Positions 1 through 64,000 of a DNA stretch of 64,000 bases are shown piece after piece (within the stretch, counting starts at the first letter, position 1; each line of letters begins with the position of its first letter). The DNA is taken from positions 62,001 to 126,000 of the forward strand of contig NZ_FOIJ01000001.1 in assembly GCF_900111745.1 (NCBI RefSeq), written 5' to 3'. This DNA is from Stigmatella erecta (GTDB lineage: Bacteria > Myxococcota > Myxococcia > Myxococcales > Myxococcaceae). Made by a program: the position numbers and the translations under genes. The notes under the pieces were generated by a model that worked only from the letters and a program-made list of their open reading frames with translations, made no database searches and had not been told where the DNA came from.

Positions 1-3000
1 CGCGGGGATGTTGTAGGAGGCGTTGCCCTGTCCGAACTGCTCCAGGAACCAGAGCCGGTGCTGGGCGAAGGACATCGGGAGCGCCCCACCGCGGGGGATG
101 CGCACCAGCGGCGGCCGGCTCGCGCCCTGGCGCTCCCGGCGCGACCGTTCCACCCGCTCCGCGAGCCGGGCGACCGTCGGGGCCTCGAAGAAGTCCCGGA
201 CCGACACCTCGGCCTGGAAGGCATCCCGGATGCGGACAATGGCCTGCATCGCCAGCAGCGAGTGGCCTCCGCGCAGGAAGAAGTCGTCGTGGATGCCCAT
301 GCGCGGCACGTCCAGCACCAGCGCCAGGACTCCCGCGAGCAGCTCCTCCGTGGGCGTCCGCGGCGCGACGTAGTGCCCCTCCGCCGCCAGCTCGCCCTCG
401 GGGGCGGGCAGGGCCTTGCGATCCACCTTGCCGTTGGGCGTCAGCGGCAACCGCTCCAGCGTCACGAAGGCCGAGGGCACCATGTACTCCGGCAGCCGCG
501 TCAGCAGGTGTTCCCGCAGCTCGCTGGCCGTGGGCGCCGGGCCCTGGCTGGCCACGTAGCCCACCAGCCTCCGCTCCGCGCCGTCCTGCCTCACCACGAC
601 CGCGGCTTCCTTCACCGCGGGGTGCTCTCCCAGCACCGATTCCACCTCTCCCAGCTCGATGCGGAAGCCGCGGATCTTCACCTGCTCGTCGCGGCGCCCC
701 AGGTACTCCAGCTCTCCGTGCTCACTCCACCGGGCCACGTCCCCGGTCCGGTACAGCCGCTGTCCAGGCTCCGGGCTGAACGGATCCGGCACGAAGCGCT
801 CGGCCGTCAGCTCCGGACGGTTCACGTAGCCTCGCGCCACGCCCGCGCCGCCCACGTACAGCTCGCCCGGCACTCCCCGGGGCGTGGGCTGGCCATGCGC
901 GTCCAGCACGTACAGCGCCGTGTTGGCGATGGGGCGGCCGATGGAGACCGAGACCGAGCCGGACAGCACCTCTCCGGGCCGGACCTCGTGGATGCTGCAC
1001 CCCACGACCGTCTCGGTCGGACCGTACTCGTTGATGAAGCGCGTGCCCGGCGCCCGCTCCCGCCAGGGGGCCAGCATGGCCTCGGTCAGGGCCTCGCCTC
1101 CGATGACGAAGCAGCGCACCTTGCCCGCGACGTCCACGTCCTTGAGTTGCAGCTCCAGCAGCGAGAGCTGGGTGGGGGTCAGCTTGACGATGGAGTAGTT
1201 GCTCCCCGTGCGCAGCACGTTCGCCAGCGCCTCTCCGCCCTTGCCCTCGGGCACCAGCACCGCCCGGCCCCCCGTCATCAGCGGGGTCAGCAGGCTGGTG
1301 ATGGTCAGGTCGAAGCCCAGCGGCGAGTGCACGGGGGCACCTTCGCCTCCCGCAGCCTCGTACGCCTCGCTGCTCCAGACGAGGTAGTTGACGGCGCCCC
1401 CGTGGGTCACCATCACGCCCTTGGGCTTGCCGGTACTGCCCGAGGTGTAGAGCACGTAGGCCAGGCTGCCGGAGTCCAGGGGCACGCCGAGGTTGCCGGT
1501 GTCCTCCTGGCTCAGGTCCACTTCATCCAGACACACCCGGGGCAGCTCCGTCCGGGGCAGCTGCTCCCGGATCGACGCGTGCTCCACGAGGGCCCGCGCC
1601 CCGCTGCTTTCCAGGATGTAGGCCAGGCGTTCGGCGGGGTAGCTCGGGTCCAGCGGGACATACGCTCCGCCCGCCTTGAGGATGCCGAGCAAGCCCACGA
1701 CCATGTCGAGGCGCCGCTGGAGCGCCAGGCCCACCCGCACCTCGGGCCCCACGCCCAGCCGCTGGAGGTGGCGCGCGAGCTGGTTGGCCCGGGCGTTCAG
1801 CTCCCTGTAGCTCAGCGTCTGGCCGGAGAACTCCACCGCGATGGCGTCCGGCGTCCGCCCCGCCTGCGCCTCGAACAGGGCGCGGACATCCGTGTGCTCC
1901 CGGGGCGCGGTACGGGTGGCGTTCCACTCGGTCAGAAGCTGCTGCTTCTCCTGGGCGCCCAGCAGCGGCAGCTGCTCGTAGCGGCCCTCGGGACGCAGGG
2001 CCATCTCCGACAGCGTCCGCAGGTAGTAGCCCGCGATCTCATCGAGCTGCGCCGCATCCCACTCCCGGCCGTTGCTGCGCAACGTCAGCTTCAGGCTCTG
2101 CGACTCTGGATTCACGCTGAACGTCGTGTCCAGGGGCAGATCCAACCAGGAGGTCTCCTGGTACGGCTCGACGAGGCGCACCCCCTCGATGTGAGAGAGG
2201 CCCTCGGAGACGTGGAAGTGGACGAAGTTGAAGAGCGTCTCGAACAGCGGCTGCCCGCCGAGCTGCTGGCGCAGCCGGGCCATGGGGTAGCGGCGGTGAG
2301 GCATCAGCCCCCGCTCTTGCGCCACCACGTCCTGGACCAGCTCCACCCACGTGCCGCCCCCGAGCCGCATGCAGAACGGGACGCTGTTCAGGAACAGCCC
2401 CAGCACCCGCTCGCCGTCCTCCACTTCGGGACGCCCGTTCGACACGAAGCCGGTCACCACCTCGGGTGAGCCATCGAGCACGCTGCGGACGCGCAGGTGT
2501 GCGGCGAGCAGGACGTTCTTGAGCGGTGCTCCCGCCTGGTGGGCCAGCGCGCGCAGGCCCCGGGAGACCTCCTCGGCGAGCGGTATCTCGCGGAAGAGGA
2601 GCGGGCTGGAGCCCTCCGTCACGGGACGGCGCCGCCCGGCACTCGCCGAGCCCGCCCGCGACATCTGGGTCAGTTGCTCGCTCCAGTAACGCTGGGCATC
2701 CGCCGACTCGGAGGTCTGACGCTCGAGCGCCACGAAGTCGCGGTACGACGCGGCCAGTAGATCCACGGGCAGCGCGGCGCCCCGGCGCGCCGCCAGGTAC
2801 CGGGGGAAGAGCTCGGCCAGCAGCGAGGCAAAGCTCCAGCCGTCGAGGATCGCGTGGTGGAAGATCACCGAGAGCTGCGCCGTGCGGGCGCTGCGCCGGT
2901 GCAGCGCGAAGCGGATCAGCGGTGCCCGGTCCCAGGTGAAGGGCCGGCTGCGCTCCTGTTCGAGCCACTGGACCAGGAAGGTGGACTGCTCGGCCTGGGG

Positions 3001-6000
3001 CAGGTGGGTGAGATCCTCCTCATGCAGGGGCACCTCCACCTCGCGGTGGACGACCTGCAGGGGGATGCCATAGCGGGCCAGATCGAACGAGGTCCGCAGC
3101 ACCGCGTGCCGTTGAGACAGCTCGCGCAGAACTTGCCGCAGCGTCCCGGCGTCCGCATCCAGCTCCAGGTGGAAGCTGAAGGCGTCGTGGTAGAGCGCGG
3201 TCTCCTGGCTGTACTCGCTCTGGAAGAGCATGCCGGCCTGCAGCACCGCGAGCGGGTAGGCATCCACGGCATCCGCGGGCAGCCGGGCGCGGTCCGCCGG
3301 GGGCACGAGCGCGAAGGGCGCGTAGGCCACCGTCGCGGCGGGGGCCGCGTCCTGGATGGACTCGGCGATGGCGCGAATGGTCTGCTTCTCCAGGAGCGTC
3401 GACACGGACAGCTCTAACCCGCGCTCGCGGCAACGCGCCACGAACTGGATGGCCCGGATCGAATCGCCGCCCAGATCGAAGAAGCTGTCGTCGATGCCCA
3501 CCGTCTCCACGCCCAGGACCTCGGCGCCCACGGCGGCCAGGATCTTCTCGGCGGGGGTTCGGGGCGCCTCGTAGGCCTTGCCCAGCTCGGGCCGGGAGCC
3601 GTCCGGCGCTGGCAGCGCGCGGCGGTCGACCTTGCCATTGGCCGTGAGCGGCAGCGCCTCCATCACCACGAGGACCGCGGGCACCATGTAGGCGGGCAGC
3701 TTGTCCGACAGGAACACCTTCATCCCGTCGATGGCCAGCGTCTCGCCCTCCTCGAGGGTGACGTAGGCCACCAGGGACTTCTCGCCCGCGATCTCATGCA
3801 CGGTCACGGCGGCGTCCTGCACCGCCGGGTGGCGCCGCAGGGCGGACTCGATCTCTCCGGGCTCGATGCGGAAGCCGCGGACCTTCACCTGGTTGTCGGC
3901 GCGGCCGAGGAACTCCAGCGTGCCGTCCCGCCGCATGCGGCACAGGTCCCCGGTGCGGTACATCCGGTCTCCCGGCGTGCCGCTGAAGGGGTTGGGCAGG
4001 AAGCGCTCTGCGGTCAGCTCGGGCCGGTGGAGGTAGCCGTGGGCGAGTCCGTCTCCCGCCGCATAGAGCTCTCCGGGCGAGCCGATGGGGACCTGCTCCA
4101 GGGCCCCATTGAGCACATACACCCGGGTGCCCGGGATGGGGTGGCCCAGGGGCACGCTGGAGCGAAGCTCCTCGCGGCGGGTCACCGGGAAACAGCAGGT
4201 GAAGGTGGTGTTCTCCGTGGGGCCGTAGCCGTTGATGACCCGGCACGCCGGGTGGGCTTCCAGCACCTGGGCCACGTGCGGCGGGGAGAGCACATCGCCG
4301 CCGGCCAGCAACTGGCGCACGGGCGCCAGCACGCCGAGGTGCGAATCGACGAGCTGGTGGAACAACCCCGCCGTCAGCCACAGCGTGTTCACTTGCTCGC
4401 GCTGGATCAGCTCGCCCAGGCCATCGAGCGACGGCGGGGTGGGCGGCGCGATGACCAACCGGCCCCCGTTCAGCAGGGCGCCCCAGATCTCGAACGTGGA
4501 GGCGTCAAAGGCCAGCGGCGCCAACTGCAGCAGCGTCTCTTCCGGAGACAGGCGCACGTAGCCGGGTTCGAGCACCAGCCGCAGGATGCCCCGGTGGGGC
4601 ACGGCGACGCCCTTGGGCGTCCCTGTGGAGCCCGAGGTGAACAGCACGTAGGCCTCGGAGTCCGGGCCCACCGTGTGAGAGGGGTTGTGCCCGGGCTGAC
4701 GGGCGATCGCCTCTTGCTCGGTGTCGACACACACGAGCTGGATCCACTGTGCGGGCAGCTCGTCGGCGATCTCCGACCGGGTCACGATCGCCGCGGGCTG
4801 TGCCTCCTCCAGCAGGAAGCTCACGCGCTCCGCCGGATAGCTCGCGTCCAGCGGCACGTAGGAGCCGCCAGCCTTGAGGATCGCCAGCAGGCCAATCACC
4901 ATCTCCAGCGAGCGCTCCAGCGACAGGGCCACCCGGCTGCCGGCCCCCACGCCGATTCCGCGCAGGTGGTGAGCGAGCTGATTGGCCCGGCGGTTGAGCT
5001 CACCGTAGGTGAGCGTCCGCCCCTCGAAGGTGACCGCGATGGCGTCAGGCGTCAGCTCCGCGCGCTGCTCGAAGCGAGCGGGAACGGAGGCTCCGGGTTG
5101 GACGCGGTTCGGTGTCTCGTTCCAGGCCGCGAGCCGCCGGTGCTCCTCGCCGGTGAGCATGGGCAGGGTGTCGATGCGCCGCGTGGGCGCGGCGGCCACC
5201 GTGCGCGCCAGCACGAGGAAGTGCTCCCACAGGCGCTCCATCGCCTCGCCGTCGAAGACGTCCGTGTTGTACTCGGCGGTGACGGTCAAGCCCTCGCTGC
5301 CGGGCACGAAGATGAGCAGCAGGTCCCAGCGCGCGAGCCCGTTGCTCTCGCCCTCCATCAGCTCCAGGGTGAGCCCAGGCAGCTGCATGGCGGGCATGGG
5401 CGCGTTCTCCAGAACGAGCTTGGCCTGGAAGAGCGGCTGGCCCGTGGCGGTGCGCTGCGTCCGCAGCTCCTGGACGAGCCGGCCGAAGGGGGTGTCCTGG
5501 TGCTCGTAGGCCTCCAGGGCCACCTGGCGCACGCGGCCGAGGAGCTCCTGGAAGGTGGGCGCGCCCTCCATGCGGGTGCGCAGGACGAGCTGGTTGGTGA
5601 AGAAGCCGATGAGGCCTTCCAGCTCGTCACGCCCACGGTTGGCGATGTCGGTGCCGACCGCGATGTCGTCCTGCCCGGTGTAGCGCTGGAGCAGGACGTT
5701 GAAGACGGCGAGCAGCGACATGAACAGCGTGGCGCCTTCGCGCTGGGCCAGCGCTTCGAGCTGGGCGGCCAGCTCGCCGGGGAGGAAGAAGTGCTGGCCT
5801 CCTCCGTGGAAGCGCTCGCCCGGAGGACGGGGCGCGTCCGTGCGGAACTGCAGCGTGGGAACCTCCGCGAGCTGCTGCCGCCAGTACGCGAGGTTCTCCG
5901 TCAGCACGCCGGACTGGAGCCAGTCCCGGTGCCATGCCGCATAGTCGGCGTACTGGAACGCCAGCTCCGGCAGGGACGAGGGCACACCCTGGCTGTGGGC

Positions 6001-9000
6001 GCCGTAGAGCGCCGCGAGTTCACGCAGGAACACGCCGCCCGACCACCCGTCGGAGACGATGTGGTGCAGCGTCAAGCACAGGACGTGCTCCTGGCCACTC
6101 AGCCGGATGAGCAACGTGCGCAGGAGCGGGCCCTGTTCCAGGTTGAATGGACGCTTGGCCTCTTCGCGTGCCAGGTGCCGTGCCTGGGCCTCGGCCTCCT
6201 GGGGCGGGAGGGCACTCAGGTCCACGAGCGGCACCTCCACGGGGCCCGGAGGCAGAATCACCTGCACCGGGTTTCCGTCCACCTCGCGGAAGACCGTCCG
6301 CAGCGCCTCGTGGCGGTGGACAATCCCGGAGAGGGCACTTGTCAGCGCGGGGGGATGGAGCGCGCCGCGCATCCTCAGCGCGGCGGGGACGTTGTAGATG
6401 GGCGAGCCCGGGGACAGCTTGTCGGCCAGCCACAGCCGCTCCTGGGCCAGCGACAAGGGCATGGGCGCGGCGCGCGAGACCCGGAGCAGCGGCGGCAGCG
6501 CCTTCGCCGAGGGGGTGGCCTCGTCGATGCGGCGGGCCATCGCGGCCACGTTGGGCGCGTCGATCAGGAGGGTGCGCAGCGGCAGTTCCACGCCAAAGGC
6601 GCTGCGGATGCGGGCGATCACCCGGGCGGCCATGAGCGAGTGCCCGCCCAGCTCGAAGAAGCTGTCGTGGATGCCCACGCGGCCGGCCTGCAGCACCTGC
6701 TCCCAGATGTCCGCCAGCTTGCGTTCCGTGTCCGTCCGCGGAGCGGTGTATTCGCGCCCCAGGGTGGAGCGCCCGTCCTCCGGAGGCGGCAGGGCCTTGT
6801 GATCGAGCTTTCCGTGATGCGTCAGCGGAAGCGCCTCGAGCCGCACGAAGGCGGCGGGAACCATGTACTCCGGCAGCCGCCCCGTCAGCAGGCCCCGGAG
6901 CTCGCGCACCGCCTCGGGAGGAGCCACCACATACGCCACCAGCCGTGGGTTGCCCGGGGAGTCCTCGCGCAGGATGACCGCTGCCTCGCGCACACCCGGC
7001 AGCTCGCGCAGCACGGACTCGATCTCGCCCGGTTCGATCCGGTAGCCGCGCAGCTTCACCTGGTGGTCGATGCGCCCCACGTACTCGAGGCCACCGTCCG
7101 GCAGGAAGCGGACCCGGTCGCCCGTGCGGTACAGCCGGGCGCCCGGCGTGGTGCTGAAGGGGTGCGGCACGAAGCGCTCGGCGGTGAGCTCGGGCCGGCC
7201 CAGGTAGCCGCGCGCCAACCCCACGCCCGCGACGCACAGCTCGCCCGGCACGCCCACGGGGAGGGGCCGGAGGGCCTCATCCAGCACGTACACCTGGACG
7301 TGGGCCAGGGGCCGTCCGAGCGTCGGACGCGAGGGGTCCATCCGCGGATTGAGGGTCGCGCAGACCGTGACTTCGGTCGGGCCGTAGGCGTTGACGAAGC
7401 GCACCCGCTCGGCCCAGCGCGCGGCCAGGTCGGCCGGGCAGGCCTCTCCGGCCGAGAGCACGGTCCGGAGGCTGGGCACCTCCGAGGGCTCGAGCTGCGC
7501 GAGCACGGACGGGGTCAGCGTGACGACGGTGATGGCCTGCTCGCGCAGCGTCTCGGTGAGCGGAGCGCCGGGCAGCAGCTTCTCCTTGGGCACCAGACAC
7601 AGCGTGGCCCCCGAGAGCAGCGGGGGGAAGATGTCCGAGACCGCCGCGTCGAAGCTCAGCGCGAAGAACTGCAGCAGGCGGCTGTCCACCCCCAGCTGCA
7701 TGACCGCGAGCGTCTCTCGCGCGGTGTTGCACAGGCCCCGGTGCTCAAGGAGCGTTCCCTTGGGACGGCCCGTCGAGCCCGAGGTGTAGATGACGTAGGC
7801 CAGGTTCCTGCTGGTGGCACCGCCCGCGAGATCCTCCGCGGACTCCCGGGCGGCTTCTCCGGCCAGGTCCTCGAGGCACAGCGCCTGTCCCACGGGCTCG
7901 CCCAGCCGCGTGAGCAGCGGGCGGCGCGTGAGGACAAGCGGCGCGCGCGTATCGTTCAGGATGAAGGCCAGGCGCTCGGAGGGCAGGGTGGGATCGAGCG
8001 GGACATAGGCACCTCCCGCCTTGAGAATCGCCAACAGCCCCACGATCACGTCGAGCGAGCGTTCGAGGCACAGCCCGACGAGCACGTCAGGACCCACGCC
8101 GCGCCGGCGCAACACGCGCGCGAGCTGATTGGCCTGGGCATTGAGTTCACGGTAGCGGAGCTGCGCGCCTTCGAAGGTGAGCGCCACGGCTTCGGGCGTC
8201 CGAGAGGCCTGTGCCTCGAACAGGCGGTGAGCGCAGAGCTCCTCGGCCTCACCGGCGCGGGTTCCACTCCAGTCCACGAGCAGCCGATGGCGCTCGGCCT
8301 CGTCGAGCAGGCTCAGCTCCGCCAGCGGGGCCGAGGGGTGGGCCACCGCGGCTTCGAGCAGGCGGCCCAGGTGCGTGACCAGTTGCCGCGCGGTCTCCTC
8401 GCTGAACAGGTCCGTGCTGTACTCCAGCCGGCCGGAGAGCCCACCGGCCCGCTCCGAGAGCGCCAGGTGCAGGTCGTTCGCGATCAGCCGATTCGGCAGC
8501 TCCAGCCGCCGCAGCTCGAGGCCTGGCAGGGTGTGCTCGGTGAGCGGATCCGGCTCGATGGCCAGCACCACCTGGAACAGAGGCGAGGCGCCCTGATGGC
8601 GCGCGGGCCGAAGCGCCTCCACCAGCTTCTCGAAGGGCAGCTCCTGATGGGCGTACGCTTCGAGCGTCACGTCCCGCACGCGCGCGAGCAGCTCGCGGAA
8701 GGTGGAGACCCCCGTGAGCCGGGTTCGCAGGACGAGCGTGTTGACGAAGAATCCGACGAGCGCTTGCGTCTCCGAGCGGTCGCGGCCCGCGATGGGCGCC
8801 CCCACGCAGAGGTCGTCCTGTCCCGAGTAGCGGGACAGGAGGAGCTGATACGCCGACAGCAGGACGACGAAGGGGGAGACGCCCTGCTCACGCGCCAGCG
8901 CCCGGACCCGGTCCATGAGCTGCGCGCTCCACTGCACTTCCACGCTCGCGCCCCGGTGGCTGGACACCGCGGGCCGGGGATTCGCCACCGCCAGATCGAG

Positions 9001-11712
9001 CACCGCGGGCGCCCCTTCGAGCTGCCCTCGCCAGTACCGGAGGTGCTCCTCCAGGGCGCCACCCTGGAAACGTCCGCGCTGCCACGCCCCGTAGTCGGAG
9101 TACTGAATCGGCAGCCCGGGCAAGGCCGCGGGCTTGCCCGCCGTGTGAGCCTCGTAGAGCGCCGCCACCTCGCGGACGAGCACGCTCATCGACCAGCCGT
9201 CGGAGACGATGTGGTGCACCGTCAGGATGAGCACCTGCTCATCCGCGTGGGTGCGCAGCAGAACCGCTCGCAGGAGCGGGCCGTGGGCCAGATCGAACGG
9301 CAGGAGCGCCTCGGCGCTGGCGCGCCGCTGGACTTCCTGCTCGCGCTCGGCGGCCGGACGCGTGCGCAAGTCCTCGGTCACGAGCTGGAAGGACGCATCC
9401 GGGGCGATGACCAGGACCGCCGGTTCCTCGGCGTCCGTGGCGCGGAAGGTGGTTCGCAGCGCCTCGTGGCGGCGCACGATGTCCTGGAAGGTGCGCTCCA
9501 GGGCCGGGACGTCCAGGTGTCCCTTCAACCGGACCGCCGCGGCGATGTTGTACAGGGCGCTGCCGGGCTCGATGCGATCCAGCAACCACAGCCGCTCCTG
9601 CGCAGGGGACAGCAGGGGAGGCGTCCCCTCCGGCCTGCGCGGAATCGGAGGCTGGATCGCCGTCTCGGCCGCGCGGCGCTGGTGGAGCACCTGAGCCAGC
9701 TCGGTGAGCGTCGGCCCCCGGAGCAGCTCCTCCATGCGCACGGCAACGCCCGCATCCGTCTCCAGCTCATGCCCCAGCTCGAGCGCGGTGAGCGAGTCGA
9801 AGCCGAAGCTCGTGATGGGCTGGGCCGCATCCAGCTCCGCTTGCCGGACGCGCAGGCGCCGGGCGAGCCGGGTCCGCAACCACGCGGTGGTCTCTTCCAG
9901 AGAGGCCCCCGCCGCCAGCGCCGGGGTGTCCTGGGCCGAAGGGTCCTGCCCGTTCGCCGGCGTTTCCTGCTGCTCCGCTTGCCAGGCCGAGACGACGGCG
10001 AGCTCGCCCGCGCTGAAGCCCGCGCGGGTGGCATGGCGCTGGATCTTGCCGCTGGAGGTCTTGGGAATGCTGCCGGGCTCGATCAGCACGAGCGCGTGAA
10101 GCTGGACCTCGTGCAGCTCCGCCAGCCGCTGGCGCACCACGGCGGTCACCTCGGCGGGATCCGTCAGCTTGCGCGGATCCACTTCCTGAACGATGACGAG
10201 CCGCTCTTCGCCCTCGACATCCACCGAGAAGGCCGCCGAGCACCCTGGCCGCAGCGCGGGGTGGCTCTGTTCCACCGTCAGCTCGACATCCTGGGGGTAG
10301 ATGTTCCGGCCCCGGAGGATGATGAGGTCCTTGAGCCGCCCCGAGATGAACAGCTGGCCCTCGTGGAAGAACCCGAGGTCTCCCGTGCGCAAGAAGGTCT
10401 TCTGGCTGTCCCCGGCCACCCGCGCCTGGAATGTGCGCGCCGTCTCCTCGGGCTTGGCCCAGTAGCCTTGCGCCACGCTGTGGCTGCAGACCCAGATCTC
10501 TCCAATGGTGCCCGGTGCGCACGGCGTGCCGTCCGAGGGCGAGACGATCCGGATGTCCTCGCCCGGCAGGATTCCACCGCAGGCGACGAGGGTCTGTTCC
10601 TGGGCGCTCCCACCCGGCACCGCCTGTCCGAGTGACAGGGCCCTGGTGTCGAAGGAACGCTGGACGGTGGGGGCGCCCTTCTTGGCGCCCGAGACGAGCA
10701 GCGTCGCCTCGGCCAGGCCGTAGCATGCGTAGAAGGCGTTGGGGTCGAACCCGCTCGGCGCGAAGGCCTCCGCGAAGCGCGCCAGCGTCTCCGGCCGGAT
10801 GGGCTCGGCGCCGCTGAACGCCACTTCCCAGCGGCGCAGATCGAGCGCCTGCCGCTGCTCCGGCGTGCTCTTGCGGACGCACAGATCGAAGGCGAAGTTC
10901 GGGCCTCCGCTCACGGTGCCCCCGAAGCGCGAGACGGCCTCGAGCCACATCATGGGGCGCTTGAGGAAGTCGAGCGGGGACATCAGGACCGCCTGATACC
11001 CGGCGTAGAACGGCTGGAGGATGCCGCCGATGAGCCCCATGTCATGGTAGGGCGGCAGCCAGATGATGGCCGAGGAGTCCGTCCGGGTCTCGAACGCGCG
11101 GTGGATGAGCTCCAGGTTGTGCAGCAGGTTGCCGTGGCTGAGCATCACCCCCTTGGGGGTGCCCGTGGAGCCCGAGGTGTACTGCAGGAACGCCAGCGTG
11201 TCGGACGCGGATTCGGGCGGTTGCCAGTCGAGCCCCTGGGGCTCGGGGAGCGTGTCGGTGGCCACCCAGTGGAGCTCCTTGAGCTCCGGCGCCTGCTCGA
11301 ACAGCATCTCGGCGAACGAGGCGATGAACGAGGTGGTGAGGACCACCGTCGCCTGCGCGTCCGCGATGACCTTCCGGAGCCGCGGCAGCGTTCGCCCCAG
11401 CCGCATCGGGTCCGGTGGATAGGCCGGTACCGCGGTCCGCTGGGAGTACATGCACCCGAAGAAGCCCGCGATGTATTGCAGTCCGGGCGGGTAGAGCAGA
11501 ACCACCCGTGCGCCGGGGCGGGACACCTCCGTCAACGCTTCCCCGATGCGGCGAGCCCAGCGATCGAGCTCTCCGTGCGTCATCGTGCTGTCGGAACCGT
11601 CCTCCTCCAGGAAGGTGTAGAGCCGGGAGTTGGGCTGGGTAGCGGTTCGCTGGCGGAGCAGTTCAACCAGCGAAGCGGGAGAACGGGAGGACGCGCGATG
11701 CGCAACGGACAT
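1..11712 (-). CDS. Non-ribosomal peptide synthetase with FAAL loading domain (3' part beyond window)
   Basis: One frame stays open for 3,904 codons and runs off the left edge. Domains in order (residues approximate): fatty acyl-AMP ligase 1-585 (FAAL marks FYACYGLAEATL and GRLKDLIILRGRNIYPQD); ACP with FGFDSL, Ser640; C1 ~698-1140 (HHIVSDGWS); A1 ~1163-1645; PCP1 LGGHSL, Ser1692; C2 ~1752-2200; A2 ~2218-2690; PCP2 LGGDSI, Ser2751; C3 ~2820-3260 (HHAILDGWS); A3 ~3278-3765; PCP3 RGGHSL, Ser3818; start of C4 at the edge. Specificity residues aligned by eye to GrsA: A1 DASTLAAVCK (Tyr-like), A2 DAFWLGGTFK (Val-like), A3 DLTKVGEVGK (Asn-like). No E, MT or TE domain is visible. The ATG at 11712 is chosen because FAAL homology starts right after it; no clear Shine-Dalgarno precedes it. 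Predicted visible product: fatty acyl-Tyr-Val-Asn-peptidyl chain. Substrate calls are inference. Confidence 0.95.
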   Translation of the reverse strand, partial: MSVAHRASSRSPASLVELLRQRTATQPNSRLYTFLEEDGSDSTMTHGELDRWARRIGEALTEVSRPGARVVLLYPPGLQYIAGFFGCMYSQRTAVPAYPPDPMRLGRTLPRLRKVIADAQATVVLTTSFIASFAEMLFEQAPELKELHWVATDTLPEPQGLDWQPPESASDTLAFLQYTSGSTGTPKGVMLSHGNLLHNLELIHRAFETRTDSSAIIWLPPYHDMGLIGGILQPFYAGYQAVLMSPLDFLKRPMMWLEAVSRFGGTVSGGPNFAFDLCVRKSTPEQRQALDLRRWEVAFSGAEPIRPETLARFAEAFAPSGFDPNAFYACYGLAEATLLVSGAKKGAPTVQRSFDTRALSLGQAVPGGSAQEQTLVACGGILPGEDIRIVSPSDGTPCAPGTIGEIWVCSHSVAQGYWAKPEETARTFQARVAGDSQKTFLRTGDLGFFHEGQLFISGRLKDLIILRGRNIYPQDVELTVEQSHPALRPGCSAAFSVDVEGEERLVIVQEVDPRKLTDPAEVTAVVRQRLAELHEVQLHALVLIEPGSIPKTSSGKIQRHATRAGFSAGELAVVSAWQAEQQETPANGQDPSAQDTPALAAGASLEETTAWLRTRLARRLRVRQAELDAAQPITSFGFDSLTALELGHELETDAGVAVRMEELLRGPTLTELAQVLHQRRAAETAIQPPIPRRPEGTPPLLSPAQERLWLLDRIEPGSALYNIAAAVRLKGHLDVPALERTFQDIVRRHEALRTTFRATDAEEPAVLVIAPDASFQLVTEDLRTRPAAEREQEVQRRASAEALLPFDLAHGPLLRAVLLRTHADEQVLILTVHHIVSDGWSMSVLVREVAALYEAHTAGKPAALPGLPIQYSDYGAWQRGRFQGGALEEHLRYWRGQLEGAPAVLDLAVANPRPAVSSHRGASVEVQWSAQLMDRVRALAREQGVSPFVVLLSAYQLLLSRYSGQDDLCVGAPIAGRDRSETQALVGFFVNTLVLRTRLTGVSTFRELLARVRDVTLEAYAHQELPFEKLVEALRPARHQGASPLFQVVLAIEPDPLTEHTLPGLELRRLELPNRLIANDLHLALSERAGGLSGRLEYSTDLFSEETARQLVTHLGRLLEAAVAHPSAPLAELSLLDEAERHRLLVDWSGTRAGEAEELCAHRLFEAQASRTPEAVALTFEGAQLRYRELNAQANQLARVLRRRGVGPDVLVGLCLERSLDVIVGLLAILKAGGAYVPLDPTLPSERLAFILNDTRAPLVLTRRPLLTRLGEPVGQALCLEDLAGEAARESAEDLAGGATSRNLAYVIYTSGSTGRPKGTLLEHRGLCNTARETLAVMQLGVDSRLLQFFALSFDAAVSDIFPPLLSGATLCLVPKEKLLPGAPLTETLREQAITVVTLTPSVLAQLEPSEVPSLRTVLSAGEACPADLAARWAERVRFVNAYGPTEVTVCATLNPRMDPSRPTLGRPLAHVQVYVLDEALRPLPVGVPGELCVAGVGLARGYLGRPELTAERFVPHPFSTTPGARLYRTGDRVRFLPDGGLEYVGRIDHQVKLRGYRIEPGEIESVLRELPGVREAAVILREDSPGNPRLVAYVVAPPEAVRELRGLLTGRLPEYMVPAAFVRLEALPLTHHGKLDHKALPPPEDGRSTLGREYTAPRTDTERKLADIWEQVLQAGRVGIHDSFFELGGHSLMAARVIARIRSAFGVELPLRTLLIDAPNVAAMARRIDEATPSAKALPPLLRVSRAAPMPLSLAQERLWLADKLSPGSPIYNVPAALRMRGALHPPALTSALSGIVHRHEALRTVFREVDGNPVQVILPPGPVEVPLVDLSALPPQEAEAQARHLAREEAKRPFNLEQGPLLRTLLIRLSGQEHVLCLTLHHIVSDGWSGGVFLRELAALYGAHSQGVPSSLPELAFQYADYAAWHRDWLQSGVLTENLAYWRQQLAEVPTLQFRTDAPRPPGERFHGGGQHFFLPGELAAQLEALAQREGATLFMSLLAVFNVLLQRYTGQDDIAVGTDIANRGRDELEGLIGFFTNQLVLRTRMEGAPTFQELLGRVRQVALEAYEHQDTPFGRLVQELRTQRTATGQPLFQAKLVLENAPMPAMQLPGLTLELMEGESNGLARWDLLLIFVPGSEGLTVTAEYNTDVFDGEAMERLWEHFLVLARTVAAAPTRRIDTLPMLTGEEHRRLAAWNETPNRVQPGASVPARFEQRAELTPDAIAVTFEGRTLTYGELNRRANQLAHHLRGIGVGAGSRVALSLERSLEMVIGLLAILKAGGSYVPLDASYPAERVSFLLEEAQPAAIVTRSEIADELPAQWIQLVCVDTEQEAIARQPGHNPSHTVGPDSEAYVLFTSGSTGTPKGVAVPHRGILRLVLEPGYVRLSPEETLLQLAPLAFDASTFEIWGALLNGGRLVIAPPTPPSLDGLGELIQREQVNTLWLTAGLFHQLVDSHLGVLAPVRQLLAGGDVLSPPHVAQVLEAHPACRVINGYGPTENTTFTCCFPVTRREELRSSVPLGHPIPGTRVYVLNGALEQVPIGSPGELYAAGDGLAHGYLHRPELTAERFLPNPFSGTPGDRMYRTGDLCRMRRDGTLEFLGRADNQVKVRGFRIEPGEIESALRRHPAVQDAAVTVHEIAGEKSLVAYVTLEEGETLAIDGMKVFLSDKLPAYMVPAVLVVMEALPLTANGKVDRRALPAPDGSRPELGKAYEAPRTPAEKILAAVGAEVLGVETVGIDDSFFDLGGDSIRAIQFVARCRERGLELSVSTLLEKQTIRAIAESIQDAAPAATVAYAPFALVPPADRARLPADAVDAYPLAVLQAGMLFQSEYSQETALYHDAFSFHLELDADAGTLRQVLRELSQRHAVLRTSFDLARYGIPLQVVHREVEVPLHEEDLTHLPQAEQSTFLVQWLEQERSRPFTWDRAPLIRFALHRRSARTAQLSVIFHHAILDGWSFASLLAELFPRYLAARRGAALPVDLLAASYRDFVALERQTSESADAQRYWSEQLTQMSRAGSASAGRRRPVTEGSSPLLFREIPLAEEVSRGLRALAHQAGAPLKNVLLAAHLRVRSVLDGSPEVVTGFVSNGRPEVEDGERVLGLFLNSVPFCMRLGGGTWVELVQDVVAQERGLMPHRRYPMARLRQQLGGQPLFETLFNFVHFHVSEGLSHIEGVRLVEPYQETSWLDLPLDTTFSVNPESQSLKLTLRSNGREWDAAQLDEIAGYYLRTLSEMALRPEGRYEQLPLLGAQEKQQLLTEWNATRTAPREHTDVRALFEAQAGRTPDAIAVEFSGQTLSYRELNARANQLARHLQRLGVGPEVRVGLALQRRLDMVVGLLGILKAGGAYVPLDPSYPAERLAYILESSGARALVEHASIREQLPRTELPRVCLDEVDLSQEDTGNLGVPLDSGSLAYVLYTSGSTGKPKGVMVTHGGAVNYLVWSSEAYEAAGGEGAPVHSPLGFDLTITSLLTPLMTGGRAVLVPEGKGGEALANVLRTGSNYSIVKLTPTQLSLLELQLKDVDVAGKVRCFVIGGEALTEAMLAPWRERAPGTRFINEYGPTETVVGCSIHEVRPGEVLSGSVSVSIGRPIANTALYVLDAHGQPTPRGVPGELYVGGAGVARGYVNRPELTAERFVPDPFSPEPGQRLYRTGDVARWSEHGELEYLGRRDEQVKIRGFRIELGEVESVLGEHPAVKEAAVVVRQDGAERRLVGYVASQGPAPTASELREHLLTRLPEYMVPSAFVTLERLPLTPNGKVDRKALPAPEGELAAEGHYVAPRTPTEELLAGVLALVLDVPRMGIHDDFFLRGGHSLLAMQAIVRIRDAFQAEVSVRDFFEAPTVARLAERVERSRRERQGASRPPLVRIPRGGALPMSFAQHRLWFLEQFGQGNASYNIPA

Positions 11713-11718
11713 ATGGGC

Positions 11719-11751
11719 CAGTCTATTCAGTTTTGACAGTTTCAGAACAGT
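11719..11751 (-). promoter_or_regulatory. Phased ACTG repeats upstream of the NRPS start
   Basis: Read on the minus strand, the AT-richer stretch just before the NRPS start contains four ACTG tetramers with spacings of 11, 9 and 9 bp, i.e. near one per helical turn. The last lies only 7 nt from the ATG, where a ribosome site would be expected, and no Shine-Dalgarno is visible. This could be an activator site or coincidence in a short AT-rich patch. Confidence 0.25.
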
Positions 11752-11811
11752 GGGAACCCCGGCGGTCAGCCCGGTGGGAGACCAGGCCGCCGAGCGCGGG
11801 CGCGACGCAAC

Positions 11812-11838
11812 GGGTGCGCTGCTCATGGCAGCGCACCC
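11812..11838 (-). terminator. Perfect 11-bp hairpin between acylase gene and NRPS
   Basis: GGGTGCGCTGC, a five-base loop, then the exact reverse complement. It lies 25 bp after the acylase stop codon and about 100 bp before the NRPS start. There is no U-tract after it on the minus strand, so it may be a processing or stabilising hairpin, or a partial attenuator, rather than a classical terminator. Confidence 0.4.
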
Positions 11839-11862
11839 ACGCTTCGGGGGGAGACGGAAACG

Positions 11863-14343
11863 CTAGTCGGCCGAGAGGGTGACCTGCGTCAGGGCCGGGT
11901 CCGCGAGGATGTCCTCCTCGGTGAAGCGGACCGCGCGCCACTGCTTGCGCGCGAAGAGCTCGGTCTGGTCGCGGTAGTAGGGCGAGGCCGGATCCGAGGA
12001 CTCGCTGTACGTCAGCAAGGCCCGCGCATTCACGCCTTGCCCGGTGAACTCCAGGGCCATGAGGAAGCTGGAGCCGTTGGCGACGACGTAACCCTCGGAG
12101 GTCAAACCGGTTGCGGGGACGAGCACCGGGCCCCGGGCCGGAGGCTGATCGACGACCGTGGACTGCAGGGTGTCGTAGGAGATGACGTTGGCCACGCCGT
12201 CCCGGTGCAGGCCTCCGTGCAGGCCGATGCGCTTGTCACCCCGGGGGGCGAACTGCACGGTGGCCAGCGGGACGTCCAGGGCGATGTTCGCCCCCTGGAG
12301 CACGGTCACCGCCTGCGCGAGGTTGACCAGCGCCGGGTCCTCCCCCGTGGACGGGGCGGGCACCAGGGTGTTGGGCGTGGTGATGGGCGCGTCCGGGTTG
12401 AACCCCTGGAGGAAGAGCGAGCCCTTGTCGAAGAAGTGCGGCCCCGGGTAGATGCCGGTGAACTCACGCCAGAGCACCGCGCCGGTGCTGTCCGCGTCGA
12501 AGCGGCCGTTCCAGGCGCTGAGCGTCGCGCAGGCCTTGGTGAGGTCCACGGTCTTGCCGCCGTAGGTGGCCGAGGGCGTGCGCTGGCAGCGCTCCACCAC
12601 CTGGGCGAGCAGCAGCTCCGAGGTGATGCTGCGGTTGTTGAGAATCGCGGCCTGGAGCTCGTCGAGCGTGAACTTGCCGTCCGCGCCGGAGGCCCCCGCG
12701 GGGGTTACCTCGGTGAGCATCTGCATGTTCATGCGCGTGCGCGGGGACGGGGCCCGGCGCGCGAAGCCATGCATCGGCGAGAGCTCCGGCAGGGGCGCCG
12801 CCGGGTTGGTCAGCCAGTAGCTGTCGTTGGCGTTGAAGACGAAGTCCCGGCGCGACAGCTTCGGCGCCTGGGAGAAGGGCACCAGCCCAGGGGTCCGGGC
12901 CCCCGGCGCCTCCACCCACGCGTTGGCCGAGGTGCTGCCATCCAGCAGCACGAGGTTGGCCGAACGCAGCAGCTGGGTCGCCAGCGGGTCCGCGCCCGAG
13001 GAGGCCTTGAGCCAGGACTGGATGGCCGCGTTGCTCAGGTTGGGGGCCGCCGCGCCATCCACGTACCAGGTGGTGCCGTCACGGTCCGCCGCCACCGTGT
13101 TGACCCAGGGAATGCCCTGGTGGGTGGCGAAGGCCTCCTGGAACTCCTGCAGGTTCTTCGCCCGGTTCATCCCGTGGAACTGGGAGATCATCTGCGTGTT
13201 GGTCAGGTTCGCATCGCAATAGGTGTACGCGACCTGGGGGCTCCAATCCGCGGCGCCCGGAATGACGATGATGGGCCCGAAGTGGCTGCTGTAGAGCGTG
13301 CGCGTCAGCGGCACGAGCGAGCCGTCCGGCTGGAGCACGGAGACGGTGTGCGTGCGCGCCGTCAGCGGCCACTCCTTGCCGTCATAGAGGTAGTGGGTGG
13401 GCTTGCCGGGCGCGAGCTTGAGCCGGTAGAGCGTCATGCGCTGGCCGGCCGAGACCGTATGCGTCCAGGCGATGTGATCGTTGAAGCCGATGAGCACGCC
13501 CGGCACGCCCAGCAGTCCCACCCCGTAGACATTCATCACGCCGGGGACGGTGAGGTGGCTCTCCCAGAAACGCAGCTCGCCCTGCCACGGGAAGTGGGGG
13601 TTGGCCACGAGCATGCCCCGGCCCCCCTGCGCGCGCTCGGCGCCAATGGCCCACCCGTTGCTGCCGACGTCCCGCTCGCGCAGCGCCTGGAGCTGCTCCA
13701 GCGAGGGGGCCTCGAAGGTCTCCTGGGGCAGCGTGGTGATGCCCGGGGGGGCCGGAGGCTGGGCGGCGGCGATGGCGGAGATGAACTGGAAGCTGCTCGT
13801 GAGCAGCCCCAGGCTGATGTGATACGCCATCAGGTCCACTTCATCGATGGGCTTGGCCCACGCGGCGTTGGCGCACGCGGCGGGCAGGCCACCGGGGCCC
13901 GTCTCCTCGAGGTAGCGGTTGTAGCCCGCGACGTACCCCTGGAGCATCGTCCGGACGTCGGCCTTCAGCCGAGGCACGGCCTGGCGCGCGCGCGTGTAGA
14001 GATCCAGGGACAGGTAGCCGAGATCGCTGGCCACGTGGGCATTGCCGGGGCCCGGGCCCAGGTAGCGCGCGCGCTCGCCGCGGACCTTGATGACCTGATC
14101 CGCCAGGGAGCAGAAGTGGTCCTGGGCGAACGCATAGCCCTGGCCATACGCCACGCTGCCCAGGTCCTTGCCCGTGATGTGGGGGATGCCGTGACTGGTG
14201 CGCCGGATGGTGGCCTCGAAGCGAGGCCCCTGGGGTGGAGGCGGCGGCTGTGGCTCGGGGGTGTCCTCGCTGCAGGCCGTCACGGCGAGCAGCGCGAGCA
14301 GGGCAGCCACGGACCTCGGGGGCTTCCGGGTGCCGCGAGCCAT
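11863..14343 (-). CDS. Penicillin acylase/PvdQ-type N-terminal nucleophile hydrolase, lipoprotein
   Basis: 826 residues from the chosen ATG, which gives a clean lipoprotein signal (basic MARGTRKPPR, hydrophobic stretch, lipobox VTAC with Cys24). A second in-frame ATG 48 bp upstream would add a serine-rich lead; neither has a good ribosome site. The protein has the Ntn-hydrolase layout: alpha part starting with the RTSHGIPHI/AYGQGYAFAQD signature, a linker, and a beta part whose N-terminal nucleophile is Ser228 in DVGSNGWAIG, followed by VANPHFPWQ and the GFNDHIAWTHT segment. Family members cut amide-linked acyl groups (beta-lactams, acyl-homoserine lactones, pyoverdine precursor, aculeacin). 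Maturation by self-cleavage before Ser228 is expected. It lies between a CmlA-like hydroxylase gene and the FAAL-NRPS on the same strand, so deacylation or tailoring of that lipopeptide is a reasonable inference; quorum-signal cleavage is the alternative. Confidence 0.9.
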   Translation of the reverse strand: MARGTRKPPRSVAALLALLAVTACSEDTPEPQPPPPPQGPRFEATIRRTSHGIPHITGKDLGSVAYGQGYAFAQDHFCSLADQVIKVRGERARYLGPGPGNAHVASDLGYLSLDLYTRARQAVPRLKADVRTMLQGYVAGYNRYLEETGPGGLPAACANAAWAKPIDEVDLMAYHISLGLLTSSFQFISAIAAAQPPAPPGITTLPQETFEAPSLEQLQALRERDVGSNGWAIGAERAQGGRGMLVANPHFPWQGELRFWESHLTVPGVMNVYGVGLLGVPGVLIGFNDHIAWTHTVSAGQRMTLYRLKLAPGKPTHYLYDGKEWPLTARTHTVSVLQPDGSLVPLTRTLYSSHFGPIIVIPGAADWSPQVAYTYCDANLTNTQMISQFHGMNRAKNLQEFQEAFATHQGIPWVNTVAADRDGTTWYVDGAAAPNLSNAAIQSWLKASSGADPLATQLLRSANLVLLDGSTSANAWVEAPGARTPGLVPFSQAPKLSRRDFVFNANDSYWLTNPAAPLPELSPMHGFARRAPSPRTRMNMQMLTEVTPAGASGADGKFTLDELQAAILNNRSITSELLLAQVVERCQRTPSATYGGKTVDLTKACATLSAWNGRFDADSTGAVLWREFTGIYPGPHFFDKGSLFLQGFNPDAPITTPNTLVPAPSTGEDPALVNLAQAVTVLQGANIALDVPLATVQFAPRGDKRIGLHGGLHRDGVANVISYDTLQSTVVDQPPARGPVLVPATGLTSEGYVVANGSSFLMALEFTGQGVNARALLTYSESSDPASPYYRDQTELFARKQWRAVRFTEEDILADPALTQVTLSAD

Positions 14344-14445
14344 GGGAGAGAAGAACGAGGAGGAGGATCGGGGCAGGCTGGCAGGAAGCATGAGGAGCGG
14401 ACGCTAGGAAAACAGTCTTGACGGGGTCAATGGGGGGGACGGCTC

Positions 14446-16041
14446 TCAGCCCAGGAGGAATTCGCCGCGGATGAAGGGCATCTCGGCCTGGATGCCGTGG
14501 GCCCGGCAGTGCTCCAGGAGCTTCCGGGCCTCGATGAGCTGGGGCGAGGTCTCCGTGTAGCCCATGGCCATGATGTGGCCCAGCCAGGGCTCCCGGCCCA
14601 TGGCGTAGACATAGACCTGCTTGGGGTGGAGCTGGTTGACGATCTCGATGGCCCGCTGGGCGTTGGAGCCGTTGAGCCGCCGCGACTGGTCCGCCTTGCG
14701 GGGCAGGGGGGTGGTCAGCAGCGCCCCGTACATCCAGCTCATGGGGGCGCCTTCGCTCTCCATGCCCAGGAACAGGACGTCGATGTCGCCCACCACGCGC
14801 TGGACGTGCTCGTACAGGCGCGGCTCGATGGCGTTCGAGTCCGCCGCCATGAGCAGGGACTTGCCCTCGAGGTGGACCAGGTGGGCCGTCTTCGCGCGGA
14901 TGTTGAGGTCGCCGTGCTCGCCGAGGAAGGGCAGGCCCGTGATGGAACCGCCCGGGATGTTCAGGGTCTCCAGCTCGTCGATCTCCACCACGTGGGGGAA
15001 GCCCGTGTGCTTCAGGAGCAGCTTGAGCGAGGGGTCCGCCAGCGCGCCGCTGTTGCTGCGCGGGACGACGATCGTGCCAATGCGCCGGCGCAGCGGCAGG
15101 AGCGTCTCCAGCATCAGGTGGTCGGCGTGGCCGTGGGTGATGAGCACGTAGTCGATCCGCTCGGGCAGATCCGCCTCGGTGAAGCGCGGCGCATCGGCGT
15201 TCGTGTCATGGCTGAGCACGGGATCCGTGAGGATGCTCACCTCGCGCGACTCCAGCAGGACGCAAGCGTGGCCGAAGTAGCGCATGCGCACCCCGGGGCC
15301 CTCGTGGCGGCGGCGGGGCTGGGGGGCCTCGCCGGTGAAGAAGGAGGCGAAGCGCTCGGCATCCGCCTTCCGGACGCCCAGGGCCTCCATCACGGGCTCG
15401 ATGGGCGCGGGCGTCTCGCGCATGGCGAACAGGGTGTCCAGCGCCTCGTGGCGGAAGGGAACGTGGACGTGGACCGTGCCCTCGTCGCTGTCCAGCCGGG
15501 GCGTGCTGTAGACGTAAGGGCGGGCGTCTCCCTGGAGCAGCCGGAAGGCGAGGCTCTGCGACGACTCGCGGTAATGGGGGCTGCGGTACATCAGGGGCTC
15601 GATGAAGCGGACGGCGGGGCGGTGGTTCAGGTCGTACGTCAGCTCGACGTAGCCCCGGAGGATGTCCGGCACCTGGGCGTACAGCCCCTCCAGGGACATG
15701 GCCGGGGGGGCCTTGGCGAGCAGCTTCTCCAGATCGGCGATGGCCCGGGCCAGCTGGATCGACGGGGCTTGCTCGGTCTGGGTGCGATCCAGGAGCGCCT
15801 TCACCTCCGCGGCGCGCTCCACCCCGTAGTTGAGGTACGGGCCTCCCCGCAGCGCGGGATCCTTCAGCGCGGAGACATGGAGCTCCGGCGACTGCACGAA
15901 GGACTGCATCAGCTTCAGGTGCAGGTGGGTGACGAACAGAGGCGCCGTCGTGGGCGGGATGAGGTACCACCACGCGTACCACTGGTTGTAGAGCGGCTCG
16001 ATCGCGACGTTGCGCTTCAGGTACCGGGCGGGAGAGGGCAT
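14446..16041 (-). CDS. CmlA-type diiron beta-hydroxylase for carrier-bound amino acids (MBL fold)
   Basis: 531 residues, nearly the 532 of CmlA from chloramphenicol biosynthesis. The N-terminal half has the family stretch EPLYNQWYAWWYLIPP and is not a beta-lactamase region; the C-terminal half is a metallo-beta-lactamase fold with THGHADH. The candidate ligands His303, His305, Asp307, His308, Glu375 (GEHGD) and Asp401 (AADSN) all fall two positions before the CmlA ligands as I remember them (305, 307, 309, 310, 377, 403). CmlA and relatives such as Dbv28 hydroxylate the beta carbon of an aromatic amino acid held on an NRPS carrier domain. The neighbouring NRPS has a Tyr-like first module, so PCP-bound Tyr is the likely substrate (inference). 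A generic MBL annotation would miss this. The gene is co-oriented with acylase and NRPS, 102 bp upstream of the acylase ATG. Confidence 0.85.
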   Translation of the reverse strand: MPSPARYLKRNVAIEPLYNQWYAWWYLIPPTTAPLFVTHLHLKLMQSFVQSPELHVSALKDPALRGGPYLNYGVERAAEVKALLDRTQTEQAPSIQLARAIADLEKLLAKAPPAMSLEGLYAQVPDILRGYVELTYDLNHRPAVRFIEPLMYRSPHYRESSQSLAFRLLQGDARPYVYSTPRLDSDEGTVHVHVPFRHEALDTLFAMRETPAPIEPVMEALGVRKADAERFASFFTGEAPQPRRRHEGPGVRMRYFGHACVLLESREVSILTDPVLSHDTNADAPRFTEADLPERIDYVLITHGHADHLMLETLLPLRRRIGTIVVPRSNSGALADPSLKLLLKHTGFPHVVEIDELETLNIPGGSITGLPFLGEHGDLNIRAKTAHLVHLEGKSLLMAADSNAIEPRLYEHVQRVVGDIDVLFLGMESEGAPMSWMYGALLTTPLPRKADQSRRLNGSNAQRAIEIVNQLHPKQVYVYAMGREPWLGHIMAMGYTETSPQLIEARKLLEHCRAHGIQAEMPFIRGEFLLG

Positions 16042-16072
16042 GGCTGGAACGGGGCAGGGAGATGGAAAGCCG

Positions 16073-16100
16073 GGCCTAGCTTACCTGCGTGCCATGTCAA
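16073..16100 (-). promoter_or_regulatory. Possible promoter for the hydroxylase-acylase-NRPS group
   Basis: On the minus strand a consensus TTGACA (-35) is followed after 16 bp by TAGGCC, a poor -10. It lies in the 75-bp gap between the histidine kinase stop and the CmlA-like gene start, so it could launch the biosynthetic genes separately from the kinase. The weak -10 keeps confidence low. Confidence 0.35.
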
Positions 16101-16116
16101 TCAGCCAACTGTGCCG

Positions 16117-17706
16117 TCAGTGAATCCCTCCGCCGGGGGGAAGGGGCTCCTCCCCGGGAGTTCCTGGCTTCGCCGGGAGCAGGATCCGGAAGGTCGTCCC
16201 TACCGCCAGGGTGCTGCTCACCGACAGCTCCCCGCCCAGGCCCCGGATGATGTCATGGCTGATGGAGAGCCCCAGCCCCGTGCCCTCGCCCACGGGCTTG
16301 GTCGTGAAGAAGGGCTCGAAGATGCGCTCCAGGTGCTCGGCGGCGATGCCGCAGCCATTGTCGTGCACCTCCACCAGCACCCGGTCAGGGCTGTGCATGC
16401 GGGTCACCAGCCGGATCTCTCCCCCGGCCTTGTTCAAGGCCTGGGCGGCGTTGATGAGCAGGTTGACGAACACCTGGGAGAGCTGCACCGAGTTGCCCTG
16501 CACGAGCGACAGCTCGCCATAGTCGCGCACCAGCCGTCCCTTGCTGCGCAGCCGGCTCCAGGCCAGGTGGACCGAGTTCTCCAGGACTTCGTTCAGGTCC
16601 ACCGGCTGGGTGGTGATGGAGTCCCCGCGCGAGAGCGCCTTCAGGCTCTGGACGATGACGCGCATGCGCTCGGCCCCCTCGCGCGCATCGGAGATGGCCT
16701 CCCGGAGCTCCTCCAGGTCGACGGACGGCAGCGCCACCCGGCGCAGCTCCGTGTCGATGAAGTTGAGGTTGCTGGAGACGAACGCCAGCGGGTTGTTGAT
16801 CTCGTGCGCCACCCCCGCGGCCAGCATGCCGATGGCGGCCATCCGCTCGTTGAGCCGCAGCCGCAGCTCGTTCTCCCGCTGCTGGGAGATGTCGCGCATC
16901 ATGATGGCCATGCAGTTGCCCACCGCGTTCAGCTGCCTGCGGAACCAGCGGCGCCCCTGAGGCAGCACCTGCTCCACCTCCTCGTCGTGAGGCTTGCCGG
17001 TTCTCCAGACCTCCTGGCACAGGTGGGGCGGCGCGATGAAGCCCGCCTGGGGAAACTCCGTGAACAGCCCGCCCTCGGCTTCCGCGGCCTGGCAGCCCAG
17101 CAGGGCTTCGCCATGGGAGTTGAGGCGCAGCAGGCGCAAGCCGTCGGGATCCTCCCGCAGGAGGAAGAACGCATCGAAGCTGCTGTTGGACGTGGCGCGG
17201 AAGAGCGCCTCGCTCTGCAGCTGGACCGCCTCGCTGCGCCGGTGATCCGACAGGTCCCGCGACAGGCCAAACAGCCCCACCACCTGGCCGTCGGGGCGGC
17301 GGAGAATCCCCTTGGTGGAGACCCACTCGCGCCGGACTCCTCCCAGGAACTCGGTCATCTCCGCGTGGAGCGTGCGCCCGGCCATCAGCGTCTGCCGGTC
17401 GAACTCCAGCGTGTTCTGCGCCTCCTCGGCCGTCATCAGCTCGCTGTCCTTGCGGCCGATGATCTCCGGGATGGGCAGGCCCAGGTAGCGCGCCCCCGCG
17501 CTGTTGATGAAGGTGTAACGGCCCTGGAGATCCTTCGTGTAGACCGCCTCGGGCAGCAGCTCCGCCACCGCCAGGAACAGCTCGCGGTAGGGCAGCTCGG
17601 AATGCCCTTCACCGGTGGCATACGCCCCACTGGCTGCGCCCTGCCGATCCGGAGGTGGGGTCAGAAGGGACCCCTGGGTCGCGGCAGTCACATTGTTATC
17701 ACTCAT
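16117..17706 (-). CDS. PAS-PAS sensor histidine kinase
   Basis: 529 residues from the ATG reading MSDNNVT; an in-frame GTG 72 bp upstream is possible but less likely. A first PAS domain (about residues 40-150) and a degenerate second PAS (about 165-275) are followed by a short coiled linker, a HisKA domain with His301 in GVAHEINNPLAF, and a HATPase_c domain with NLLINAAQAL (N box), VHDNGCGI (G1), FEPFFTTKPVGEGTGLGL (F/G2). No transmembrane segment is visible, so it is cytoplasmic. No response regulator gene is adjacent. It lies directly upstream of and on the same strand as the hydroxylase-acylase-NRPS genes, so a regulatory link is possible but not shown. Confidence 0.93.
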   Translation of the reverse strand: MSDNNVTAATQGSLLTPPPDRQGAASGAYATGEGHSELPYRELFLAVAELLPEAVYTKDLQGRYTFINSAGARYLGLPIPEIIGRKDSELMTAEEAQNTLEFDRQTLMAGRTLHAEMTEFLGGVRREWVSTKGILRRPDGQVVGLFGLSRDLSDHRRSEAVQLQSEALFRATSNSSFDAFFLLREDPDGLRLLRLNSHGEALLGCQAAEAEGGLFTEFPQAGFIAPPHLCQEVWRTGKPHDEEVEQVLPQGRRWFRRQLNAVGNCMAIMMRDISQQRENELRLRLNERMAAIGMLAAGVAHEINNPLAFVSSNLNFIDTELRRVALPSVDLEELREAISDAREGAERMRVIVQSLKALSRGDSITTQPVDLNEVLENSVHLAWSRLRSKGRLVRDYGELSLVQGNSVQLSQVFVNLLINAAQALNKAGGEIRLVTRMHSPDRVLVEVHDNGCGIAAEHLERIFEPFFTTKPVGEGTGLGLSISHDIIRGLGGELSVSSTLAVGTTFRILLPAKPGTPGEEPLPPGGGIH

Positions 17707-17893
17707 GCAACAGCATGTATCCTCATCACGAGGAAACCGGCAGTTAGACCCAAGGCCAAGGGCGGGTTTTCCGTCCACCAGCGCACTTTTGAGCAGGGGA
17801 GAGTGTCAGCCCCTCTCAATTCAGCGGGATTGTTTGCCGGGTGCTCAACCGTGCGTCCAGCGAAGGGACGCGCGGCAGAGGGCTCGCCCCACG

Positions 17894-18082
17894 TCAGGAA
17901 ACGTGCGAGCCGGACGTGGGCAGCTCGGAGCCCTCGTAATAGATGCTGGCCGTCTCCTTGCCGTAGACGACGAGAACCCGATCGCTCTGGGTGAGGAGAT
18001 CCGACGCCGCCTCGGTCACCTTCCGGGCCAGAGAGTCGAACTTCGCCGGACGCTTGGAGGTCCGGACTGTCACGACGGGCAT
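17894..18082 (-). CDS. Small 4-oxalocrotonate tautomerase-like protein
   Basis: 62 residues, the usual size of a 4-OT subunit. It starts Met-Pro-Val-Val-Thr-Val, so after Met removal the N terminus would be the catalytic Pro1 of this superfamily, followed by a predicted beta strand, a helix (about 14-30) and the second strand RVLVVYG. The ATG is chosen over upstream in-frame codons because the Pro start fits the fold and an AAGGAG lies 12 nt before it. The second half (ASIYYEGSELP) diverges from classical 4-OT and typical arginines are not clear, so the activity is uncertain. It has its own predicted promoter and is divergent from the PP2C gene. Confidence 0.6.
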   Translation of the reverse strand: MPVVTVRTSKRPAKFDSLARKVTEAASDLLTQSDRVLVVYGKETASIYYEGSELPTSGSHVS

Positions 18083-18384
18083 GGGGGTTTCCTGCTCCTT
18101 GGGGTGCTGCCGTGTTCCGCTCCGCCTCGGATGCCGCCAGTGAGGACAGAGCAGGGGGGCAGCTATAGCCAACCCGATACTTCGTTGACAAGTACCGTCT
18201 GGAGACAGGGCCGGGGCCCAGGCCCTGGAAAAGCCCCGTTTTACATCGTGTCCGGGCTCTCCCCGGTTGCTTCCTCCCTGCCGGGGCCCCGTTCCAGCAC
18301 CCCACCTCATGGGGAACCTTGCCAGGTGTTTGGTGGGCTGCGTAACGTGCGCGGCCACCCTTCGGAGTTACGGGAGAGCGCCGC
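18083..18384. other. 302-bp divergent intergenic region
   Basis: It separates the tautomerase-like gene (minus) from the PP2C-cNMP gene (plus). It holds a plausible minus-strand promoter and, next to the plus-strand start, a GGGAGAG ribosome site. No convincing plus-strand -10 hexamer, small gene or RNA was recognised. Confidence 0.6.
18162..18191 (-). promoter_or_regulatory. Predicted promoter of the tautomerase-like gene
   Basis: On the minus strand TTGTCA and TATAGC are separated by 18 bp, close to the housekeeping sigma-70 pattern. It would give a leader of roughly 75 nt before the ATG at 18082. Confidence 0.5.
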
Positions 18385-19659
18385 TTGGCCCTGACCACAG
18401 AAGCATTCGGTATGACCGACGTCGGCCGGAAGCGCCAGCACAACGAAGATTCGATGTTGGTGGATCCGGCGCTCGGCCTGTACATCGTCGCCGACGGCAT
18501 GGGCGGCCATGCCGCGGGCGAGGTCGCCAGCGCGCGCGCCACCGAGGCGGTGAAGCAGCATATCGCCGCCAACAAGCACCTGCTGAAGGATCTGGCCAGC
18601 AACCCCTCCCAGGACAGCCGCGCCGCGGCGGCGGCCCTGATGGAAGTGGCCATCCAGCGCGCGTGCGCGGACATCTACCGGATGGCCATGGCCGACGCGA
18701 CCAAGCGCGGCATGGGCACCACGTTCGTGTGCCTGGCGCTCAGCGGCAACAAGGGCGTCATCGGCCACGTGGGCGACTCGCGCGTGTACCTGGTGCGCCA
18801 CGGCCAGTGCCACCGGCTGACGGAGGACCACACGCTGGTGGCCGCGCAGCTCAAGGCGGGCACCATCACCAAGGAGCAGGCGGCCAGCTCCCAGTACCGC
18901 AACGTCATCACCCGCGCGGTGGGCATCCAGGAGTCCGTCCAGGTCGACACGCTCATCGTCGAGCTGGCGCCCGGGGACGTGTTCATCCTGTGCTCGGACG
19001 GCCTGCACGGCTATCTGGAGGACGAGGAGATGTTGCCCCTGGTGGCCGGGGTAGCCACCGCGGAGCTGCCCAAGCGGCTCGTGGAAGTGGCCAACGAGCG
19101 GGGCGGCAAGGACAACATCACCGCCGTGGTGGTGAAGGTGGCCGGCGATGGCGCCGTCGCCAGCGAGGAGACGAGCGAGGCGCAGTCGCGCATGGAGGCG
19201 CTGCGCAAGATTCCGCTCTTCCGGCACCTCACCTACAAGGAGCAGACGGCGGTGCTGTCCATCGCCACCACGCGCACGTTCCCCGCGGGGCGGGAGATCG
19301 TCGTGGAGGGCCAGCCGGGCGAGGAGCTGTTCGTCGTCATCCGCGGCCGGGTGGTCATCGAGAAGAACGGCGTGGAGATCGCCGAGCTGCGCGCCGGTGG
19401 GCACTTCGGGGAGATGGGGCTCATCGACAATGCGCCCCGCTCGGCCACGGTGCGCGCCACCGAGCCTACGCGCACCATGGTGATTGCGCGTCCGGACCTG
19501 ATGAGCCTGATGAAGCGCGAGTCCATCCTCGCGGTGAAGATGCTCTGGAGCTTCGTGCAGGTGCTGTCGGACCGGCTGCGCGCGACGAACTCGGAGCTGA
19601 GCGAGGCCCGCCAGGAGCTCGCCGTGGCGCAGGCCATTCAGCCCTTCGCCGAGGAGTGA
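18385..19659 (+). CDS. PP2C-family protein phosphatase fused to a cyclic nucleotide-binding domain
   Basis: 424 residues. The N-terminal 245 form a PPM/PP2C Ser/Thr phosphatase with the metal-binding motifs in order: RKRQHNEDS, VADGMGGHA, HVGDSRVYL, LCSDGL and GGKDNITAVVV. Residues about 270-390 are a Crp-type cyclic nucleotide-binding domain (PAGREIVVEGQPGEELFVV, GGHFGEMGLIDNAPRSATV). The cassette PRSATV resembles the phosphate-binding R-[ST]-A pattern of ligand-binding members. A TTG start is chosen because GGGAGAG lies 7 nt before it; the next in-frame ATG is nine codons later. It probably opposes Ser/Thr kinases, which are abundant in myxobacteria, under control of a cyclic nucleotide (inference). 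It is monocistronic, with a terminator downstream. Confidence 0.93.
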   Translation: MALTTEAFGMTDVGRKRQHNEDSMLVDPALGLYIVADGMGGHAAGEVASARATEAVKQHIAANKHLLKDLASNPSQDSRAAAAALMEVAIQRACADIYRMAMADATKRGMGTTFVCLALSGNKGVIGHVGDSRVYLVRHGQCHRLTEDHTLVAAQLKAGTITKEQAASSQYRNVITRAVGIQESVQVDTLIVELAPGDVFILCSDGLHGYLEDEEMLPLVAGVATAELPKRLVEVANERGGKDNITAVVVKVAGDGAVASEETSEAQSRMEALRKIPLFRHLTYKEQTAVLSIATTRTFPAGREIVVEGQPGEELFVVIRGRVVIEKNGVEIAELRAGGHFGEMGLIDNAPRSATVRATEPTRTMVIARPDLMSLMKRESILAVKMLWSFVQVLSDRLRATNSELSEARQELAVAQAIQPFAEE

Positions 19660-19724
19660 GTGGTCGCGTGACGGTGTGAGCATGCGCAGGTAGGCCCAAC
19701 CGCCACCCTGGCTTCTCGCATCGC

Positions 19725-19756
19725 ACGGTGGCGCCCTGAAGGCGCCGTCGTTTTTC
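19725..19756 (+). terminator. Rho-independent terminator after the PP2C gene
   Basis: ACGGTGGCGCC, loop CTGAA, then GGCGCCGTCGT forms an 11-bp stem with two G-U pairs and is followed by five T residues. Confidence 0.75.
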
Positions 19757-19893
19757 GTGCACCGCCCGGGGCTTGCCCCTCCCCGGGGTATCATCTGGAA
19801 GACGGGTGCCCCTTCGCGGACCGGGCTCCCAGTTCCGCGTCCGGCGTTCGTGACAATCCATTGCAGCCCCCACGCTGTCGGACGGGAGCTGGC

Positions 19894-22245
19894 ATGGTCG
19901 AATGTCGTCGAGACGCGGTGATGGTGCTCCTGGTGTGCGCGGGAGCGCTGACGGGGTTTCCGGCCGTGGCCCAGGTGCCGGGGGAGGAGTCCGCGGGCGA
20001 GGTGCTCTCGGAGGAGCAGCTGGAGCAGCTGCTCGACTCGCCCGCCGAGCAGCCCTCGGATGGAGACCTCTCCGGGGAGTCCTTCGGGCTGGAGCAGCTC
20101 GAGCCGTACTTTGCCCAGGGCGCGCTGGCCCAGGCCCGGTCGGAGTTCCGCCAGGGGCGCTACCGCAGCGCGCGCAAGCTCCTGTCGCGCCAGGAGCCCA
20201 CGTTGCCCGTCCGCTTCCTGAGCGCGCAGAGCGCCTTGCAGGCGGGAGATTACGCCGCCGCGGCCGAGGAGTTCACCGCCCTGGCGGAGGCGTATGGGCC
20301 GCTCCGGGAGCACTGTCTGCTGCGGTCGGCCCAGGCCCACGAGCGGCTGCGCCACTGGGCGCTCGCCGCGGGCCAGTACCGCGCCGTGAGCGCGGGCTCG
20401 CCCCTGTACCCCGAGGCGCGCTTCAACCTGGCGCGCGTGCTGGAGCGCCAGCGCGACATTCCCGGCGCCCTGGGCGCGCTCGAGGAGCTCATCCAGAGCC
20501 GGCAGAGCCGGGGGCCGGATGCCATCCGCATGAAGGCGCTGATGAAGACGTGCGACTTGGCGCGCAAGCAGGGGCTGTACAACGTGGAGCACCGCGCGCT
20601 GCTGGAGGTGTGGGCCACCGCCCCCATGTCCCGTGAGGCGGAGAACGCCCGGCGGCGGCTGGCGGGCCTGCCGTTGCCCCTCAAGTGGCGCGTGCGCCGG
20701 GGCGAGGCCCTGGTGGAGCTGCACCACAACGTCTCCGCCATGGAGCTGCTCGACCGGGTGCTGCCCCACGTCGGCTTACCGGACCCGTTGGCCTGCAGTG
20801 CCCACCTGACGTATGGCCGCGCCCTGCGCAAGGAGCGCAAGCACCGCCAGGCCATCCAGGTGCTGACGCCGGTGGTGCAGCACTGCGGCTCGCCCGAGGT
20901 CCGGCCCCAGGCCCTCTATGTGCTGGGCTACTCGCAGTCCGTGGTGGACCCGGAGAACGCCATCGCCACCTACGCCACGCTGGCGCGCGAATACCCGGAG
21001 CATGGCTACGCCGACGATGCCCTGTTCTTCGAGGCCTGGCTCCAGCAGCGCACGTTCCAGGCCGAGGCGGCCCTGGCCCACTATGAAGAGGTGGCCCGGC
21101 GCTATCCGGCGGGGAACTTCGCCTCGGAGGCCCTGTTCCGGGCGTTCTGGCTCCACCAGCGCGCGGGCAACCCCGCGGCCGCCCTGGCGTCGCTCCAGGC
21201 GGTGGAGAACCTGCCTCACGCCGCGCGGACGGATGAGGCCCTCTGGCGCGCCCGGTACTGGCAAGCCCGGGTCCAGGAGACTCAGAAGGAGCAGGATGCG
21301 GCGCTTGGCGCGTACGAGCGCATCGCCACCGAGCGTCCCGCGAGCTGGTACGGGATGCTGGCCCGTTCCCGCCTGGTGGCGCTCGCGCCGGACCGGCTGA
21401 TGGCCTTCAAGCCCGCGCTGCGCAAGGCGAAGGAGGCCGCCAAGGCCCTGGAGGAGGCCCCCGCCGAGGTCTGGCCCCTGTCGCTGGGCTCGCTCAAGCG
21501 GGACGCGCGCTTCTCGGCCGGTGTGGAGCTGCTGCGCCTGGGGCTTCCCGGCGCGGTGGACGAGCTGCTCGCCGTGGACCACCGCTCGCTCACCGAGGAG
21601 CCCGCGCGGCTCGTGTTTCAGATTCTCCAGCGCTCCGGGCGGGGCCGGGCCGCGCGCCAGGTGGCCCGGACCTCGCTGCACCAGGAAGTGCGGGGCCCCT
21701 TGAGCCCCGCGTCCCGTCCCATCTGGGAGGCCACCTGGCCGCTCGCGTACCGCTCCATCATCGAGCGTCAGGCGAAGGCGGCCCGCGTGGACCCGGACCT
21801 GCTCCAGGGGCTCATCCGCGAGGAGAGCCGGTTCAACCCCCGGGCCCGTTCCTCCACGGGCGCGCTGGGGCTCGCGCAGCTCATGCCCGCCACGGCGCGC
21901 GAGGTGGCCGCCTCGCTCCAGGTTCCGTGGGTGTCCGAGCAAGTGCTGTTGCAGCCGGCCGACAACGTCCGGCTGGGCTCCGCCTACCTGGGCCAGCTGC
22001 TCAAGCGCTTCGGCGGCAACCCGGCGTTCGCGGTGGCCGCCTACAACGCGGGCCCCATGGCGGTGGAGCGCTGGCAGCGGGCCCTGCCGCAGGCGGAGCT
22101 CGACGAGTGGGTGGAGCACATCGCCTTCGAGGAGACGCGCGAGTACGTGAAGCGCGTGCTGGGCAGCTACAGCGCTTACAAGCTGCTCTACACCTCCGAG
22201 CCCCCGCTGCTGCGCATCTCCTCTCCGCAGATGACCGGAATGTAA
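19894..22245 (+). CDS. Soluble lytic murein transglycosylase with TPR-like helical repeats
   Basis: 783 residues. The ATG is chosen for the GGAG 6 nt upstream and because it gives an export signal (hydrophobic stretch MVLLVCAGALTGFPAVAQ); an upstream TTG is rejected. Residues about 60-560 are alpha-helical TPR/Slt70-like repeats (for example ALYVLGYSQSVVDPENAIA). The C-terminal SLT catalytic domain (about 620-770) carries the general acid Glu in LIREESRFNP, the GALGLAQLMP loop and AVAAYNAGP. It should cleave peptidoglycan glycan strands to 1,6-anhydro-muropeptides in the periplasm, for wall turnover. Confidence 0.93.
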   Translation: MVECRRDAVMVLLVCAGALTGFPAVAQVPGEESAGEVLSEEQLEQLLDSPAEQPSDGDLSGESFGLEQLEPYFAQGALAQARSEFRQGRYRSARKLLSRQEPTLPVRFLSAQSALQAGDYAAAAEEFTALAEAYGPLREHCLLRSAQAHERLRHWALAAGQYRAVSAGSPLYPEARFNLARVLERQRDIPGALGALEELIQSRQSRGPDAIRMKALMKTCDLARKQGLYNVEHRALLEVWATAPMSREAENARRRLAGLPLPLKWRVRRGEALVELHHNVSAMELLDRVLPHVGLPDPLACSAHLTYGRALRKERKHRQAIQVLTPVVQHCGSPEVRPQALYVLGYSQSVVDPENAIATYATLAREYPEHGYADDALFFEAWLQQRTFQAEAALAHYEEVARRYPAGNFASEALFRAFWLHQRAGNPAAALASLQAVENLPHAARTDEALWRARYWQARVQETQKEQDAALGAYERIATERPASWYGMLARSRLVALAPDRLMAFKPALRKAKEAAKALEEAPAEVWPLSLGSLKRDARFSAGVELLRLGLPGAVDELLAVDHRSLTEEPARLVFQILQRSGRGRAARQVARTSLHQEVRGPLSPASRPIWEATWPLAYRSIIERQAKAARVDPDLLQGLIREESRFNPRARSSTGALGLAQLMPATAREVAASLQVPWVSEQVLLQPADNVRLGSAYLGQLLKRFGGNPAFAVAAYNAGPMAVERWQRALPQAELDEWVEHIAFEETREYVKRVLGSYSAYKLLYTSEPPLLRISSPQMTGM

Positions 22246-22354
22246 ATGTAGAGGTGGCGGAGGAACTGTTCAGTCGGTGAATCACTCCGCCGCCCCGCGT
22301 GGCAATCCGCGCGGGAATCGGTCGAAGTGCTTCACCGGGAGGGGGGAGAAGTCC

Positions 22355-23710
22355 ATGTTCGTACGCGTCCAGGCTCGTGCGGCAGCCTTGTCTGCCGTGC
22401 AGCGAATCGAGCAGACGCGGGCCCGTGCTCAGCTCATGTCCGTGGTCGAGCGCCTCAGCCGGGGACCCGTGGATTGGAATGACGTGGACGCCGCCTTCGA
22501 GCGCCTCTCCGAGAGCTACGGGCGCGGCGGCCCTGCTTCGCTCCAGGACGCGATGCGGACGGTCGCCGCGCTCGCGGCCCTGCGCAATGGTCTGGGCGCG
22601 CCCCTGGACGCCTGGAGCGCGACGCGGCGGAAGTTCGAGACAGGCTTGCGGCAGGCGAGCGCCTTCTTCAATGAGCGCGAGAAGGAGCGCCTCGGTGCCG
22701 TGGCCGCGGGGCTGGCCCACGCGCGCACGGCGAGCACGGAGCCCGTCCGGGCACGCACGAGCGGGGAGGTGCTTCCCGAGAGCCTCAAGGCCCTGGTGGT
22801 GCTGTTCGGCGGCGTGGCGAAGCCGCAAGACGGAGATGCGCCCCGGGTGGCGGCGGCCCGGCGGTCCCTGGGCGCGCTCAAGATTGCCTTGGCCTTCATG
22901 ACGGAGGAGGGGGCCGGGGGCGCCACGTGGGTGGCCTCCGAGTACAGGAGGGCGGCCACGAACCTCGTGAAGGCGGCCTCGGGCGGTGGGGCGTCCGCCG
23001 AGTTCCACTTCGTGGTGGATGGCATGGCGAGGCTGGAGCGCGTGGCGGCCCTCTTCGGGTTTCCGTCCCAGGAGATCCGGTTGATGGACAGCCTCTCCCG
23101 GGCCGTCACCGGCAAGGATCTGCATGGCAAGAAGGTGAGCGTCCGGGACTGGGCCCTGGCGCTGGCGGGCCTTCCGGAGCGGATCCAGGGTGTCACCGGG
23201 GGCGCGGTGCTCGCCGCCCGGTTCTGGCCCGAGGTGTCCCAGGCCTTCGAGGGCTTTTCCAGCCGGGTGCCTTCCTCGCTGCGGCCCGTGGTGCGGGAGG
23301 CTTTCCTGCAGGTGAGGACCCTGGCGGAGAACGCTTACTGGCCCGCGCGGCGGAGCCCGGGGGGAGCGCTCATCTCCCAGCACCTGGGAGGCACTCCGCA
23401 GGAGATGAAGGAGTCGCTTCAGCAGCTCCCGCTCGGCGAGGGCAATGCCCGCCAGGTGCTCGAGGGGCTGCTGTCCCGGTTCTTCGACAAGGGCGGCATC
23501 CCGTCCATGCCGGCGCTGGATGCGCAGAAGAACTGGGAGAAGTTCCTCTCGCTCAAGCTCACGGAAGGGGACTGGCAGATCCTGGAGTCGCTCCACCGGT
23601 CTCCGGACAACCAGGACCTGAACTTCATGGCCCAGAGCCTGGCCCTCAAGGTGCGCTCGTTCGCCGTCCTGTTCATCGACCTGGAGCGGTGTGCCGTGAG
23701 GGACCGGTAG
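22355..23710 (+). CDS. Hypothetical protein, 451 residues
   Basis: I do not recognise a family. The ATG is chosen for a GGGGGGAG ribosome site 8 nt upstream; a GTG 78 bp earlier lacks one. The protein looks all-alpha and soluble, rich in Ala, Arg and Leu, without signal peptide, membrane segments or cysteine motifs. It begins about 110 bp after the transglycosylase gene and ends convergent with the next small gene. Third-position GC bias matches the neighbours, which supports it being coding. Confidence 0.75.
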   Translation: MFVRVQARAAALSAVQRIEQTRARAQLMSVVERLSRGPVDWNDVDAAFERLSESYGRGGPASLQDAMRTVAALAALRNGLGAPLDAWSATRRKFETGLRQASAFFNEREKERLGAVAAGLAHARTASTEPVRARTSGEVLPESLKALVVLFGGVAKPQDGDAPRVAAARRSLGALKIALAFMTEEGAGGATWVASEYRRAATNLVKAASGGGASAEFHFVVDGMARLERVAALFGFPSQEIRLMDSLSRAVTGKDLHGKKVSVRDWALALAGLPERIQGVTGGAVLAARFWPEVSQAFEGFSSRVPSSLRPVVREAFLQVRTLAENAYWPARRSPGGALISQHLGGTPQEMKESLQQLPLGEGNARQVLEGLLSRFFDKGGIPSMPALDAQKNWEKFLSLKLTEGDWQILESLHRSPDNQDLNFMAQSLALKVRSFAVLFIDLERCAVRDR

Positions 23711-23725
23711 CGGCGGGCCCGGCCT

Positions 23726-23965
23726 TCAAGCGCGGAAGATTTCGGTCCGCCCGGCCGAGTGGAAGAGGATGCACTCCACCTCAGGTGCCTCGGAGAGCTG
23801 CCGCAGGCAGAAGGCGCGGGCCTCCTCGGCGGAATCGAAGACGTGGTAGGGGGGAGGGCCCGTGGAGAGAAACCGCTCTCCGTTCTGGGCCAGCACGATG
23901 CCGGTGGCCACTTCGGCACGGACGACCCAGACCTGTCCTGGGCGAAGGTTCGCGGGCTCCTTCAC
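23726..23965 (-). CDS. Small conserved-looking hypothetical protein, 79 residues
   Basis: Starts with GTG; a GGAG lies about 11 nt upstream. The sequence (GQVWVVRAEVATGIVLAQNGERFLS, then EEARAFCLRQLSEAPEVECILF) suggests a compact alpha/beta fold of two beta hairpins and a helix. No membrane segment or known catalytic motif is visible. It follows the XylF-like gene on the same strand by 80 bp, which may be chance. Function unknown. Confidence 0.6.
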   Translation of the reverse strand: MKEPANLRPGQVWVVRAEVATGIVLAQNGERFLSTGPPPYHVFDSAEEARAFCLRQLSEAPEVECILFHSAGRTEIFRA

Positions 23966-24045
23966 GTGTGCACCTGCTCCTGCCAGCGGGGAAGGAAGTC
24001 CTGGGAAGAGGGCGCCGGTGGATGCTCCGGCGCCCCCTGCCAGGA

Positions 24046-25173
24046 TTACTGCACCTGGGCGGCCGCGCAGGCGTCCTTGTAGGCGCCCTCGCAGATCTGC
24101 TCGGCCTTCCAGAAGCCGTCGGCCACCACCGTGCTCTTCACGTTGTCCTTCGTGACGGTGCCCGCCGTCAGGAGGATGGAGGGCACGTCCTTCTGGCCGT
24201 TGTTCACCTTGCCGTTGACCTTGTCCGCGGCGGGCTGGCCGCCCTTGGCGAGCGCCACCGCCACCTCGGCGGCCGCCTCGGCCTCCAGCTTCATGGCCTT
24301 GTAGATGGTCATGTACTGCTCACCAGCGACCACGCGCTGGATGGCGGCCAGCTCCGAGTCCTGGCCCGTGACGGGAGGCAGCGGGTTGAAGCCCGCGGCC
24401 TTCATCGCCGCGATGGCACCGCCCGCCATGCCATCGTTGGCCGCGTACACGCCGACGATCTTGTCCTTGCCCAGCTTGGTGATGGCCTGCTCCATCTGCT
24501 GCTGGGCCTTGTCCGGGCTCCAGTCCGGCGTGTCGTACTCGGCGCCAATCACCAGGCCGCTGCCGTCGATGACGCTGTGCGCGCCATTCTTGTAGAGCTT
24601 GGCGTTGTTGTCCGTGGGCGAGCCGTTGATCACCACGATGGTGCCCTTGTCCTTGCCATCCGCCTTGAGCTTGTCCACCAGCGCCTGGCCCTGGAGCTGG
24701 CCGATCTTCTCGTTGTCGAACGAGATGTAGTAGTCCACGTCCGCGTTGAGGATCAGCCGGTCATAGCTGATGACCGGGATCTTCGACTGACGGGCGCGCG
24801 CCACCACGGAGCCCACCGAGAGCGAGTCCACGGGATCCAGCACCAGCACGTTGGCGCCGTTGGTCAGCGCCGCCTCGGCCTGGTTCTGCTGCTTGGCCGC
24901 GTCCTGGTCCGCGTTGCTGTAGATGATCCGGCATTCGGCGCAGAGCTCCTTCACCTTGCGCTCGAAGTACGGCCGGTCGAAGGACTCGTACCGCATCGTC
25001 TTCGACTCGGGCAGGAGCAGCGCGATGGTGGGGGCTGCACCGGCTGGCTTGGCGGCGGTGTCCCCCGCGGTCCCCTCGGGCTTCTTGTCGCTCTTGCACC
25101 CCGTGCCCGCGAGCATCAGGGCGGCCAGCACAGCCGAGGAGCGCAGCTGAAAGACAGTGGATCGGCGGTTCAT
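24046..25173 (-). CDS. XylF-like sugar-binding lipoprotein of an ABC transporter
   Basis: 375 residues from an ATG preceded by GTGAGG. A lipoprotein signal ends in the lipobox LAGTGC. The mature part is a type I periplasmic binding protein very close to XylF in conserved segments: YYISFDNEKIGQLQG, INGSPTDNNAKL, GVYAANDGMAGGAIAAM, PVTGQDSELAAIQRV and AGEQYMTIYKAMKL. The ligand is probably xylose or another monosaccharide. No permease or ATPase gene is nearby. It begins 8 bp after the GH92 stop codon, so both are surely cotranscribed; the pairing suggests that a sugar released by GH92, perhaps mannose, could be bound here (inference). Confidence 0.9.
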   Translation of the reverse strand: MNRRSTVFQLRSSAVLAALMLAGTGCKSDKKPEGTAGDTAAKPAGAAPTIALLLPESKTMRYESFDRPYFERKVKELCAECRIIYSNADQDAAKQQNQAEAALTNGANVLVLDPVDSLSVGSVVARARQSKIPVISYDRLILNADVDYYISFDNEKIGQLQGQALVDKLKADGKDKGTIVVINGSPTDNNAKLYKNGAHSVIDGSGLVIGAEYDTPDWSPDKAQQQMEQAITKLGKDKIVGVYAANDGMAGGAIAAMKAAGFNPLPPVTGQDSELAAIQRVVAGEQYMTIYKAMKLEAEAAAEVAVALAKGGQPAADKVNGKVNNGQKDVPSILLTAGTVTKDNVKSTVVADGFWKAEQICEGAYKDACAAAQVQ

Positions 25174-25180
25174 GTATTCC

Positions 25181-27874
25181 TCACTTCCCGAGCAGCTCGA
25201 TCTCCGCCAGCTGGGTGATCGAGTCACCGTGGGTCTCGTTGATCTGCAACCGGTAGTGACTGTAGGGCGTGTTGTGGGACAGCGCGAATCCTCGGGTCTG
25301 GTACCGCCACGGGAAGTCCTGGCCTGTCCGCGTATCCAGGGTGACCCAGGTGGCGCCGTCGTTCGAGGCCTGGAGCGTCCAGGCCTTTGGATCCCGGCCG
25401 GGGAAGTCATTGGCGGACGTCAGGGTGTACATCTTCACCGTCTTCGCCCCGCCCGTGAGCTGGTAGCGGATCCACGGGGTGGACTGGAAGGCGAGCCACT
25501 TCGTCTGCGAGTTGTCGTCGAAGCCCTGCGCGGCGCCCTCGCCGCTCGCCGCGTTGTCCGCGCTGGCGGTCACCGTGCCGCCCTTGGCGACGTCGGCGAG
25601 CGGCTGCGGCACGGAGCTGCCCGTGGTGATGGACGGGGGCAGATCGCCGCTGGCCGAGCCCCAGTTCGTCGCGGAGGCGCCCATCGTGAAGTTCAGGGTG
25701 GCGCCGCCCGCAAGCGCGCTGTGCGGCAGGTAGTTGCGGGTGTACGGCTGCCCGTTCAGGGTGACGCTCTGGATGTAGCGGTTGGTGTCGCTGACGCCCG
25801 GGGCGTTGATGACGAGGTCCGCGCCGTTCTCCAGGTGCACGGTCATCTTGGTGAAGAAGGGGGCGCCCACCGCGTACTCGGGCCGGCCCATGCTGACCGG
25901 GTAGAAGCCCATGGCGCTGAAGAGGTACCACGCGGACATCTCGCCGTTGTCCTCGTCCCCCAGGTAGCCGTACCCGTTGGTGAGCCCGGACTGGTACTGG
26001 GTGTTGAGGATGTTCCGCACGCGCTCCTGGGTCCGCCATGGTGTGCCCGCGTAGTTGTACATGTACGGCGTGTGGTGCACGGGCTGGTTGGAGTGGGCGT
26101 ACTGCCCCATGTTCACGTCGTAGCCCTCCTTCATCTCGTGGATGACGCCGCCGTAGCAGCCCACGTCGTAGTCGCGCGGCGCCTCGAACAGCGCATCGAG
26201 CTTGTTGGCCAGGCCGCTGCGGCCCGAGTAGAGGTTGGCGAGCCCCTGCCCATCCTGCGGGGCGAGCACGGCGTAGTGCCAGGCGTTGCCCTCGGTGTAC
26301 TCGCATCCCCAGCGGTTGGCCTTGAAGTCCGCGTCCGAGGTCCGCCACGAGCCGTTCGCGTTCTTGCCCCGGAAGAAGCCGACCGAGGGCGAGAAGAGGT
26401 GGACGTAGTTGAGCGAGCGGTTCAGGTAGTACTGCGCGTCCTCGGTCTTGCCCAGCGCCTGGGCGAGCTGCGCGATGCCGAAGTCATTGAGGTAGCCCTC
26501 CAGGGACCAGGAGGTGGACTCGCCCACGACGTCCTGCGGCGTGTAGCCCAGGAAGATGGAGCGGTGCATGCCCTTGCGGCCCCGGGCCGGATCGCTGCTG
26601 TAGGTCGCCGCGTTGCGCACCATCGAGTCGTAGGCGGCCGGGACGTCGAAGTTGCGCACGCCCTTGAGGTAGGAGTCGGCGAAGATGACGTCCGAGTTGG
26701 TGCCCACCATGATGTTGGCGTAGCCGGGCGCCGACCAGCGGGTGACCCAGCCGCCGTCCTTGTAGCCGTTGACGAACCCGTCGAGCATCTCGCCCGTCTT
26801 GGTGGGCACGAGCAGCGTGTACAGCGGCCAGGTGGTCCGGTACGTGTCCCAGAAGCCATTGTTGACGTAGATCTTGCCCGTCTTCACCGGGTGGCCGCTC
26901 GCGTAGGGGCTCGCGTAGGTGGGCGTGCCGTTCACGTTCTCCCAGGCGGAGTTCGGGTAGAGGAAGGCCCGGTACAGGTTGGAGTAGAGGATGGTCTTCT
27001 GATCCTCCGAGGCGCCCTCCACCTCGATCTTGCCCAGCACGGCGTTCCAGGCGTTCTGGGCCTCCTGCTTCACGGTGTCGAAGCTCTTGGAGCCGATCTC
27101 CTGCGCGAGGTTGGACTGGGCCTGCGCCACGCTGAGGAAGGAGGTGGCGAGCGACATCGTCACTTTCTCGCCCGCCACGGTGTTGAAGCGCACCCACGAG
27201 GTGACGGCGCGCTGGCCCGTGACGTTCGCTGAGTCGGCGATCGCCTTGCTGAACTTGGCGTAGAAGTACATGCGCGGCGCGGGGCCCCAGCCGGTCGCAT
27301 GGTCCGTGTAGCCAGAGATGCTGCCGTTGGTCCGGTCGATGGAGAGCGAGCCCCCCACGCCGTTCACGGTGTCGAACAGCAGGTAGGAGGCGGAGCTTGG
27401 GAAGGTGAAGCGCCAGGAGGCCGCGTGGTCCGTGGGGGCGATCTCGGTCTGGATGCCGTTGTTGAACTTCACGCTGTAGGCGTGGGCCCGGGCCACCTCG
27501 TTGGCGTGGCTGTAGGCCGCGGCCCGCGCCGCGCGATCCACCGTCACCGCGCCCGTCTGGGGCATGACCTGGAAGGTCTGCCGGTCGCCCATCCACGGGC
27601 TCGGCATGTGGCTGATGGTGAAGGCCTGGATGGAGCCGCGGGTGTAGTCGTAGATCCAGCTCGTCGAGTTCGCGTCCGTCATCGGCGTCCAGAAGTTGAA
27701 GCCGAAGGGCACCGCCGTGGCCGGGAACGTGTTGCCCCGGGAGTAACCGCCCCCCGAGTTGCTGCCGCGCAGCGCGTTCACGTAGTCCGACGGGAGCGCC
27801 AGGGCCTGCTGCGCCCAGAGGGGCCCGAGCAGCATCAGCCCGAGGGCCTTCCAAGTGTGCCGTTGAATCACCAC
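25181..27874 (-). CDS. GH92 family alpha-mannosidase with C-terminal F5/8C (CBM32-like) domain
   Basis: 897 residues with a signal peptide (hydrophobic stretch ALGLMLLGPLWAQQALA). The GH92 N-terminal beta-sandwich carries GYSRGNTFPATAVPFG and ISHMPSPWMGD; the (alpha/alpha)6 catalytic domain carries FWDTYRTTWPLYTLL and the family hallmark DNGEMSAWYLFSAMGFYPVS, whose Glu is the expected general acid. Residues about 755-895 form a discoidin-like sugar-binding module (AAQGFDDNSQTKWLAF, WTLQASNDGATWVTLDTR). GH92 enzymes are exo-acting, calcium-dependent alpha-mannosidases on fungal or glycoprotein mannans, which fits a predator and saprophyte. Start is GTG. It is the first gene of an operon with the XylF-like gene. 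Confidence 0.94.
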   Translation of the reverse strand: MVIQRHTWKALGLMLLGPLWAQQALALPSDYVNALRGSNSGGGYSRGNTFPATAVPFGFNFWTPMTDANSTSWIYDYTRGSIQAFTISHMPSPWMGDRQTFQVMPQTGAVTVDRAARAAAYSHANEVARAHAYSVKFNNGIQTEIAPTDHAASWRFTFPSSASYLLFDTVNGVGGSLSIDRTNGSISGYTDHATGWGPAPRMYFYAKFSKAIADSANVTGQRAVTSWVRFNTVAGEKVTMSLATSFLSVAQAQSNLAQEIGSKSFDTVKQEAQNAWNAVLGKIEVEGASEDQKTILYSNLYRAFLYPNSAWENVNGTPTYASPYASGHPVKTGKIYVNNGFWDTYRTTWPLYTLLVPTKTGEMLDGFVNGYKDGGWVTRWSAPGYANIMVGTNSDVIFADSYLKGVRNFDVPAAYDSMVRNAATYSSDPARGRKGMHRSIFLGYTPQDVVGESTSWSLEGYLNDFGIAQLAQALGKTEDAQYYLNRSLNYVHLFSPSVGFFRGKNANGSWRTSDADFKANRWGCEYTEGNAWHYAVLAPQDGQGLANLYSGRSGLANKLDALFEAPRDYDVGCYGGVIHEMKEGYDVNMGQYAHSNQPVHHTPYMYNYAGTPWRTQERVRNILNTQYQSGLTNGYGYLGDEDNGEMSAWYLFSAMGFYPVSMGRPEYAVGAPFFTKMTVHLENGADLVINAPGVSDTNRYIQSVTLNGQPYTRNYLPHSALAGGATLNFTMGASATNWGSASGDLPPSITTGSSVPQPLADVAKGGTVTASADNAASGEGAAQGFDDNSQTKWLAFQSTPWIRYQLTGGAKTVKMYTLTSANDFPGRDPKAWTLQASNDGATWVTLDTRTGQDFPWRYQTRGFALSHNTPYSHYRLQINETHGDSITQLAEIELLGK

Positions 27875-27937
27875 TGCACCGCCTTTCGTGAGGAGAACTC
27901 GACCGAAAGGCGCGGAATACCACGGATTCTATGAAAA

Positions 27938-28651
27938 TCAATCCAGGCCGGTTTTCCCGATCGACCAGTACGCCTTCGTCTGGAGGGGTGGGGTGAGGCC
28001 GTCGGCGCGCAACTTCGCCCGGAGCGCCTGGATGGACTGGGCCTTGCCCGTCATGACGAGGCGGGCCTCCTTGCGTGCCTGGAGCACCCCCTTGAGCCGC
28101 TCGTGGACTTCCGCGAGGTGCGCATCGCCCGCCGAGCGCTCCACGTCCGAGCCCTCGAAGCCGAATGTGCTCAGGGCCTCGGCGGCCTCCGCGCGCCGGG
28201 TGACTTCGAAGACGCACGTCAAATCCTTCTGGGCCTGGGCCTGCTTCAGCGCATGGGCCACGCCGATCGACGTCTCGTCCCCGAAGAGGAGGATGGGCGC
28301 GGCGGGCTCCTGGAGCGACAGGGAGCGCCGGGGACCGAAGAACTGAACCCGGGTGCCTTCCCGCAGCGCCCGGCCCCACGCGGCGCCCGGGGCGTCGCCG
28401 TGCAGGTAGATGAGGAAGGCCGTGGTGCCCTTCTGCGCATCCCACGCCAGAGGGGTGTAGGTCCGCATGCCGGTCTCGGGCAGGAAGACCTGCACCTTGT
28501 CGCCGGCCTCCCAGGAGAGGCCCCGAAGCGCGGGGCCTTCGAAGTCGATCTGGCGAAAGCGCGGGGACAGCTCGCGGATGCCCACCACCGAGGCGTCATG
28601 GAACATGAACCGTCCCAGGGCGCTCCCAATCAATGCCTTCACGGATGCCAT
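27938..28651 (-). CDS. Siderophore-interacting protein / FAD-dependent ferric reductase family
   Basis: 237 residues, ATG with GAAGGAG upstream. The N-terminal half is a flavin-binding barrel (FRQIDFEGPALRGLSWEAG, MRTYTPLAWD) and the C-terminal half a NAD(P)H-binding lobe (PILLFGDETSIGVAHAL). This matches the ViuB/YqjH group, which reduces ferric siderophores in the cytoplasm to release iron. No siderophore genes lie in this window. It sits 63 bp upstream of GH92 on the same strand, apparently a separate unit. Confidence 0.88.
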   Translation of the reverse strand: MASVKALIGSALGRFMFHDASVVGIRELSPRFRQIDFEGPALRGLSWEAGDKVQVFLPETGMRTYTPLAWDAQKGTTAFLIYLHGDAPGAAWGRALREGTRVQFFGPRRSLSLQEPAAPILLFGDETSIGVAHALKQAQAQKDLTCVFEVTRRAEAAEALSTFGFEGSDVERSAGDAHLAEVHERLKGVLQARKEARLVMTGKAQSIQALRAKLRADGLTPPLQTKAYWSIGKTGLD

Positions 28652-28799
28652 CGCGCGTCTCCTTCTGGAAGAGGAGGGGAGGATGCCTCCGGCGCCCCCT
28701 GGACTTCAGTGAAGTATTCTTAAGTGCACGGTGGGGAATTTCGTGGAAAGAAGGAAGGTTCCCCGCCCCGCCGCGGGGTAAGTTCCCGCCCGGCATCCG

Positions 28800-31766
28800 A
28801 TGCGGAAATGGCTCTTCATAGGGGCGTCGTCCGTCCTGGCAGTCGTGTGTGTGGCCTTGCTCTGGCCCAGCGCCGGCCCCCCGCCCCCGCCGGCCGTTTC
28901 GGCCCCCTCCGCGCCCCGGACGCTTCCCCAGTTTCAGTCCGTGGAGGTCTCCTCCGGTGAGTCCGAGGGGCTGACGCTGACCGGCCGGGTGCTGGAGCCC
29001 TCGGGCCGCCCCGTCGCTGGTGCCGAGGTGTTCCTCGCGGCCAGTGCCCAGAAGACCCTCACCTCCGTGCGCTGCGATGAGTGTGGCCAGGCGCTCCTGG
29101 CCTGCCCGGCCCACGAGAGCAGCGTCCACGCCCTGGCCTTCTTTGAGCAGCAACAAGGCTTCCTCACGCCCCGGGCCAGCGTGCGCACGGATGCGGACGG
29201 GAAGTTCCGCTTCGAGCGGCTGGCGGGGGTGTCGTTCTCGGTGTGGGCGAAGGCGCCGGGGTTTGGCGCGGCCATGCGCGAGCGGGCCGCCCCGGGCGAG
29301 GCCGTGGAGCTGTACCTGCCCACGCTGCGCACCATCCAGGGGCAGGTGGTGGATGACGCGGGCCGGCCGGTGCCGGGGGCGCGCGTCCACGCCGTGTCCC
29401 GCCGCACCGCGCTGCCTTACGAGGCGAAGGCGGCGGGGCAGGGGATGTTCACGCTGGATGGGCTGGGCGAAGGGCCCTTCTATGTGCTGGCCAGCGCGCC
29501 GGGGTTCCTGCCCGCGGTGGCGCAGCAGGTCGAGGCCGGGCCGCAGACGGTGCGCCTGCGGCTGACGCCCGCCCGGACGCTGGAAGTGCGGGTGACGAAG
29601 GATGGGGCGCCCGCGGCGGCCAAGGTCCGGCTGAAGGGAGACCACCTCGCGCGGGAGGCTCGCGCGGAAGGGGCTCCCGCCCGGTTCACGGGCCTGTTTC
29701 CGGATGAAGTCGTGGTCACCGCCGAGGCGGGCAGCCTGGGCTCCGCGCCGCGCATCATCACGCTGGGCGAGCTGGTGACGCAGGTGACGCTGGAGCTGGA
29801 GGAGGCGGGCCGGTTGCTCGTCACCGTGGTGGATGAGGCCGGTGAGCCCGTGCCTCAGCCCGAGGTGACGTTGCGCACCAACAAGGGCGAGGTGATCCGC
29901 CAGGAGAAGGCGCAGACGGGCGCGCTCGTGGAGCTGGGCCCGCTGGGCGTCGGGGATTACACGCTGGTGGGCCACGCGGAGGGCTTCCGCGACGTGGAGC
30001 TGCCCGCGCGGGTGAAGGCCGGGGAGACGTCCCTGGAGCTGGAGATGACGCGGGCCACGCTGATCTCCGGCCAGGTGATGGACGAGTACGGCCGGCCCGC
30101 GCCCGGGGTGTCGGTGCTGGTGCAGCCCACCGGGGACGCGGTGCTGGCGGATGCGGACGGCCACTTCTCCGCCCCGGTGCCGACGCCCGGGTTGTACGAG
30201 CTGCACGCGCACCACTCGGAGTGGGGCGGGGGGCGGCTGAAGGTGACGGCGCCCGCGTCCAACGTGCGGCTGGAGCTGGAGCCCGCCGCCGCCATGGAGA
30301 TCACGGTGAGCGCCGAGGGCCGGCGCGTGGAGGGCGCGGATGTCGTCCTCTGGATCGAATCCCAGGGCATCTTCCGCAGTGACCGGCCCTCCGGCCCGGA
30401 TGGCGTGGTGCCCATGCGGGGGCTCCCGGGGGGCTCCTACTGGATGGTGGCCTCTCATCCGGACTACCAGCCCTCGGAGCGGCAGCAGGTGAAGGTGGAG
30501 GATGGGCAGACGCTGAAGCTCACCGCGGAGCTGCGCCCGGGGGCCATGCTCTCGGGGGACGTGGTGGATGATCAGGGCACGCCGGTGTCCGGCGCCACGC
30601 TCGTGGTGGTGCCGCGCGGCTCGGAGCCGGTGGCCAGCGATGCGCGGGGGCATTTCGAGATCCGCGCCCTGAAGCCGGACCGCACCTACCGGGTGGAGGC
30701 CCGCCACCCGGGGTATGACCAGGAGACGCCCGTTGATGGCCGCCCCGGCGGGGACGCGGTGAAGGTGGTGCTCAAGCGCCGCCCGCTCTTCCGGGGCCGC
30801 GTGCTGAGCGAGGATGGCTCCCCGCTGAAGCGCTTCCGGCTGGACGAGCACGAGGTGTCCAGCCCCGATGGCCGCTTCGAGCTGGCGCTGCCCACGGCGG
30901 GCGATCGCCTCATCGTCTCGGTGGAGGCCGCGGGCCACGAGCCCCGGATGGTGGACCGGCCGGTGACGCCCGACCTGGGAGACCTGGTGCTCCAGAAGGC
31001 GCCGACCCTGTCGGGCCTGGTGCGTGACGAGGGCGGTGCGCCCACCCCGGATGCGGTGGTGACGTGTGACGTGTGCGACGAGTCCGTGCTCTCCGGCCCG
31101 GATGGACGCTTCACCCTGGCGAGCCCTCCGTACGTGGCGCAGTACTCGGTGTCCGCGCGCAAGGGCCGGTTGACGGCCACGCGCACCGTGCCCCGGCAGA
31201 GCCCGGAGCAGGTGGAGCTGACGCTGCGGCCCGCCACGCGCGTGTCGGGCACCGTCTTCCTGCCGAATGGCCAGGTGGCGGCGGGCTTCCAGCTGGAGGG
31301 CGTCAACGCGGACCGCGGCGAGCCCGTCACCATCGTGACCGGGCCCGATGGGCGCTACAGCGTGGAGCTGTCCCCGGGAAGCTACCGGTTCATGCTGGGC
31401 TCCCAGCGGGAGTTCGCCGGCGAGCCCGCGCTGCTGGTGCGCATTGGCGGCGCGGAGCAGCGGCTGGACATCGGGCCCGCGCCGGGCTCGGCGCCGCTCA
31501 CCGTCCTGCTCCAGCCGGACCGGGGCAAGGCGCTCTGGGTGGTGGCCGGGGAGGTGGGGTCCGTGGGCAGCCCTCCCACGGAGCTGCTGCGGGCCGCCTA
31601 CGGGCAGATGATCTACCAGCCGAGGACGGAGCGGATCACCCTGTATGGGCTGCCTCCTGGCAGCTACACGCTGGTGTGGGCCAACTTCCACTCGGAGACA
31701 CCCGAGGGGCCCGTCATCCGCACGGTGCGCATTCCCAGCCCGGCGGAGGTGTCCCTGGTCCGCTGA
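28800..31766 (+). CDS. Secreted or membrane-anchored protein of carboxypeptidase regulatory-like repeats
   Basis: 988 residues with an N-terminal hydrophobic segment (WLFIGASSVLAVVCVALLW) that may be a signal anchor, then a Pro-rich linker. The rest is about nine to ten beta-sandwich repeats of the carboxypeptidase regulatory-like (CarboxypepD_reg) kind, each with a pattern like GRVLEPSGRPVAGAEV and later TDADGKFRFERL. Repeat 1 has an inserted CDECGQALLACPAH cluster and a late repeat has CDVC, possible metal or disulfide sites. There is no enzyme domain. Such proteins are common in myxobacteria and probably act at the cell envelope. Start codon ATG with only a weak ribosome site. Confidence 0.85.
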   Translation: MRKWLFIGASSVLAVVCVALLWPSAGPPPPPAVSAPSAPRTLPQFQSVEVSSGESEGLTLTGRVLEPSGRPVAGAEVFLAASAQKTLTSVRCDECGQALLACPAHESSVHALAFFEQQQGFLTPRASVRTDADGKFRFERLAGVSFSVWAKAPGFGAAMRERAAPGEAVELYLPTLRTIQGQVVDDAGRPVPGARVHAVSRRTALPYEAKAAGQGMFTLDGLGEGPFYVLASAPGFLPAVAQQVEAGPQTVRLRLTPARTLEVRVTKDGAPAAAKVRLKGDHLAREARAEGAPARFTGLFPDEVVVTAEAGSLGSAPRIITLGELVTQVTLELEEAGRLLVTVVDEAGEPVPQPEVTLRTNKGEVIRQEKAQTGALVELGPLGVGDYTLVGHAEGFRDVELPARVKAGETSLELEMTRATLISGQVMDEYGRPAPGVSVLVQPTGDAVLADADGHFSAPVPTPGLYELHAHHSEWGGGRLKVTAPASNVRLELEPAAAMEITVSAEGRRVEGADVVLWIESQGIFRSDRPSGPDGVVPMRGLPGGSYWMVASHPDYQPSERQQVKVEDGQTLKLTAELRPGAMLSGDVVDDQGTPVSGATLVVVPRGSEPVASDARGHFEIRALKPDRTYRVEARHPGYDQETPVDGRPGGDAVKVVLKRRPLFRGRVLSEDGSPLKRFRLDEHEVSSPDGRFELALPTAGDRLIVSVEAAGHEPRMVDRPVTPDLGDLVLQKAPTLSGLVRDEGGAPTPDAVVTCDVCDESVLSGPDGRFTLASPPYVAQYSVSARKGRLTATRTVPRQSPEQVELTLRPATRVSGTVFLPNGQVAAGFQLEGVNADRGEPVTIVTGPDGRYSVELSPGSYRFMLGSQREFAGEPALLVRIGGAEQRLDIGPAPGSAPLTVLLQPDRGKALWVVAGEVGSVGSPPTELLRAAYGQMIYQPRTERITLYGLPPGSYTLVWANFHSETPEGPVIRTVRIPSPAEVSLVR

Positions 31767-31815
31767 GCCCTGCGGCGCGGTTGCGAGCCTGCCCGTCGGC
31801 GCGTAAGGAAGTCCC

Positions 31816-33060
31816 ATGGACGTCTCGTCATTGCAGGGCCGCCGGGTAGTCGTGGGGGTAGGGGGTGGCATCGCGGCCTACAAGGCGTGCGAGCTGGTAC
31901 GGGAACTGGGACGGGCGGGCGCGCAGGTGCGGGTGGCCATGACAGCCGCGGCGCAGCAGTTCGTCACGCCGCTGACCTTCCAGGCACTCAGCGGGCATCC
32001 GGTGCTCACGGATTACTTCGATCCCTCCCAGGAGGGGAACTTCGGGCACCTGGATCTGGCGCGCTGGGCGGAGCTGTTCCTGGTGGTGCCCGCGACGGCG
32101 GACCTGCTGGCGAAGCTCCGCATGGGCATGGCCGGGGACGCGGTGACGACGTCCTTGCTGGCGTTCCGGGGGCCCGTGGTGGTGGCCCCCGCGATGAACG
32201 TGGCGATGTGGGACAACCGGCGGACGCAGGAGAACCTGGCGGAATTGCTCTCGGATCCGCGCTTCACGAGCGTCGGGCCGGGGGCGGGGCTGCTGGCCTG
32301 TGGGGACGTGGGCGAGGGGCGGCTGGCGCCGGTGCCGGACATCGTCCTGGCGGCGGCGGCGCGGTTCGGCAAAGGGCCCCTGGCGGGCCAGAAGGTGCTG
32401 CTGACGGCGGGGCCCACGCGCGAGTTCCTGGATCCGGTGCGGTTCATCTCCAACCCCTCGACGGGGAAGATGGGGCTGGCGCTCGCGGAGGCCGCGCGGA
32501 CGATGGGGGCCCAGGTGACGGTGGTGCTCGGCCCGGTGGGGGCGGTGGACCGGACCGGGCTGGAGGTGGTGGACGTGGTGAGCGCCGAGGAGATGGCGCG
32601 CGAGGTGCTCGCCCGGGTGCGGGAGGCCGACTGGTTCATTGCCTCCGCGGCGGTGAGCGACTGGCGGCCGGAGACGCGGGCGCCCCAGAAGGTGAAGAAG
32701 GGGGAGAAGCCCGAGGTGCTGACGTTGGTGCGCACGCCGGACGTGCTCGCGGAGGCCTCGCGGCTGGTGGCCGGCGGCCCCCGGCGGCCCGTGCTGGTGG
32801 GGTTCGCGGCGGAGACGGAGCGGGTGCTGGAACACGCCCGCGAAAAGTTGGAGCGGAAGGGGTTGGATGCCATCGTCGCCAACGATGTGACGGTGGCGGG
32901 GGCGGGCTTCGGGACGGAGACCAACCAGGTGTCGGTGCTGACGCGCGCGGGGACCCGGCAAGACCTGTCGGGCACCAAGCGGGACGTCGCCCGGAGCATC
33001 CTGGAGTTGCTCCTGTCCCTTGCTCCCGCTCCAGCCAGGCATGTGCCTCCGGGGCGCTGA
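31816..33060 (+). CDS. coaBC: Bifunctional phosphopantothenoylcysteine decarboxylase / phosphopantothenate-cysteine ligase
   Basis: 414 residues, normal length. The N-terminal CoaC flavoprotein half has GGIAAYKACELVREL, the APAMNVAMW signature and the Cys of LLACGDVGEGRLAP. The C-terminal CoaB half has LLTAGPTREFLDPVRFISNPSTGKMG and the ASAAVSDWRP segment. It makes 4'-phosphopantetheine for coenzyme A, also the source of the arms on the NRPS carrier domains in this genome. It is followed by a uracil-DNA glycosylase gene 49 bp downstream. Confidence 0.96.
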   Translation: MDVSSLQGRRVVVGVGGGIAAYKACELVRELGRAGAQVRVAMTAAAQQFVTPLTFQALSGHPVLTDYFDPSQEGNFGHLDLARWAELFLVVPATADLLAKLRMGMAGDAVTTSLLAFRGPVVVAPAMNVAMWDNRRTQENLAELLSDPRFTSVGPGAGLLACGDVGEGRLAPVPDIVLAAAARFGKGPLAGQKVLLTAGPTREFLDPVRFISNPSTGKMGLALAEAARTMGAQVTVVLGPVGAVDRTGLEVVDVVSAEEMAREVLARVREADWFIASAAVSDWRPETRAPQKVKKGEKPEVLTLVRTPDVLAEASRLVAGGPRRPVLVGFAAETERVLEHAREKLERKGLDAIVANDVTVAGAGFGTETNQVSVLTRAGTRQDLSGTKRDVARSILELLLSLAPAPARHVPPGR

Positions 33061-33109
33061 AGAGATGCATGAGGTTGGCAAGAAGGAAGCCTACCCATAG
33101 GATGGGATC

Positions 33110-34063
33110 GTGAACGAATCGCCTGAATCCCCGGAAACACTGGGTGAAGTCGTGGAGGAGTTGCGCCGCCACCTGCTCTGGCAGGAGGAGTCGGGCGGCC
33201 GTGCCCTGCTCGTGGACGCGGCGAAGCTGGCCGCCGAGCGCTCGGCCTCGCTGCGCTCCATGATGCCGCCCCGGGGGGCCGCGCCCGCGAAGGCGCCACC
33301 TCCCGAGCCAGCTCCGGCACCTCCGCCCGCCCCCAGGGCCGAGGTGCCCCGCGCTGCGGCCCCGGAGCGTCCGGCGGCCCCCGCCGCGCCTCCGGCCCGT
33401 GCGCCCCTGGCTGCCTCCGGCAATGGCCTGCTCCTCGACGTGCCCCAGAAGGCCCCTCCCTATCCGGGGGTGCTGCCGGGGGTGGTGGACGGTGAGCGCC
33501 CGACCCTGGACGAGATCCGCCGCGCGCTGGGCGACTGCCAGCGCTGCAAGCTGTGCACGGGGCGCAAGAACATCGTCTTCGGGGTGGGCAACCCGCGCGC
33601 GGACCTCGTCTTCGTGGGGGAGGGACCTGGGGAAAACGAGGATCTCAAGGGGATACCCTTCGTCGGCGCGGCGGGGGATCTGCTGACGAAGATGATCCAG
33701 GCCATGGGCTTCAGCCGGGACGAGGTCTACATCTGCAACGTGGTGAAGTGCCGGCCCCCGGGCAACCGCAACCCCGAGCCGGACGAGATCGCCGCCTGCG
33801 AGCCGTTCCTGCGCTCGCAGCTCCTGGCGATCCAGCCCAAGGTCATCGTGGCGCTGGGGAAGTTCGCCGCCCAGACGCTGCTCCGGGACTCCACGCCCAT
33901 CACCCGCCTGCGAGGCCAGTGGCGCGAGTACCAGGGCGTGCAGCTGATGCCCACCTTCCACCCGGCCTACCTGTTGCGCAGCCCCGCCGAGAAGCGCAAG
34001 GCGTGGGAGGACTTGCAGCAGGTGATGAAGATATTTGGTAAGCAAGGGGGAGCCCGGACCTGA
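33110..34063 (+). CDS. Family 4 uracil-DNA glycosylase with a Pro/Ala-rich N-terminal extension
   Basis: 317 residues, GTG start with AGGATG upstream. The core begins near residue 135. Four cysteines placed as 4Fe-4S ligands are Cys143, Cys146, Cys214 and Cys230; active-site motif 1 is GEGPGENED (170-178) and motif 2 THE-like region is [10 protein letters not shown] (283-292). It removes uracil from DNA. The first 130 residues, largely Ala/Pro repeats from about 52 to 105, are not part of the family and look like a flexible linker after a short helical head. It lies between coaBC and an esterase gene. Confidence 0.93.
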
Positions 34064-34087
34064 GCGCGGGCCTGAGAGGAACACCGG

Positions 34088-35095
34088 ATGAAGGGAGTGC
34101 TTGAGACGCGCGAGGTGCAGTCGCCCGCACTGGAGTCGAACCCCCTGGGGGACCCCGCCCGCCGCCGGCTGACGGTGTACCTGCCCCCGGGCTATGGCGA
34201 CGGAGATCAGCGCTACCCCAGCGTCTACTTCCTGCACGCCTTCTCCAACAGCGGCAGCTCGTGGACGAACACCGCTCCGTTCACCCCCAGCGTGCCGGAG
34301 CGGCTGGATGCGCTCATCACCTCCGGGCAGGTGCCCCCCGTCATCGGCGTGTTCCCGGATGGGTGGACCTCGCTCGGCGGCAGCCAGTGGATCAACAGCG
34401 ACGCCATCGGGCGCTACCGCGACTACCTGGTGAAGGACGTGCTGGGCTTCGTGGACCGCACCTACCGCACGCTGCCCAAGGCGGCCTCGCGGGCGGTGCT
34501 GGGGCACAGCTCGGGCGGCTACGGCGCGCTGGTGATGGGCCGCTACCACCCGGAGCTGTTCTCGCACCTGGGCAGCCACTCCGGCGACTGCTACTTCGAG
34601 TACTGCTACATGCCGGACCTGCCCAAGGCGGCCGGGGCGCTGCTCAAGATGGGCGGGCTGGAGGCCTGGCACCAGGACTTCAAGAAGCGCTCCCGCGAGA
34701 CGAAGCCGCGCGGCGAGGACTTCGCGGTCATCAACGTGCTGGCGATGGCGGCGGCGTACTCGCCGAAGAAGGGCGAGCCGCTCAACCTGGAGCTGCCGTT
34801 CGATCCGCAGACGGCCCGCCTGAAGCTGGAGGTGTGGAACCGCTGGCTGGTGCACGATCCGGTGCGCTTCGTGCCCAAGTTCCTGGACGCGTTCCGCAAG
34901 GTGAAGTCCGTGTTCCTCGACTGCGGCACGCGGGATGAGTTCAACCTGCGCTGGGGCACGCGCATCCTGGCCGAGGAGTTCAAGGCCAGCGGCGTGGAGC
35001 TGCGGCACGAGGAGTTCGAGGACGCCCACTCGGGCGTGTCCTACCGCTTCGAGAACTCGCTGGGCTTCCTCATTCCACGCATGGCGCGGGAGTAA
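34088..35095 (+). CDS. Putative esterase, alpha/beta hydrolase of the esterase D type
   Basis: 335 residues without a signal peptide, so cytoplasmic. The fold belongs to the esterase family that includes S-formylglutathione hydrolase: LTVYLPPGYG, YPSVYFLHAF (oxyanion region) and nucleophile Ser141 in GHSSGGYGA; Asp and His partners are likely within FLDCGTRDEFNL and FEDAHSGVSY. Substrate unknown. It starts 24 bp after the glycosylase gene and ends 6 bp before kdd, so it is in the same transcript as kdd. Confidence 0.85.
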   Translation: MKGVLETREVQSPALESNPLGDPARRRLTVYLPPGYGDGDQRYPSVYFLHAFSNSGSSWTNTAPFTPSVPERLDALITSGQVPPVIGVFPDGWTSLGGSQWINSDAIGRYRDYLVKDVLGFVDRTYRTLPKAASRAVLGHSSGGYGALVMGRYHPELFSHLGSHSGDCYFEYCYMPDLPKAAGALLKMGGLEAWHQDFKKRSRETKPRGEDFAVINVLAMAAAYSPKKGEPLNLELPFDPQTARLKLEVWNRWLVHDPVRFVPKFLDAFRKVKSVFLDCGTRDEFNLRWGTRILAEEFKASGVELRHEEFEDAHSGVSYRFENSLGFLIPRMARE

Positions 35096-35101
35096 CCGGG
35101 C

Positions 35102-36133
35102 ATGGGCATCGACCTGTATGGGCTGTCCCGCGTCGTGGGGGAGCAGGGCGTGCTGCCCCAGCGGGCGCGCCGGTTGGATGCGTCCCTGCCGTGCCGCGAG
35201 GCCGAGCTGCTCATCGAGGTGGAGAGCCTCAACATCGACGCCGCCTCCTTCAAGCAGATCAAGGAAGAGGTGGGGGGCAGCCCCGAGCGCATCGCCCAGC
35301 GCATCCAGGACATCGTCCGGGAGCGCGGCAAGATGCAGAACCCCGTCACCGGCTCGGGCGGCATGCTCATCGGCCGCGTGAAGGAGCTGGGGGCCCAGCA
35401 CCCGGCGCGGGGGACGCTGAAGGTGGGCGACCGCATCGCCACGCTGGTGAGCCTCACCCTCACGCCGCTCGTCATCGAGGAGATCCTCGCCGTGCATCCG
35501 GAGATTGACCGGGTGGACATCCGGGGCCATGCCCTGCTGTTCGCCTCGGGCATCTACGCGCGGCTGCCGGAGGACATGCCGGACACGCTGGCCCTGGCGG
35601 CGCTGGACGTGTGCGGCGCGCCCGCGCTGGTGGCCCGCCACGTCCGGCCGGGCATGACGGTGGCCGTGCTGGGCGCGGGCAAGAGCGGGGCACTGTGTCT
35701 GGCTCAGGCGCGGCGAGGGCTCCAGGGCAAGGGCCAGCTGCTCGCGCTCGACATCTCCGAGAAGGCTCTGGCGGCGCTGTCCGGCATCGGCCTGTGTGAC
35801 GAGGCGCTCAAGGTGGATGCCACCCAGGGCGTGGACGTGATGGCGGCGGTGCACCGGGCCACGGGCGGCACGCTGTGCGATCTCGTCGTCAACTGCGCCT
35901 CGGTGGGCAACACGGAGATGGCGTCCATCCTGTCCGTGAAGGACGGGGGCACCGTCATCTTCTTCTCCATGGCCACCAGCTTCACCTCCGCCGCCCTGGG
36001 CGCCGAGGGGGTGGGCAAGGACGTCACCATGCTGGTGGGCAACGGCTACGTGCCCGGCCACGCGGACTTGACGCTGGAGCTGCTCCGCGCCGAGCCCGCG
36101 CTGCGCAAGCTGTTCGAGACGCGCTACGTCTGA
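35102..36133 (+). CDS. kdd: L-erythro-3,5-diaminohexanoate dehydrogenase
   Basis: 343 residues. It has a Rossmann region with AVLGAGKSGALCLAQARR and the family segments VESLNIDAASFKQIKEE and VNCASVGNTEMAS. The enzyme oxidises 3,5-diaminohexanoate with NAD to 5-amino-3-oxohexanoate, the step between lysine 5,6-aminomutase and the cleavage enzyme Kce. All other genes for this branch lie 2.5 kb downstream (38.6-42.7 kb), which strongly supports the assignment. It overlaps the end of the convergent ankyrin gene by 10 bp. Confidence 0.92.
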   Translation: MGIDLYGLSRVVGEQGVLPQRARRLDASLPCREAELLIEVESLNIDAASFKQIKEEVGGSPERIAQRIQDIVRERGKMQNPVTGSGGMLIGRVKELGAQHPARGTLKVGDRIATLVSLTLTPLVIEEILAVHPEIDRVDIRGHALLFASGIYARLPEDMPDTLALAALDVCGAPALVARHVRPGMTVAVLGAGKSGALCLAQARRGLQGKGQLLALDISEKALAALSGIGLCDEALKVDATQGVDVMAAVHRATGGTLCDLVVNCASVGNTEMASILSVKDGGTVIFFSMATSFTSAALGAEGVGKDVTMLVGNGYVPGHADLTLELLRAEPALRKLFETRYV

Positions 36134-36744
36134 TTGCCCGGGGCCGCCGCCGCCGGCTCCGCCGAGGGGATGGGCGGCTCGACGGTCTGCGTGGCCGCCC
36201 AGTCCTGGGCGGAGCGCCCGCTGGCATCCTTCCGGTTACCCGAGGCGCCGTGCTGGCGGAGCGCGTCGGCCACCTCCTTGCGGCCGAAGAGGCTGGCGAA
36301 CATCAGCGCCGTCTGGCCCAGCCCATTGGACTGGTCCACCGCGCAGGGCTGCTGGAGGAGCAGGGTGACGATGTCCGCGTGCCCCTTGAAGGCCGCGCCC
36401 ATCAGCGCCGTGTTCCCGCGCGAGTCCCCCGCGCAGGCGTTCGCCCCCGAGGCCAGCAGCACCTTCACCGTGTCCAGGTGGCCGTGGTACGCCGCGAGGA
36501 TGAGCGGCGAGAAGCCCCGCTTGTCCTGCACTTCCACCGGCGTGCCGGCCTTCACGAGCCCCGCCACGAGCTCCGAGTCGCCTTCCCGGGCGGCGGCGAG
36601 CAGGTAGCGCTCCGCATCGCTCACGGCGAGCACGCGTCCCGGCGAGGGCCGCTCCCAGAGCAGCAGGTAGCCCGTCATCAACGCCATGCCCACGGCCATC
36701 ACCAGCGCCACCGCGCCGAGGAGCATCCTCACCTTGCGCATCAT
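36124..36744 (-). CDS. Ankyrin repeat protein, inner-membrane anchored, partner of the catalase
   Basis: 206 residues. An N-terminal hydrophobic segment (MLLGAVALVMAVGMALMTGYLLL) anchors or exports it. Residues about 48-180 hold four ankyrin repeats (for example GFSPLILAAYHGHLDTVKVLLASGA and NTALMGAAFKGHADIVTLLL, each given in part). The C-terminal tail is Pro/Ala-rich. Its position directly after a periplasmic catalase gene matches the katB-ankB arrangement of Pseudomonas, where AnkB supports catalase activity in the periplasm. That role is inferred from the arrangement. Confidence 0.88.
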   Translation of the reverse strand: MMRKVRMLLGAVALVMAVGMALMTGYLLLWERPSPGRVLAVSDAERYLLAAAREGDSELVAGLVKAGTPVEVQDKRGFSPLILAAYHGHLDTVKVLLASGANACAGDSRGNTALMGAAFKGHADIVTLLLQQPCAVDQSNGLGQTALMFASLFGRKEVADALRQHGASGNRKDASGRSAQDWAATQTVEPPIPSAEPAAAAPGNQT

Positions 36745-36846
36745 CGTTTCACTCCAAGCCAGGACATCGAAGGGGGAAGGGGAAGCGGTAAGCCGGAGGG
36801 CCCCTCACCGGGGCCGCGGGGCGAAGCCCACCGGCGAAGGAGAGGA

Positions 36847-38376
36847 CTACCGGGCCGCCAGCGGGGCGATGGTGGCCTTGGCCTCGTCCAGGGAGACGCC
36901 CACGGCCTTGGCCAGACGCGTGCCGTACTCGGGGTTGGCGCTGAAGAAGAAGCCCACCATGCGCGCCTTCACCACCGGGCTGCTGACCTGGTTGAGGTCC
37001 CCGGCGAGGTTCTTCACCAGGCGCTCCTTCTCGGCGGCGGACAGCTTCGCGTAGAAGGCCCCCGCCTGGGAGAAGTTGTCCGTCTTGGTGATGGCCGCCT
37101 GCTGGCTCGTCCCGCTCAGCGGAAGCTGCGAGAACAGGTACGCGGGCTTGTCCTCGGTCTCCTTCGTGACGCTGGGCTCATAGTTGACGTCCGACTTCGT
37201 GTTGCCGGAGTTCATGCTGCCCGCCTGGCTGTTGTTGTTCACCGCCGCGCGCGCCTTGTTGACGGGCAGGGACTGGTAGTTGGCGCCCACGCGGTAGCGC
37301 TGGGTGTCCGCGTAGGAGAACAGGCGGCCCTGGAGCAGGCGGTCCTCGGAGGGCTCGATGCCCGGCGGCATCACCCCGGGGGAAAAAGCGGCCTGCTCGG
37401 TCTCCTCGAAGAAGTTGTCCGGCGTCCGGGTCAGCGTGAACTTGCCGAGCACCACGGAGGGCATCTGGTCCTCGGGCCACACCTTCGTCGCATCCAGCGG
37501 ATCGAACGGGAAGGCATCGAGGTTCTTCGGATCCAGCACCTGCGCGCTCAGCTCCCAGGCGGGGTGCTGCCCCTTGCCGATGGTGGTGTAGAGGTCCTGC
37601 GTGGCGTGCTGGAAGTCCTGGGCCTGGGTGCGCGCGGCCTCCTCGGCCGTGAGCGACTTCACGCCCTGGAGCGTCTTCCAGTTGAACTTGACGTAGCGCA
37701 CCTCGCCCTTGGCGTTGACGAACTTGAAGGCGTGCACGCCGTGGCCGTTCATCTGCCGGTAGCTCGCCGGGATGCCCAGGTCCGAGTAGAGCTGGGTCAG
37801 CATGTGCGTGGACTCGGGCTGGTGCGAGAAGAAGTCGAAGAAGCGGCTGGGCTCCTGCCGGTTGGTGATGGGCGAGGGCTTCAGCGAGTGCACCATGTCC
37901 GGGAACTTGATGGCGTCCCGGATGAAGAAGACCGGCAGGTTGTTGCCCACCAGGTCCCAGTTGCCCTCGTCCGTGTAGAACTTGAGCGCGAAGCCGCGCG
38001 GATCCCTCAGCGTCTCCGGCGAGCCCTGCGGGTGGATGACCGTGGAGAAGCGCACGAACATGGGCGTCTTCTTCCCCTTGGCGGAGAAGAGCGAGGCGCG
38101 CGTGAGCTGCGAGAAGTCCCCGGCGCTCTCGAAGGTGCCGTAGGCGCCCACCCCGCGGGCGTGCACGACGCGCTCGGGGATGCGCTCGCGGTCAAAGCGC
38201 GCGAGCTTCTCGATGAGGTGGAAGTCCTCCAGGAGGATGCCGCCCCGGGGGCCCGCCGTCTTCGAGCTCTGGTTGGTGCCCACCGGCGCGCCCGAGTCGG
38301 TGGTCAGCGGCGGCGGGTTCGCCAGGACCGCGCCGCCCAGAAGCAGCGCCGGGATGAACGAGAATGCGAACTTCAT
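36847..38376 (-). CDS. katB: Periplasmic heme catalase (clade with signal peptide, KatB-like)
   Basis: 509 residues. A signal peptide (MKFAFSFIPALLLGGAVLAN) points to export. Catalytic His72 lies in ERVVHARGVGAYG, the conserved Asn in LVGNNLPVFF (about 145), and the heme-ligand Tyr355 in GRLFSYADTQRYR. It removes hydrogen peroxide. It is a small-subunit monofunctional catalase in length. It is followed 102 bp later by the ankyrin gene and is divergent from kamD, with a 260-bp shared upstream region that contains inverted repeats. Confidence 0.94.
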   Translation of the reverse strand: MKFAFSFIPALLLGGAVLANPPPLTTDSGAPVGTNQSSKTAGPRGGILLEDFHLIEKLARFDRERIPERVVHARGVGAYGTFESAGDFSQLTRASLFSAKGKKTPMFVRFSTVIHPQGSPETLRDPRGFALKFYTDEGNWDLVGNNLPVFFIRDAIKFPDMVHSLKPSPITNRQEPSRFFDFFSHQPESTHMLTQLYSDLGIPASYRQMNGHGVHAFKFVNAKGEVRYVKFNWKTLQGVKSLTAEEAARTQAQDFQHATQDLYTTIGKGQHPAWELSAQVLDPKNLDAFPFDPLDATKVWPEDQMPSVVLGKFTLTRTPDNFFEETEQAAFSPGVMPPGIEPSEDRLLQGRLFSYADTQRYRVGANYQSLPVNKARAAVNNNSQAGSMNSGNTKSDVNYEPSVTKETEDKPAYLFSQLPLSGTSQQAAITKTDNFSQAGAFYAKLSAAEKERLVKNLAGDLNQVSSPVVKARMVGFFFSANPEYGTRLAKAVGVSLDEAKATIAPLAAR

Positions 38377-38509
38377 GGTGACTCCAGGGGAAAGTTCAAA
38401 GGGGTGATGCCCGGGGCCTAGAGCAGAAGGTGTGCCGCGCCCCGAAGTCCCTCAAATCAAGGGTTTATGACGAGGGATGCCCTGAGTTGCACTGACAGCT
38501 CGGTGAATG

Positions 38510-38525
38510 CACCGATATTTCGGTG
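38510..38525. promoter_or_regulatory. Operator-like inverted repeat 1 in the katB/kamD divergent region
   Basis: CACCGATATTTCGGTG is a perfect 6-4-6 inverted repeat. It lies 112 bp upstream of kamD and 134 bp upstream of katB. Its right half also starts an overlapping 8-bp inverted repeat (CGATATTT at 38513-38520 with AAATATCG at 38538-38545). Confidence 0.55.
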
Positions 38526-38558
38526 AACGATGTCCCCAAATATCGCGGCCAGTGAGAG

Positions 38559-38574
38559 CACCGCGATTTCGGTG
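38559..38574. promoter_or_regulatory. Operator-like inverted repeat 2 in the katB/kamD divergent region
   Basis: CACCGCGATTTCGGTG matches repeat 1 in 14 of 16 positions and has one mismatched pair. The two centres are 49 bp apart. A half-site CTCGGTGAATG lies just before repeat 1. Two similar palindromes in one promoter region suggest a dimeric repressor or activator. Confidence 0.55.
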
Positions 38575-38636
38575 ACACCTTGGCTTTGACGCAAGAAGCC
38601 GAGCACTTTCGGCCATTTAGAGGCTAAGGTGCGTGC

Positions 38637-40193
38637 ATGCCGGGTCCGTTCATTCAAGACGAGCAGATCGCGCGAGCGCGCCAGCTCGCGGAGGAGATCG
38701 TCCATCCGATCTTCGAGCTCATCCGCCGCAACACCACGGTGTCCAACGAGCGCACCGTGTTGCGCTTCTTCGGGATTTCGGGCGCCGGGGCGGGCGGCGT
38801 TCCGCTGGCCAACCTCATGGTGGACAAGCTCAAGGACTCCGGGGTGCTCAACCGGGGCGCGGCCTATTGGTATGGCCGGGCGCTTCAGCTGGGCGCCAAG
38901 AGTCCGCTGGAGGCGGTCGAGCGGCTCACGGCGCTCCCCGCCGGCAAGCTGGGGCCTCTGTCGCCGGAGATGGAAGGGAACCTGCGCGCCGAGGTCCGCG
39001 CCGAGGCCCGCGCCGCGATGGACGAGCTGAAGTCCCGCTTCGCCCAGCGCGACGCGCTCCGGAAGCAGTTCCCCATGTCGGCTCCGCCGCACAAGTACGT
39101 CATCGTCGCCACCGGCAACATTTACGACGACGTGGACCAGGCGCGCGCGGCGGCCCAGGCGGGCGCGGACGTCATCGCCGTCATCCGCTCCACGGCCCAG
39201 TCGCTCCTGGACTACGTGCCCCACGGTGCCACCACCGAGGGCTACGGCGGCACCTACGCCACGCAGGAGAACTTCCGCATCATGCGGGAGGCGCTGGACG
39301 AGGAGAGCAAGAAGCTCAAGCGCTACATCCAGCTCACCAACTACTCCTCCGGCCTGTGCATGTCGGAGATCGCCTTCTGCGCGGCCACCGAGCGGCTCGA
39401 CATGCTGCTCAACGACGCGATGTACGGCATCCTCTTCCGCGACATCAACATGCGGCGGACGTTCATCGATCAGTACTTCAGCCGCCGCATCTGTGCCGTG
39501 GCCGGCATCATCATCAACACGGGCGAGGACAACTACATCACCACCGCGGACGCGTACGACGCGGCCCACACCGTCATCGCCAGCCAGTTCATCAACGAGT
39601 GCTTCGCCCGGCGCGCGGGGCTCAAGGACTGGCAGCTGGGCATCGGCCACTCGTACGAGATCGATCCATACCGCGAGGACACGCTGCTCCTGGAGCTGTC
39701 CCAGGCCATGCTGGTGCGCCGCTGTTTCCCGGATGCACCGCTCAAGTACATGCCGCCCACCAAGCACAAGGAGACGGACATCTTCTTCAGCCACGCGTAC
39801 GACGTGATGGCGGACCTGGTGGCCATCTGGACGCGGCAGGGCATCCAGCTCCTGGGGATGATGACCGAGGCCATGCACACGCCGCTCCTGGCGGACCGGT
39901 ACGTGGCGCTGAAGTCGGCGGCGTACATCCACCGCGCCGCGCGGGGCATCGACGAGGAGTTCACCGTGCGCGAGGACGGGAAGATCGCCAACCGCGCCCG
40001 GGAGGTGTTCGGCAAGGCCATGGAGCTGCTCGAGGAGTGCCGCAACGAGGGCATGGTGGCCGCCATCGGCAAGGGCCGCTTCGGCGACGTGAAGCGCGAG
40101 GAGACGGGCGGCAAGGGGTTGGACGGGGTGCTGGAGAAGTCACCGGACTATTTCAATCCATTCCTGGAGCTCCTGGAGGGGGCGACGTCATGA
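38637..40193 (+). CDS. kamD: Lysine 5,6-aminomutase, alpha (PLP- and substrate-binding) subunit
   Basis: 518 residues, the usual size. Conserved segments include RFFGISGAGAGGVPLANLMVD, ATGNIYDDVDQARAAA, YVPHGATTEGYGGTYAT and YIQLTNYSSGLCMSEIA (shown in part). With KamE it forms the adenosylcobalamin- and PLP-dependent mutase that moves the terminal amino group of D-lysine or beta-lysine to carbon 5. The ATG is preceded by AAGGTG. It heads a tight operon: the next gene overlaps its stop by 4 bp. The pathway is best known from anaerobic lysine fermenters, so finding it here in an aerobic-looking genome is noteworthy. Confidence 0.95.
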   Translation: MPGPFIQDEQIARARQLAEEIVHPIFELIRRNTTVSNERTVLRFFGISGAGAGGVPLANLMVDKLKDSGVLNRGAAYWYGRALQLGAKSPLEAVERLTALPAGKLGPLSPEMEGNLRAEVRAEARAAMDELKSRFAQRDALRKQFPMSAPPHKYVIVATGNIYDDVDQARAAAQAGADVIAVIRSTAQSLLDYVPHGATTEGYGGTYATQENFRIMREALDEESKKLKRYIQLTNYSSGLCMSEIAFCAATERLDMLLNDAMYGILFRDINMRRTFIDQYFSRRICAVAGIIINTGEDNYITTADAYDAAHTVIASQFINECFARRAGLKDWQLGIGHSYEIDPYREDTLLLELSQAMLVRRCFPDAPLKYMPPTKHKETDIFFSHAYDVMADLVAIWTRQGIQLLGMMTEAMHTPLLADRYVALKSAAYIHRAARGIDEEFTVREDGKIANRAREVFGKAMELLEECRNEGMVAAIGKGRFGDVKREETGGKGLDGVLEKSPDYFNPFLELLEGATS

Positions 40194-40669
40194 AGAACAT
40201 GCTGCTGATGGTGGGGCTGCTGGCCGCGGGCGTGAGCGGCGCGGCGGAGAAGCAGGTGAAGCACCAGGTGAAGTCGCTGTCGATCCAGGCGCCCGCGTCC
40301 TGGGAGCGCACCCAGGAGGAGGGGACGGAGAAGTTCAACGCCCCCACCGGAGGCACGTTCTTCCTGCTGGACGTGGGCCAGGTACAGACCGCGGGCATGA
40401 AGGCGGACGTATGCCTGGAGAAGATCCTCAAGGGCGTGGGCCCCGATGGCTGGAAGAAGCTCCAGGTGGCCTCCCAGCCGGCTGCCCGGCGCGTGAGCGT
40501 GGATGCCACCGAGGATGGCCAGGACAAGGTGGAGAGCATCCACTACGTCGGGTGCAACGGTAAGACGACCTGGTCCCTCATCTTCTCCATGAACCAGCTC
40601 AAGAAGGAGGAGCTGGAGCCGGTGGTGTCGAAGGTGGTCCAGAGCATCTCCTATACCCAGGGGAAGTAG
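40190..40669 (+). CDS. Small secreted protein encoded between kamD and kamE
   Basis: 159 residues, ATG overlapping the kamD stop (ATGA). A signal peptide (MKNMLLMVGLLAAGVSGAAE) is clear. The mature part is a beta-rich domain (LSIQAPASWERTQEEGTEKF, FFLLDVGQVQ, then VVSKVVQSIS near the end) that looks like the PsbP/MOG1-like or DUF1795 type fold that starts with a P-x-W segment; two cysteines (in DVCLEK and YVGCNG) could pair. No link to lysine catabolism is known to me. Its translational coupling to both aminomutase subunit genes makes it a true operon member. Confidence 0.8.
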   Translation: MKNMLLMVGLLAAGVSGAAEKQVKHQVKSLSIQAPASWERTQEEGTEKFNAPTGGTFFLLDVGQVQTAGMKADVCLEKILKGVGPDGWKKLQVASQPAARRVSVDATEDGQDKVESIHYVGCNGKTTWSLIFSMNQLKKEELEPVVSKVVQSISYTQGK

Positions 40670-40673
40670 TCCC

Positions 40674-41459
40674 ATGGTGAAGCCGAGCAAGCAGATCATC
40701 CGGCCGTACGGGGACCGGCGCGACGACGGCGTGGTGCAGCTGTCGTTCACGCTGCCGGTGCCCCTGTCGGAGAAGGCCAAGGAAGCCGCGGCCCAGTTCG
40801 CCCGGAAGATGGGCTTTACCGACGTGAAGGTGGCCGCGGCCGAGCGCGCCGCCGACGCCTATACCTTCTTCATCGTGTACGCCCACACGGCCGCCTCCCT
40901 CGACTACGCCGAGGTGGACGTCCCGGAAGTCATCGTCAAGAAGATGGGCTTCGATGACCTCAACGTCTTCATCCACGAGAAGGTGGGGCGGCGCATCGTC
41001 GTGTTCGGCGCGTGCACGGGCACGGACACGCACACGGTGGGCATCGACGCCATCCTGAACATGAAGGGCTACGCGGGCGACTACGGCCTGGAGCGCTACC
41101 CGTGGTTCGAGGCCTTCAACCTCGGCAGCCAGGTGCCCAACGAGGACCTCATCTCCCGGGCCATGGCGAAGAACGCGGACGCCATCCTGGTGAGCCAGGT
41201 GGTGACCCAGCGCGACGTGCACAAGGACAACTCGCGGCAGTTCATCGAGGCGGCCAAGGCGCGGGGCATCCACGGCAAGACGATCCTGCTGCTGGGTGGG
41301 CCGCGCGTGGACCACAAGCTGGCGCTGGAGCTGGGCTTCGACGCGGGCTTCGGCCCGGGGACCAAGCCCTCGGACGTGGCCAACTACGTGGCCCATGCGG
41401 TGTTGAAGAAGATGGGCAAGGAAGACCCGAACGCCCACTACCAGGGAGAGCCCACGTGA
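40674..41459 (+). CDS. kamE: Lysine 5,6-aminomutase, beta (cobalamin-binding) subunit
   Basis: 261 residues. The B12-binding motif DTHTVG places the cobalt ligand at His120; Lys131 in NMKG is the PLP Schiff-base lysine. The 11-residue distance is the same as between His133 and Lys144 in the clostridial enzyme as I remember it, so both cofactor sites appear intact. The C-terminal Rossmann-like part has [18 protein letters not shown] and [12 protein letters not shown]. It overlaps kal through GTGA. Confidence 0.95.
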
Positions 41460-41848
41460 GCACCAAGGCCATCATCCGGCTGCGCATGAGCAGCCACGAC
41501 GCGCACTATGGCGGCAACCTGGTGGACGGGGCGCGCATGCTCGGGCTGTTCGGAGACGTGGCCACCGAGCTGTGCATCCGCCACGACGGGGACGAGGGGC
41601 TGTTCCGCGCGTATGACGCGGTGGAGTTCCTGGCCCCGGTGTACGCCGGTGACTTCATCGAGGCGGAAGGGGAGATCCTCAGCGCGGGCAACACGTCGCG
41701 GAAGATGCGCTTCGAGGCGCGGAAGGTGATTCGCCCGCGCACGGACGTGAATGACTCGGCGGCGGACCTCCTGGCGGAGCCCGTGGTGGTGTGCCGGGCC
41801 ACGGGCACCTGCGTGGTTCCCAAGGACAAGCAGCGCATTCCTCGCTAG
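41456..41848 (+). CDS. kal: 3-aminobutyryl-CoA ammonia-lyase
   Basis: 130 residues with a GTG start that overlaps the kamE stop by 4 bp. It is a hotdog-fold protein: [19 protein letters not shown], then [20 protein letters not shown]. Kal converts L-3-aminobutyryl-CoA, made by Kce, to crotonyl-CoA and ammonia. Position between kamE and kce is the classical order. Confidence 0.93.
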
Positions 41849-41868
41849 GCGAGAAGGGGAGAGCAGCG

Positions 41869-42696
41869 ATGAGCAAGCCCATGGTCATCACCGCGGCGAT
41901 GGTGGGGGCGGAGACGACGCGCGAGCAGACGCCGCACCTGCCCATCACCGCGGAGGAGATCGCCGAGGACGCGGCGCGGTGCCGGGAGGCCGGCGCGGCG
42001 ATGGTGCACCTGCACGTGCGCACGCCGGACGGCAAGCCCTCGCAGGACGCGGAGCTGTTCCGGGCGGCCATCCGTGCCATCCGCAAGCGCACGGACATCC
42101 TCGTCCAGGTCTCCACGGGCGGCGCGGTGGGCATGGACGTGAACGAGCGCTGCGGAGGGCTGACGCTCACCGGCGCGGACCGGCCGGACATGGCCACGCT
42201 CACCACGGGCACCGTCAACTTCGGCGAGGAAGTGTTCTGGAACCCGCGCCCCCTGGTGCGCGACATCGCCAAGCGCATCAAGGACTCGGGCCTGAAGCCG
42301 GAGCTGGAGTGCTTCGACGTGGGGATGATCGACGAGGCGAACATGCTGGCCAAGGAGGGCCTGGTCCAGCAGCCGGCGCACTATGACTTCGTGCTGGGGG
42401 TGCCGGGCGCGCTGGCGGCCCGCGAGGCCGCGCTGGACTTCATGATCTCCTCGCTGCCCGAGGGCAGCACGTGGACGGTGGCCGCGGTGGGCCGCCACCA
42501 GCTGCCCTTCGTGGACCTGGCGGCGGTGAAGGGCGGCAATGCCCGCGTGGGGCTCGAGGACAACATCTACGTGTCCAAGGGCGTGCTGGCCAAGGGCAAC
42601 TGGGAGCTGGTGGCGGAGGCGGCGAAGCGGGCGAAGGCGAATGGCCGCACGCTGGCGACCCCCGAAGAGGCGCGTCAGCTGCTACGCCTCGGCTGA
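41869..42696 (+). CDS. kce: 3-keto-5-aminohexanoate cleavage enzyme (BKACE family)
   Basis: 275 residues from the ATG with AGGGGAGAG upstream. Signature segments are MVHLHVRTPDGKPSQD (metal-binding HLH), VQVSTGGAVGM, TGTVNFGEEVF and AAVGRHQLPF. The enzyme cleaves 5-amino-3-oxohexanoate with acetyl-CoA into 3-aminobutyryl-CoA and acetoacetate. Members of this family have varied substrates, but the neighbouring kamDE, kal and kdd fix this one. Confidence 0.93.
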   Translation: MSKPMVITAAMVGAETTREQTPHLPITAEEIAEDAARCREAGAAMVHLHVRTPDGKPSQDAELFRAAIRAIRKRTDILVQVSTGGAVGMDVNERCGGLTLTGADRPDMATLTTGTVNFGEEVFWNPRPLVRDIAKRIKDSGLKPELECFDVGMIDEANMLAKEGLVQQPAHYDFVLGVPGALAAREAALDFMISSLPEGSTWTVAAVGRHQLPFVDLAAVKGGNARVGLEDNIYVSKGVLAKGNWELVAEAAKRAKANGRTLATPEEARQLLRLG

Positions 42697-42773
42697 GCCC
42701 AGGAGGCCCTTCCTGGGCCGCCGGTGAGCGGGAACTTTCCCGGGTGTTTCAAGGGTCCATAATGCTGGGACTT

Positions 42774-43550
42774 ATGGACACGGAACTGCAGGGCAAGGGC
42801 GTGCTCGTGACGGGGGGCGCGGGGGGCATCGGCTCCGCCACGGTGCGCGCGTTCGCGGAAGAGGGCGCCCGGGTGGCGGTGCACTACCGGTCGAGCGAGG
42901 CGCCGGCGCGGGCGCTGGCGGGGGAAGTGGGCGGCGTGGCCCTGCGGGCGGACCTGACGGTCGAGGCCGAGGTGGACGCGCTCATTCCCGAGGCCGTGAG
43001 GGCGCTGGGGCGGCTGGATGTCCTGGTGGCCAACGCGGGCCACTGGGCGCCGCTGGACATGCCGGTGTGGAAGATGCCGCTGTCGCGCTGGCGCCAGACG
43101 ATGGCGGAGAACCTGGACAGCGTCTTCCTGTGCTGCCGGGCCTTCCTGCGGCACGTGGAAGTCACGCGGGGCGGGAGCCTGGTGCTGATCAGCTCCACGG
43201 CGGGCCTCTTCGGCGAGGCGGGGCACTCGGACTACGCGGCGGCCAAGGGCGCGCTGGCGAGCGGCTTCGTGAAGAGCTTGAAGAACGAGCTGGGGCGCAT
43301 CGCGCCGCTGGCCCGGGTGAACGTGGTGTGCCCGGGGTGGACCGAGGTGGACCGGAACCGGGCGCGGCTCCAGGACCCAGGGTTTCTCTCCCGGGTGACG
43401 CGGACCATGGCCCTGCGCAAGGTCGCGAAGCCCGACGACATCGCCCGCGTCATCGTCACGCTGGCCTCGGATCGCATCTCCGGACACGTGACGGGGGAGA
43501 TCGTCACCGTGGCGGGGGGCATGGAGGGCCGGGTGCTGCATGAAGGTTGA
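42774..43550 (+). CDS. Short-chain dehydrogenase/reductase (FabG-like)
   Basis: 258 residues; the ATG preceded by GGGA is chosen over another four codons earlier. NAD(P)-binding [13 protein letters not shown], the NAG-type segment LVANAGHW, the catalytic Ser in LISSTAG and YAAAK are all present, so it is a complete classical SDR. It could act on a 3-oxoacyl or 3-hydroxyacyl thioester. It follows kce by 77 bp in the same direction and overlaps the methyltransferase gene, so it may extend the kam operon, but a role in lysine use is not demonstrated. Confidence 0.9.
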
Positions 43551-44331
43551 CGTGGATGTCCGGGCCTACAACCGGGAGGCTTGGGACCGGCAGGTGGCCA
43601 AGGGAGACCGGTGGACGGTGCCCGTGGGGCCGGAGGTCATCGCCGCCGCGCGCCGGGGCGACTGGAGCGTGGTGCTGACGCCGCACAAGCCGGTGCCCCG
43701 GGAGTGGTTCGGAGAGCTGAAGGGCCGGGATGTCCTGGGCCTCGCGAGCGCAGGGGGGCAGCAGGGGCCTGTCCTCGCGGCGGCGGGCGCGCGCGTGACG
43801 ATCTTCGACAACTCCCCGGCTCAGCTCGGCCAGGACCGTTTGGTGGCGGAGCGGGAAGGGTTGCCGCTGCGGCTCGTCGAGGGGGACATGAGGGATCTGT
43901 CCGCCTTCGAGGACGGAAGCTTTGATCTCATCTTCCACCCGGCCTCGAACTGCTTCGTGGACAACGTGCGCCAGGTCTGGCGCGAGGCGTACCGGGTGCT
44001 GCGCCCGGGGGGCGTGCTGCTGTCCGGGTTCTGCAACCCCATCACCTTCCTGTTCGATCCTGAGCTGGAGCAGCAGGGGACGCTGCAGCTCAAGTACCGG
44101 ATGCCCTACTCGGACTTCACGAGCCTCACGGACGAGGAGCGGAGGCGGTACACGGACAAGGGCGAGCCGCTGTGCATCGCGCACTCGCTGGAGGACCAGA
44201 TCGGCGGACAGCTCGCCGCGGGCTTCCTCCTCGCGGGCTTCTACGAGGATCTGCACGTCGCGGGAGACAGGCTGTCGGACCACCTGTCCCCGCTCTGTGC
44301 AACGCGCGCGGTGAAGCCCGCGTCCCGGTGA
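43540..44331 (+). CDS. SAM-dependent class I methyltransferase
   Basis: 263 residues, ATG inside the last codons of the SDR gene (11-bp overlap). The SAM-binding core has [20 protein letters not shown] (motif I), [29 protein letters not shown] and the post-motif [12 protein letters not shown]. This resembles the UbiE/Methyltransf_11 kind. The substrate cannot be told. It ends tail-to-tail with the carboxylase gene, with a single base between the stops. Confidence 0.9.
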
Positions 44332-44332
44332 G

Positions 44333-45916
44333 TCAGACGGGGGCGATCTCCCGGCGGCGGTAGGGGCGCTCCACCTTCTTGTTCGCCGTGCGCTTGAGCG
44401 CCCGGGCCAGCAGGCGCCGGGTGTCCCGGGGGTCCACCACGTCGTCCACCATGGCCATGGCCGCCGTGCGCTCGATGCGGATGTGCTGACGGAGGTTGTC
44501 CGCCAGGCCCTTCTTCATCGCCTCGGCGGCCTCGGGGCTCTCCGCGCTCTGCAGCGCCTTGCGGGCCGCGATGGACACCAGGCCCTCGGGGCCCATGACG
44601 CCGATCTCCGCGCCCGGCCAGGCGATGAGCAGGTCCGGCTCGAACGCCCGGCCGTTCATCACGTAGTAGCCCGCGCCGTAGCCCTTGCGCACCACCACGG
44701 TGAGCTTGGGCACCGTGGCGCTCGCCACCGCGTACATCATCTTCGCCCCGTGGCGGATGATGCCCGCCTGCTCCACCTTGGTGCCCACCATGAAGCCCGG
44801 CACGTCCTGGAGGAACACCAGCGGGATGTTGAAGGCGTCGCACAGGTTCACGAAGCGCGCCGCCTTGTCCGAGGCGTTCACGTCCAGGATGCCGCCCAGG
44901 TACATCGAGTTGTTGGCCACGATGCCCACCGGATAGCCGTCGATGCGCGCCAGGCCGGTGATGAGGTTGCGCGCCCAGCGCGGCTTGAGCGGGAAGAACT
45001 TCCGGTCATCCACCAGCGACAGGATGACCTTGTGCATGTCGAACGCCTGCCGCGGGCTGTCCGGCACCACCTTGAGCAGCTCCTCGTCCCGCCGGTCGAA
45101 CGGGTCCGCCGAGGGCTTGCGAGGGGGCCGCTCCTCGCAGTGCGCGGGGAAGAAGGACAGGTACTCGCGCACGGCGGCGATGCAGGCCGTGTCGTCCGCG
45201 TACTCCGCGTCCGCGACGCCGGAGATCTCCGTGTGGACCTTGGAGCCGCCCAGCTCCTCCTCCGTCACCTTCTCGCCCACCACGGACTCGACCAGGTACG
45301 GGCCGCCGATGGCGATGGAGCTGGTGCCCTTCACCATGGGCAGGAAGTCCGCCAGCGCGGGGATGTAGGCCGTGCCCGCGGCGCCGGGCCCCATCATGGC
45401 CGCCACCTGCGGAATCACCCCGCTCATCACCACCTGCTCGCGGAAGAGGTAGCCCGTGTCCGCGAAGCCCGCGAGACGCCGGGGGTCGATGCCCGCGGAT
45501 GCATCCAGCCGCGCCCCCGCCGAGTCCACCAGCCACACCATGGGGATGCGGTTCTTGAGGGCGATGTCCCTCAGCCGTGACACCTTCCGCTCGCCAATGT
45601 CTCCAATGGAGCCGCCAAACACGGTGAAGTCGTAGATGGCCGCGGCCACGGGCCGGCCGTCGATCTCTCCCGTGCCGGTAATCACCCCGTCCGCCGAAGA
45701 GGGCTTGTCTGTCTCTTCTTCCTCTGGGAGGTTTCCGTGGTGCGCGGCCAAGAGACCCAGTTCCTCGAAGGTGCCCGGATCGAACAGCAGCTTCAGGCGC
45801 GAGCGGGCATCCAGCTTGTTCTTGGCGCGCTGGCGCTCGACACGCTCCGGGCCCCCCATGCCTTCGTTGCGGCGGCGGTGCTCGGCGAGCTTGTCCAAGC
45901 GGTCTTTCATCTTCAT
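44333..45916 (-). CDS. Acyl-CoA carboxylase, carboxyltransferase (beta) subunit
   Basis: 527 residues from the ATG reading MKMKDRLDKL, with GGGAG 10 nt upstream. Both crotonase-like halves of the carboxyltransferase are present: VFGGSIGDIGERKVSRL and MGPGAAGTAYIPALAD in the first, NNSMYLGGILDVNASDKAARF and FLQDVPGFMVGT in the second. It transfers carboxyl from biotin to propionyl-, methylcrotonyl- or a similar acyl-CoA. No biotin carboxylase or biotin carrier gene is adjacent. The full-length pattern is closest to PccB-type proteins; the acyl-CoA is uncertain. Confidence 0.93.
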   Translation of the reverse strand: MKMKDRLDKLAEHRRRNEGMGGPERVERQRAKNKLDARSRLKLLFDPGTFEELGLLAAHHGNLPEEEETDKPSSADGVITGTGEIDGRPVAAAIYDFTVFGGSIGDIGERKVSRLRDIALKNRIPMVWLVDSAGARLDASAGIDPRRLAGFADTGYLFREQVVMSGVIPQVAAMMGPGAAGTAYIPALADFLPMVKGTSSIAIGGPYLVESVVGEKVTEEELGGSKVHTEISGVADAEYADDTACIAAVREYLSFFPAHCEERPPRKPSADPFDRRDEELLKVVPDSPRQAFDMHKVILSLVDDRKFFPLKPRWARNLITGLARIDGYPVGIVANNSMYLGGILDVNASDKAARFVNLCDAFNIPLVFLQDVPGFMVGTKVEQAGIIRHGAKMMYAVASATVPKLTVVVRKGYGAGYYVMNGRAFEPDLLIAWPGAEIGVMGPEGLVSIAARKALQSAESPEAAEAMKKGLADNLRQHIRIERTAAMAMVDDVVDPRDTRRLLARALKRTANKKVERPYRRREIAPV

Positions 45917-45979
45917 GGCAGTGCGCTCCCGGATGTCGATTCGCGAGTCAATCTTATTTGAGACGGGAAGGAAATCGTC

Positions 45980-46474
45980 ATGGCCGAAGGCAAAGGCATG
46001 AACAACCCTCATCGGCGGGCCCTGCGCGACTTCGCGCTCGGTTATCCCGGGGCCCACGAGGATTTTCCCTGGGGTGAGCTCGTCCTCAAGGTCCAGGGCA
46101 AGGTCTTCGTCTTCCTGGGCACGGATTCCGATGAGGTCGGCCTGTCCATCAAGCTGCCGCAGTCCAACGCGGCGGCGCTGATGATGCCCTTCGCCACGCC
46201 CACCGGGTACGGGCTCGGCAAGAGCGGCTGGGTGTCGGTCCGGTTCGGCCCGAAGGAGAAGCCGCCCCTGGCGCTGCTGCGCCAGTGGATCGACGAGAGC
46301 TACCGCGCCGTCGCCCCGAAGAAGCTCGTGGCCGGGCTGGAAGGGAAGGGGCCTGAGAAGCCCACGGCCGTGAAGAAGGCCTCGGCCGCGAAGAAGTCTG
46401 CCGCCGCGAAGAAGCCCGCGGCGCGCAAGACGGCGAAGAAGGCGGTGAAGAAGACGGCGAAGCGGGCGCGCTGA
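45980..46474 (+). CDS. MmcQ/YjbR family protein with histone H1-like lysine/alanine tail
   Basis: 164 residues. Residues 10-115 form a MmcQ/YjbR (CyaY-like, DNA-binding-type) domain: [20 protein letters not shown], then [18 protein letters not shown]. From about 125 to the end the protein is almost only Lys, Ala and Pro in [13 protein letters not shown]-type repeats, like eukaryotic H1 tails and other myxobacterial histone-like proteins. DNA or nucleoid binding is a reasonable inference. It is divergent from the carboxylase gene by 63 bp. Confidence 0.88.
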
Positions 46475-46475
46475 C

Positions 46476-48029
46476 TCAGCCCAGGCGGTGGACCCAGTGG
46501 AAGTAGGTGCTGCGCGGGTCCGGGAGCGGATCCCGGAAGAGGGCGCGGATCTCCGCCTTCTCCACCTGCCCTGAGTCGAAGGCCCGGTAGAGCGCCTCTC
46601 CCAGGAGGTAGCCCAGTGCGTGGCTGACGCCGTGGAAGAGCCGGTCCCTGCGCAGGGGGAGCAGCTTCACCGCCTCGTCGGGCCCTTCGCTCTCCGCGGC
46701 CTTGTGGGCCAGCACGAACGCAGCCACTTGCCGGTCCACGCCCCGGCTCTCCCCGAACCGGCGCGCCCACTCGGCCAGGCCCGCGCAGCCCCGCCGGGGG
46801 TTCACCAGCTTCGAGCCGAAGAAGCCCAGCGCCTCTTCCAGGCACCGGGCGTAGAACGCATCCGAGGCGCGCCGGGCCGCCTCCATCGCGTCCCCCACGG
46901 CGCAGTGCCGCACGAAGTGCGCGGCCTCCTCCGCGGCGTGGTTCAGCGACAGGGAGGCGAGGTAGGCCGTCCGGGCCCGGGGGATGTAGCTGCTCTCGCG
47001 CGAGAGCATGTGCCGCCGCAGCTGGCCCAGCTCCGCCTGCGTGAAGCGGCCGCGCTGCTGGATGCGCGCCAGCACGTCCCCGTCCGCCGCGGTGGCCACC
47101 TCCACCGCGTCCAGCGCCCGGCCCACCTGGACTCCCGCGAGCCGGGCAATCAGGCCCGCCATCTCCCGGAAGCGCTCCGCCGCGCTTCGCTCGCGCAGCG
47201 GCGCATCTCCCGCCTCGGCCTCCAGGTAGTCCAGGAAGCTCTGCTGGCACACCACGGGCGAGGCGTTCAGCAGGCACAGGGAGCCGTCCGGCAGCTCCAC
47301 GGCTTCCACCGCGCCGGCGCGGCCTTCCCGGGCCAGCCGCCAGTAGACGCCTTCACAGTTCTGGTACACCACGAGCCCGCGCCGCGCGTGGGCCTCGCCC
47401 AGCGCCCGCTCGACCTGGGCGGGCAGGTGGCACGGGGTGATGTGGTACTGGCCCACCAGCACCAGGACGCGCGGCCGGTCCTCGGCGCGGGCGGCCCGGG
47501 CAATGCGCTCGGCGGCATACGCATCGCGCAGCGCCAGGGAGTGCTCGCCGTGCGCGCGGCGATCGATGCCCACCACCTCCAGCTTGTGGCGGCGGGCAAA
47601 GGCCAGCAGGGGACGGAAGCTCGACCAGCCGTCGGCGGCGGCCCCGGGCGCATGCCCCAGCCGCGCCAGCAGCGAGCGCTCCGGGAGCTTTCCCGCGAGG
47701 TACGCATCGAGCGAGGCCTGGTGGCGTCCCTCCACGCACTCCAGCGCGAGCACGGTGCGGCGGCCGGTGCCGAGGGTCCGCGCCACCAGCCCCAGGTAGG
47801 TCTCCTGGGCGAGCGGCAGGGTGTGGTAGTCGCCGACGTACACCACGTCCGCGGCCAGCACCTGCTGGTGCACGGCGGTGAGCGGGAGGACCTGGTGGTA
47901 GCTGGCCGTCCGGCGCCGGTACCGGGCCTCGTAGGCGCGGAAGGCGGTGGATTGCCCTTCGACCGCACGGGCGATCAGGGCCTTCTGACGGCGAAACAGG
48001 GCAAGGTGGAGGGCAAGCGACGCGCGCAT
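46476..48029 (-). CDS. ChaN-like domain protein, 517 residues
   Basis: Residues about 55-275 match the ChaN/haem-binding uptake fold: VVYVGDYHTLPLAQETYLGLV, ALECVEGRHQASLDAYLAG, VVGIDRRAHGEHSLALRD and VLVLVGQYHITPCHLP. Classical ChaN is an iron-regulated lipoprotein, but here no signal peptide or lipobox is visible, so the protein appears cytoplasmic. The C-terminal 240 residues, mostly helical (SLNHAAEEAAHFVRHCA, LPDPRSTYFHWVHRLG), are not assigned. It is convergent with the MmcQ gene by one base. Confidence 0.8.
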   Translation of the reverse strand: MRASLALHLALFRRQKALIARAVEGQSTAFRAYEARYRRRTASYHQVLPLTAVHQQVLAADVVYVGDYHTLPLAQETYLGLVARTLGTGRRTVLALECVEGRHQASLDAYLAGKLPERSLLARLGHAPGAAADGWSSFRPLLAFARRHKLEVVGIDRRAHGEHSLALRDAYAAERIARAARAEDRPRVLVLVGQYHITPCHLPAQVERALGEAHARRGLVVYQNCEGVYWRLAREGRAGAVEAVELPDGSLCLLNASPVVCQQSFLDYLEAEAGDAPLRERSAAERFREMAGLIARLAGVQVGRALDAVEVATAADGDVLARIQQRGRFTQAELGQLRRHMLSRESSYIPRARTAYLASLSLNHAAEEAAHFVRHCAVGDAMEAARRASDAFYARCLEEALGFFGSKLVNPRRGCAGLAEWARRFGESRGVDRQVAAFVLAHKAAESEGPDEAVKLLPLRRDRLFHGVSHALGYLLGEALYRAFDSGQVEKAEIRALFRDPLPDPRSTYFHWVHRLG

Positions 48030-48073
48030 GGAGTGGGAGCGGCGTCACCGTCGCACGCACTCATGGGGGCAGC

Positions 48074-48134
48074 AAAAAAACGGCGCTGATCACCTGGGGA
48101 AACCGCCCCGGCCCACGCAACGCGGAGGCCGGGG
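48074..48134 (-). terminator. Terminator of the tandem RHH genes
   Basis: On the minus strand, 12 bp after the last RHH stop codon, CCCCGGCC pairs with GGCCGGGG across a 13-base loop (48106-48134). A second short GGCG/CGCC stem follows and then a run of seven T residues (48080-48074). Confidence 0.6.
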
Positions 48135-48145
48135 AACAGCGCGGC

Positions 48146-48412
48146 TCAGGGCTTCGGCTCTCCGTCGACCGCGGGCGCCGCCGGGGCGACAGCGGCCACC
48201 GGCACCGGGGCGGGCGTCACCGGCTTCGGCGTCACCGGGCTGAGCACGTCATTGACGGAAGGCATCTTCCGGATGTCGCCGCGGGCCACCTTCCAGGCCT
48301 GCTGGACGATCCAGGAGAGCGAGCGATCCTGCCGAGTCGCCTCGCGCTGGATCTCCTCGAGCATATCTTCCGGGAAATAGAGACTCTGTTTGCGATGGTC
48401 AGTGGACGACAT
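48146..48412 (-). CDS. Ribbon-helix-helix protein, second of a tandem pair
   Basis: 88 residues. KQSLYFPEDMLEEIQREA is a strand followed by helix 1, and DRSLSWIVQQAWKVAR is helix 2, the RHH/CopG pattern seen in a short protein family common in myxobacteria. The C-terminal 30 residues are a Pro/Ala/Val linker-like tail that the first copy lacks. Probably binds DNA as a dimer. It starts 8 bp after the stop of its paralogue, so the two are cotranscribed. Confidence 0.85.
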   Translation of the reverse strand: MSSTDHRKQSLYFPEDMLEEIQREATRQDRSLSWIVQQAWKVARGDIRKMPSVNDVLSPVTPKPVTPAPVPVAAVAPAAPAVDGEPKP

Positions 48413-48420
48413 GCTCGGGA

Positions 48421-48624
48421 TTACTCCTCGCGGGGATCTTGGCGTTCGTCGCCGGTAACATCGTTGACGGCAGGGAAGGCCTTGATGCGCTCACGAGCGA
48501 TCTTCCACGCCTGCTGCACGACCCATGACAGGGAGCGGTCCTGGCGGGTCGCCTCTTCCTGGATTTCCTTCAACATCTCTTCGGGGAAGTACAGCGATTG
48601 CTTGCGCTTATCGGTGCCTGCCAT
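48421..48624 (-). CDS. Ribbon-helix-helix protein, first of a tandem pair
   Basis: 67 residues. Its core KRKQSLYFPEEMLKEIQEEA and RSLSWVVQQAWKIARE is about 75% identical to the downstream copy over some 45 residues, which shows local duplication. The tail is acidic (GDERQDPREE) instead of Pro-rich. No toxin-like gene is next to the pair, so an antitoxin role is not supported; a transcription regulator or nucleoid factor is more likely. Confidence 0.85.
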   Translation of the reverse strand: MAGTDKRKQSLYFPEEMLKEIQEEATRQDRSLSWVVQQAWKIARERIKAFPAVNDVTGDERQDPREE

Positions 48625-49067
48625 ACCGAGTCTCCGGAGCGGATGCGAGGTGACGACCTGTACACACCGGGGGGGTTATCCGACAGACGCACCAGCGGGT
48701 CAACGGTTTCGGAAGGCCCTCGCGCAACTCCTCGCAACTTCTCGGGCGAAAGTGCGAAAGAGGCCCAAAAGGGAAACGCCCCGGACCTCAAGAGGAGGTC
48801 CGGGGCGTTCCGGAAAGAGGGACCGCCGGAAACGTATCCCAGCGGCCCCGTGGGCCCAGAGGGGGAGGGGGGGGACCCCTAGGCCCAACGTCAAGAATTT
48901 TCGAGAGCAACTCTCAGATAATGAACAGTGGCGGCCACGGCTTCTATTCCGCCCCACTTTCCAACCCACCAGCCGGGGAGGGACTCGTTTGCGCCGTCCC
49001 TGGCACCTTCCACCCATCCGCGTGCCATGTAACGTGGTCCGCGAAAAATCCATTCCCCGCCCCGCTG
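48625..49067. other. 443-bp divergent intergenic region between RHH genes and tilS
   Basis: Apart from a very strong hairpin at 48775-48809 it has two short tandem repeats: CGCAACTCCT/CGCAACTTCT near 48723 and GCGAAAGT/GCGAAAGA near 48747. A G-rich tract lies near 48858. No open frame with good codon use is seen; upstream in-frame codons of tilS in this stretch lack a ribosome site. Confidence 0.55.
48775..48809. repeat. Perfect 15-bp inverted repeat, five-base loop
   Basis: AACGCCCCGGACCTC, loop AAGAG, then its exact reverse complement. It lies about 150 bp upstream of the RHH pair and 259 bp upstream of tilS. Read leftward it is followed by TCCCTTTTGGG, a weak U-tract; read rightward no U-tract follows. 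It could be a terminator, an attenuator in the RHH leader or part of a small RNA. Confidence 0.6.
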
Positions 49068-50426
49068 ATGCCCCGTCTTCCTCGCGCCACCGCCTCATTT
49101 CTTCAGACGTTGGAGGAGGCATTTCGTTCCGCGGGCCTCACGCACAGCTCCGTGCTGCTCGCGGTCTCGGGAGGTGGGGATTCCACCGCGCTGCTTCTGG
49201 GCACGGCGCTCGTGCGCGAGCGCCTGGGGCTCACGGTGGAGGTGGCCACGTTGGATCACGGCCTGCGGCCCGAGTCGGTGGACGAAGTCCGAGCGGTCGA
49301 GCGTCTGGCCGCGCAGAAGGATCTGGTGTGCCACGTGCGCCCGCTCCGGCTGAAGCCGGGGCCTGGCGTGGAGGCGCGCGCACGGGAGGCGCGGTATGCC
49401 ACCCTCGAAGTGATTCGCGCCGAGCGAGCCCTGGCAGCGATCGCCACCGCGCACACGGCGTCGGATCAGGCCGAGACGCTCCTCATGCGGCTCGCGAGGG
49501 GAACCTCTCTCCGAGGGGCCACCGGCATCATGCCCACGCGAGGGAAGGTGGTGCGGCCCCTGCTGGGCCTCCCCCGTGAGGTGGTGGAGGCTTTTCTCCA
49601 GGAGCAGGGAAGGGCCTTCGCGAGGGATCCGATGAACGCGGATCCGCGCTACCTCCGAGCGCGGATCCGCCATGGGGTGTTGCCCGCCTTCTCCGAGGCG
49701 GTGGGCTATCCGGTGACGGAGCGGCTGGCATCGTTCGCGCGGTGGGCGGCGGAGGACGATGCCCTGCTTCAAGCGTGGGCGCAGACCGCCTGGGACCGGC
49801 TGCGGTGCGCGGGAGGCGGGCTGGACGCGGTGGGCCTGCGGGCGTTGGAGCTGCCGTTGCGCCGCCGTGTGCTCGCCCGGCTGTTGGCCGAGGCAGGTGC
49901 CGGGGTCGATGCCGCGACCCTCGGCCGGGTGCTGGGCGCGGTGGCAAGGGGCAGGTCCACGACGCTCACCCAGGGCCTCCAGCTGCGTGCGTCGGGAGGG
50001 CTGGTGCGGTGCGTCAGGGCCGTGGACCCGGTGCCTGCTTTCGAGCCGCTGTACCTGGCGGGGCCTGGCGCGTCCGGCACGCTGAAGGGCACAGGATGGC
50101 ACTTCGAGGCGCGGGAGGGGGCGGGGGGCTCGGGTGTGCTCGTCCTCCGGCTGCCCGAGGAGACGTGCTGGCCCCTCACGGTCCGTCTTCGACGCCCGGG
50201 AGACCGGCTCCACGGAAAAGGCGGTTCGCGCAAGCTGCAGGATGTTTTCGTGGACCTGCGCGTCCCCGCCGAGCGTCGAAACCTCCAGCCCGTGGTCGTG
50301 GATGCGCGAGGCGAGGTGCTCTGGGTGCCTGGCGTGTGGATGGCCCCTTTGGAGAAGGTGGCTTCCAGACACTCGCTGTGGGCTTTGCCTCCAGGTTCAA
50401 GCGGAGGAGGAGGCGCTTCGTTATAA
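49068..50426 (+). CDS. tilS: tRNA(Ile)-lysidine synthase
   Basis: 452 residues from the ATG reading MPRLPRA. The N-type PP-loop is AVSGGGDSTALLL (residues about 31-43), followed by TLDHGLRPES and the family signature TAHTASDQAETLLMRLARG. The C-terminal substrate-binding domain has the PGDRLHGKGGSRKLQDVFVD segment. The enzyme converts the wobble C34 of tRNA-Ile(CAU) to lysidine. It is followed by ftsH, a common pairing in bacteria. The start further upstream would add 49 residues without family homology. Confidence 0.93.
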   Translation: MPRLPRATASFLQTLEEAFRSAGLTHSSVLLAVSGGGDSTALLLGTALVRERLGLTVEVATLDHGLRPESVDEVRAVERLAAQKDLVCHVRPLRLKPGPGVEARAREARYATLEVIRAERALAAIATAHTASDQAETLLMRLARGTSLRGATGIMPTRGKVVRPLLGLPREVVEAFLQEQGRAFARDPMNADPRYLRARIRHGVLPAFSEAVGYPVTERLASFARWAAEDDALLQAWAQTAWDRLRCAGGGLDAVGLRALELPLRRRVLARLLAEAGAGVDAATLGRVLGAVARGRSTTLTQGLQLRASGGLVRCVRAVDPVPAFEPLYLAGPGASGTLKGTGWHFEAREGAGGSGVLVLRLPEETCWPLTVRLRRPGDRLHGKGGSRKLQDVFVDLRVPAERRNLQPVVVDARGEVLWVPGVWMAPLEKVASRHSLWALPPGSSGGGGASL

Positions 50427-50459
50427 AGTTCCTAGGCAGTGAAGTGGGGAAAGCGACAG

Positions 50460-50485
50460 AGCCTTAAATAGTTGAGGGCTTTTTG
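50460..50485 (+). terminator. Weak terminator between tilS and ftsH
   Basis: AGCCTT and AGGGCT pair (one G-U) across a nine-base loop and five T residues follow. It would partly separate tilS from ftsH. Confidence 0.45.
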
Positions 50486-50603
50486 TTGTTGCTGATACGG
50501 TCCAACGTCGAGCGGCTCGCTGGCGTCGGGACAACATGCTGGAATAGTTGGAATTTTTGAAGCGTGGCCCCATCCCGCCGAGCATCGAAAGGGCAGCAGA
50601 CAC

Positions 50604-52523
<1,920 letters not shown>

Positions 52524-52545
52524 TCTTCCGCCTTCGCAGTGCTCT

Positions 52546-52582
52546 GGCCCTCCTCGCGCTCGCGGGGAGGGCCTTTTGCTTT
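52546..52582 (+). terminator. Rho-independent terminator after ftsH
   Basis: GGCCCTCC pairs with GGAGGGCC over a CG-rich loop, followed by TTTTGCTTTT; it starts 22 bp after the ftsH stop codon. Confidence 0.8.
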
Positions 52583-52612
52583 TCGCGCCCGTTGCCCCTC
52601 GGAGCCCCCGTC

Positions 52613-53857
52613 ATGATTCGTGCCTACCCCCTGCTCGCCGAGCGTCCCTCGGAGGTGGCGCTCGGGTTCCAGCGCCTGGGGCTTCCCACCTTGGCCCAGG
52701 AGTACCTGCTGGAGAAGCTGCCCCAGTACCGGCTGCTGCTCACCGGGCTGACGCGGGTAGAGGGGCGGTTTCTCGTGGGGCTCTTCGAGGCCTCCACGGC
52801 GCCCGGGCGGGAGGAGTACCCCGTCTACATCGAGGGCAACCCGAAGACCCGGCTGGGCACGGGCCTGCTGGTGGGGCGGCGCGAGCAGTTCGAGCGGCTG
52901 GTGGCCTTCGCGAAGGAGGACGCCGCGCTCGCGGGGCTGGTGGCCGCGCTCGTTCAGGGCCTGGAGGCGGTGGCGGCCCCCGCGCCGCTGCGCCTGGGCG
53001 AGCGGGACTTCTCCTTCGGGACGCGCACCTACGTCATGGGCGTGGTGAACGTGACGCCCGACAGCTTCTCCGATGGGGGGCGCCATGCCTCGGCGGACGC
53101 CGCCATCGCTCATGGGCTGAAGCTGGCGGAGGCGGGCGCGGACATCCTGGACGTGGGCGGCGAGTCCACCCGGCCGGGCTCCCGGCCCGTGTCTGCCGAG
53201 GAGGAGCTGGAGCGCGTGCTGCCCGTCGTCTCCGGGCTCCGGGCGCGCACCCCCGTGCCGCTCTCGGTGGACACCACCAAGGCGGCCGTGGCGCGCGAGG
53301 TGCTCCGGGCCGGCGTGGGGTTGATCAACGACATCAGCGGCTTCCACTTCGACGCGGAGCTGCCGCGCGTGGTGGCGGAGGCCGGGGCCGCCTGCTGCCT
53401 CATGCACATGCAGGGCACTCCGGAGACGATGCAGGCGGCGCCCCACTATGAGGACCTCCTGGGAGAGGTGCTGGCCTTCCTGGAGGAGGGCGTGGCCCGG
53501 GCCACCGCGGCCGGGGTGCCCCGGGAGCGGATCCTCGTGGACCCCGGCATCGGCTTCGGCAAGACGCTGGGCCACAACCTGTTCCTGCTGCGCCGGTTGG
53601 CGGACCTCCGGGTGCTGGGGCTGCCGGTGCTCGTGGGCACCAGCCGGAAGGGCTTCCTGGGGGCGCTCACCGGGGGCAAACCGGCCTCCGAACGGCTGGC
53701 GGCGACGCTGGGCTCGGTTGCTGGCATGGCCGCCCTGGGCGGGGCGGATGTCGTCCGTGTGCACGACGTGGCCGAGGCCAAGGACGTGCTCGCCGTGGTG
53801 GACGCCGTGCGCGGCGCCACGGACGGGGGCTCGGCCTACGGGAGCCGAGGTAGGTGA
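52613..53857 (+). CDS. folP: Dihydropteroate synthase with N-terminal extension
   Basis: 414 residues; ATG with GGAG 8 nt upstream. The catalytic TIM barrel starts near residue 133: VMGVVNVTPDSFSDGG (pterin loop 1), DVGGESTRPGS, SVDTTKAAVAREVL, INDISGF, DPGIGFGKTLGHN and VGTSRKGFLG. It joins pABA to the pterin pyrophosphate in folate synthesis. The first 130 residues, beginning MIRAYPLLAERPSEVALGFQ, are absent from the usual 280-residue enzyme and look like a separate alpha/beta domain; function unknown. Confidence 0.95.
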   Translation: MIRAYPLLAERPSEVALGFQRLGLPTLAQEYLLEKLPQYRLLLTGLTRVEGRFLVGLFEASTAPGREEYPVYIEGNPKTRLGTGLLVGRREQFERLVAFAKEDAALAGLVAALVQGLEAVAAPAPLRLGERDFSFGTRTYVMGVVNVTPDSFSDGGRHASADAAIAHGLKLAEAGADILDVGGESTRPGSRPVSAEEELERVLPVVSGLRARTPVPLSVDTTKAAVAREVLRAGVGLINDISGFHFDAELPRVVAEAGAACCLMHMQGTPETMQAAPHYEDLLGEVLAFLEEGVARATAAGVPRERILVDPGIGFGKTLGHNLFLLRRLADLRVLGLPVLVGTSRKGFLGALTGGKPASERLAATLGSVAGMAALGGADVVRVHDVAEAKDVLAVVDAVRGATDGGSAYGSRGR

Positions 53858-54011
53858 TTGAAGGTGCAGGTCATCCAGCGGCCTATGCACGCCGGGGAGG
53901 TTGCTCGCCGGTCCCTGGCTTCATAGCTTCGAGCCCGCACGGAACAGTGTAGGGGCCCTCCGGGATGCCCCGCAGGTATTCCGGCACGGGACAAGGTGAG
54001 AGGCGGCATAC

Positions 54012-55403
54012 ATGGCTTATAAGGTGAATATGTCTCCCAAGGAGGAGCGGGCGTCACAGAGGTTGTTCGGCACGGACGGCGTGCGCGGGGTGGCCAACGT
54101 CTACCCGATGACCGCCGAGGTCGCGATGCAGCTGGGCCGGGCCCTGGCGTACCTCATCCGCAACGGGCCGCACCGTCACCGCGTCATCATCGGCAAGGAC
54201 ACCCGGCTGTCGGGCTACATGCTGGAGCAGGCGCTCTCCGCGGGCATCACCTCCATGGGGGTGGATGTGTGGCTGACCGGGCCGCTGCCCACCCCGGGCA
54301 TCTCCAACCTCACCACGTCCATGCGCGCGGACGCGGGCGCGGTCATCTCCGCCTCCCACAACCCGTACCAGGACAACGGCATCAAGTTCTTCTGGCGCGA
54401 TGGCTTCAAGCTGCCGGACGAGACGGAAGCGAAGATCGAAGAGCTGCTGTCCACCGGCGCCATGGATGCCATCCGCCCCACGGCGGACAACGTCGGCCGG
54501 GCGTTCCGCCTGGATGACGCGCGCGGCCGCTACATCGTCTTCCTCAAGGCCACCTTCCCCCGCGAGCTGACGCTGGAGGGGATGACCATCGTCGTGGATT
54601 GCGCCAACGGCGCCGCCTACAAGACGGCCCCCGCGGTGCTCGAGGAGCTGGGCGCCAAGGTGATTACCCTGGGCGTGTCCCCGGACGGCACGAACATCAA
54701 CGAGAAGTGCGGCGCGCTCCACCCGGAGAACCTGGCCCAGGCGGTGGTGGCGCACGGCGCCCAGCTGGGGCTGGCGCTGGATGGGGACGCCGACCGCCTC
54801 ATCGTCGTGGACGAGAAGGGCAAGGTGGTGGATGGCGACGCCATCATGGCCATCTGCACCAGCGAGCTGGTGGCCCGCCAGGAGCTGAAGAAGAACACGC
54901 TGGTGGCCACGGTGATGAGCAACATCGGCCTGGAGCGCGCGGTGGCGCGCTTTGGCGTCAAGGTGGCGCGCACCCGCGTGGGCGACCGCTACGTCGTCGA
55001 GGAGATGCGCAAGCACGGCTACAACCTGGGCGGCGAGCAGAGCGGACACCTGCTCTTCCTGGACCACGCCACCACGGGCGACGGTACGCTGGCGGCGCTG
55101 CAGCTCTTGGCGGTGATGTGCCGCCAGGGCAAGCCGCTCAGCGAGCTGGCCTCCATCTTCGAGCCGGTGCCGCAGACGCTGGTCAACATCACCGTGCGCC
55201 ACAAGCGCGAGCTGGGCGAGCTGCCCGAGGTGATGAAGGTCATCCAGAGCGTGGAGCAGCGCCTGGGCAGCGACGGCCGCGTGCTGGTGCGCTTCTCGGG
55301 CACCGAGCCCAAGGTGCGCATCCTCATCGAGGGCGAGGACGCGGCGCGCAACGAGGCCCTGGCGCGGGAGATCGCCGAGGCGCTCTCGCGCGCGCTGAAC
55401 TGA
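54012..55403 (+). CDS. glmM: Phosphoglucosamine mutase
   Basis: 463 residues, ATG with GAGAGG upstream. The phosphoserine is Ser115 in [13 protein letters not shown]; the metal loop is DGDADR; the sugar loop is [10 protein letters not shown]; the phosphate-binding loop is [15 protein letters not shown]. It interconverts glucosamine-6- and glucosamine-1-phosphate for UDP-GlcNAc and cell wall. It heads a plus-strand run glmM-pdxJ-acpS-nnr-tsaE. Confidence 0.97.
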
Positions 55404-55502
55404 CCCGAGGTTGTTGACTTCCGCGCGCCGGCCACGAATAGAAGGGCCGGCGCGGACCGGGACGTGGGATGCCCGAAGCCCTCCGTGCGCGAGGAGCGGC
55501 CG

Positions 55503-56228
55503 ATGACACAGCGATTGGGTGTGAACGTGGACCACGTGGCGACGCTGCGGCAGGCGCGGCGCACCACCTATCCGGATCCCGTGACGGCCGCGGCGCTGGC
55601 GGAGCTGGCTGGCGCGCGGCAGATCACCATCCACCTCCGGGAGGACCGGCGCCACATCCAGGACCGCGACCTGCGCATCCTCCGGGAGACGTGCCAGACG
55701 CTGCTCAACCTGGAGATGGCGGCCACCGCGGAGATGGTGAAGATCGCCTACGAGTACAAGCCGGACGTGGTGACGCTGGTGCCCGAGCGGCGCGAGGAGC
55801 TCACCACCGAGGGCGGGCTCGACGTGACGGGCCAGCGCGAGGCGGTGGCGAAGATCATCAAGAACCTCAAGGACGGGGAGATCATCGTCTCGCTGTTCAT
55901 CGATCCGGATTTGGACCAGGTGCGCGCGGCGCACAAGGTGGATGCCAACCGCATCGAGCTGCACACGGGCCGCTACTGCGAGGCGCGCAACGAGCGCGAG
56001 CGGGCGCGGGAGCTCGGCCGCATCGTGGACGCGGCCAAGAGCGCGGCGAAGCTGGGCATGAGCGTGGCCGCGGGCCACGGGCTCAACTACGACAACGTGC
56101 AGCCCATCGCGCGCATCCAGGAGATCGACGAGCTGAACATCGGCCATGCCATCGTGGCGCGCGCGGTGCTGGTGGGCTTCGAGCGCGCGGTGCGCGAGAT
56201 GCTGGAGCTGATGCGCGACCCGGGGTAG
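55503..56228 (+). CDS. pdxJ: Pyridoxine 5'-phosphate synthase
   Basis: 241 residues from the ATG reading [11 protein letters not shown], with GGAGCGG upstream. Family segments: [46 protein letters not shown] and GHGLNYDNV. It condenses 1-deoxyxylulose 5-phosphate with 3-amino-1-phosphohydroxyacetone to make vitamin B6 phosphate. PLP is also the cofactor of the lysine aminomutase in this window. It ends 3 bp before acpS. Confidence 0.97.
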
Positions 56229-56231
56229 GCG

Positions 56232-56609
56232 ATGGCGATTGTCGGGTTGGGCATGGACATCTGCTCGGTGGAGCGCATCCAGCGCATCCTCCAAGGGCCG
56301 CGCGGCGAGCGCTTCCTGGAGCGCGTGTACACGGCCGCCGAGCGCGCCCTGTGCAGCGGCCGGGCGGACGCGGCCAGCGCCTATGCGGCGCGCTTCGCCG
56401 CGAAGGAGGCGCTGGTGAAGGCGCTGGGCGCGCCCCCCGGGCTGAGCTGGCAGGACATGGAGGTGGTGCGGGGCGCGGGCATGCCGCGCTTCGTCCTCTC
56501 CGGCGTGGCGCACGAGGTGATGGAGCGGCGGCGGCTGGACGCGCTGCTGACGATGACCCATGACGCGGGGGTGGCCGCGGCCACCGTCATCCTGCAGGAG
56601 CGAGCCTGA
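56232..56609 (+). CDS. acpS: Holo-[acyl-carrier-protein] synthase
   Basis: 125 residues, normal for the AcpS type. VGLGMDICSVERI carries the magnesium-binding Asp and RFAAKEALVKALG the conserved Glu and Lys. It attaches 4'-phosphopantetheine to fatty-acid ACP. NRPS carrier domains usually need a separate Sfp-type transferase, which is not in the window. It lies between pdxJ and nnr, an order also found in proteobacteria. Confidence 0.96.
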   Translation: MAIVGLGMDICSVERIQRILQGPRGERFLERVYTAAERALCSGRADAASAYAARFAAKEALVKALGAPPGLSWQDMEVVRGAGMPRFVLSGVAHEVMERRRLDALLTMTHDAGVAAATVILQERA

Positions 56610-56611
56610 CG

Positions 56612-58147
56612 ATGCAGTGGGTCCTGACCGCCGCACAGATGCGCGAGGCCGAGCAGGCCGCCGAGTCCCAGCACGGAATGCCCTCGGCGCTGCTCATGGA
56701 GAACGCGGGCCGGGCCCTGGCCGAGGTGGCCCGGAGCCTGGCAGGCCCCCAGGGACGCTTCCACGTCGTCTGCGGCCCGGGCAACAACGGCGGGGATGGG
56801 CTGGTGGCCGCGCGCTTCCTGCTGGAGGGCGGGGCGCGCCTGTCGGTGGCCGTGGTGGGCGAGCGCGGCAAGATGACCGCCGAGGCCCAGCGCAACCTGA
56901 AGGCCCTGGAGTCCGCCGCCTTCACGGCTCAGTCCCTGGAGGCCCTGCCGGAGCTGGGGCCGGGGGACGTGGTGGTGGATGCCCTCTTTGGCACCGGGCT
57001 CAGCCGGGCGCCCGCGGGGCCGTTCGCGGAGGCCATCCAGCGCATGCAGCGGTGGCGCGGGGCCGGGGCCCGGGTGGTGGCCGCTGATGTGCCCTCTGGC
57101 TTGCAGAGTGACACCGGCGAGCCCTTCAGCCCGTGCGTGGAGGCGGACGTCACCGTCTCCTTCGGGCTGTTCAAGCGCGGGCAGATCCTGGAGCCGGGCG
57201 CCTCGCTGTGCGGCGAGGTGCGGCGCGTGGACATCGGGCTGTCCCTGGCGGCGGCCCGGAGCCTCACGGGGCCCGGGGTGCCGCGCCTCGTGGAGGAGGC
57301 CGATGCCCGGGGGGCCCTGCCGCCCCGGCGCGCGGACAGCCACAAGGGGACGTATGGGCACGTGCTGGGCGTGGCCGGCAGCCGGGGCAAGTCGGGCGCG
57401 GCGGCCCTCCTGGCCCGGGCGGCGCTGCGCTCCGGGGCGGGGCTGGTCTCCGTGGCCACCCGCGCGGAGGTGCTGGAGGGCGTGATGGCCCACGCGCCCG
57501 AAATCATGGGCATCCCCCTGGAGGCCTCGGGGCCTCTGGGCCTCGCGGACCTGGAGCCGCTGCTCGCGGCGGCCGAGGGCAAGGATGCGCTCGTCATCGG
57601 CCCGGGCATTCCCCGGGGGCCGGAGACGGGCCAGCTCATTGGAGAGCTGCTCACGCGCGTGGACGCGGACGTGGTGCTGGATGCGGACGCGCTCAACGCC
57701 GTGGCCTCGGACCTGAGCGTCCTGCGCCGCGCGAAGCGCCAGGTGGTGCTCACACCCCACCCGGGCGAGATGGCCCGCCTCACGGGGCTCTCCACGAAGG
57801 AGGTCCAGGCCCGCCGCCTGGAGGTGGCCCGGGACTTCGCGATGGCGCACGGGGTGACGCTCGTGCTCAAGGGCACCCGGACGCTCACCGTGAGCGCCGA
57901 TGGCGAGCTCTTCATCAACCCCACGGGCAACCCGGGCATGGCCACGGGCGGCACGGGGGATGTGCTCTCTGGAATCTGCGGCGCGTTCCTCGCGCAGGGC
58001 TTCCCGGTCCCGGACGCCATCTGGGCCGCCGTCTACACCCACGGCCTCGCGGGAGATCTCGCCGCGCGGCGCAGCGGCAAGGTGGGGCTCATCGCGGGTG
58101 ACCTTCTTCAAGGGCTGTGCGACGTCTGGACCCGGTGGGACCGGTGA
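56612..58147 (+). CDS. nnr: Bifunctional NAD(P)H-hydrate epimerase / ADP-dependent dehydratase
   Basis: 511 residues. The N-terminal YjeF_N domain (1-210) has ENAGRALAEV, VCGPGNNGGDGLVAARFL and DALFGTGLSRAP. The C-terminal carbohydrate-kinase-like domain (about 235-505) has HKGTYGHVLGVAGSRGKSGA, DADALNAVA, LTPHPGEMARL and TGGTGDVLSGI. Together they repair hydrated NAD(P)H. Its stop overlaps the tsaE start (GTGA). Confidence 0.96.
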   Translation: MQWVLTAAQMREAEQAAESQHGMPSALLMENAGRALAEVARSLAGPQGRFHVVCGPGNNGGDGLVAARFLLEGGARLSVAVVGERGKMTAEAQRNLKALESAAFTAQSLEALPELGPGDVVVDALFGTGLSRAPAGPFAEAIQRMQRWRGAGARVVAADVPSGLQSDTGEPFSPCVEADVTVSFGLFKRGQILEPGASLCGEVRRVDIGLSLAAARSLTGPGVPRLVEEADARGALPPRRADSHKGTYGHVLGVAGSRGKSGAAALLARAALRSGAGLVSVATRAEVLEGVMAHAPEIMGIPLEASGPLGLADLEPLLAAAEGKDALVIGPGIPRGPETGQLIGELLTRVDADVVLDADALNAVASDLSVLRRAKRQVVLTPHPGEMARLTGLSTKEVQARRLEVARDFAMAHGVTLVLKGTRTLTVSADGELFINPTGNPGMATGGTGDVLSGICGAFLAQGFPVPDAIWAAVYTHGLAGDLAARRSGKVGLIAGDLLQGLCDVWTRWDR

Positions 58148-58620
58148 AGCCGCCCACGCTGACGCGCACCGTACGCTCCGGGTCTCCCGAGGAAACGCAC
58201 CGGCTGGGCGTGCGCCTGGGCGGGCTGCTCCAGCCCGGGGACTTCATCGGCCTCGTGGGAGACCTGGGCGCGGGCAAGACGCACCTGGTGCGCGGGGTGG
58301 CCGAGGGGGCCGAGGTGCCTCGCTCGCAGGTCGCCAGCCCCACGTTCGCCATCGTCTACCCCTACAGCGGGCGCATTCCGCTGTACCACGCGGACCTCTA
58401 CCGCATCTCGGACGAGGACGAGCTCTACGCCACGGGGTTCTTCGACCTGGTGGGAGGCCCCGGCGCGGTGCTGGTGGAGTGGTTGGATCAGGTGCCAGGG
58501 GCGGCGCCGCGCGAATTCCTGCGCCTCACCTTGCGCCCCACGGCGGAGGATGCGCGGGAGCTTCAGGCCGAGGCCTTCGGGGCCCGGCCCGCGGCGCTGC
58601 TGGCCGCCTGGCTGCCGTGA
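58144..58620 (+). CDS. tsaE: tRNA threonylcarbamoyladenosine biosynthesis ATPase TsaE
   Basis: 158 residues with a GTG start overlapping the nnr stop by 4 bp; the overlap and a GTGGGA upstream decide the start. Walker A GDLGAGKTHLVRG, the SPTFAIVYPY strand, YHADLYRISDEDEL and LVEWLDQVPG match TsaE. It works with TsaB and TsaD to make t6A37 in tRNA. It ends convergent with the amidotransferase gene by one base. Confidence 0.95.
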   Translation: MKPPTLTRTVRSGSPEETHRLGVRLGGLLQPGDFIGLVGDLGAGKTHLVRGVAEGAEVPRSQVASPTFAIVYPYSGRIPLYHADLYRISDEDELYATGFFDLVGGPGAVLVEWLDQVPGAAPREFLRLTLRPTAEDARELQAEAFGARPAALLAAWLP

Positions 58621-58621
58621 G

Positions 58622-59443
58622 TCAGCGCGACAGGGCGAAGTCCTGCACGGACCAGCGGTGCAGGACGAGCTGGCCATCCACGCCGACGATGCTCTCCTCG
58701 GGGACCTCTTCCCAGCCGGTCTGATCGCCGCACAGCGCTTCGCTGGCGATGACGAGCTGCTCGAGCCGCGTGCCCACCGGCAACTGGGTCTTCCCACAAG
58801 CGCCGCGGCGCCCATCGCTGATGAAGAGCGTGCGGTGCCGGCGCGTGGCCACCATCACCTCCCCATCCGTGGCGAGGAAGTTCATCGCCGAGCGGGGCTG
58901 GCCCGGCTTGTCGGTGAGCTCCGCCACCAACTGCATCGTCTCCGCGAGCGCGCGCGCCACGTCATCCACCCGCGCCGGTGCGTCCAGCGCGCTTCGCGCC
59001 GACAGCCGGGTGAGGAAGAGGTAGAGGCAGCGCTCCGAGTCCGTCGTGCCCTGGATGTTCACGCGGAACTCGGGGTGGATGAGCGATTCGAGCGCCTTCT
59101 GGTGCTGGGGAAAGTCTCTCAGCGTGCCGTTGTGCACGAACGACCAGCGGCCGTGCAGGAACGGGTGCGAGTTGCGCATCTCGACCGCCCCCACGGAGGC
59201 CAGGCGGACATGCGCTACCACGGTGTGAGAGGACACCAAGCTGCTCACCCGGTGGAAGTCGGGATCGCTGTGGGCGGCGCCCACGCCGTGCGCCACGCGA
59301 GGGGTGGGATCCGCCCCGTAGGCGGCGATTCCCCAACCATCCTTGTGTTCACGTGACTGGATGACGAGCGAGTTCTTTTGCGTCACCAGCGAGGGATGAA
59401 CGGCGGCAGGAACTGCGGAGCGGAATCCAAACAGGCGGCACAT
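58622..59443 (-). CDS. Class II glutamine amidotransferase (YafJ/DUF-type)
   Basis: 273 residues from the ATG reading MCRLFGFRSA: the catalytic Cys must be residue 2, which fixes this start even though the frame is open for 42 more codons. Further class II marks are KDGWGIAAYG, VVAHVRLASVG, NSHPFLHGRWSFVHNG and GTTDSERCLYLFL. It should release ammonia from glutamine, but no synthase domain is attached and the acceptor is unknown. The gene lies 85 bp after hutI on the same strand. Confidence 0.9.
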   Translation of the reverse strand: MCRLFGFRSAVPAAVHPSLVTQKNSLVIQSREHKDGWGIAAYGADPTPRVAHGVGAAHSDPDFHRVSSLVSSHTVVAHVRLASVGAVEMRNSHPFLHGRWSFVHNGTLRDFPQHQKALESLIHPEFRVNIQGTTDSERCLYLFLTRLSARSALDAPARVDDVARALAETMQLVAELTDKPGQPRSAMNFLATDGEVMVATRRHRTLFISDGRRGACGKTQLPVGTRLEQLVIASEALCGDQTGWEEVPEESIVGVDGQLVLHRWSVQDFALSR

Positions 59444-59528
59444 GGCTTTCGAGAATGATAACTCCAGCCTGGGCTGGAAGGGCGTGTCCTCCGGGATGGC
59501 CAGGGTGTCGAGGACGTTAAACTCCTCT

Positions 59529-60797
59529 TTAACAACAGTTCGCCGTGTCCATCCGAGACACCACCACACGGCCTGCCTTCAACACCGTGCGAGCGTGATT
59601 CACTCCGAGGTGGTAGGGCAGGTGTTGATGGTTTGAGCACGAATAAATAACAACATCCGCCGGATCGCCCACGGCCAGCCTTCCCCGCGAGGGCAAACCC
59701 AGGGCGAGGGCCGCTCCCCGGGTGACCGCCCAGTACGCCTCGGCTGCCGTCAGCCCGTTTTCCAGGCAGGCAAGCCCCAGGGCCAAGGGCAGGTTCTCCG
59801 ACATGGCCGAACCTGGATTCACGTTGGTGCCCAAAGCAACGTTGACGCCCGCGTCGCGCAGCTTGCGGCCGGGGGCGTAGGGGCGCATGCGCAGGAAGAG
59901 GGTGGAGGTGGGCACGAGGACGGCGGTGACGTCCGCCTGGGCGAGCGCGCGGATGCCGGCCTCGCTCACGTGCTCCAGGTGGTCCACCGTGGCCGCGCCC
60001 AGCTCGGCGGCCAGCTCCGCGCCCCCGCCCGAGGTGAGCTGATCGCCATGCAGCCGGGGCCGCAGCCCCAGGGCCTGGGCGGCCCGCAGGAGCCGGCGGG
60101 CCTCGTCCGGCGTGAAGGCGCTCTGCTCGACGAAGATGTCGCAGAAGCGGGCCAGGCCTTCCTGCGCCACGGCGGGGAGGATCTCCTGGATGCACAGCTC
60201 CACGTAGGCCTCGCGGCGGCCCTTGAACTCCTCCGGCACCGCGTGGGCGCACAGCAGCGTGGGCACCAGCTCCACCGGCGTGAGTGGCGCCAGCTGGCGC
60301 ACCACGCGCAGCATCTTCAGCTCGCTCTCCCGGTCCAGCCCGTAGCCGCTCTTCACCTCGGCGGTGGTGACGCCGTACTCCAGCAACCGCTGGAGGCGGG
60401 GGAGCGCCAGCCGGATGAGTTCCTCCTCGCTCGCGGCCCGTGTGGCGCGCACGGTGCTGACGATGCCGCCACCGGCCTGGGCAATCTGCAGGTAGGTGGC
60501 GCCCTGGCAGCGCAAGTCGAACTCGGAGGCGCGCTCGCCGGCGAACACCAGGTGCGTGTGGGGGTCCACGAAGCCTGGGCCCACGAGCATGCCCCCGGCA
60601 TCCAGCACCTGGGTGTCCGGGGTGAGCGCGCCGGAGGGCAGCGCTGCTTCGGGGCCCACCCAGGCCACCCGGCCGCCGCGTACTCCCAGGCAGGCCTGGG
60701 GCTTCGGGGTGAGGGCCCGCTCGGCGGGTTCACGGTGGGAGCCCTCGACGGTGAGCACCTCGGAGGTGTTGCGGATCAGCAGGTCCAACGGTTCCAT
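59529..60797 (-). CDS. hutI: Imidazolonepropionase
   Basis: 422 residues. Amidohydrolase motifs: PGFVDPHTHLVFAG (HxH zinc ligands), AGGGIVSTVRATR, EVKSGYGLD, LHGDQLTSGGG, DHLEHVSEAGI and GTNVNPGSAMSEN. It opens imidazolone propionate to formiminoglutamate in histidine degradation. Its ATG abuts the stop of the lipoprotein gene (TGAATG), so translation is coupled. The C terminus ends in CysCys. Confidence 0.96.
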   Translation of the reverse strand: MEPLDLLIRNTSEVLTVEGSHREPAERALTPKPQACLGVRGGRVAWVGPEAALPSGALTPDTQVLDAGGMLVGPGFVDPHTHLVFAGERASEFDLRCQGATYLQIAQAGGGIVSTVRATRAASEEELIRLALPRLQRLLEYGVTTAEVKSGYGLDRESELKMLRVVRQLAPLTPVELVPTLLCAHAVPEEFKGRREAYVELCIQEILPAVAQEGLARFCDIFVEQSAFTPDEARRLLRAAQALGLRPRLHGDQLTSGGGAELAAELGAATVDHLEHVSEAGIRALAQADVTAVLVPTSTLFLRMRPYAPGRKLRDAGVNVALGTNVNPGSAMSENLPLALGLACLENGLTAAEAYWAVTRGAALALGLPSRGRLAVGDPADVVIYSCSNHQHLPYHLGVNHARTVLKAGRVVVSRMDTANCC

Positions 60798-61517
60798 TCA
60801 GAGTCCCCACCGCGCCCCGGCGATGGGCGCGTTCCAGGTGCTGGAGCTTCCCGTCTTGGCCTGGCCGAAGCCACCCGACAGCTCGAGCCGTCCCCGGGGG
60901 CCCAGGGGAAATTGCACCGCGAGGGCCGCGCCGTAATAGAGCGCGGTGGCCCGGGTGGAATCGGAGAAGACCCGGTGGATGCCGAAGAAGGGCACCACCC
61001 CCAGGGCGACCCCCGGCTCCGGGGTGAGCGACAGGGCCATGGAGCTCTCCGCGCCGAGGAGGGTTCCCGGCCCCCCGCGCGAGTGGATGCCGAAGTCCGA
61101 GGCGCCGCGCAGCACGAGCGCCGGGGAGAGACCCCAGCGGGGGTTGCCCACGTACGTCGAGAGGCCGCCATAGAGGCCATAGCCCGGCAGGGGCAGGGGG
61201 TAGAAGAACTCTCCCTGCACCCCCACGTGCAGGAACAGCCGCTCGTTGATGGGCTCGGTAAAGGCCACGTCGTAGGACAGGGACCACTGCTGCGTGGAGA
61301 AGCTGGTCTCGTTGCCCGCGAAGTCGCCGGGGTCCGTGCTGTTCTCGAAGGGGGCCGACAGGCGCGGCCCCCCCCGCAGGCCCGCCTGGAAGAAAGAGCG
61401 CTCCGGGTTGCCCGGCCCCAGCCGCATCACCATGGGGCTCATGGTGGAGGGCGCGCAGCCCGCGAGCCACGCCAGCACCCCGAGTCCGAGGAGGGCCCCC
61501 GTGTGTCCACCCCGCAT
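60798..61517 (-). CDS. Outer-membrane-type lipoprotein inside the hut operon
   Basis: 239 residues from an ATG with GAGG 7 nt upstream. The signal ends at the lipobox WLAGC. The mature part is rich in alternating hydrophobic beta strands and Gly/Tyr (VAFTEPINERLFLHVGVQGEFF, seen in part; LYYGAALAVQFPLGPRG), which suggests a beta barrel or sandwich. Family not recognised. It lies between hutU (8-bp gap) and hutI (no gap), so it is transcribed with histidine degradation genes although no role there is known. Confidence 0.82.
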   Translation of the reverse strand: MRGGHTGALLGLGVLAWLAGCAPSTMSPMVMRLGPGNPERSFFQAGLRGGPRLSAPFENSTDPGDFAGNETSFSTQQWSLSYDVAFTEPINERLFLHVGVQGEFFYPLPLPGYGLYGGLSTYVGNPRWGLSPALVLRGASDFGIHSRGGPGTLLGAESSMALSLTPEPGVALGVVPFFGIHRVFSDSTRATALYYGAALAVQFPLGPRGRLELSGGFGQAKTGSSSTWNAPIAGARWGL

Positions 61518-61525
61518 GCCGGGCC

Positions 61526-63181
<1,656 letters not shown>

Positions 63182-63332
63182 TCAGGGACTCCGTCGATTC
63201 GTGAAACGGCAGATGGACCACTACCCAGATTATCCGAACCGGACACTCGCCCAGCGCGTCATTTGCCACGGATTGAACGCGGGGGGGGCCGCGTGCGTTA
63301 ATCCCGGATGCCTCAGCTGGGGGGGAAGGCAC

Positions 63333-63707
63333 ATGTTCACTCAAAAGAAGATTTTACTGGTTGATGATTCACCCACGGTGCTGCTGATGGAGCGGCTGCT
63401 CCTTCAGGGCGAGCCCTACGTCTTGCTGAGCGCCAGCAACGGCATGGAGGCGGTGAAGGCCGCGGCCGCGCAGCAGCCGGACCTCATCCTCATGGACGTG
63501 GTGATGCCGGGGATGGACGGCTTCGAGGTGTGCCGCCTCCTCCGCGCCGAGGAGGCCACGCGCGCCACGCCCATCATCCTGGTGACGACGAAGGCGAGCC
63601 TGGAGCACGTGGAGCGGGGCTACGAGAGCGGCTGCAACGACTACGTCACCAAGCCATTCAATGGGAATGAGCTGAGGGCGAAGATCGAAAACTTCCTGGG
63701 CCGATAG
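63333..63707 (+). CDS. Single-domain response regulator (CheY/PilH-like)
   Basis: 124 residues from an ATG with GGAAGG upstream; earlier in-frame codons lie inside the divergent hutU gene. Acidic pocket DD at 11-12, phosphorylation site Asp55 (LILMDVVMPGMDG), Thr in LVTTKAS and Lys107 in YVTKPF form a complete receiver. No output domain. It abuts the next gene without a gap (TAGATG), so both act together, perhaps in chemosensory or motility control. Confidence 0.93.
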   Translation: MFTQKKILLVDDSPTVLLMERLLLQGEPYVLLSASNGMEAVKAAAAQQPDLILMDVVMPGMDGFEVCRLLRAEEATRATPIILVTTKASLEHVERGYESGCNDYVTKPFNGNELRAKIENFLGR

Positions 63708-64000
63708 ATGACGTCCACCGCCACCCAGAAGCTTCCGCCCTTCCGTCCCCGGGCCGCCGCGGCGCTGCAGCGCCTGACGGCCAGCACCCAGCCGTCCCAG
63801 GTCCTGGAGGTGATGGGGGAGATCGTCTCCCAGCTCATCGGCTGTGAGGAGTATGTGCTGCTGGCATTGAACCCGGGCACCATGGCCTTCTCGCACGTCG
63901 TCTCCATGGGGCTGACGCGGGAGCACGTCCAGGGCCTGCTGCGGCTCCAGGGCATCCTGGGCCAGGTGGCGCGTGGGGGCGTGCCGCACTTCAGCGGCCG
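63708..64000 (+). CDS. GAF-like sensory protein, start only (cut by right edge)
   Basis: 97 codons are visible. After a Pro/Ala-rich start, residues about 25-97 (QVLEVMGEIVSQLIGCEEYV, LLALNPGTMAFSHVVSMGL) look like the first half of a GAF domain. It directly follows the response regulator. The rest, which would show whether it is a kinase or a regulator, is outside the window. Confidence 0.65.
   Translation, partial: MTSTATQKLPPFRPRAAAALQRLTASTQPSQVLEVMGEIVSQLIGCEEYVLLALNPGTMAFSHVVSMGLTREHVQGLLRLQGILGQVARGGVPHFSG

Follow-up and report, generated by a model that had tools for sequence, protein, structure and literature searches.

The DNA analysed here, a stretch of 64,000 nucleotides (the window; C1:62001-126000 of the 9.21 Mb, 47-contig genome G000), enters at its left edge what is probably a complete FAAL-initiated NRPS-PKS gene cluster of seven amino acid modules and one PKS module, whose predicted chain is best read, from its substrate codes, as acyl-Tyr-Val-Asn-Thr-aromatic-[malonate, KR]-X-Tyr. 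One minus-strand open frame covers positions 1-11826 of the window and continues past the left edge; it is part of NRPS gene A (C1:55638-73826, 6062 aa in total), which overlaps by 8 bases NRPS gene B (C1:43388-55645, minus strand, 4085 aa), situated left of base 1. Pfam places four AMP-binding, three condensation and four carrier stretches in the window part of gene A (3942 aa), and the FAAL-ACP and three C-A-T modules that an earlier, sequence-only reading had described in one frame were reproduced on the minus strand with Pfam and our own C-domain profile. The window edge falls inside the fourth C domain; inspection of the DNA to the left of base 1, a check suggested in that reading, completed the synthetase with two further gene A modules and gene B. 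Pfam, motifs and our C-domain profile give the order FAAL-ACP and five C-A-T modules for gene A, and KS-AT-KR-ACP, two C-A-T modules, a terminal C domain and the stop for gene B, with no E or TE domain found in either gene by the same means.

A near-identical line was found in one of the 59 genomes searched with the terminal C domain, G003 of the same genus (92%), where six core genes are kept in order: the PF05118 gene (71%), the racemase (90%), gene B (96%), gene A (97%), the acylase (91%) and the CmlA-like gene (98%). All substrate codes are identical between the two clusters, and conservation of genes A and B at these levels argues against a chance frame. The start of gene A may be either the Met at window 11826, which gives the longest reading, or the ATG at codon 39 (position 11712), where the feature of the earlier reading has its right end; no clear ribosome-binding site was seen by eye before either, and the G003 orthologue is similar over some 20 codons upstream of codon 39 and divergent before that.

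The presence of an N-terminal FAAL-ACP in one polypeptide with NRPS modules classes the line, on the nearest relatives of its domains, as a FAAL-initiated NRPS-PKS. The FAAL-like loading domain (window 9907..11706, minus strand, residues ~41-640, with the ACP following around residue 674) has 7r7e-g (‘Polyketide synthase’) and 3kxw (‘Saframycin Mx1 synthetase B’) as its best solved relatives, followed by the fatty-acid-AMP ligases FadD23 and FadD32, and would load a fatty acid onto the ACP. Modules 1 and 2, likewise on the minus strand, each begin with a C domain bearing the motif HHIVSDG (C1, 8299..9627; C2, 5149..6468), followed by A domains, with approximate ends, of predicted Tyr (A1, 6787..8244, DASTLAAVCK) and Val (A2, 3607..5094, DAFWLGGTFK, its own carrier showing LGGDSI) specificity; A3 (421..1899, again with approximate ends, minus strand) carries DLTKVGEVGK and is predicted to activate Asn. 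The alignment-derived codes of gene A are, in order, DASTLAAVCK, DAFWLGGTFK, DLTKVGEVGK, DFWNIGMVHK and DACTIAAICK, and those after the PKS module in gene B are DARSLSQLTK and DASTIAAVCK; the first three are identical to the codes previously read by eye.

Calibration of these codes comes from a published table, in which the A2 code stands unchanged for the Val module of malacidin MlcM and DFWNVGMVHK, one residue from the fourth code, is listed as Thr (PMC9113097), and from a cystomanamide-like cluster in G034, found via its FkbH domain, in which DLTKIGEVGK, DALIVAAVCK, the FkbH domain and DASTVAAVCK stand where the published cystomanamide order has Asn, Phe, glycerate and Tyr (PMC9581180). DLTKVGEVGK and DASTLAAVCK each differ by one residue from the codes at the Asn position and in the last module of that line. 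Together with the published Val code, the G034 line supports the earlier assignment of Tyr, Val and Asn as the first activated residues, although these are three of seven amino acid modules, so that the proposed acyl-Tyr-Val-Asn scaffold was correct in its opening and incomplete in its extent. The first module of the G034 cluster (C1:9850094-9876980) has DILQLGMVWK, which we take to be a Gly-like code, at a position where the published residue is Asn; this line is thus perhaps a variant, and the calibration is good rather than perfect. For Tyr, Asn, Ser, Gly, Ile and the D-MeAsp module of microcystin, the reference codes used are those that we presume to be standard, as are the ten code-residue positions. 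When eleven codes (one partial) were looked up in open-licence PMC papers, only DAFWLGGTFK was found, with DACTIAAICK and DARSLSQLTK in none of the papers searched.

The PKS module shows HAFH in its AT, the C-H-H set in its KS and YxxxN in its KR. HAFH is presumably of the malonyl type, and extension of the preceding aromatic residue by a reduced malonate would yield a statine-like 4-amino-3-hydroxy acid.

The condensation domain that follows Val, C3 (1954..3264, minus strand), is predicted to be of the dehydrating CmodAA type, with the hallmarks KNVLLAAH and HRRYP and with McyA (8jbr) as its nearest solved relative, at 379 bits compared with 198 bits for AmbE and about 125 bits or less for other chains. 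The domain of AmbE has been assigned to the dehydrating CmodAA type (PMC10880069; PMC11342130), which is marked by [K/R]SVLLAAH ahead of motif C5 and by a C6 that opens with one or two Arg (PMC11342130). C3 has both the K/R…H helix before C5 and RR at C6, and the residue upstream, Val by code in a cluster with hydroxylase-family genes, is one able to receive a beta-hydroxyl. Across 101 C and E domains of the fetched clusters (pieces under about 380 residues were left out), K and H occupy the aligned columns in nine, C3 included, all nine with RR at C6, and the pair is missing from the remaining 92; a strict motif pattern returned five domains, and the nine of the aligned-column test are the number used here. 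Among the C domains of further fetched loci, outside the 101, none was flagged as CmodAA by a separate motif pattern. The nine belong to this cluster, G003, G001, G017, G020, G028 (three) and G034, and the codes upstream of them are Val/Ile-type in six and Ser or Thr type in three, on an assignment that is partly our presumption.

The carrier upstream reads LGGDSI in all nine cases; the motif was detected for 41 of the 64 ordinary C domains (23 gave none) and was xGGxSL in every one. The same LGGDSI stands before 11 of the 12 E domains and all four D-like C domains without an E domain, and so supports a grouping on the D side, not dehydration itself. To this extent the carrier would also suit a dual epimerisation/condensation or ordinary D-specific C3, with D-Val as residue 2, as would the tree, where C3 is sister to the C-after-E group, on a long branch and in a placement that the program flagged as unsure. 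That alternative is nevertheless improbable, given that no E domain precedes C3, that McyA and AmbE are its nearest solved domains, that the K/H pair is missing from 12 of 12 C-after-E and 12 of 12 E domains, and that the carrier-to-domain spacing is 65-72 residues in the nine CmodAA-like domains, compared with 55-59 in ordinary C domains and 79-92 in the four D-like ones. Published typical spacings, measured somewhat differently, are 60 for LCL, 74 for modAA and 92 for Dual domains (PMC10212144). It is thus quite likely, the domain type being assigned by sequence, that carrier-bound Val is first hydroxylated and then converted by C3, through loss of water, to dehydrovaline before being joined to Asn. 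A comparable route has been proposed for the dehydrovaline of myxovalargin (PMC10880069; PMC9853869), the C domains after these residues being placed in the dehydrating group, with in-line hydroxylation proposed to come first (PMC10880069). The association of a CmodAA domain, a Val substrate and hydroxylase-family genes in one block bears on how dehydrovaline is formed. A line in G028 (C1:4246525-4260225) contains two CmodAA-like domains, each between two differing codes, which we take to be Val-type before and Gln-type after each domain.

The hydroxyl required by C3 could be introduced by the product of a CmlA-like diiron beta-hydroxylase gene (14446..16041, minus strand; PF18456, 285 bits), which has the CmlA N-terminal domain and the HxHxDH metal site, as HGHADH at 303, and finds its best solved relatives in 8a90 and CmlA structures. 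Possible too, at somewhat less than even odds, is that this enzyme acts on Tyr (residue 1 or 7) or on the FAAL-loaded acyl chain in place of Val. Fifteen of 20 CmlA homologues sharing at least 49% identity, among the matches listed in 14 genomes, our own included (counted by hand, with the best 10 candidates per genome scored), have a FAAL within 60 kb despite the differing amino acid codes of the lines that they accompany, the five without being two G033 loci (on contigs without a FAAL match) and one each in G121, G028 and G096. Several homologues at 64-71% also adjoin lines with DAxTxAAxCK codes, and relatives at 64-69% identity occur in the G013 and G020 clusters, which have no Val-CmodAA pair; the G028 Val-CmodAA line, with two such pairs, has no relative of the CmlA-like or PF05118 gene of this cluster in the 58 kb fetched. 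FAAL genes are, however, common in the 14 genomes searched (2-10 matches per genome), so that the link is partly background, and CmlA relatives in G034 and G001 go with a Val/Ile-type CmodAA pair. The CmlA-FAAL pairing was also considered as proof of acyl-chain hydroxylation, a use weakened by the same abundance of FAAL genes.

Among the matches listed, which do not extend to 64 genomes without a match, every g23 and g43 genome has a CmlA relative at about 61-64% identity. For the two of these that were examined (G028:C1:4102637-4104205 and G096:C1:5825211-5826776), the surrounding 40 kb and 20 kb, respectively, showed neither C nor A nor FAAL domains; such an orphan could be a beta-hydroxylase that lacks an assigned gene in corramycin or myxoprincomide.

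Three further genes of the block lie beyond gene B. The PF05118 beta-hydroxylase-family gene (C1:41661-42419) has relatives at 41-42% in G001 and G034, where they go with FAAL lines that include Asn, from which beta-hydroxylation of Asn by its product may be guessed, with about an even chance of being right. The neighbouring McyF-like racemase of the asp_race family (C1:42476-43231) scores 103.3 bits against an NCBIfam subfamily cut-off of 93.1, has McyF as its best solved relative, and contains ACITMHH and AGCTEFH, whose Cys residues are presumably the two of the active site; that it supplies a D-acidic amino acid, most likely for the unusual DARSLSQLTK module, is a tentative and weakly indicated suggestion. 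The FkbH-like gene (C1:39573-41624; FkbH family, 156 bits, above cut-off) lies inside the block and was left out of the core cluster, as no relative occurs in the 60 kb fetched around the G003 orthologous cluster; its product may add a glyceryl unit that is peculiar to this strain.

The chain ends at the terminal C domain of gene B, which bears the motif HHAITDY. In the tree, the terminal C domains from nine cluster copies group as a single clade (support 99/99), separate from the other C domains, and named relatives at 52-53% over the best segment come from Myxococcus sp. RHSTA-1-4, Corallococcus carmarthensis and Corallococcus sp. AS-1-6, the first again with its terminal C domain after a KR-ACP gene and two C-A-T modules. 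Where the upstream part of a line in this clade was seen, in seven of eight two or three NRPS modules separate a KR-containing PKS module from the end, the eighth, from our own genome (C1:771485-789277), being without one. For the terminal C domain of myxovalargin, addition of agmatine has been proposed (PMC9853869), and by analogy release through capture of a free amine is plausible here, if a little short of even odds; none of the cluster genes was recognised as making an amine. Cyclisation onto a hydroxyl by the same domain is a rather less likely mode of release. A shared terminal-C type of release is indicated for several orphan lines of Myxococcaceae. The second NRPS of our own genome with this terminal C clade (C1:771485-792301) has a CmlA-like gene (40%) nearby, and its relatives in G004 and G005 come with a KS-AT-KR gene.

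Directly ahead of gene A, 36 bp before its longest reading and on the same strand, lies a penicillin-amidase family acylase (11863..14391, minus strand) whose nearest solved relative is PvdQ (1.9e-125). Ser244 aligns to the start of the PvdQ beta chain, as in the PvdQ type of this family, and the N-terminus appears by eye to be lipoprotein-like; at 592 bits against an NCBIfam equivalog cut-off of 950, the protein is a relative of PvdQ, not PvdQ itself. PvdQ removes the fatty acid of the pyoverdine precursor, and the presence of a PvdQ-like acylase in the same block as the line suggests a deacylated product, the fatty acid probably being removed outside the cytoplasm.

A true lipopeptide, with an unrelated AHL or antibiotic acylase merely adjoining the FAAL gene, is a less likely outcome. 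It would agree with the naming of PvdQ in the PDB also as an acyl-homoserine lactone acylase and with the surroundings of the acylase relatives (39-57% identity), of which one in ten loci outside the two orthologous clusters, in stretches of 10.5 to 20 kb, has a FAAL alongside. With nine such loci lacking a FAAL, the acylase-FAAL link rests on gene position here and its recurrence in G005, where an acylase relative (53%) directly precedes another FAAL-NRPS gene. Against a chance neighbour stand that recurrence, the 36 bp spacing on one strand inside a block missing from relatives, and the retention of the acylase at 91% in the orthologous cluster. Compared with the lipopeptide of the sequence-only reading, Val is probably modified through C3 and the acyl group is perhaps removed by the PvdQ-like acylase. 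The G005 locus (C1:5112487-5121358) has its acylase before a FAAL-ACP-C-A gene that also contains a luciferase-like monooxygenase domain. A siderophore, prompted as an idea by the PvdQ-like acylase and the beta-hydroxylases, was rejected as the product since the codes for Tyr, Val, Asn, Thr and an aromatic residue are no typical chelating set.

The cluster genes coincide with a difference between genomes of the genus. NRPS genes A and B, the acylase, the CmlA-like, racemase, PF05118 and FkbH-like genes form a block, 38.6 kb at most, that G004 and G005 lack at this position. It spans 38,574 bp between a PAS-histidine kinase gene (window 16117-17778; C1:78117-79778), on the same strand as the cluster and 75 bp upstream of it, and an endonuclease-like gene (C1:37563-39542). 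In G004, matches to these two flanking genes are 973 bp apart, and in G005 the kinase and a chitinase-like gene are about 3.0 kb apart; both flanks were matched together only in these two genomes, G001 and G006 being matched on the kinase/phosphatase side alone. The kinase gene and the neighbouring gene for a PP2C-cNMP-binding protein (window 18385-19659), the latter present in 7/7 genomes of the genus, were both found in G001, G004, G005 and G006. Gain of the block here is a simpler reading than its loss in G004 and G005.

Taken together, these features favour, on balance, an assembly in which seven NRPS modules and one KS-AT-KR module would extend a FAAL-loaded fatty acid into acyl-Tyr-Val-Asn-Thr-aromatic-[malonate reduced to beta-hydroxy acid]-X-Tyr, with the modifications and release set out above. 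A further, more speculative and rather doubtful proposal is that the chain is assembled as a protected precursor and loses its fatty acid on export, leaving a peptide with dehydrovaline, a central aryl-statine and its other end capped by the terminal C domain, a domain of the clade with which a set of orphan myxobacterial lines end. Aryl-statines act as transition-state mimics in aspartic-protease inhibitors. If the assembly holds, the product would unite three uncommon features: a dehydrovaline residue, a gamma-amino acid with a beta-hydroxyl, and the loss of its acyl group.

The machinery is of a known, ordinary kind, and its product is an orphan within the open-licence PMC literature, where no compound with this module order was found in the papers searched; the earlier suggestion of a possibly uncharacterised product holds within those papers. 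Production of a variant of an already characterised compound from myxobacteria (cystomanamide, corramycin, vioprolide, myxovalargin or myxochromide) would account for individual features, namely a FAAL start with acyl removal in vioprolide and corramycin, a terminal C domain and dehydrovaline in myxovalargin, and Asn and Tyr in cystomanamide, yet is very improbable, since the published descriptions as compared, that of vioprolide in part only, show other numbers and orders of modules and other domain strings. Cystomanamide shares modules for Asn and Tyr, whose codes in the G034 line differ from those here by a single residue, and beta-hydroxylated residues, and differs in its starter, E domains, FkbH module and TE in the sections of PMC9581180 that describe it; its order of C-A-PCP-E, C-C-A-PCP, FkbH module and TE is not that of this line. 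Corramycin (com) and vioprolide share the FAAL-ACP start, an NRPS-PKS line and a fatty acid proposed to be shed once assembly is complete, but have an FkbH module as the second module and a proposed hydrolase that is not named as PvdQ-like in the relevant sections of PMC10099666, where corramycin has 12 modules and a TE. Myxovalargin (mxv) is likewise myxobacterial and without a type-1 TE, its terminal C domain being proposed to release the chain with agmatine (PMC9853869) and the C domains after its dehydrovaline residues falling in the dehydrating group of a review (PMC10880069); as described in the sections of PMC9853869 concerned, it differs in that it starts from isovaleryl, incorporates other residues and has E domains and at least 10 modules, with no PKS module named, so that neither its module order nor its starter is that of this line.

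Outside the myxobacteria, the pyoverdine pathway, although its product is a siderophore, which the product predicted here does not resemble, and although the acylase here is below the PvdQ equivalog cut-off, offers in PvdL and PvdQ the same pairing of an NRPS primed with an acyl group and an acylase of the penicillin-amidase family that takes the fatty acid off. The starter and the cyclisation that characterise the microcystin pathway have no counterpart here, but two of its enzymes supply the closest solved structures in this cluster, McyA for C3 and McyF for the racemase.

Follow-up and report, generated by a model that had tools for sequence, protein, structure and literature searches.

In pyoverdine biosynthesis, the fatty acyl chain attached in the first NRPS step is removed by PvdQ (PMC6206403). 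PvdQ-like deacylation of non-siderophore lipopeptides is known from glidonin (GdnD) and telomycin (Tem25) (PMC10587159). Among myxobacterial products, the acyl group is removed in vioprolide and was hypothesised to be removed before secretion in corramycin, and FkbH domains load glycerate in both (part of PMC10099666). Some myxobacterial FAAL peptides, with corramycin as the published case, are obtained lacking the fatty acid that the FAAL can load, and the deacylase had been a guess.

The locus analyzed here, from Stigmatella erecta, carries a PvdQ-like acylase gene beside a FAAL-initiated assembly line. The window, i.e. the whole stretch of DNA that was analyzed, comprises 64,000 nucleotides (C1:62001-126000 of the 9.21-Mb genome), and coordinates without a prefix refer to it. 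The acylase is read here as a dedicated post-assembly deacylase of the FAAL-initiated NRPS/PKS product, with a probability of about 0.72.

The acylase and its export

The acylase ORF encodes 842 aa (826 aa with the alternative start ATG at 14343), and its codon-position GC (0.66/0.51/0.94) is a high-GC3 coding signature. The following features were assigned to it:

11863..14391, minus strand: PvdQ/MacQ-type Ntn-hydrolase acylase, predicted exported lipoprotein (Pfam, NCBIfam, PDB, Foldseek)
14272..14343, minus strand: signal peptide MARGTRKPPRSVAALLALLAVTA with lipobox VTAC (Cys40) (translation; conserved in homologues)
13660..13665, minus strand: Gly243-Ser244, predicted autocleavage site and N-terminal nucleophile Ser1 beta (PvdQ alignment)
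13594..13596, minus strand: His266, corresponding to His23 beta (conserved, PvdQ alignment)
13453-13455, minus strand: Val313, corresponding to Val70 beta (conserved, PvdQ alignment)
12826-12828, minus strand: Asn522, corresponding to Asn269 beta (conserved, PvdQ alignment)

The protein was matched to Pfam Penicil_amidase (PF01804, E 1.8e-135) over profile positions 1-673 of 675, and its top PDB relatives were PvdQ (E 1.9e-125) and MacQ (E 2.4e-115). The AlphaFold model (pLDDT 81.5, pTM 0.84) was aligned by Foldseek with uncleaved MacQ (5c9i; E 5e-64, TMt 0.89) and with PvdQ beta chains (E ~1e-44, TMt ~0.91); as modelled, the acylase has the Ntn-acylase fold. Ser244 aligned with PvdQ Ser1 beta and was invariant in the homologue alignment, and Arg551, corresponding to Arg297 beta, was conserved as well. 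Of the acyl-pocket residues, Phe24b, Leu50b, and Trp186b were kept, and Trp162b was replaced by Phe; PMC5474475 describes what His23b, Val70b, Asn269b, and the Trp residues do in PvdQ. The active site is intact, and by its sequence the gene product is a full-length PvdQ/MacQ-type Ntn-hydrolase with all catalytic residues present. No second PF01804-family gene was found in the window's genome.

The top NCBIfam model was PvdQ (NF051460, E 1.3e-177), with a score of 592 bits. The curated cut-off of this equivalog is 950 bits, so the acylase is PvdQ-like but no PvdQ ortholog by the NCBIfam standard, and the equivalog assignment also fails on the absence of pyoverdine genes among the cluster genes scanned. 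The acylase is PvdQ/MacQ-type in sequence and fold; to call it a PvdQ ortholog is too strong, given this score and the position of PvdQ and MacQ outside the acylase clade described below.

At the N-terminus, a basic region precedes a hydrophobic stretch, which leads into the lipobox (VTAC followed by S) with Cys40, and the acylase is predicted to be exported and probably lipid-anchored. A Cys was located right behind the hydrophobic stretch in each of 16 inspected acylase N-termini, mostly from stand-alone genes, and Cys40 was nearly invariant in the alignment, where one row ends short of the position. The lipoprotein form, judged from these alignments, is a trait of the myxobacterial acylase branch. 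It had been called unusual and could be taken as a novelty of this locus; both views were dropped, since the lipobox Cys is shared by stand-alone homologues in myxobacteria, and the form therefore says nothing about this NRPS.

The operon and its predicted product

The genes around the acylase and the domains at the start of the assembly line are as follows:

16117..17778, minus strand: PAS sensor histidine kinase, adjoining the CmlA-type gene and co-oriented with it; backbone
14446..16041, minus strand: CmlA-type diiron beta-hydroxylase (Pfam CmlA_N E 4.9e-85; PDB 8a90 and CmlA, E <= 1e-123)
1..11826, minus strand, continuing past the window edge (C1:55638-73826): NRPS1, 6062 aa, FAAL-T-(C-A-T)x5
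9907..11736, minus strand: FAAL loading domain of NRPS1 (PDB FAALs; NCBIfam FAAL models)
6778..8196, minus strand: first A domain, code DASTLAAVCK (Tyr-like), for the residue predicted to bear the acyl group
C1:43388-55645, minus strand: NRPS2, 4085 aa, KS-AT-KR-T-C-A-T-C-A-T-C (Pfam)

Read along the minus strand, the CmlA-like hydroxylase comes first, followed by the acylase, NRPS1, and NRPS2. All are co-oriented, with the acylase 54 nt downstream of the CmlA-type gene and 36 nt upstream of NRPS1, and NRPS1 and NRPS2 share an 8-nt overlap. The observed co-orientation of a PvdQ-like acylase with a FAAL-NRPS is confirmed. The start by fatty acyl attachment was likewise upheld: the closest structures to the first domain of NRPS1 were FAALs (7r7g, E 3e-174, then FadD23/28/32), and NCBIfam FAAL models ranked high on it. 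These matches mark the FAAL-carrier loading module of NRPS1 as genuine; it would load the fatty acid first.

The A-domain codes were read against a GrsA sequence, with its own code (DAWTIAAICK) as a check. Codes 1-4 were DASTLAAVCK, DAFWLGGTFK, DLTKVGEVGK, and DFWNIGMVHK, and codes 5-7 were DACTIAAICK, DARSLSQLTK, and DASTIAAVCK. They presumably specify Tyr, Val, Asn, Thr, a Phe/Tyr-like residue, a sixth residue with no assignment, and Tyr. The sixth code, in NRPS2, is unusual and has a one-residue insertion. Residue five is followed by a KR-only PKS module, so a statine-like unit should result, and the predicted product is acyl-Tyr-Val-Asn-Thr-(Phe/Tyr)-[ketide, KR-reduced]-X-Tyr. With Tyr as the predicted first acceptor, the acyl link would be an amide bond. 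NRPS2 ends in a C domain (HHAITD), and no thioesterase was found.

The CmlA-type protein has both the CmlA N-terminal domain and the metallo-beta-lactamase-like diiron domain, and its HxHxDH motif is HGHADH in translation. Known CmlA-type beta-hydroxylases act on carrier-bound amino acids. Two further genes of the island were noted: a stand-alone FkbH-type HAD gene (C1:39573-41624; L007:9573-11624, plus strand), scoring 156 bits against TIGR01686, above the cut-off, and a gene of the aspartyl/asparaginyl-hydroxylase family (L004:1661-2419, plus strand), for which OlsC/LpxO acyl 2-hydroxylases scored highest and which could hydroxylate the acyl chain or an amino acid. No exporter or transporter genes were recognised in the cluster island of the window's genome.

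Conservation and phylogeny

The sister species G003 keeps the whole operon (acylase 91%, CmlA 98%, NRPSs 96-97% identity). In Myxococcus llanfairpwll... (G059), the NRPS1 and NRPS2 orthologues are 68.5% and 75% identical and nearly equal in length, and six of the seven adenylation codes are the same, the fourth alone being different. The orthologous acylase (67%) is directly upstream of this assembly line and the racemase (69%) downstream. The cluster lies in another genomic context than that of the window, and since it keeps the acylase there, the acylase travels with the assembly line. The original prediction would have been refuted by a loss of synteny, and this refutation fails, the acylase being conserved with the NRPS in both relatives. 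No CmlA gene adjoins the Myxococcus cluster, so CmlA as an obligate partner is unsupported.

A macrolide-type glycosyltransferase gene lies between NRPS2 and the racemase in both relatives (L053:1440-2732 in G003, L135:4030-5337 in G059). It is absent from this position in the window's genome, where the best match elsewhere is 43%, and the product may be glycosylated in the relatives only. In G003, a second FAAL assembly line with glycosyltransferases and its own CmlA was located at about 43-96 kb of C33 (related terminal C domain 53%, FAAL 63%); no second acylase was matched in that genome.

In G004 and G005, of the same genus, the kinase (C1:78117) is found near genes matching C1:35220-37563 with no cluster between them. 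The kinase is thus chromosomal backbone, which rules it out as a cluster gene, and from this comparison the cluster spans roughly C1:39.5-78.05 kb, a site that is empty in both genomes. Farther along the window, a GH92 glycosidase with a C-terminal F5/8-type domain (25181-27874, minus strand) and an adjoining gene for a periplasmic sugar-binding protein (24046-25410) are also backbone, being present in G004 and G005.

In the careful acylase tree (30 homologues), the cluster-linked acylases of the window, G003, and Myxococcus grouped together in a clade with 100/99 support, and ten stand-alone acylases, among them a second copy from the same Myxococcus genome, made up its sister group. The same picture emerged from a quick tree with a wider sampling of 65 rows. 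PvdQ and MacQ fell outside the clade of nearly all myxobacterial PvdQ-like acylases, and two divergent myxobacterial acylases were placed near PvdQ, with unsure placement.

In G005, a diverged acylase (52-53%) precedes a different FAAL-NRPS, with 4 nt between the two. This FAAL-T-C-A-T protein (L049:6987-13433) contains a luciferase-like monooxygenase domain within the A region, and an MFS transporter is encoded near the pair. A single NRPS-linked clade of the window lineage, the G005 acylase, and the Archangium acylases was rejected (p-AU 2e-8), so the acylase-NRPS linkage is recurrent.

NRPS domains also flank acylase homologues in Corallococcus, Archangium, Paraliomyxa, Polyangium, Micromonospora, Lentzea, and Streptomyces. 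In Paraliomyxa miuraensis (L083), a PvdQ-like acylase, a CmlA-like gene (53%), and an NRPS occur together. A comparable pairing in Actinomycetota lies among NRPS genes of Micromonospora lutea (L094, 8809-12400), where a PvdQ-like acylase is directly adjoined by an AMP-ligase/FAAL-like gene (33% to the FAAL). Among the 43 homologue loci flanked by 5 kb or more on each side, 7 had NRPS domains within 5 kb and 36 had none, against 2.5% of the window's genome lying within 5 kb of a C domain, a rough yardstick because densities vary between genomes. As the homologues are mostly stand-alone, the acylase family has some other general role.

Role of the acylase and comparison with known systems

Under the preferred reading, the first carrier would receive a fatty acid from the FAAL, and the assembly line would then build an N-acyl peptide in the cytoplasm, one residue of which may be beta-hydroxylated by the CmlA-like enzyme. 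The acyl-peptide would then cross the inner membrane. The acylase would cleave itself at Gly243-Ser244 and, lipid-anchored, hydrolyse the acyl amide outside the cytoplasm, whereby the mature peptide would be released. Export of the acylated form, the true substrate, the moment of cleavage, and the gain for the cell (self-protection or an anchor for export) are inferred. Acylation inside and deacylation outside, as originally proposed, is the best reading of a FAAL start, an exported PvdQ-type acylase, and their co-travel between genera. FAAL products that retain the acyl chain are common.

Three candidate purposes of deacylation fit equally: activation of a prodrug, an anchor for export, or inactivation as a means of self-protection. 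The earlier interpretation, right in outline, is partly supported, and its word 'prodrug' is too strong. A bolder extension seems rather doubtful: that surface-anchored PvdQ-type myxobacterial lipoproteins were recruited repeatedly and independently as last-step activators of different FAAL-initiated peptides, here a KR-reduced statine-like one, so that toxic peptides are unmasked only outside the cytoplasm.

The acylated peptide might instead be the active toxic form, detoxified by the acylase at the producer's surface. Such a role has been suggested for GdnD and Tem25, detoxification or self-resistance being the proposal of the authors of the glidonin study (PMC10587159), and an outward-facing lipid-anchored enzyme would suit a shield as well as a maturase. 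The tight co-inheritance and the leading position in the operon by the FAAL fit maturation at least equally, however, and self-protection is considered unlikely.

That the enzyme is an AHL acylase merely located beside an NRPS and directed at the acyl-homoserine lactones of other bacteria is quite improbable. The closest characterised relatives, PvdQ and MacQ, do cleave AHLs, and stand-alone homologues are common in myxobacteria, but this acylase has moved along with its assembly line across genera and into another genomic context, and the Myxococcus genome retains its separate stand-alone paralogue. A LuxI search of four genomes gave no match, a weak argument given that no control genome matched either.

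A peptide siderophore matured as in pyoverdine would agree with the native role of PvdQ, with the iron-chelating capacity of beta-hydroxylated Asp/Asn, and with a siderophore-interacting-protein-like gene about 10 kb off (27938-28651). Yet the predicted residues (Tyr, Val, Asn, Thr, Phe/Tyr, X, Tyr) offer few chelating groups, siderophore synthesis and receptor genes were not found among the island genes scanned, and the nearby gene is backbone, present in the cluster-free G004 and G005. This reading was set aside as very improbable, there being no chelator-rich prediction. Many NRPSs in myxobacteria and mostly stand-alone homologues would allow a chance neighbour functionally unlinked to the NRPS, which is scarcely credible and largely refuted by synteny, immediate adjacency being conserved across genera, linkage having recurred independently, and 7/43 loci standing against the rough 2.5% yardstick.

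The conserved operon, with a PvdQ-type acylase beside a FAAL, offers a concrete enzyme-substrate pair that is open to testing. For product predictors, it means that a FAAL start need not imply a lipopeptide. The assembly line is conserved over two genera, and neither it nor its domain order matched a described product in the literature searched. Two-step maturation by acylation and deacylation is of a known kind, and the pathway here is new and apparently uncharacterised.

The locus shares with the pyoverdine system an exported Ntn-hydrolase of the same fold and catalytic residues. PvdQ, however, is periplasmic and belongs to a siderophore system with the ABC transporter PvdE, whereas the acylase of the window is a predicted lipoprotein in an NRPS/PKS cluster that is not siderophore-like. 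MacQ of Acidovorax (5c9i) is the closest solved fold to the uncleaved acylase model but is known for AHL and beta-lactam deacylation, with no NRPS link described in part of PMC5566955. Tem25 is, like the acylase, encoded within its own cluster. The gene for GdnD, in contrast, lies well away from the glidonin cluster, where acylation falls to a starter C domain instead of a FAAL. Myxobacterial FAAL-initiated assembly lines also make corramycin and vioprolide, but these differ in their first unit, glycerate introduced via an FkbH domain, and for corramycin the candidate is the 'putative hydrolase' ComB, a PvdQ-type acylase not being named in the part of PMC10099666 used here.
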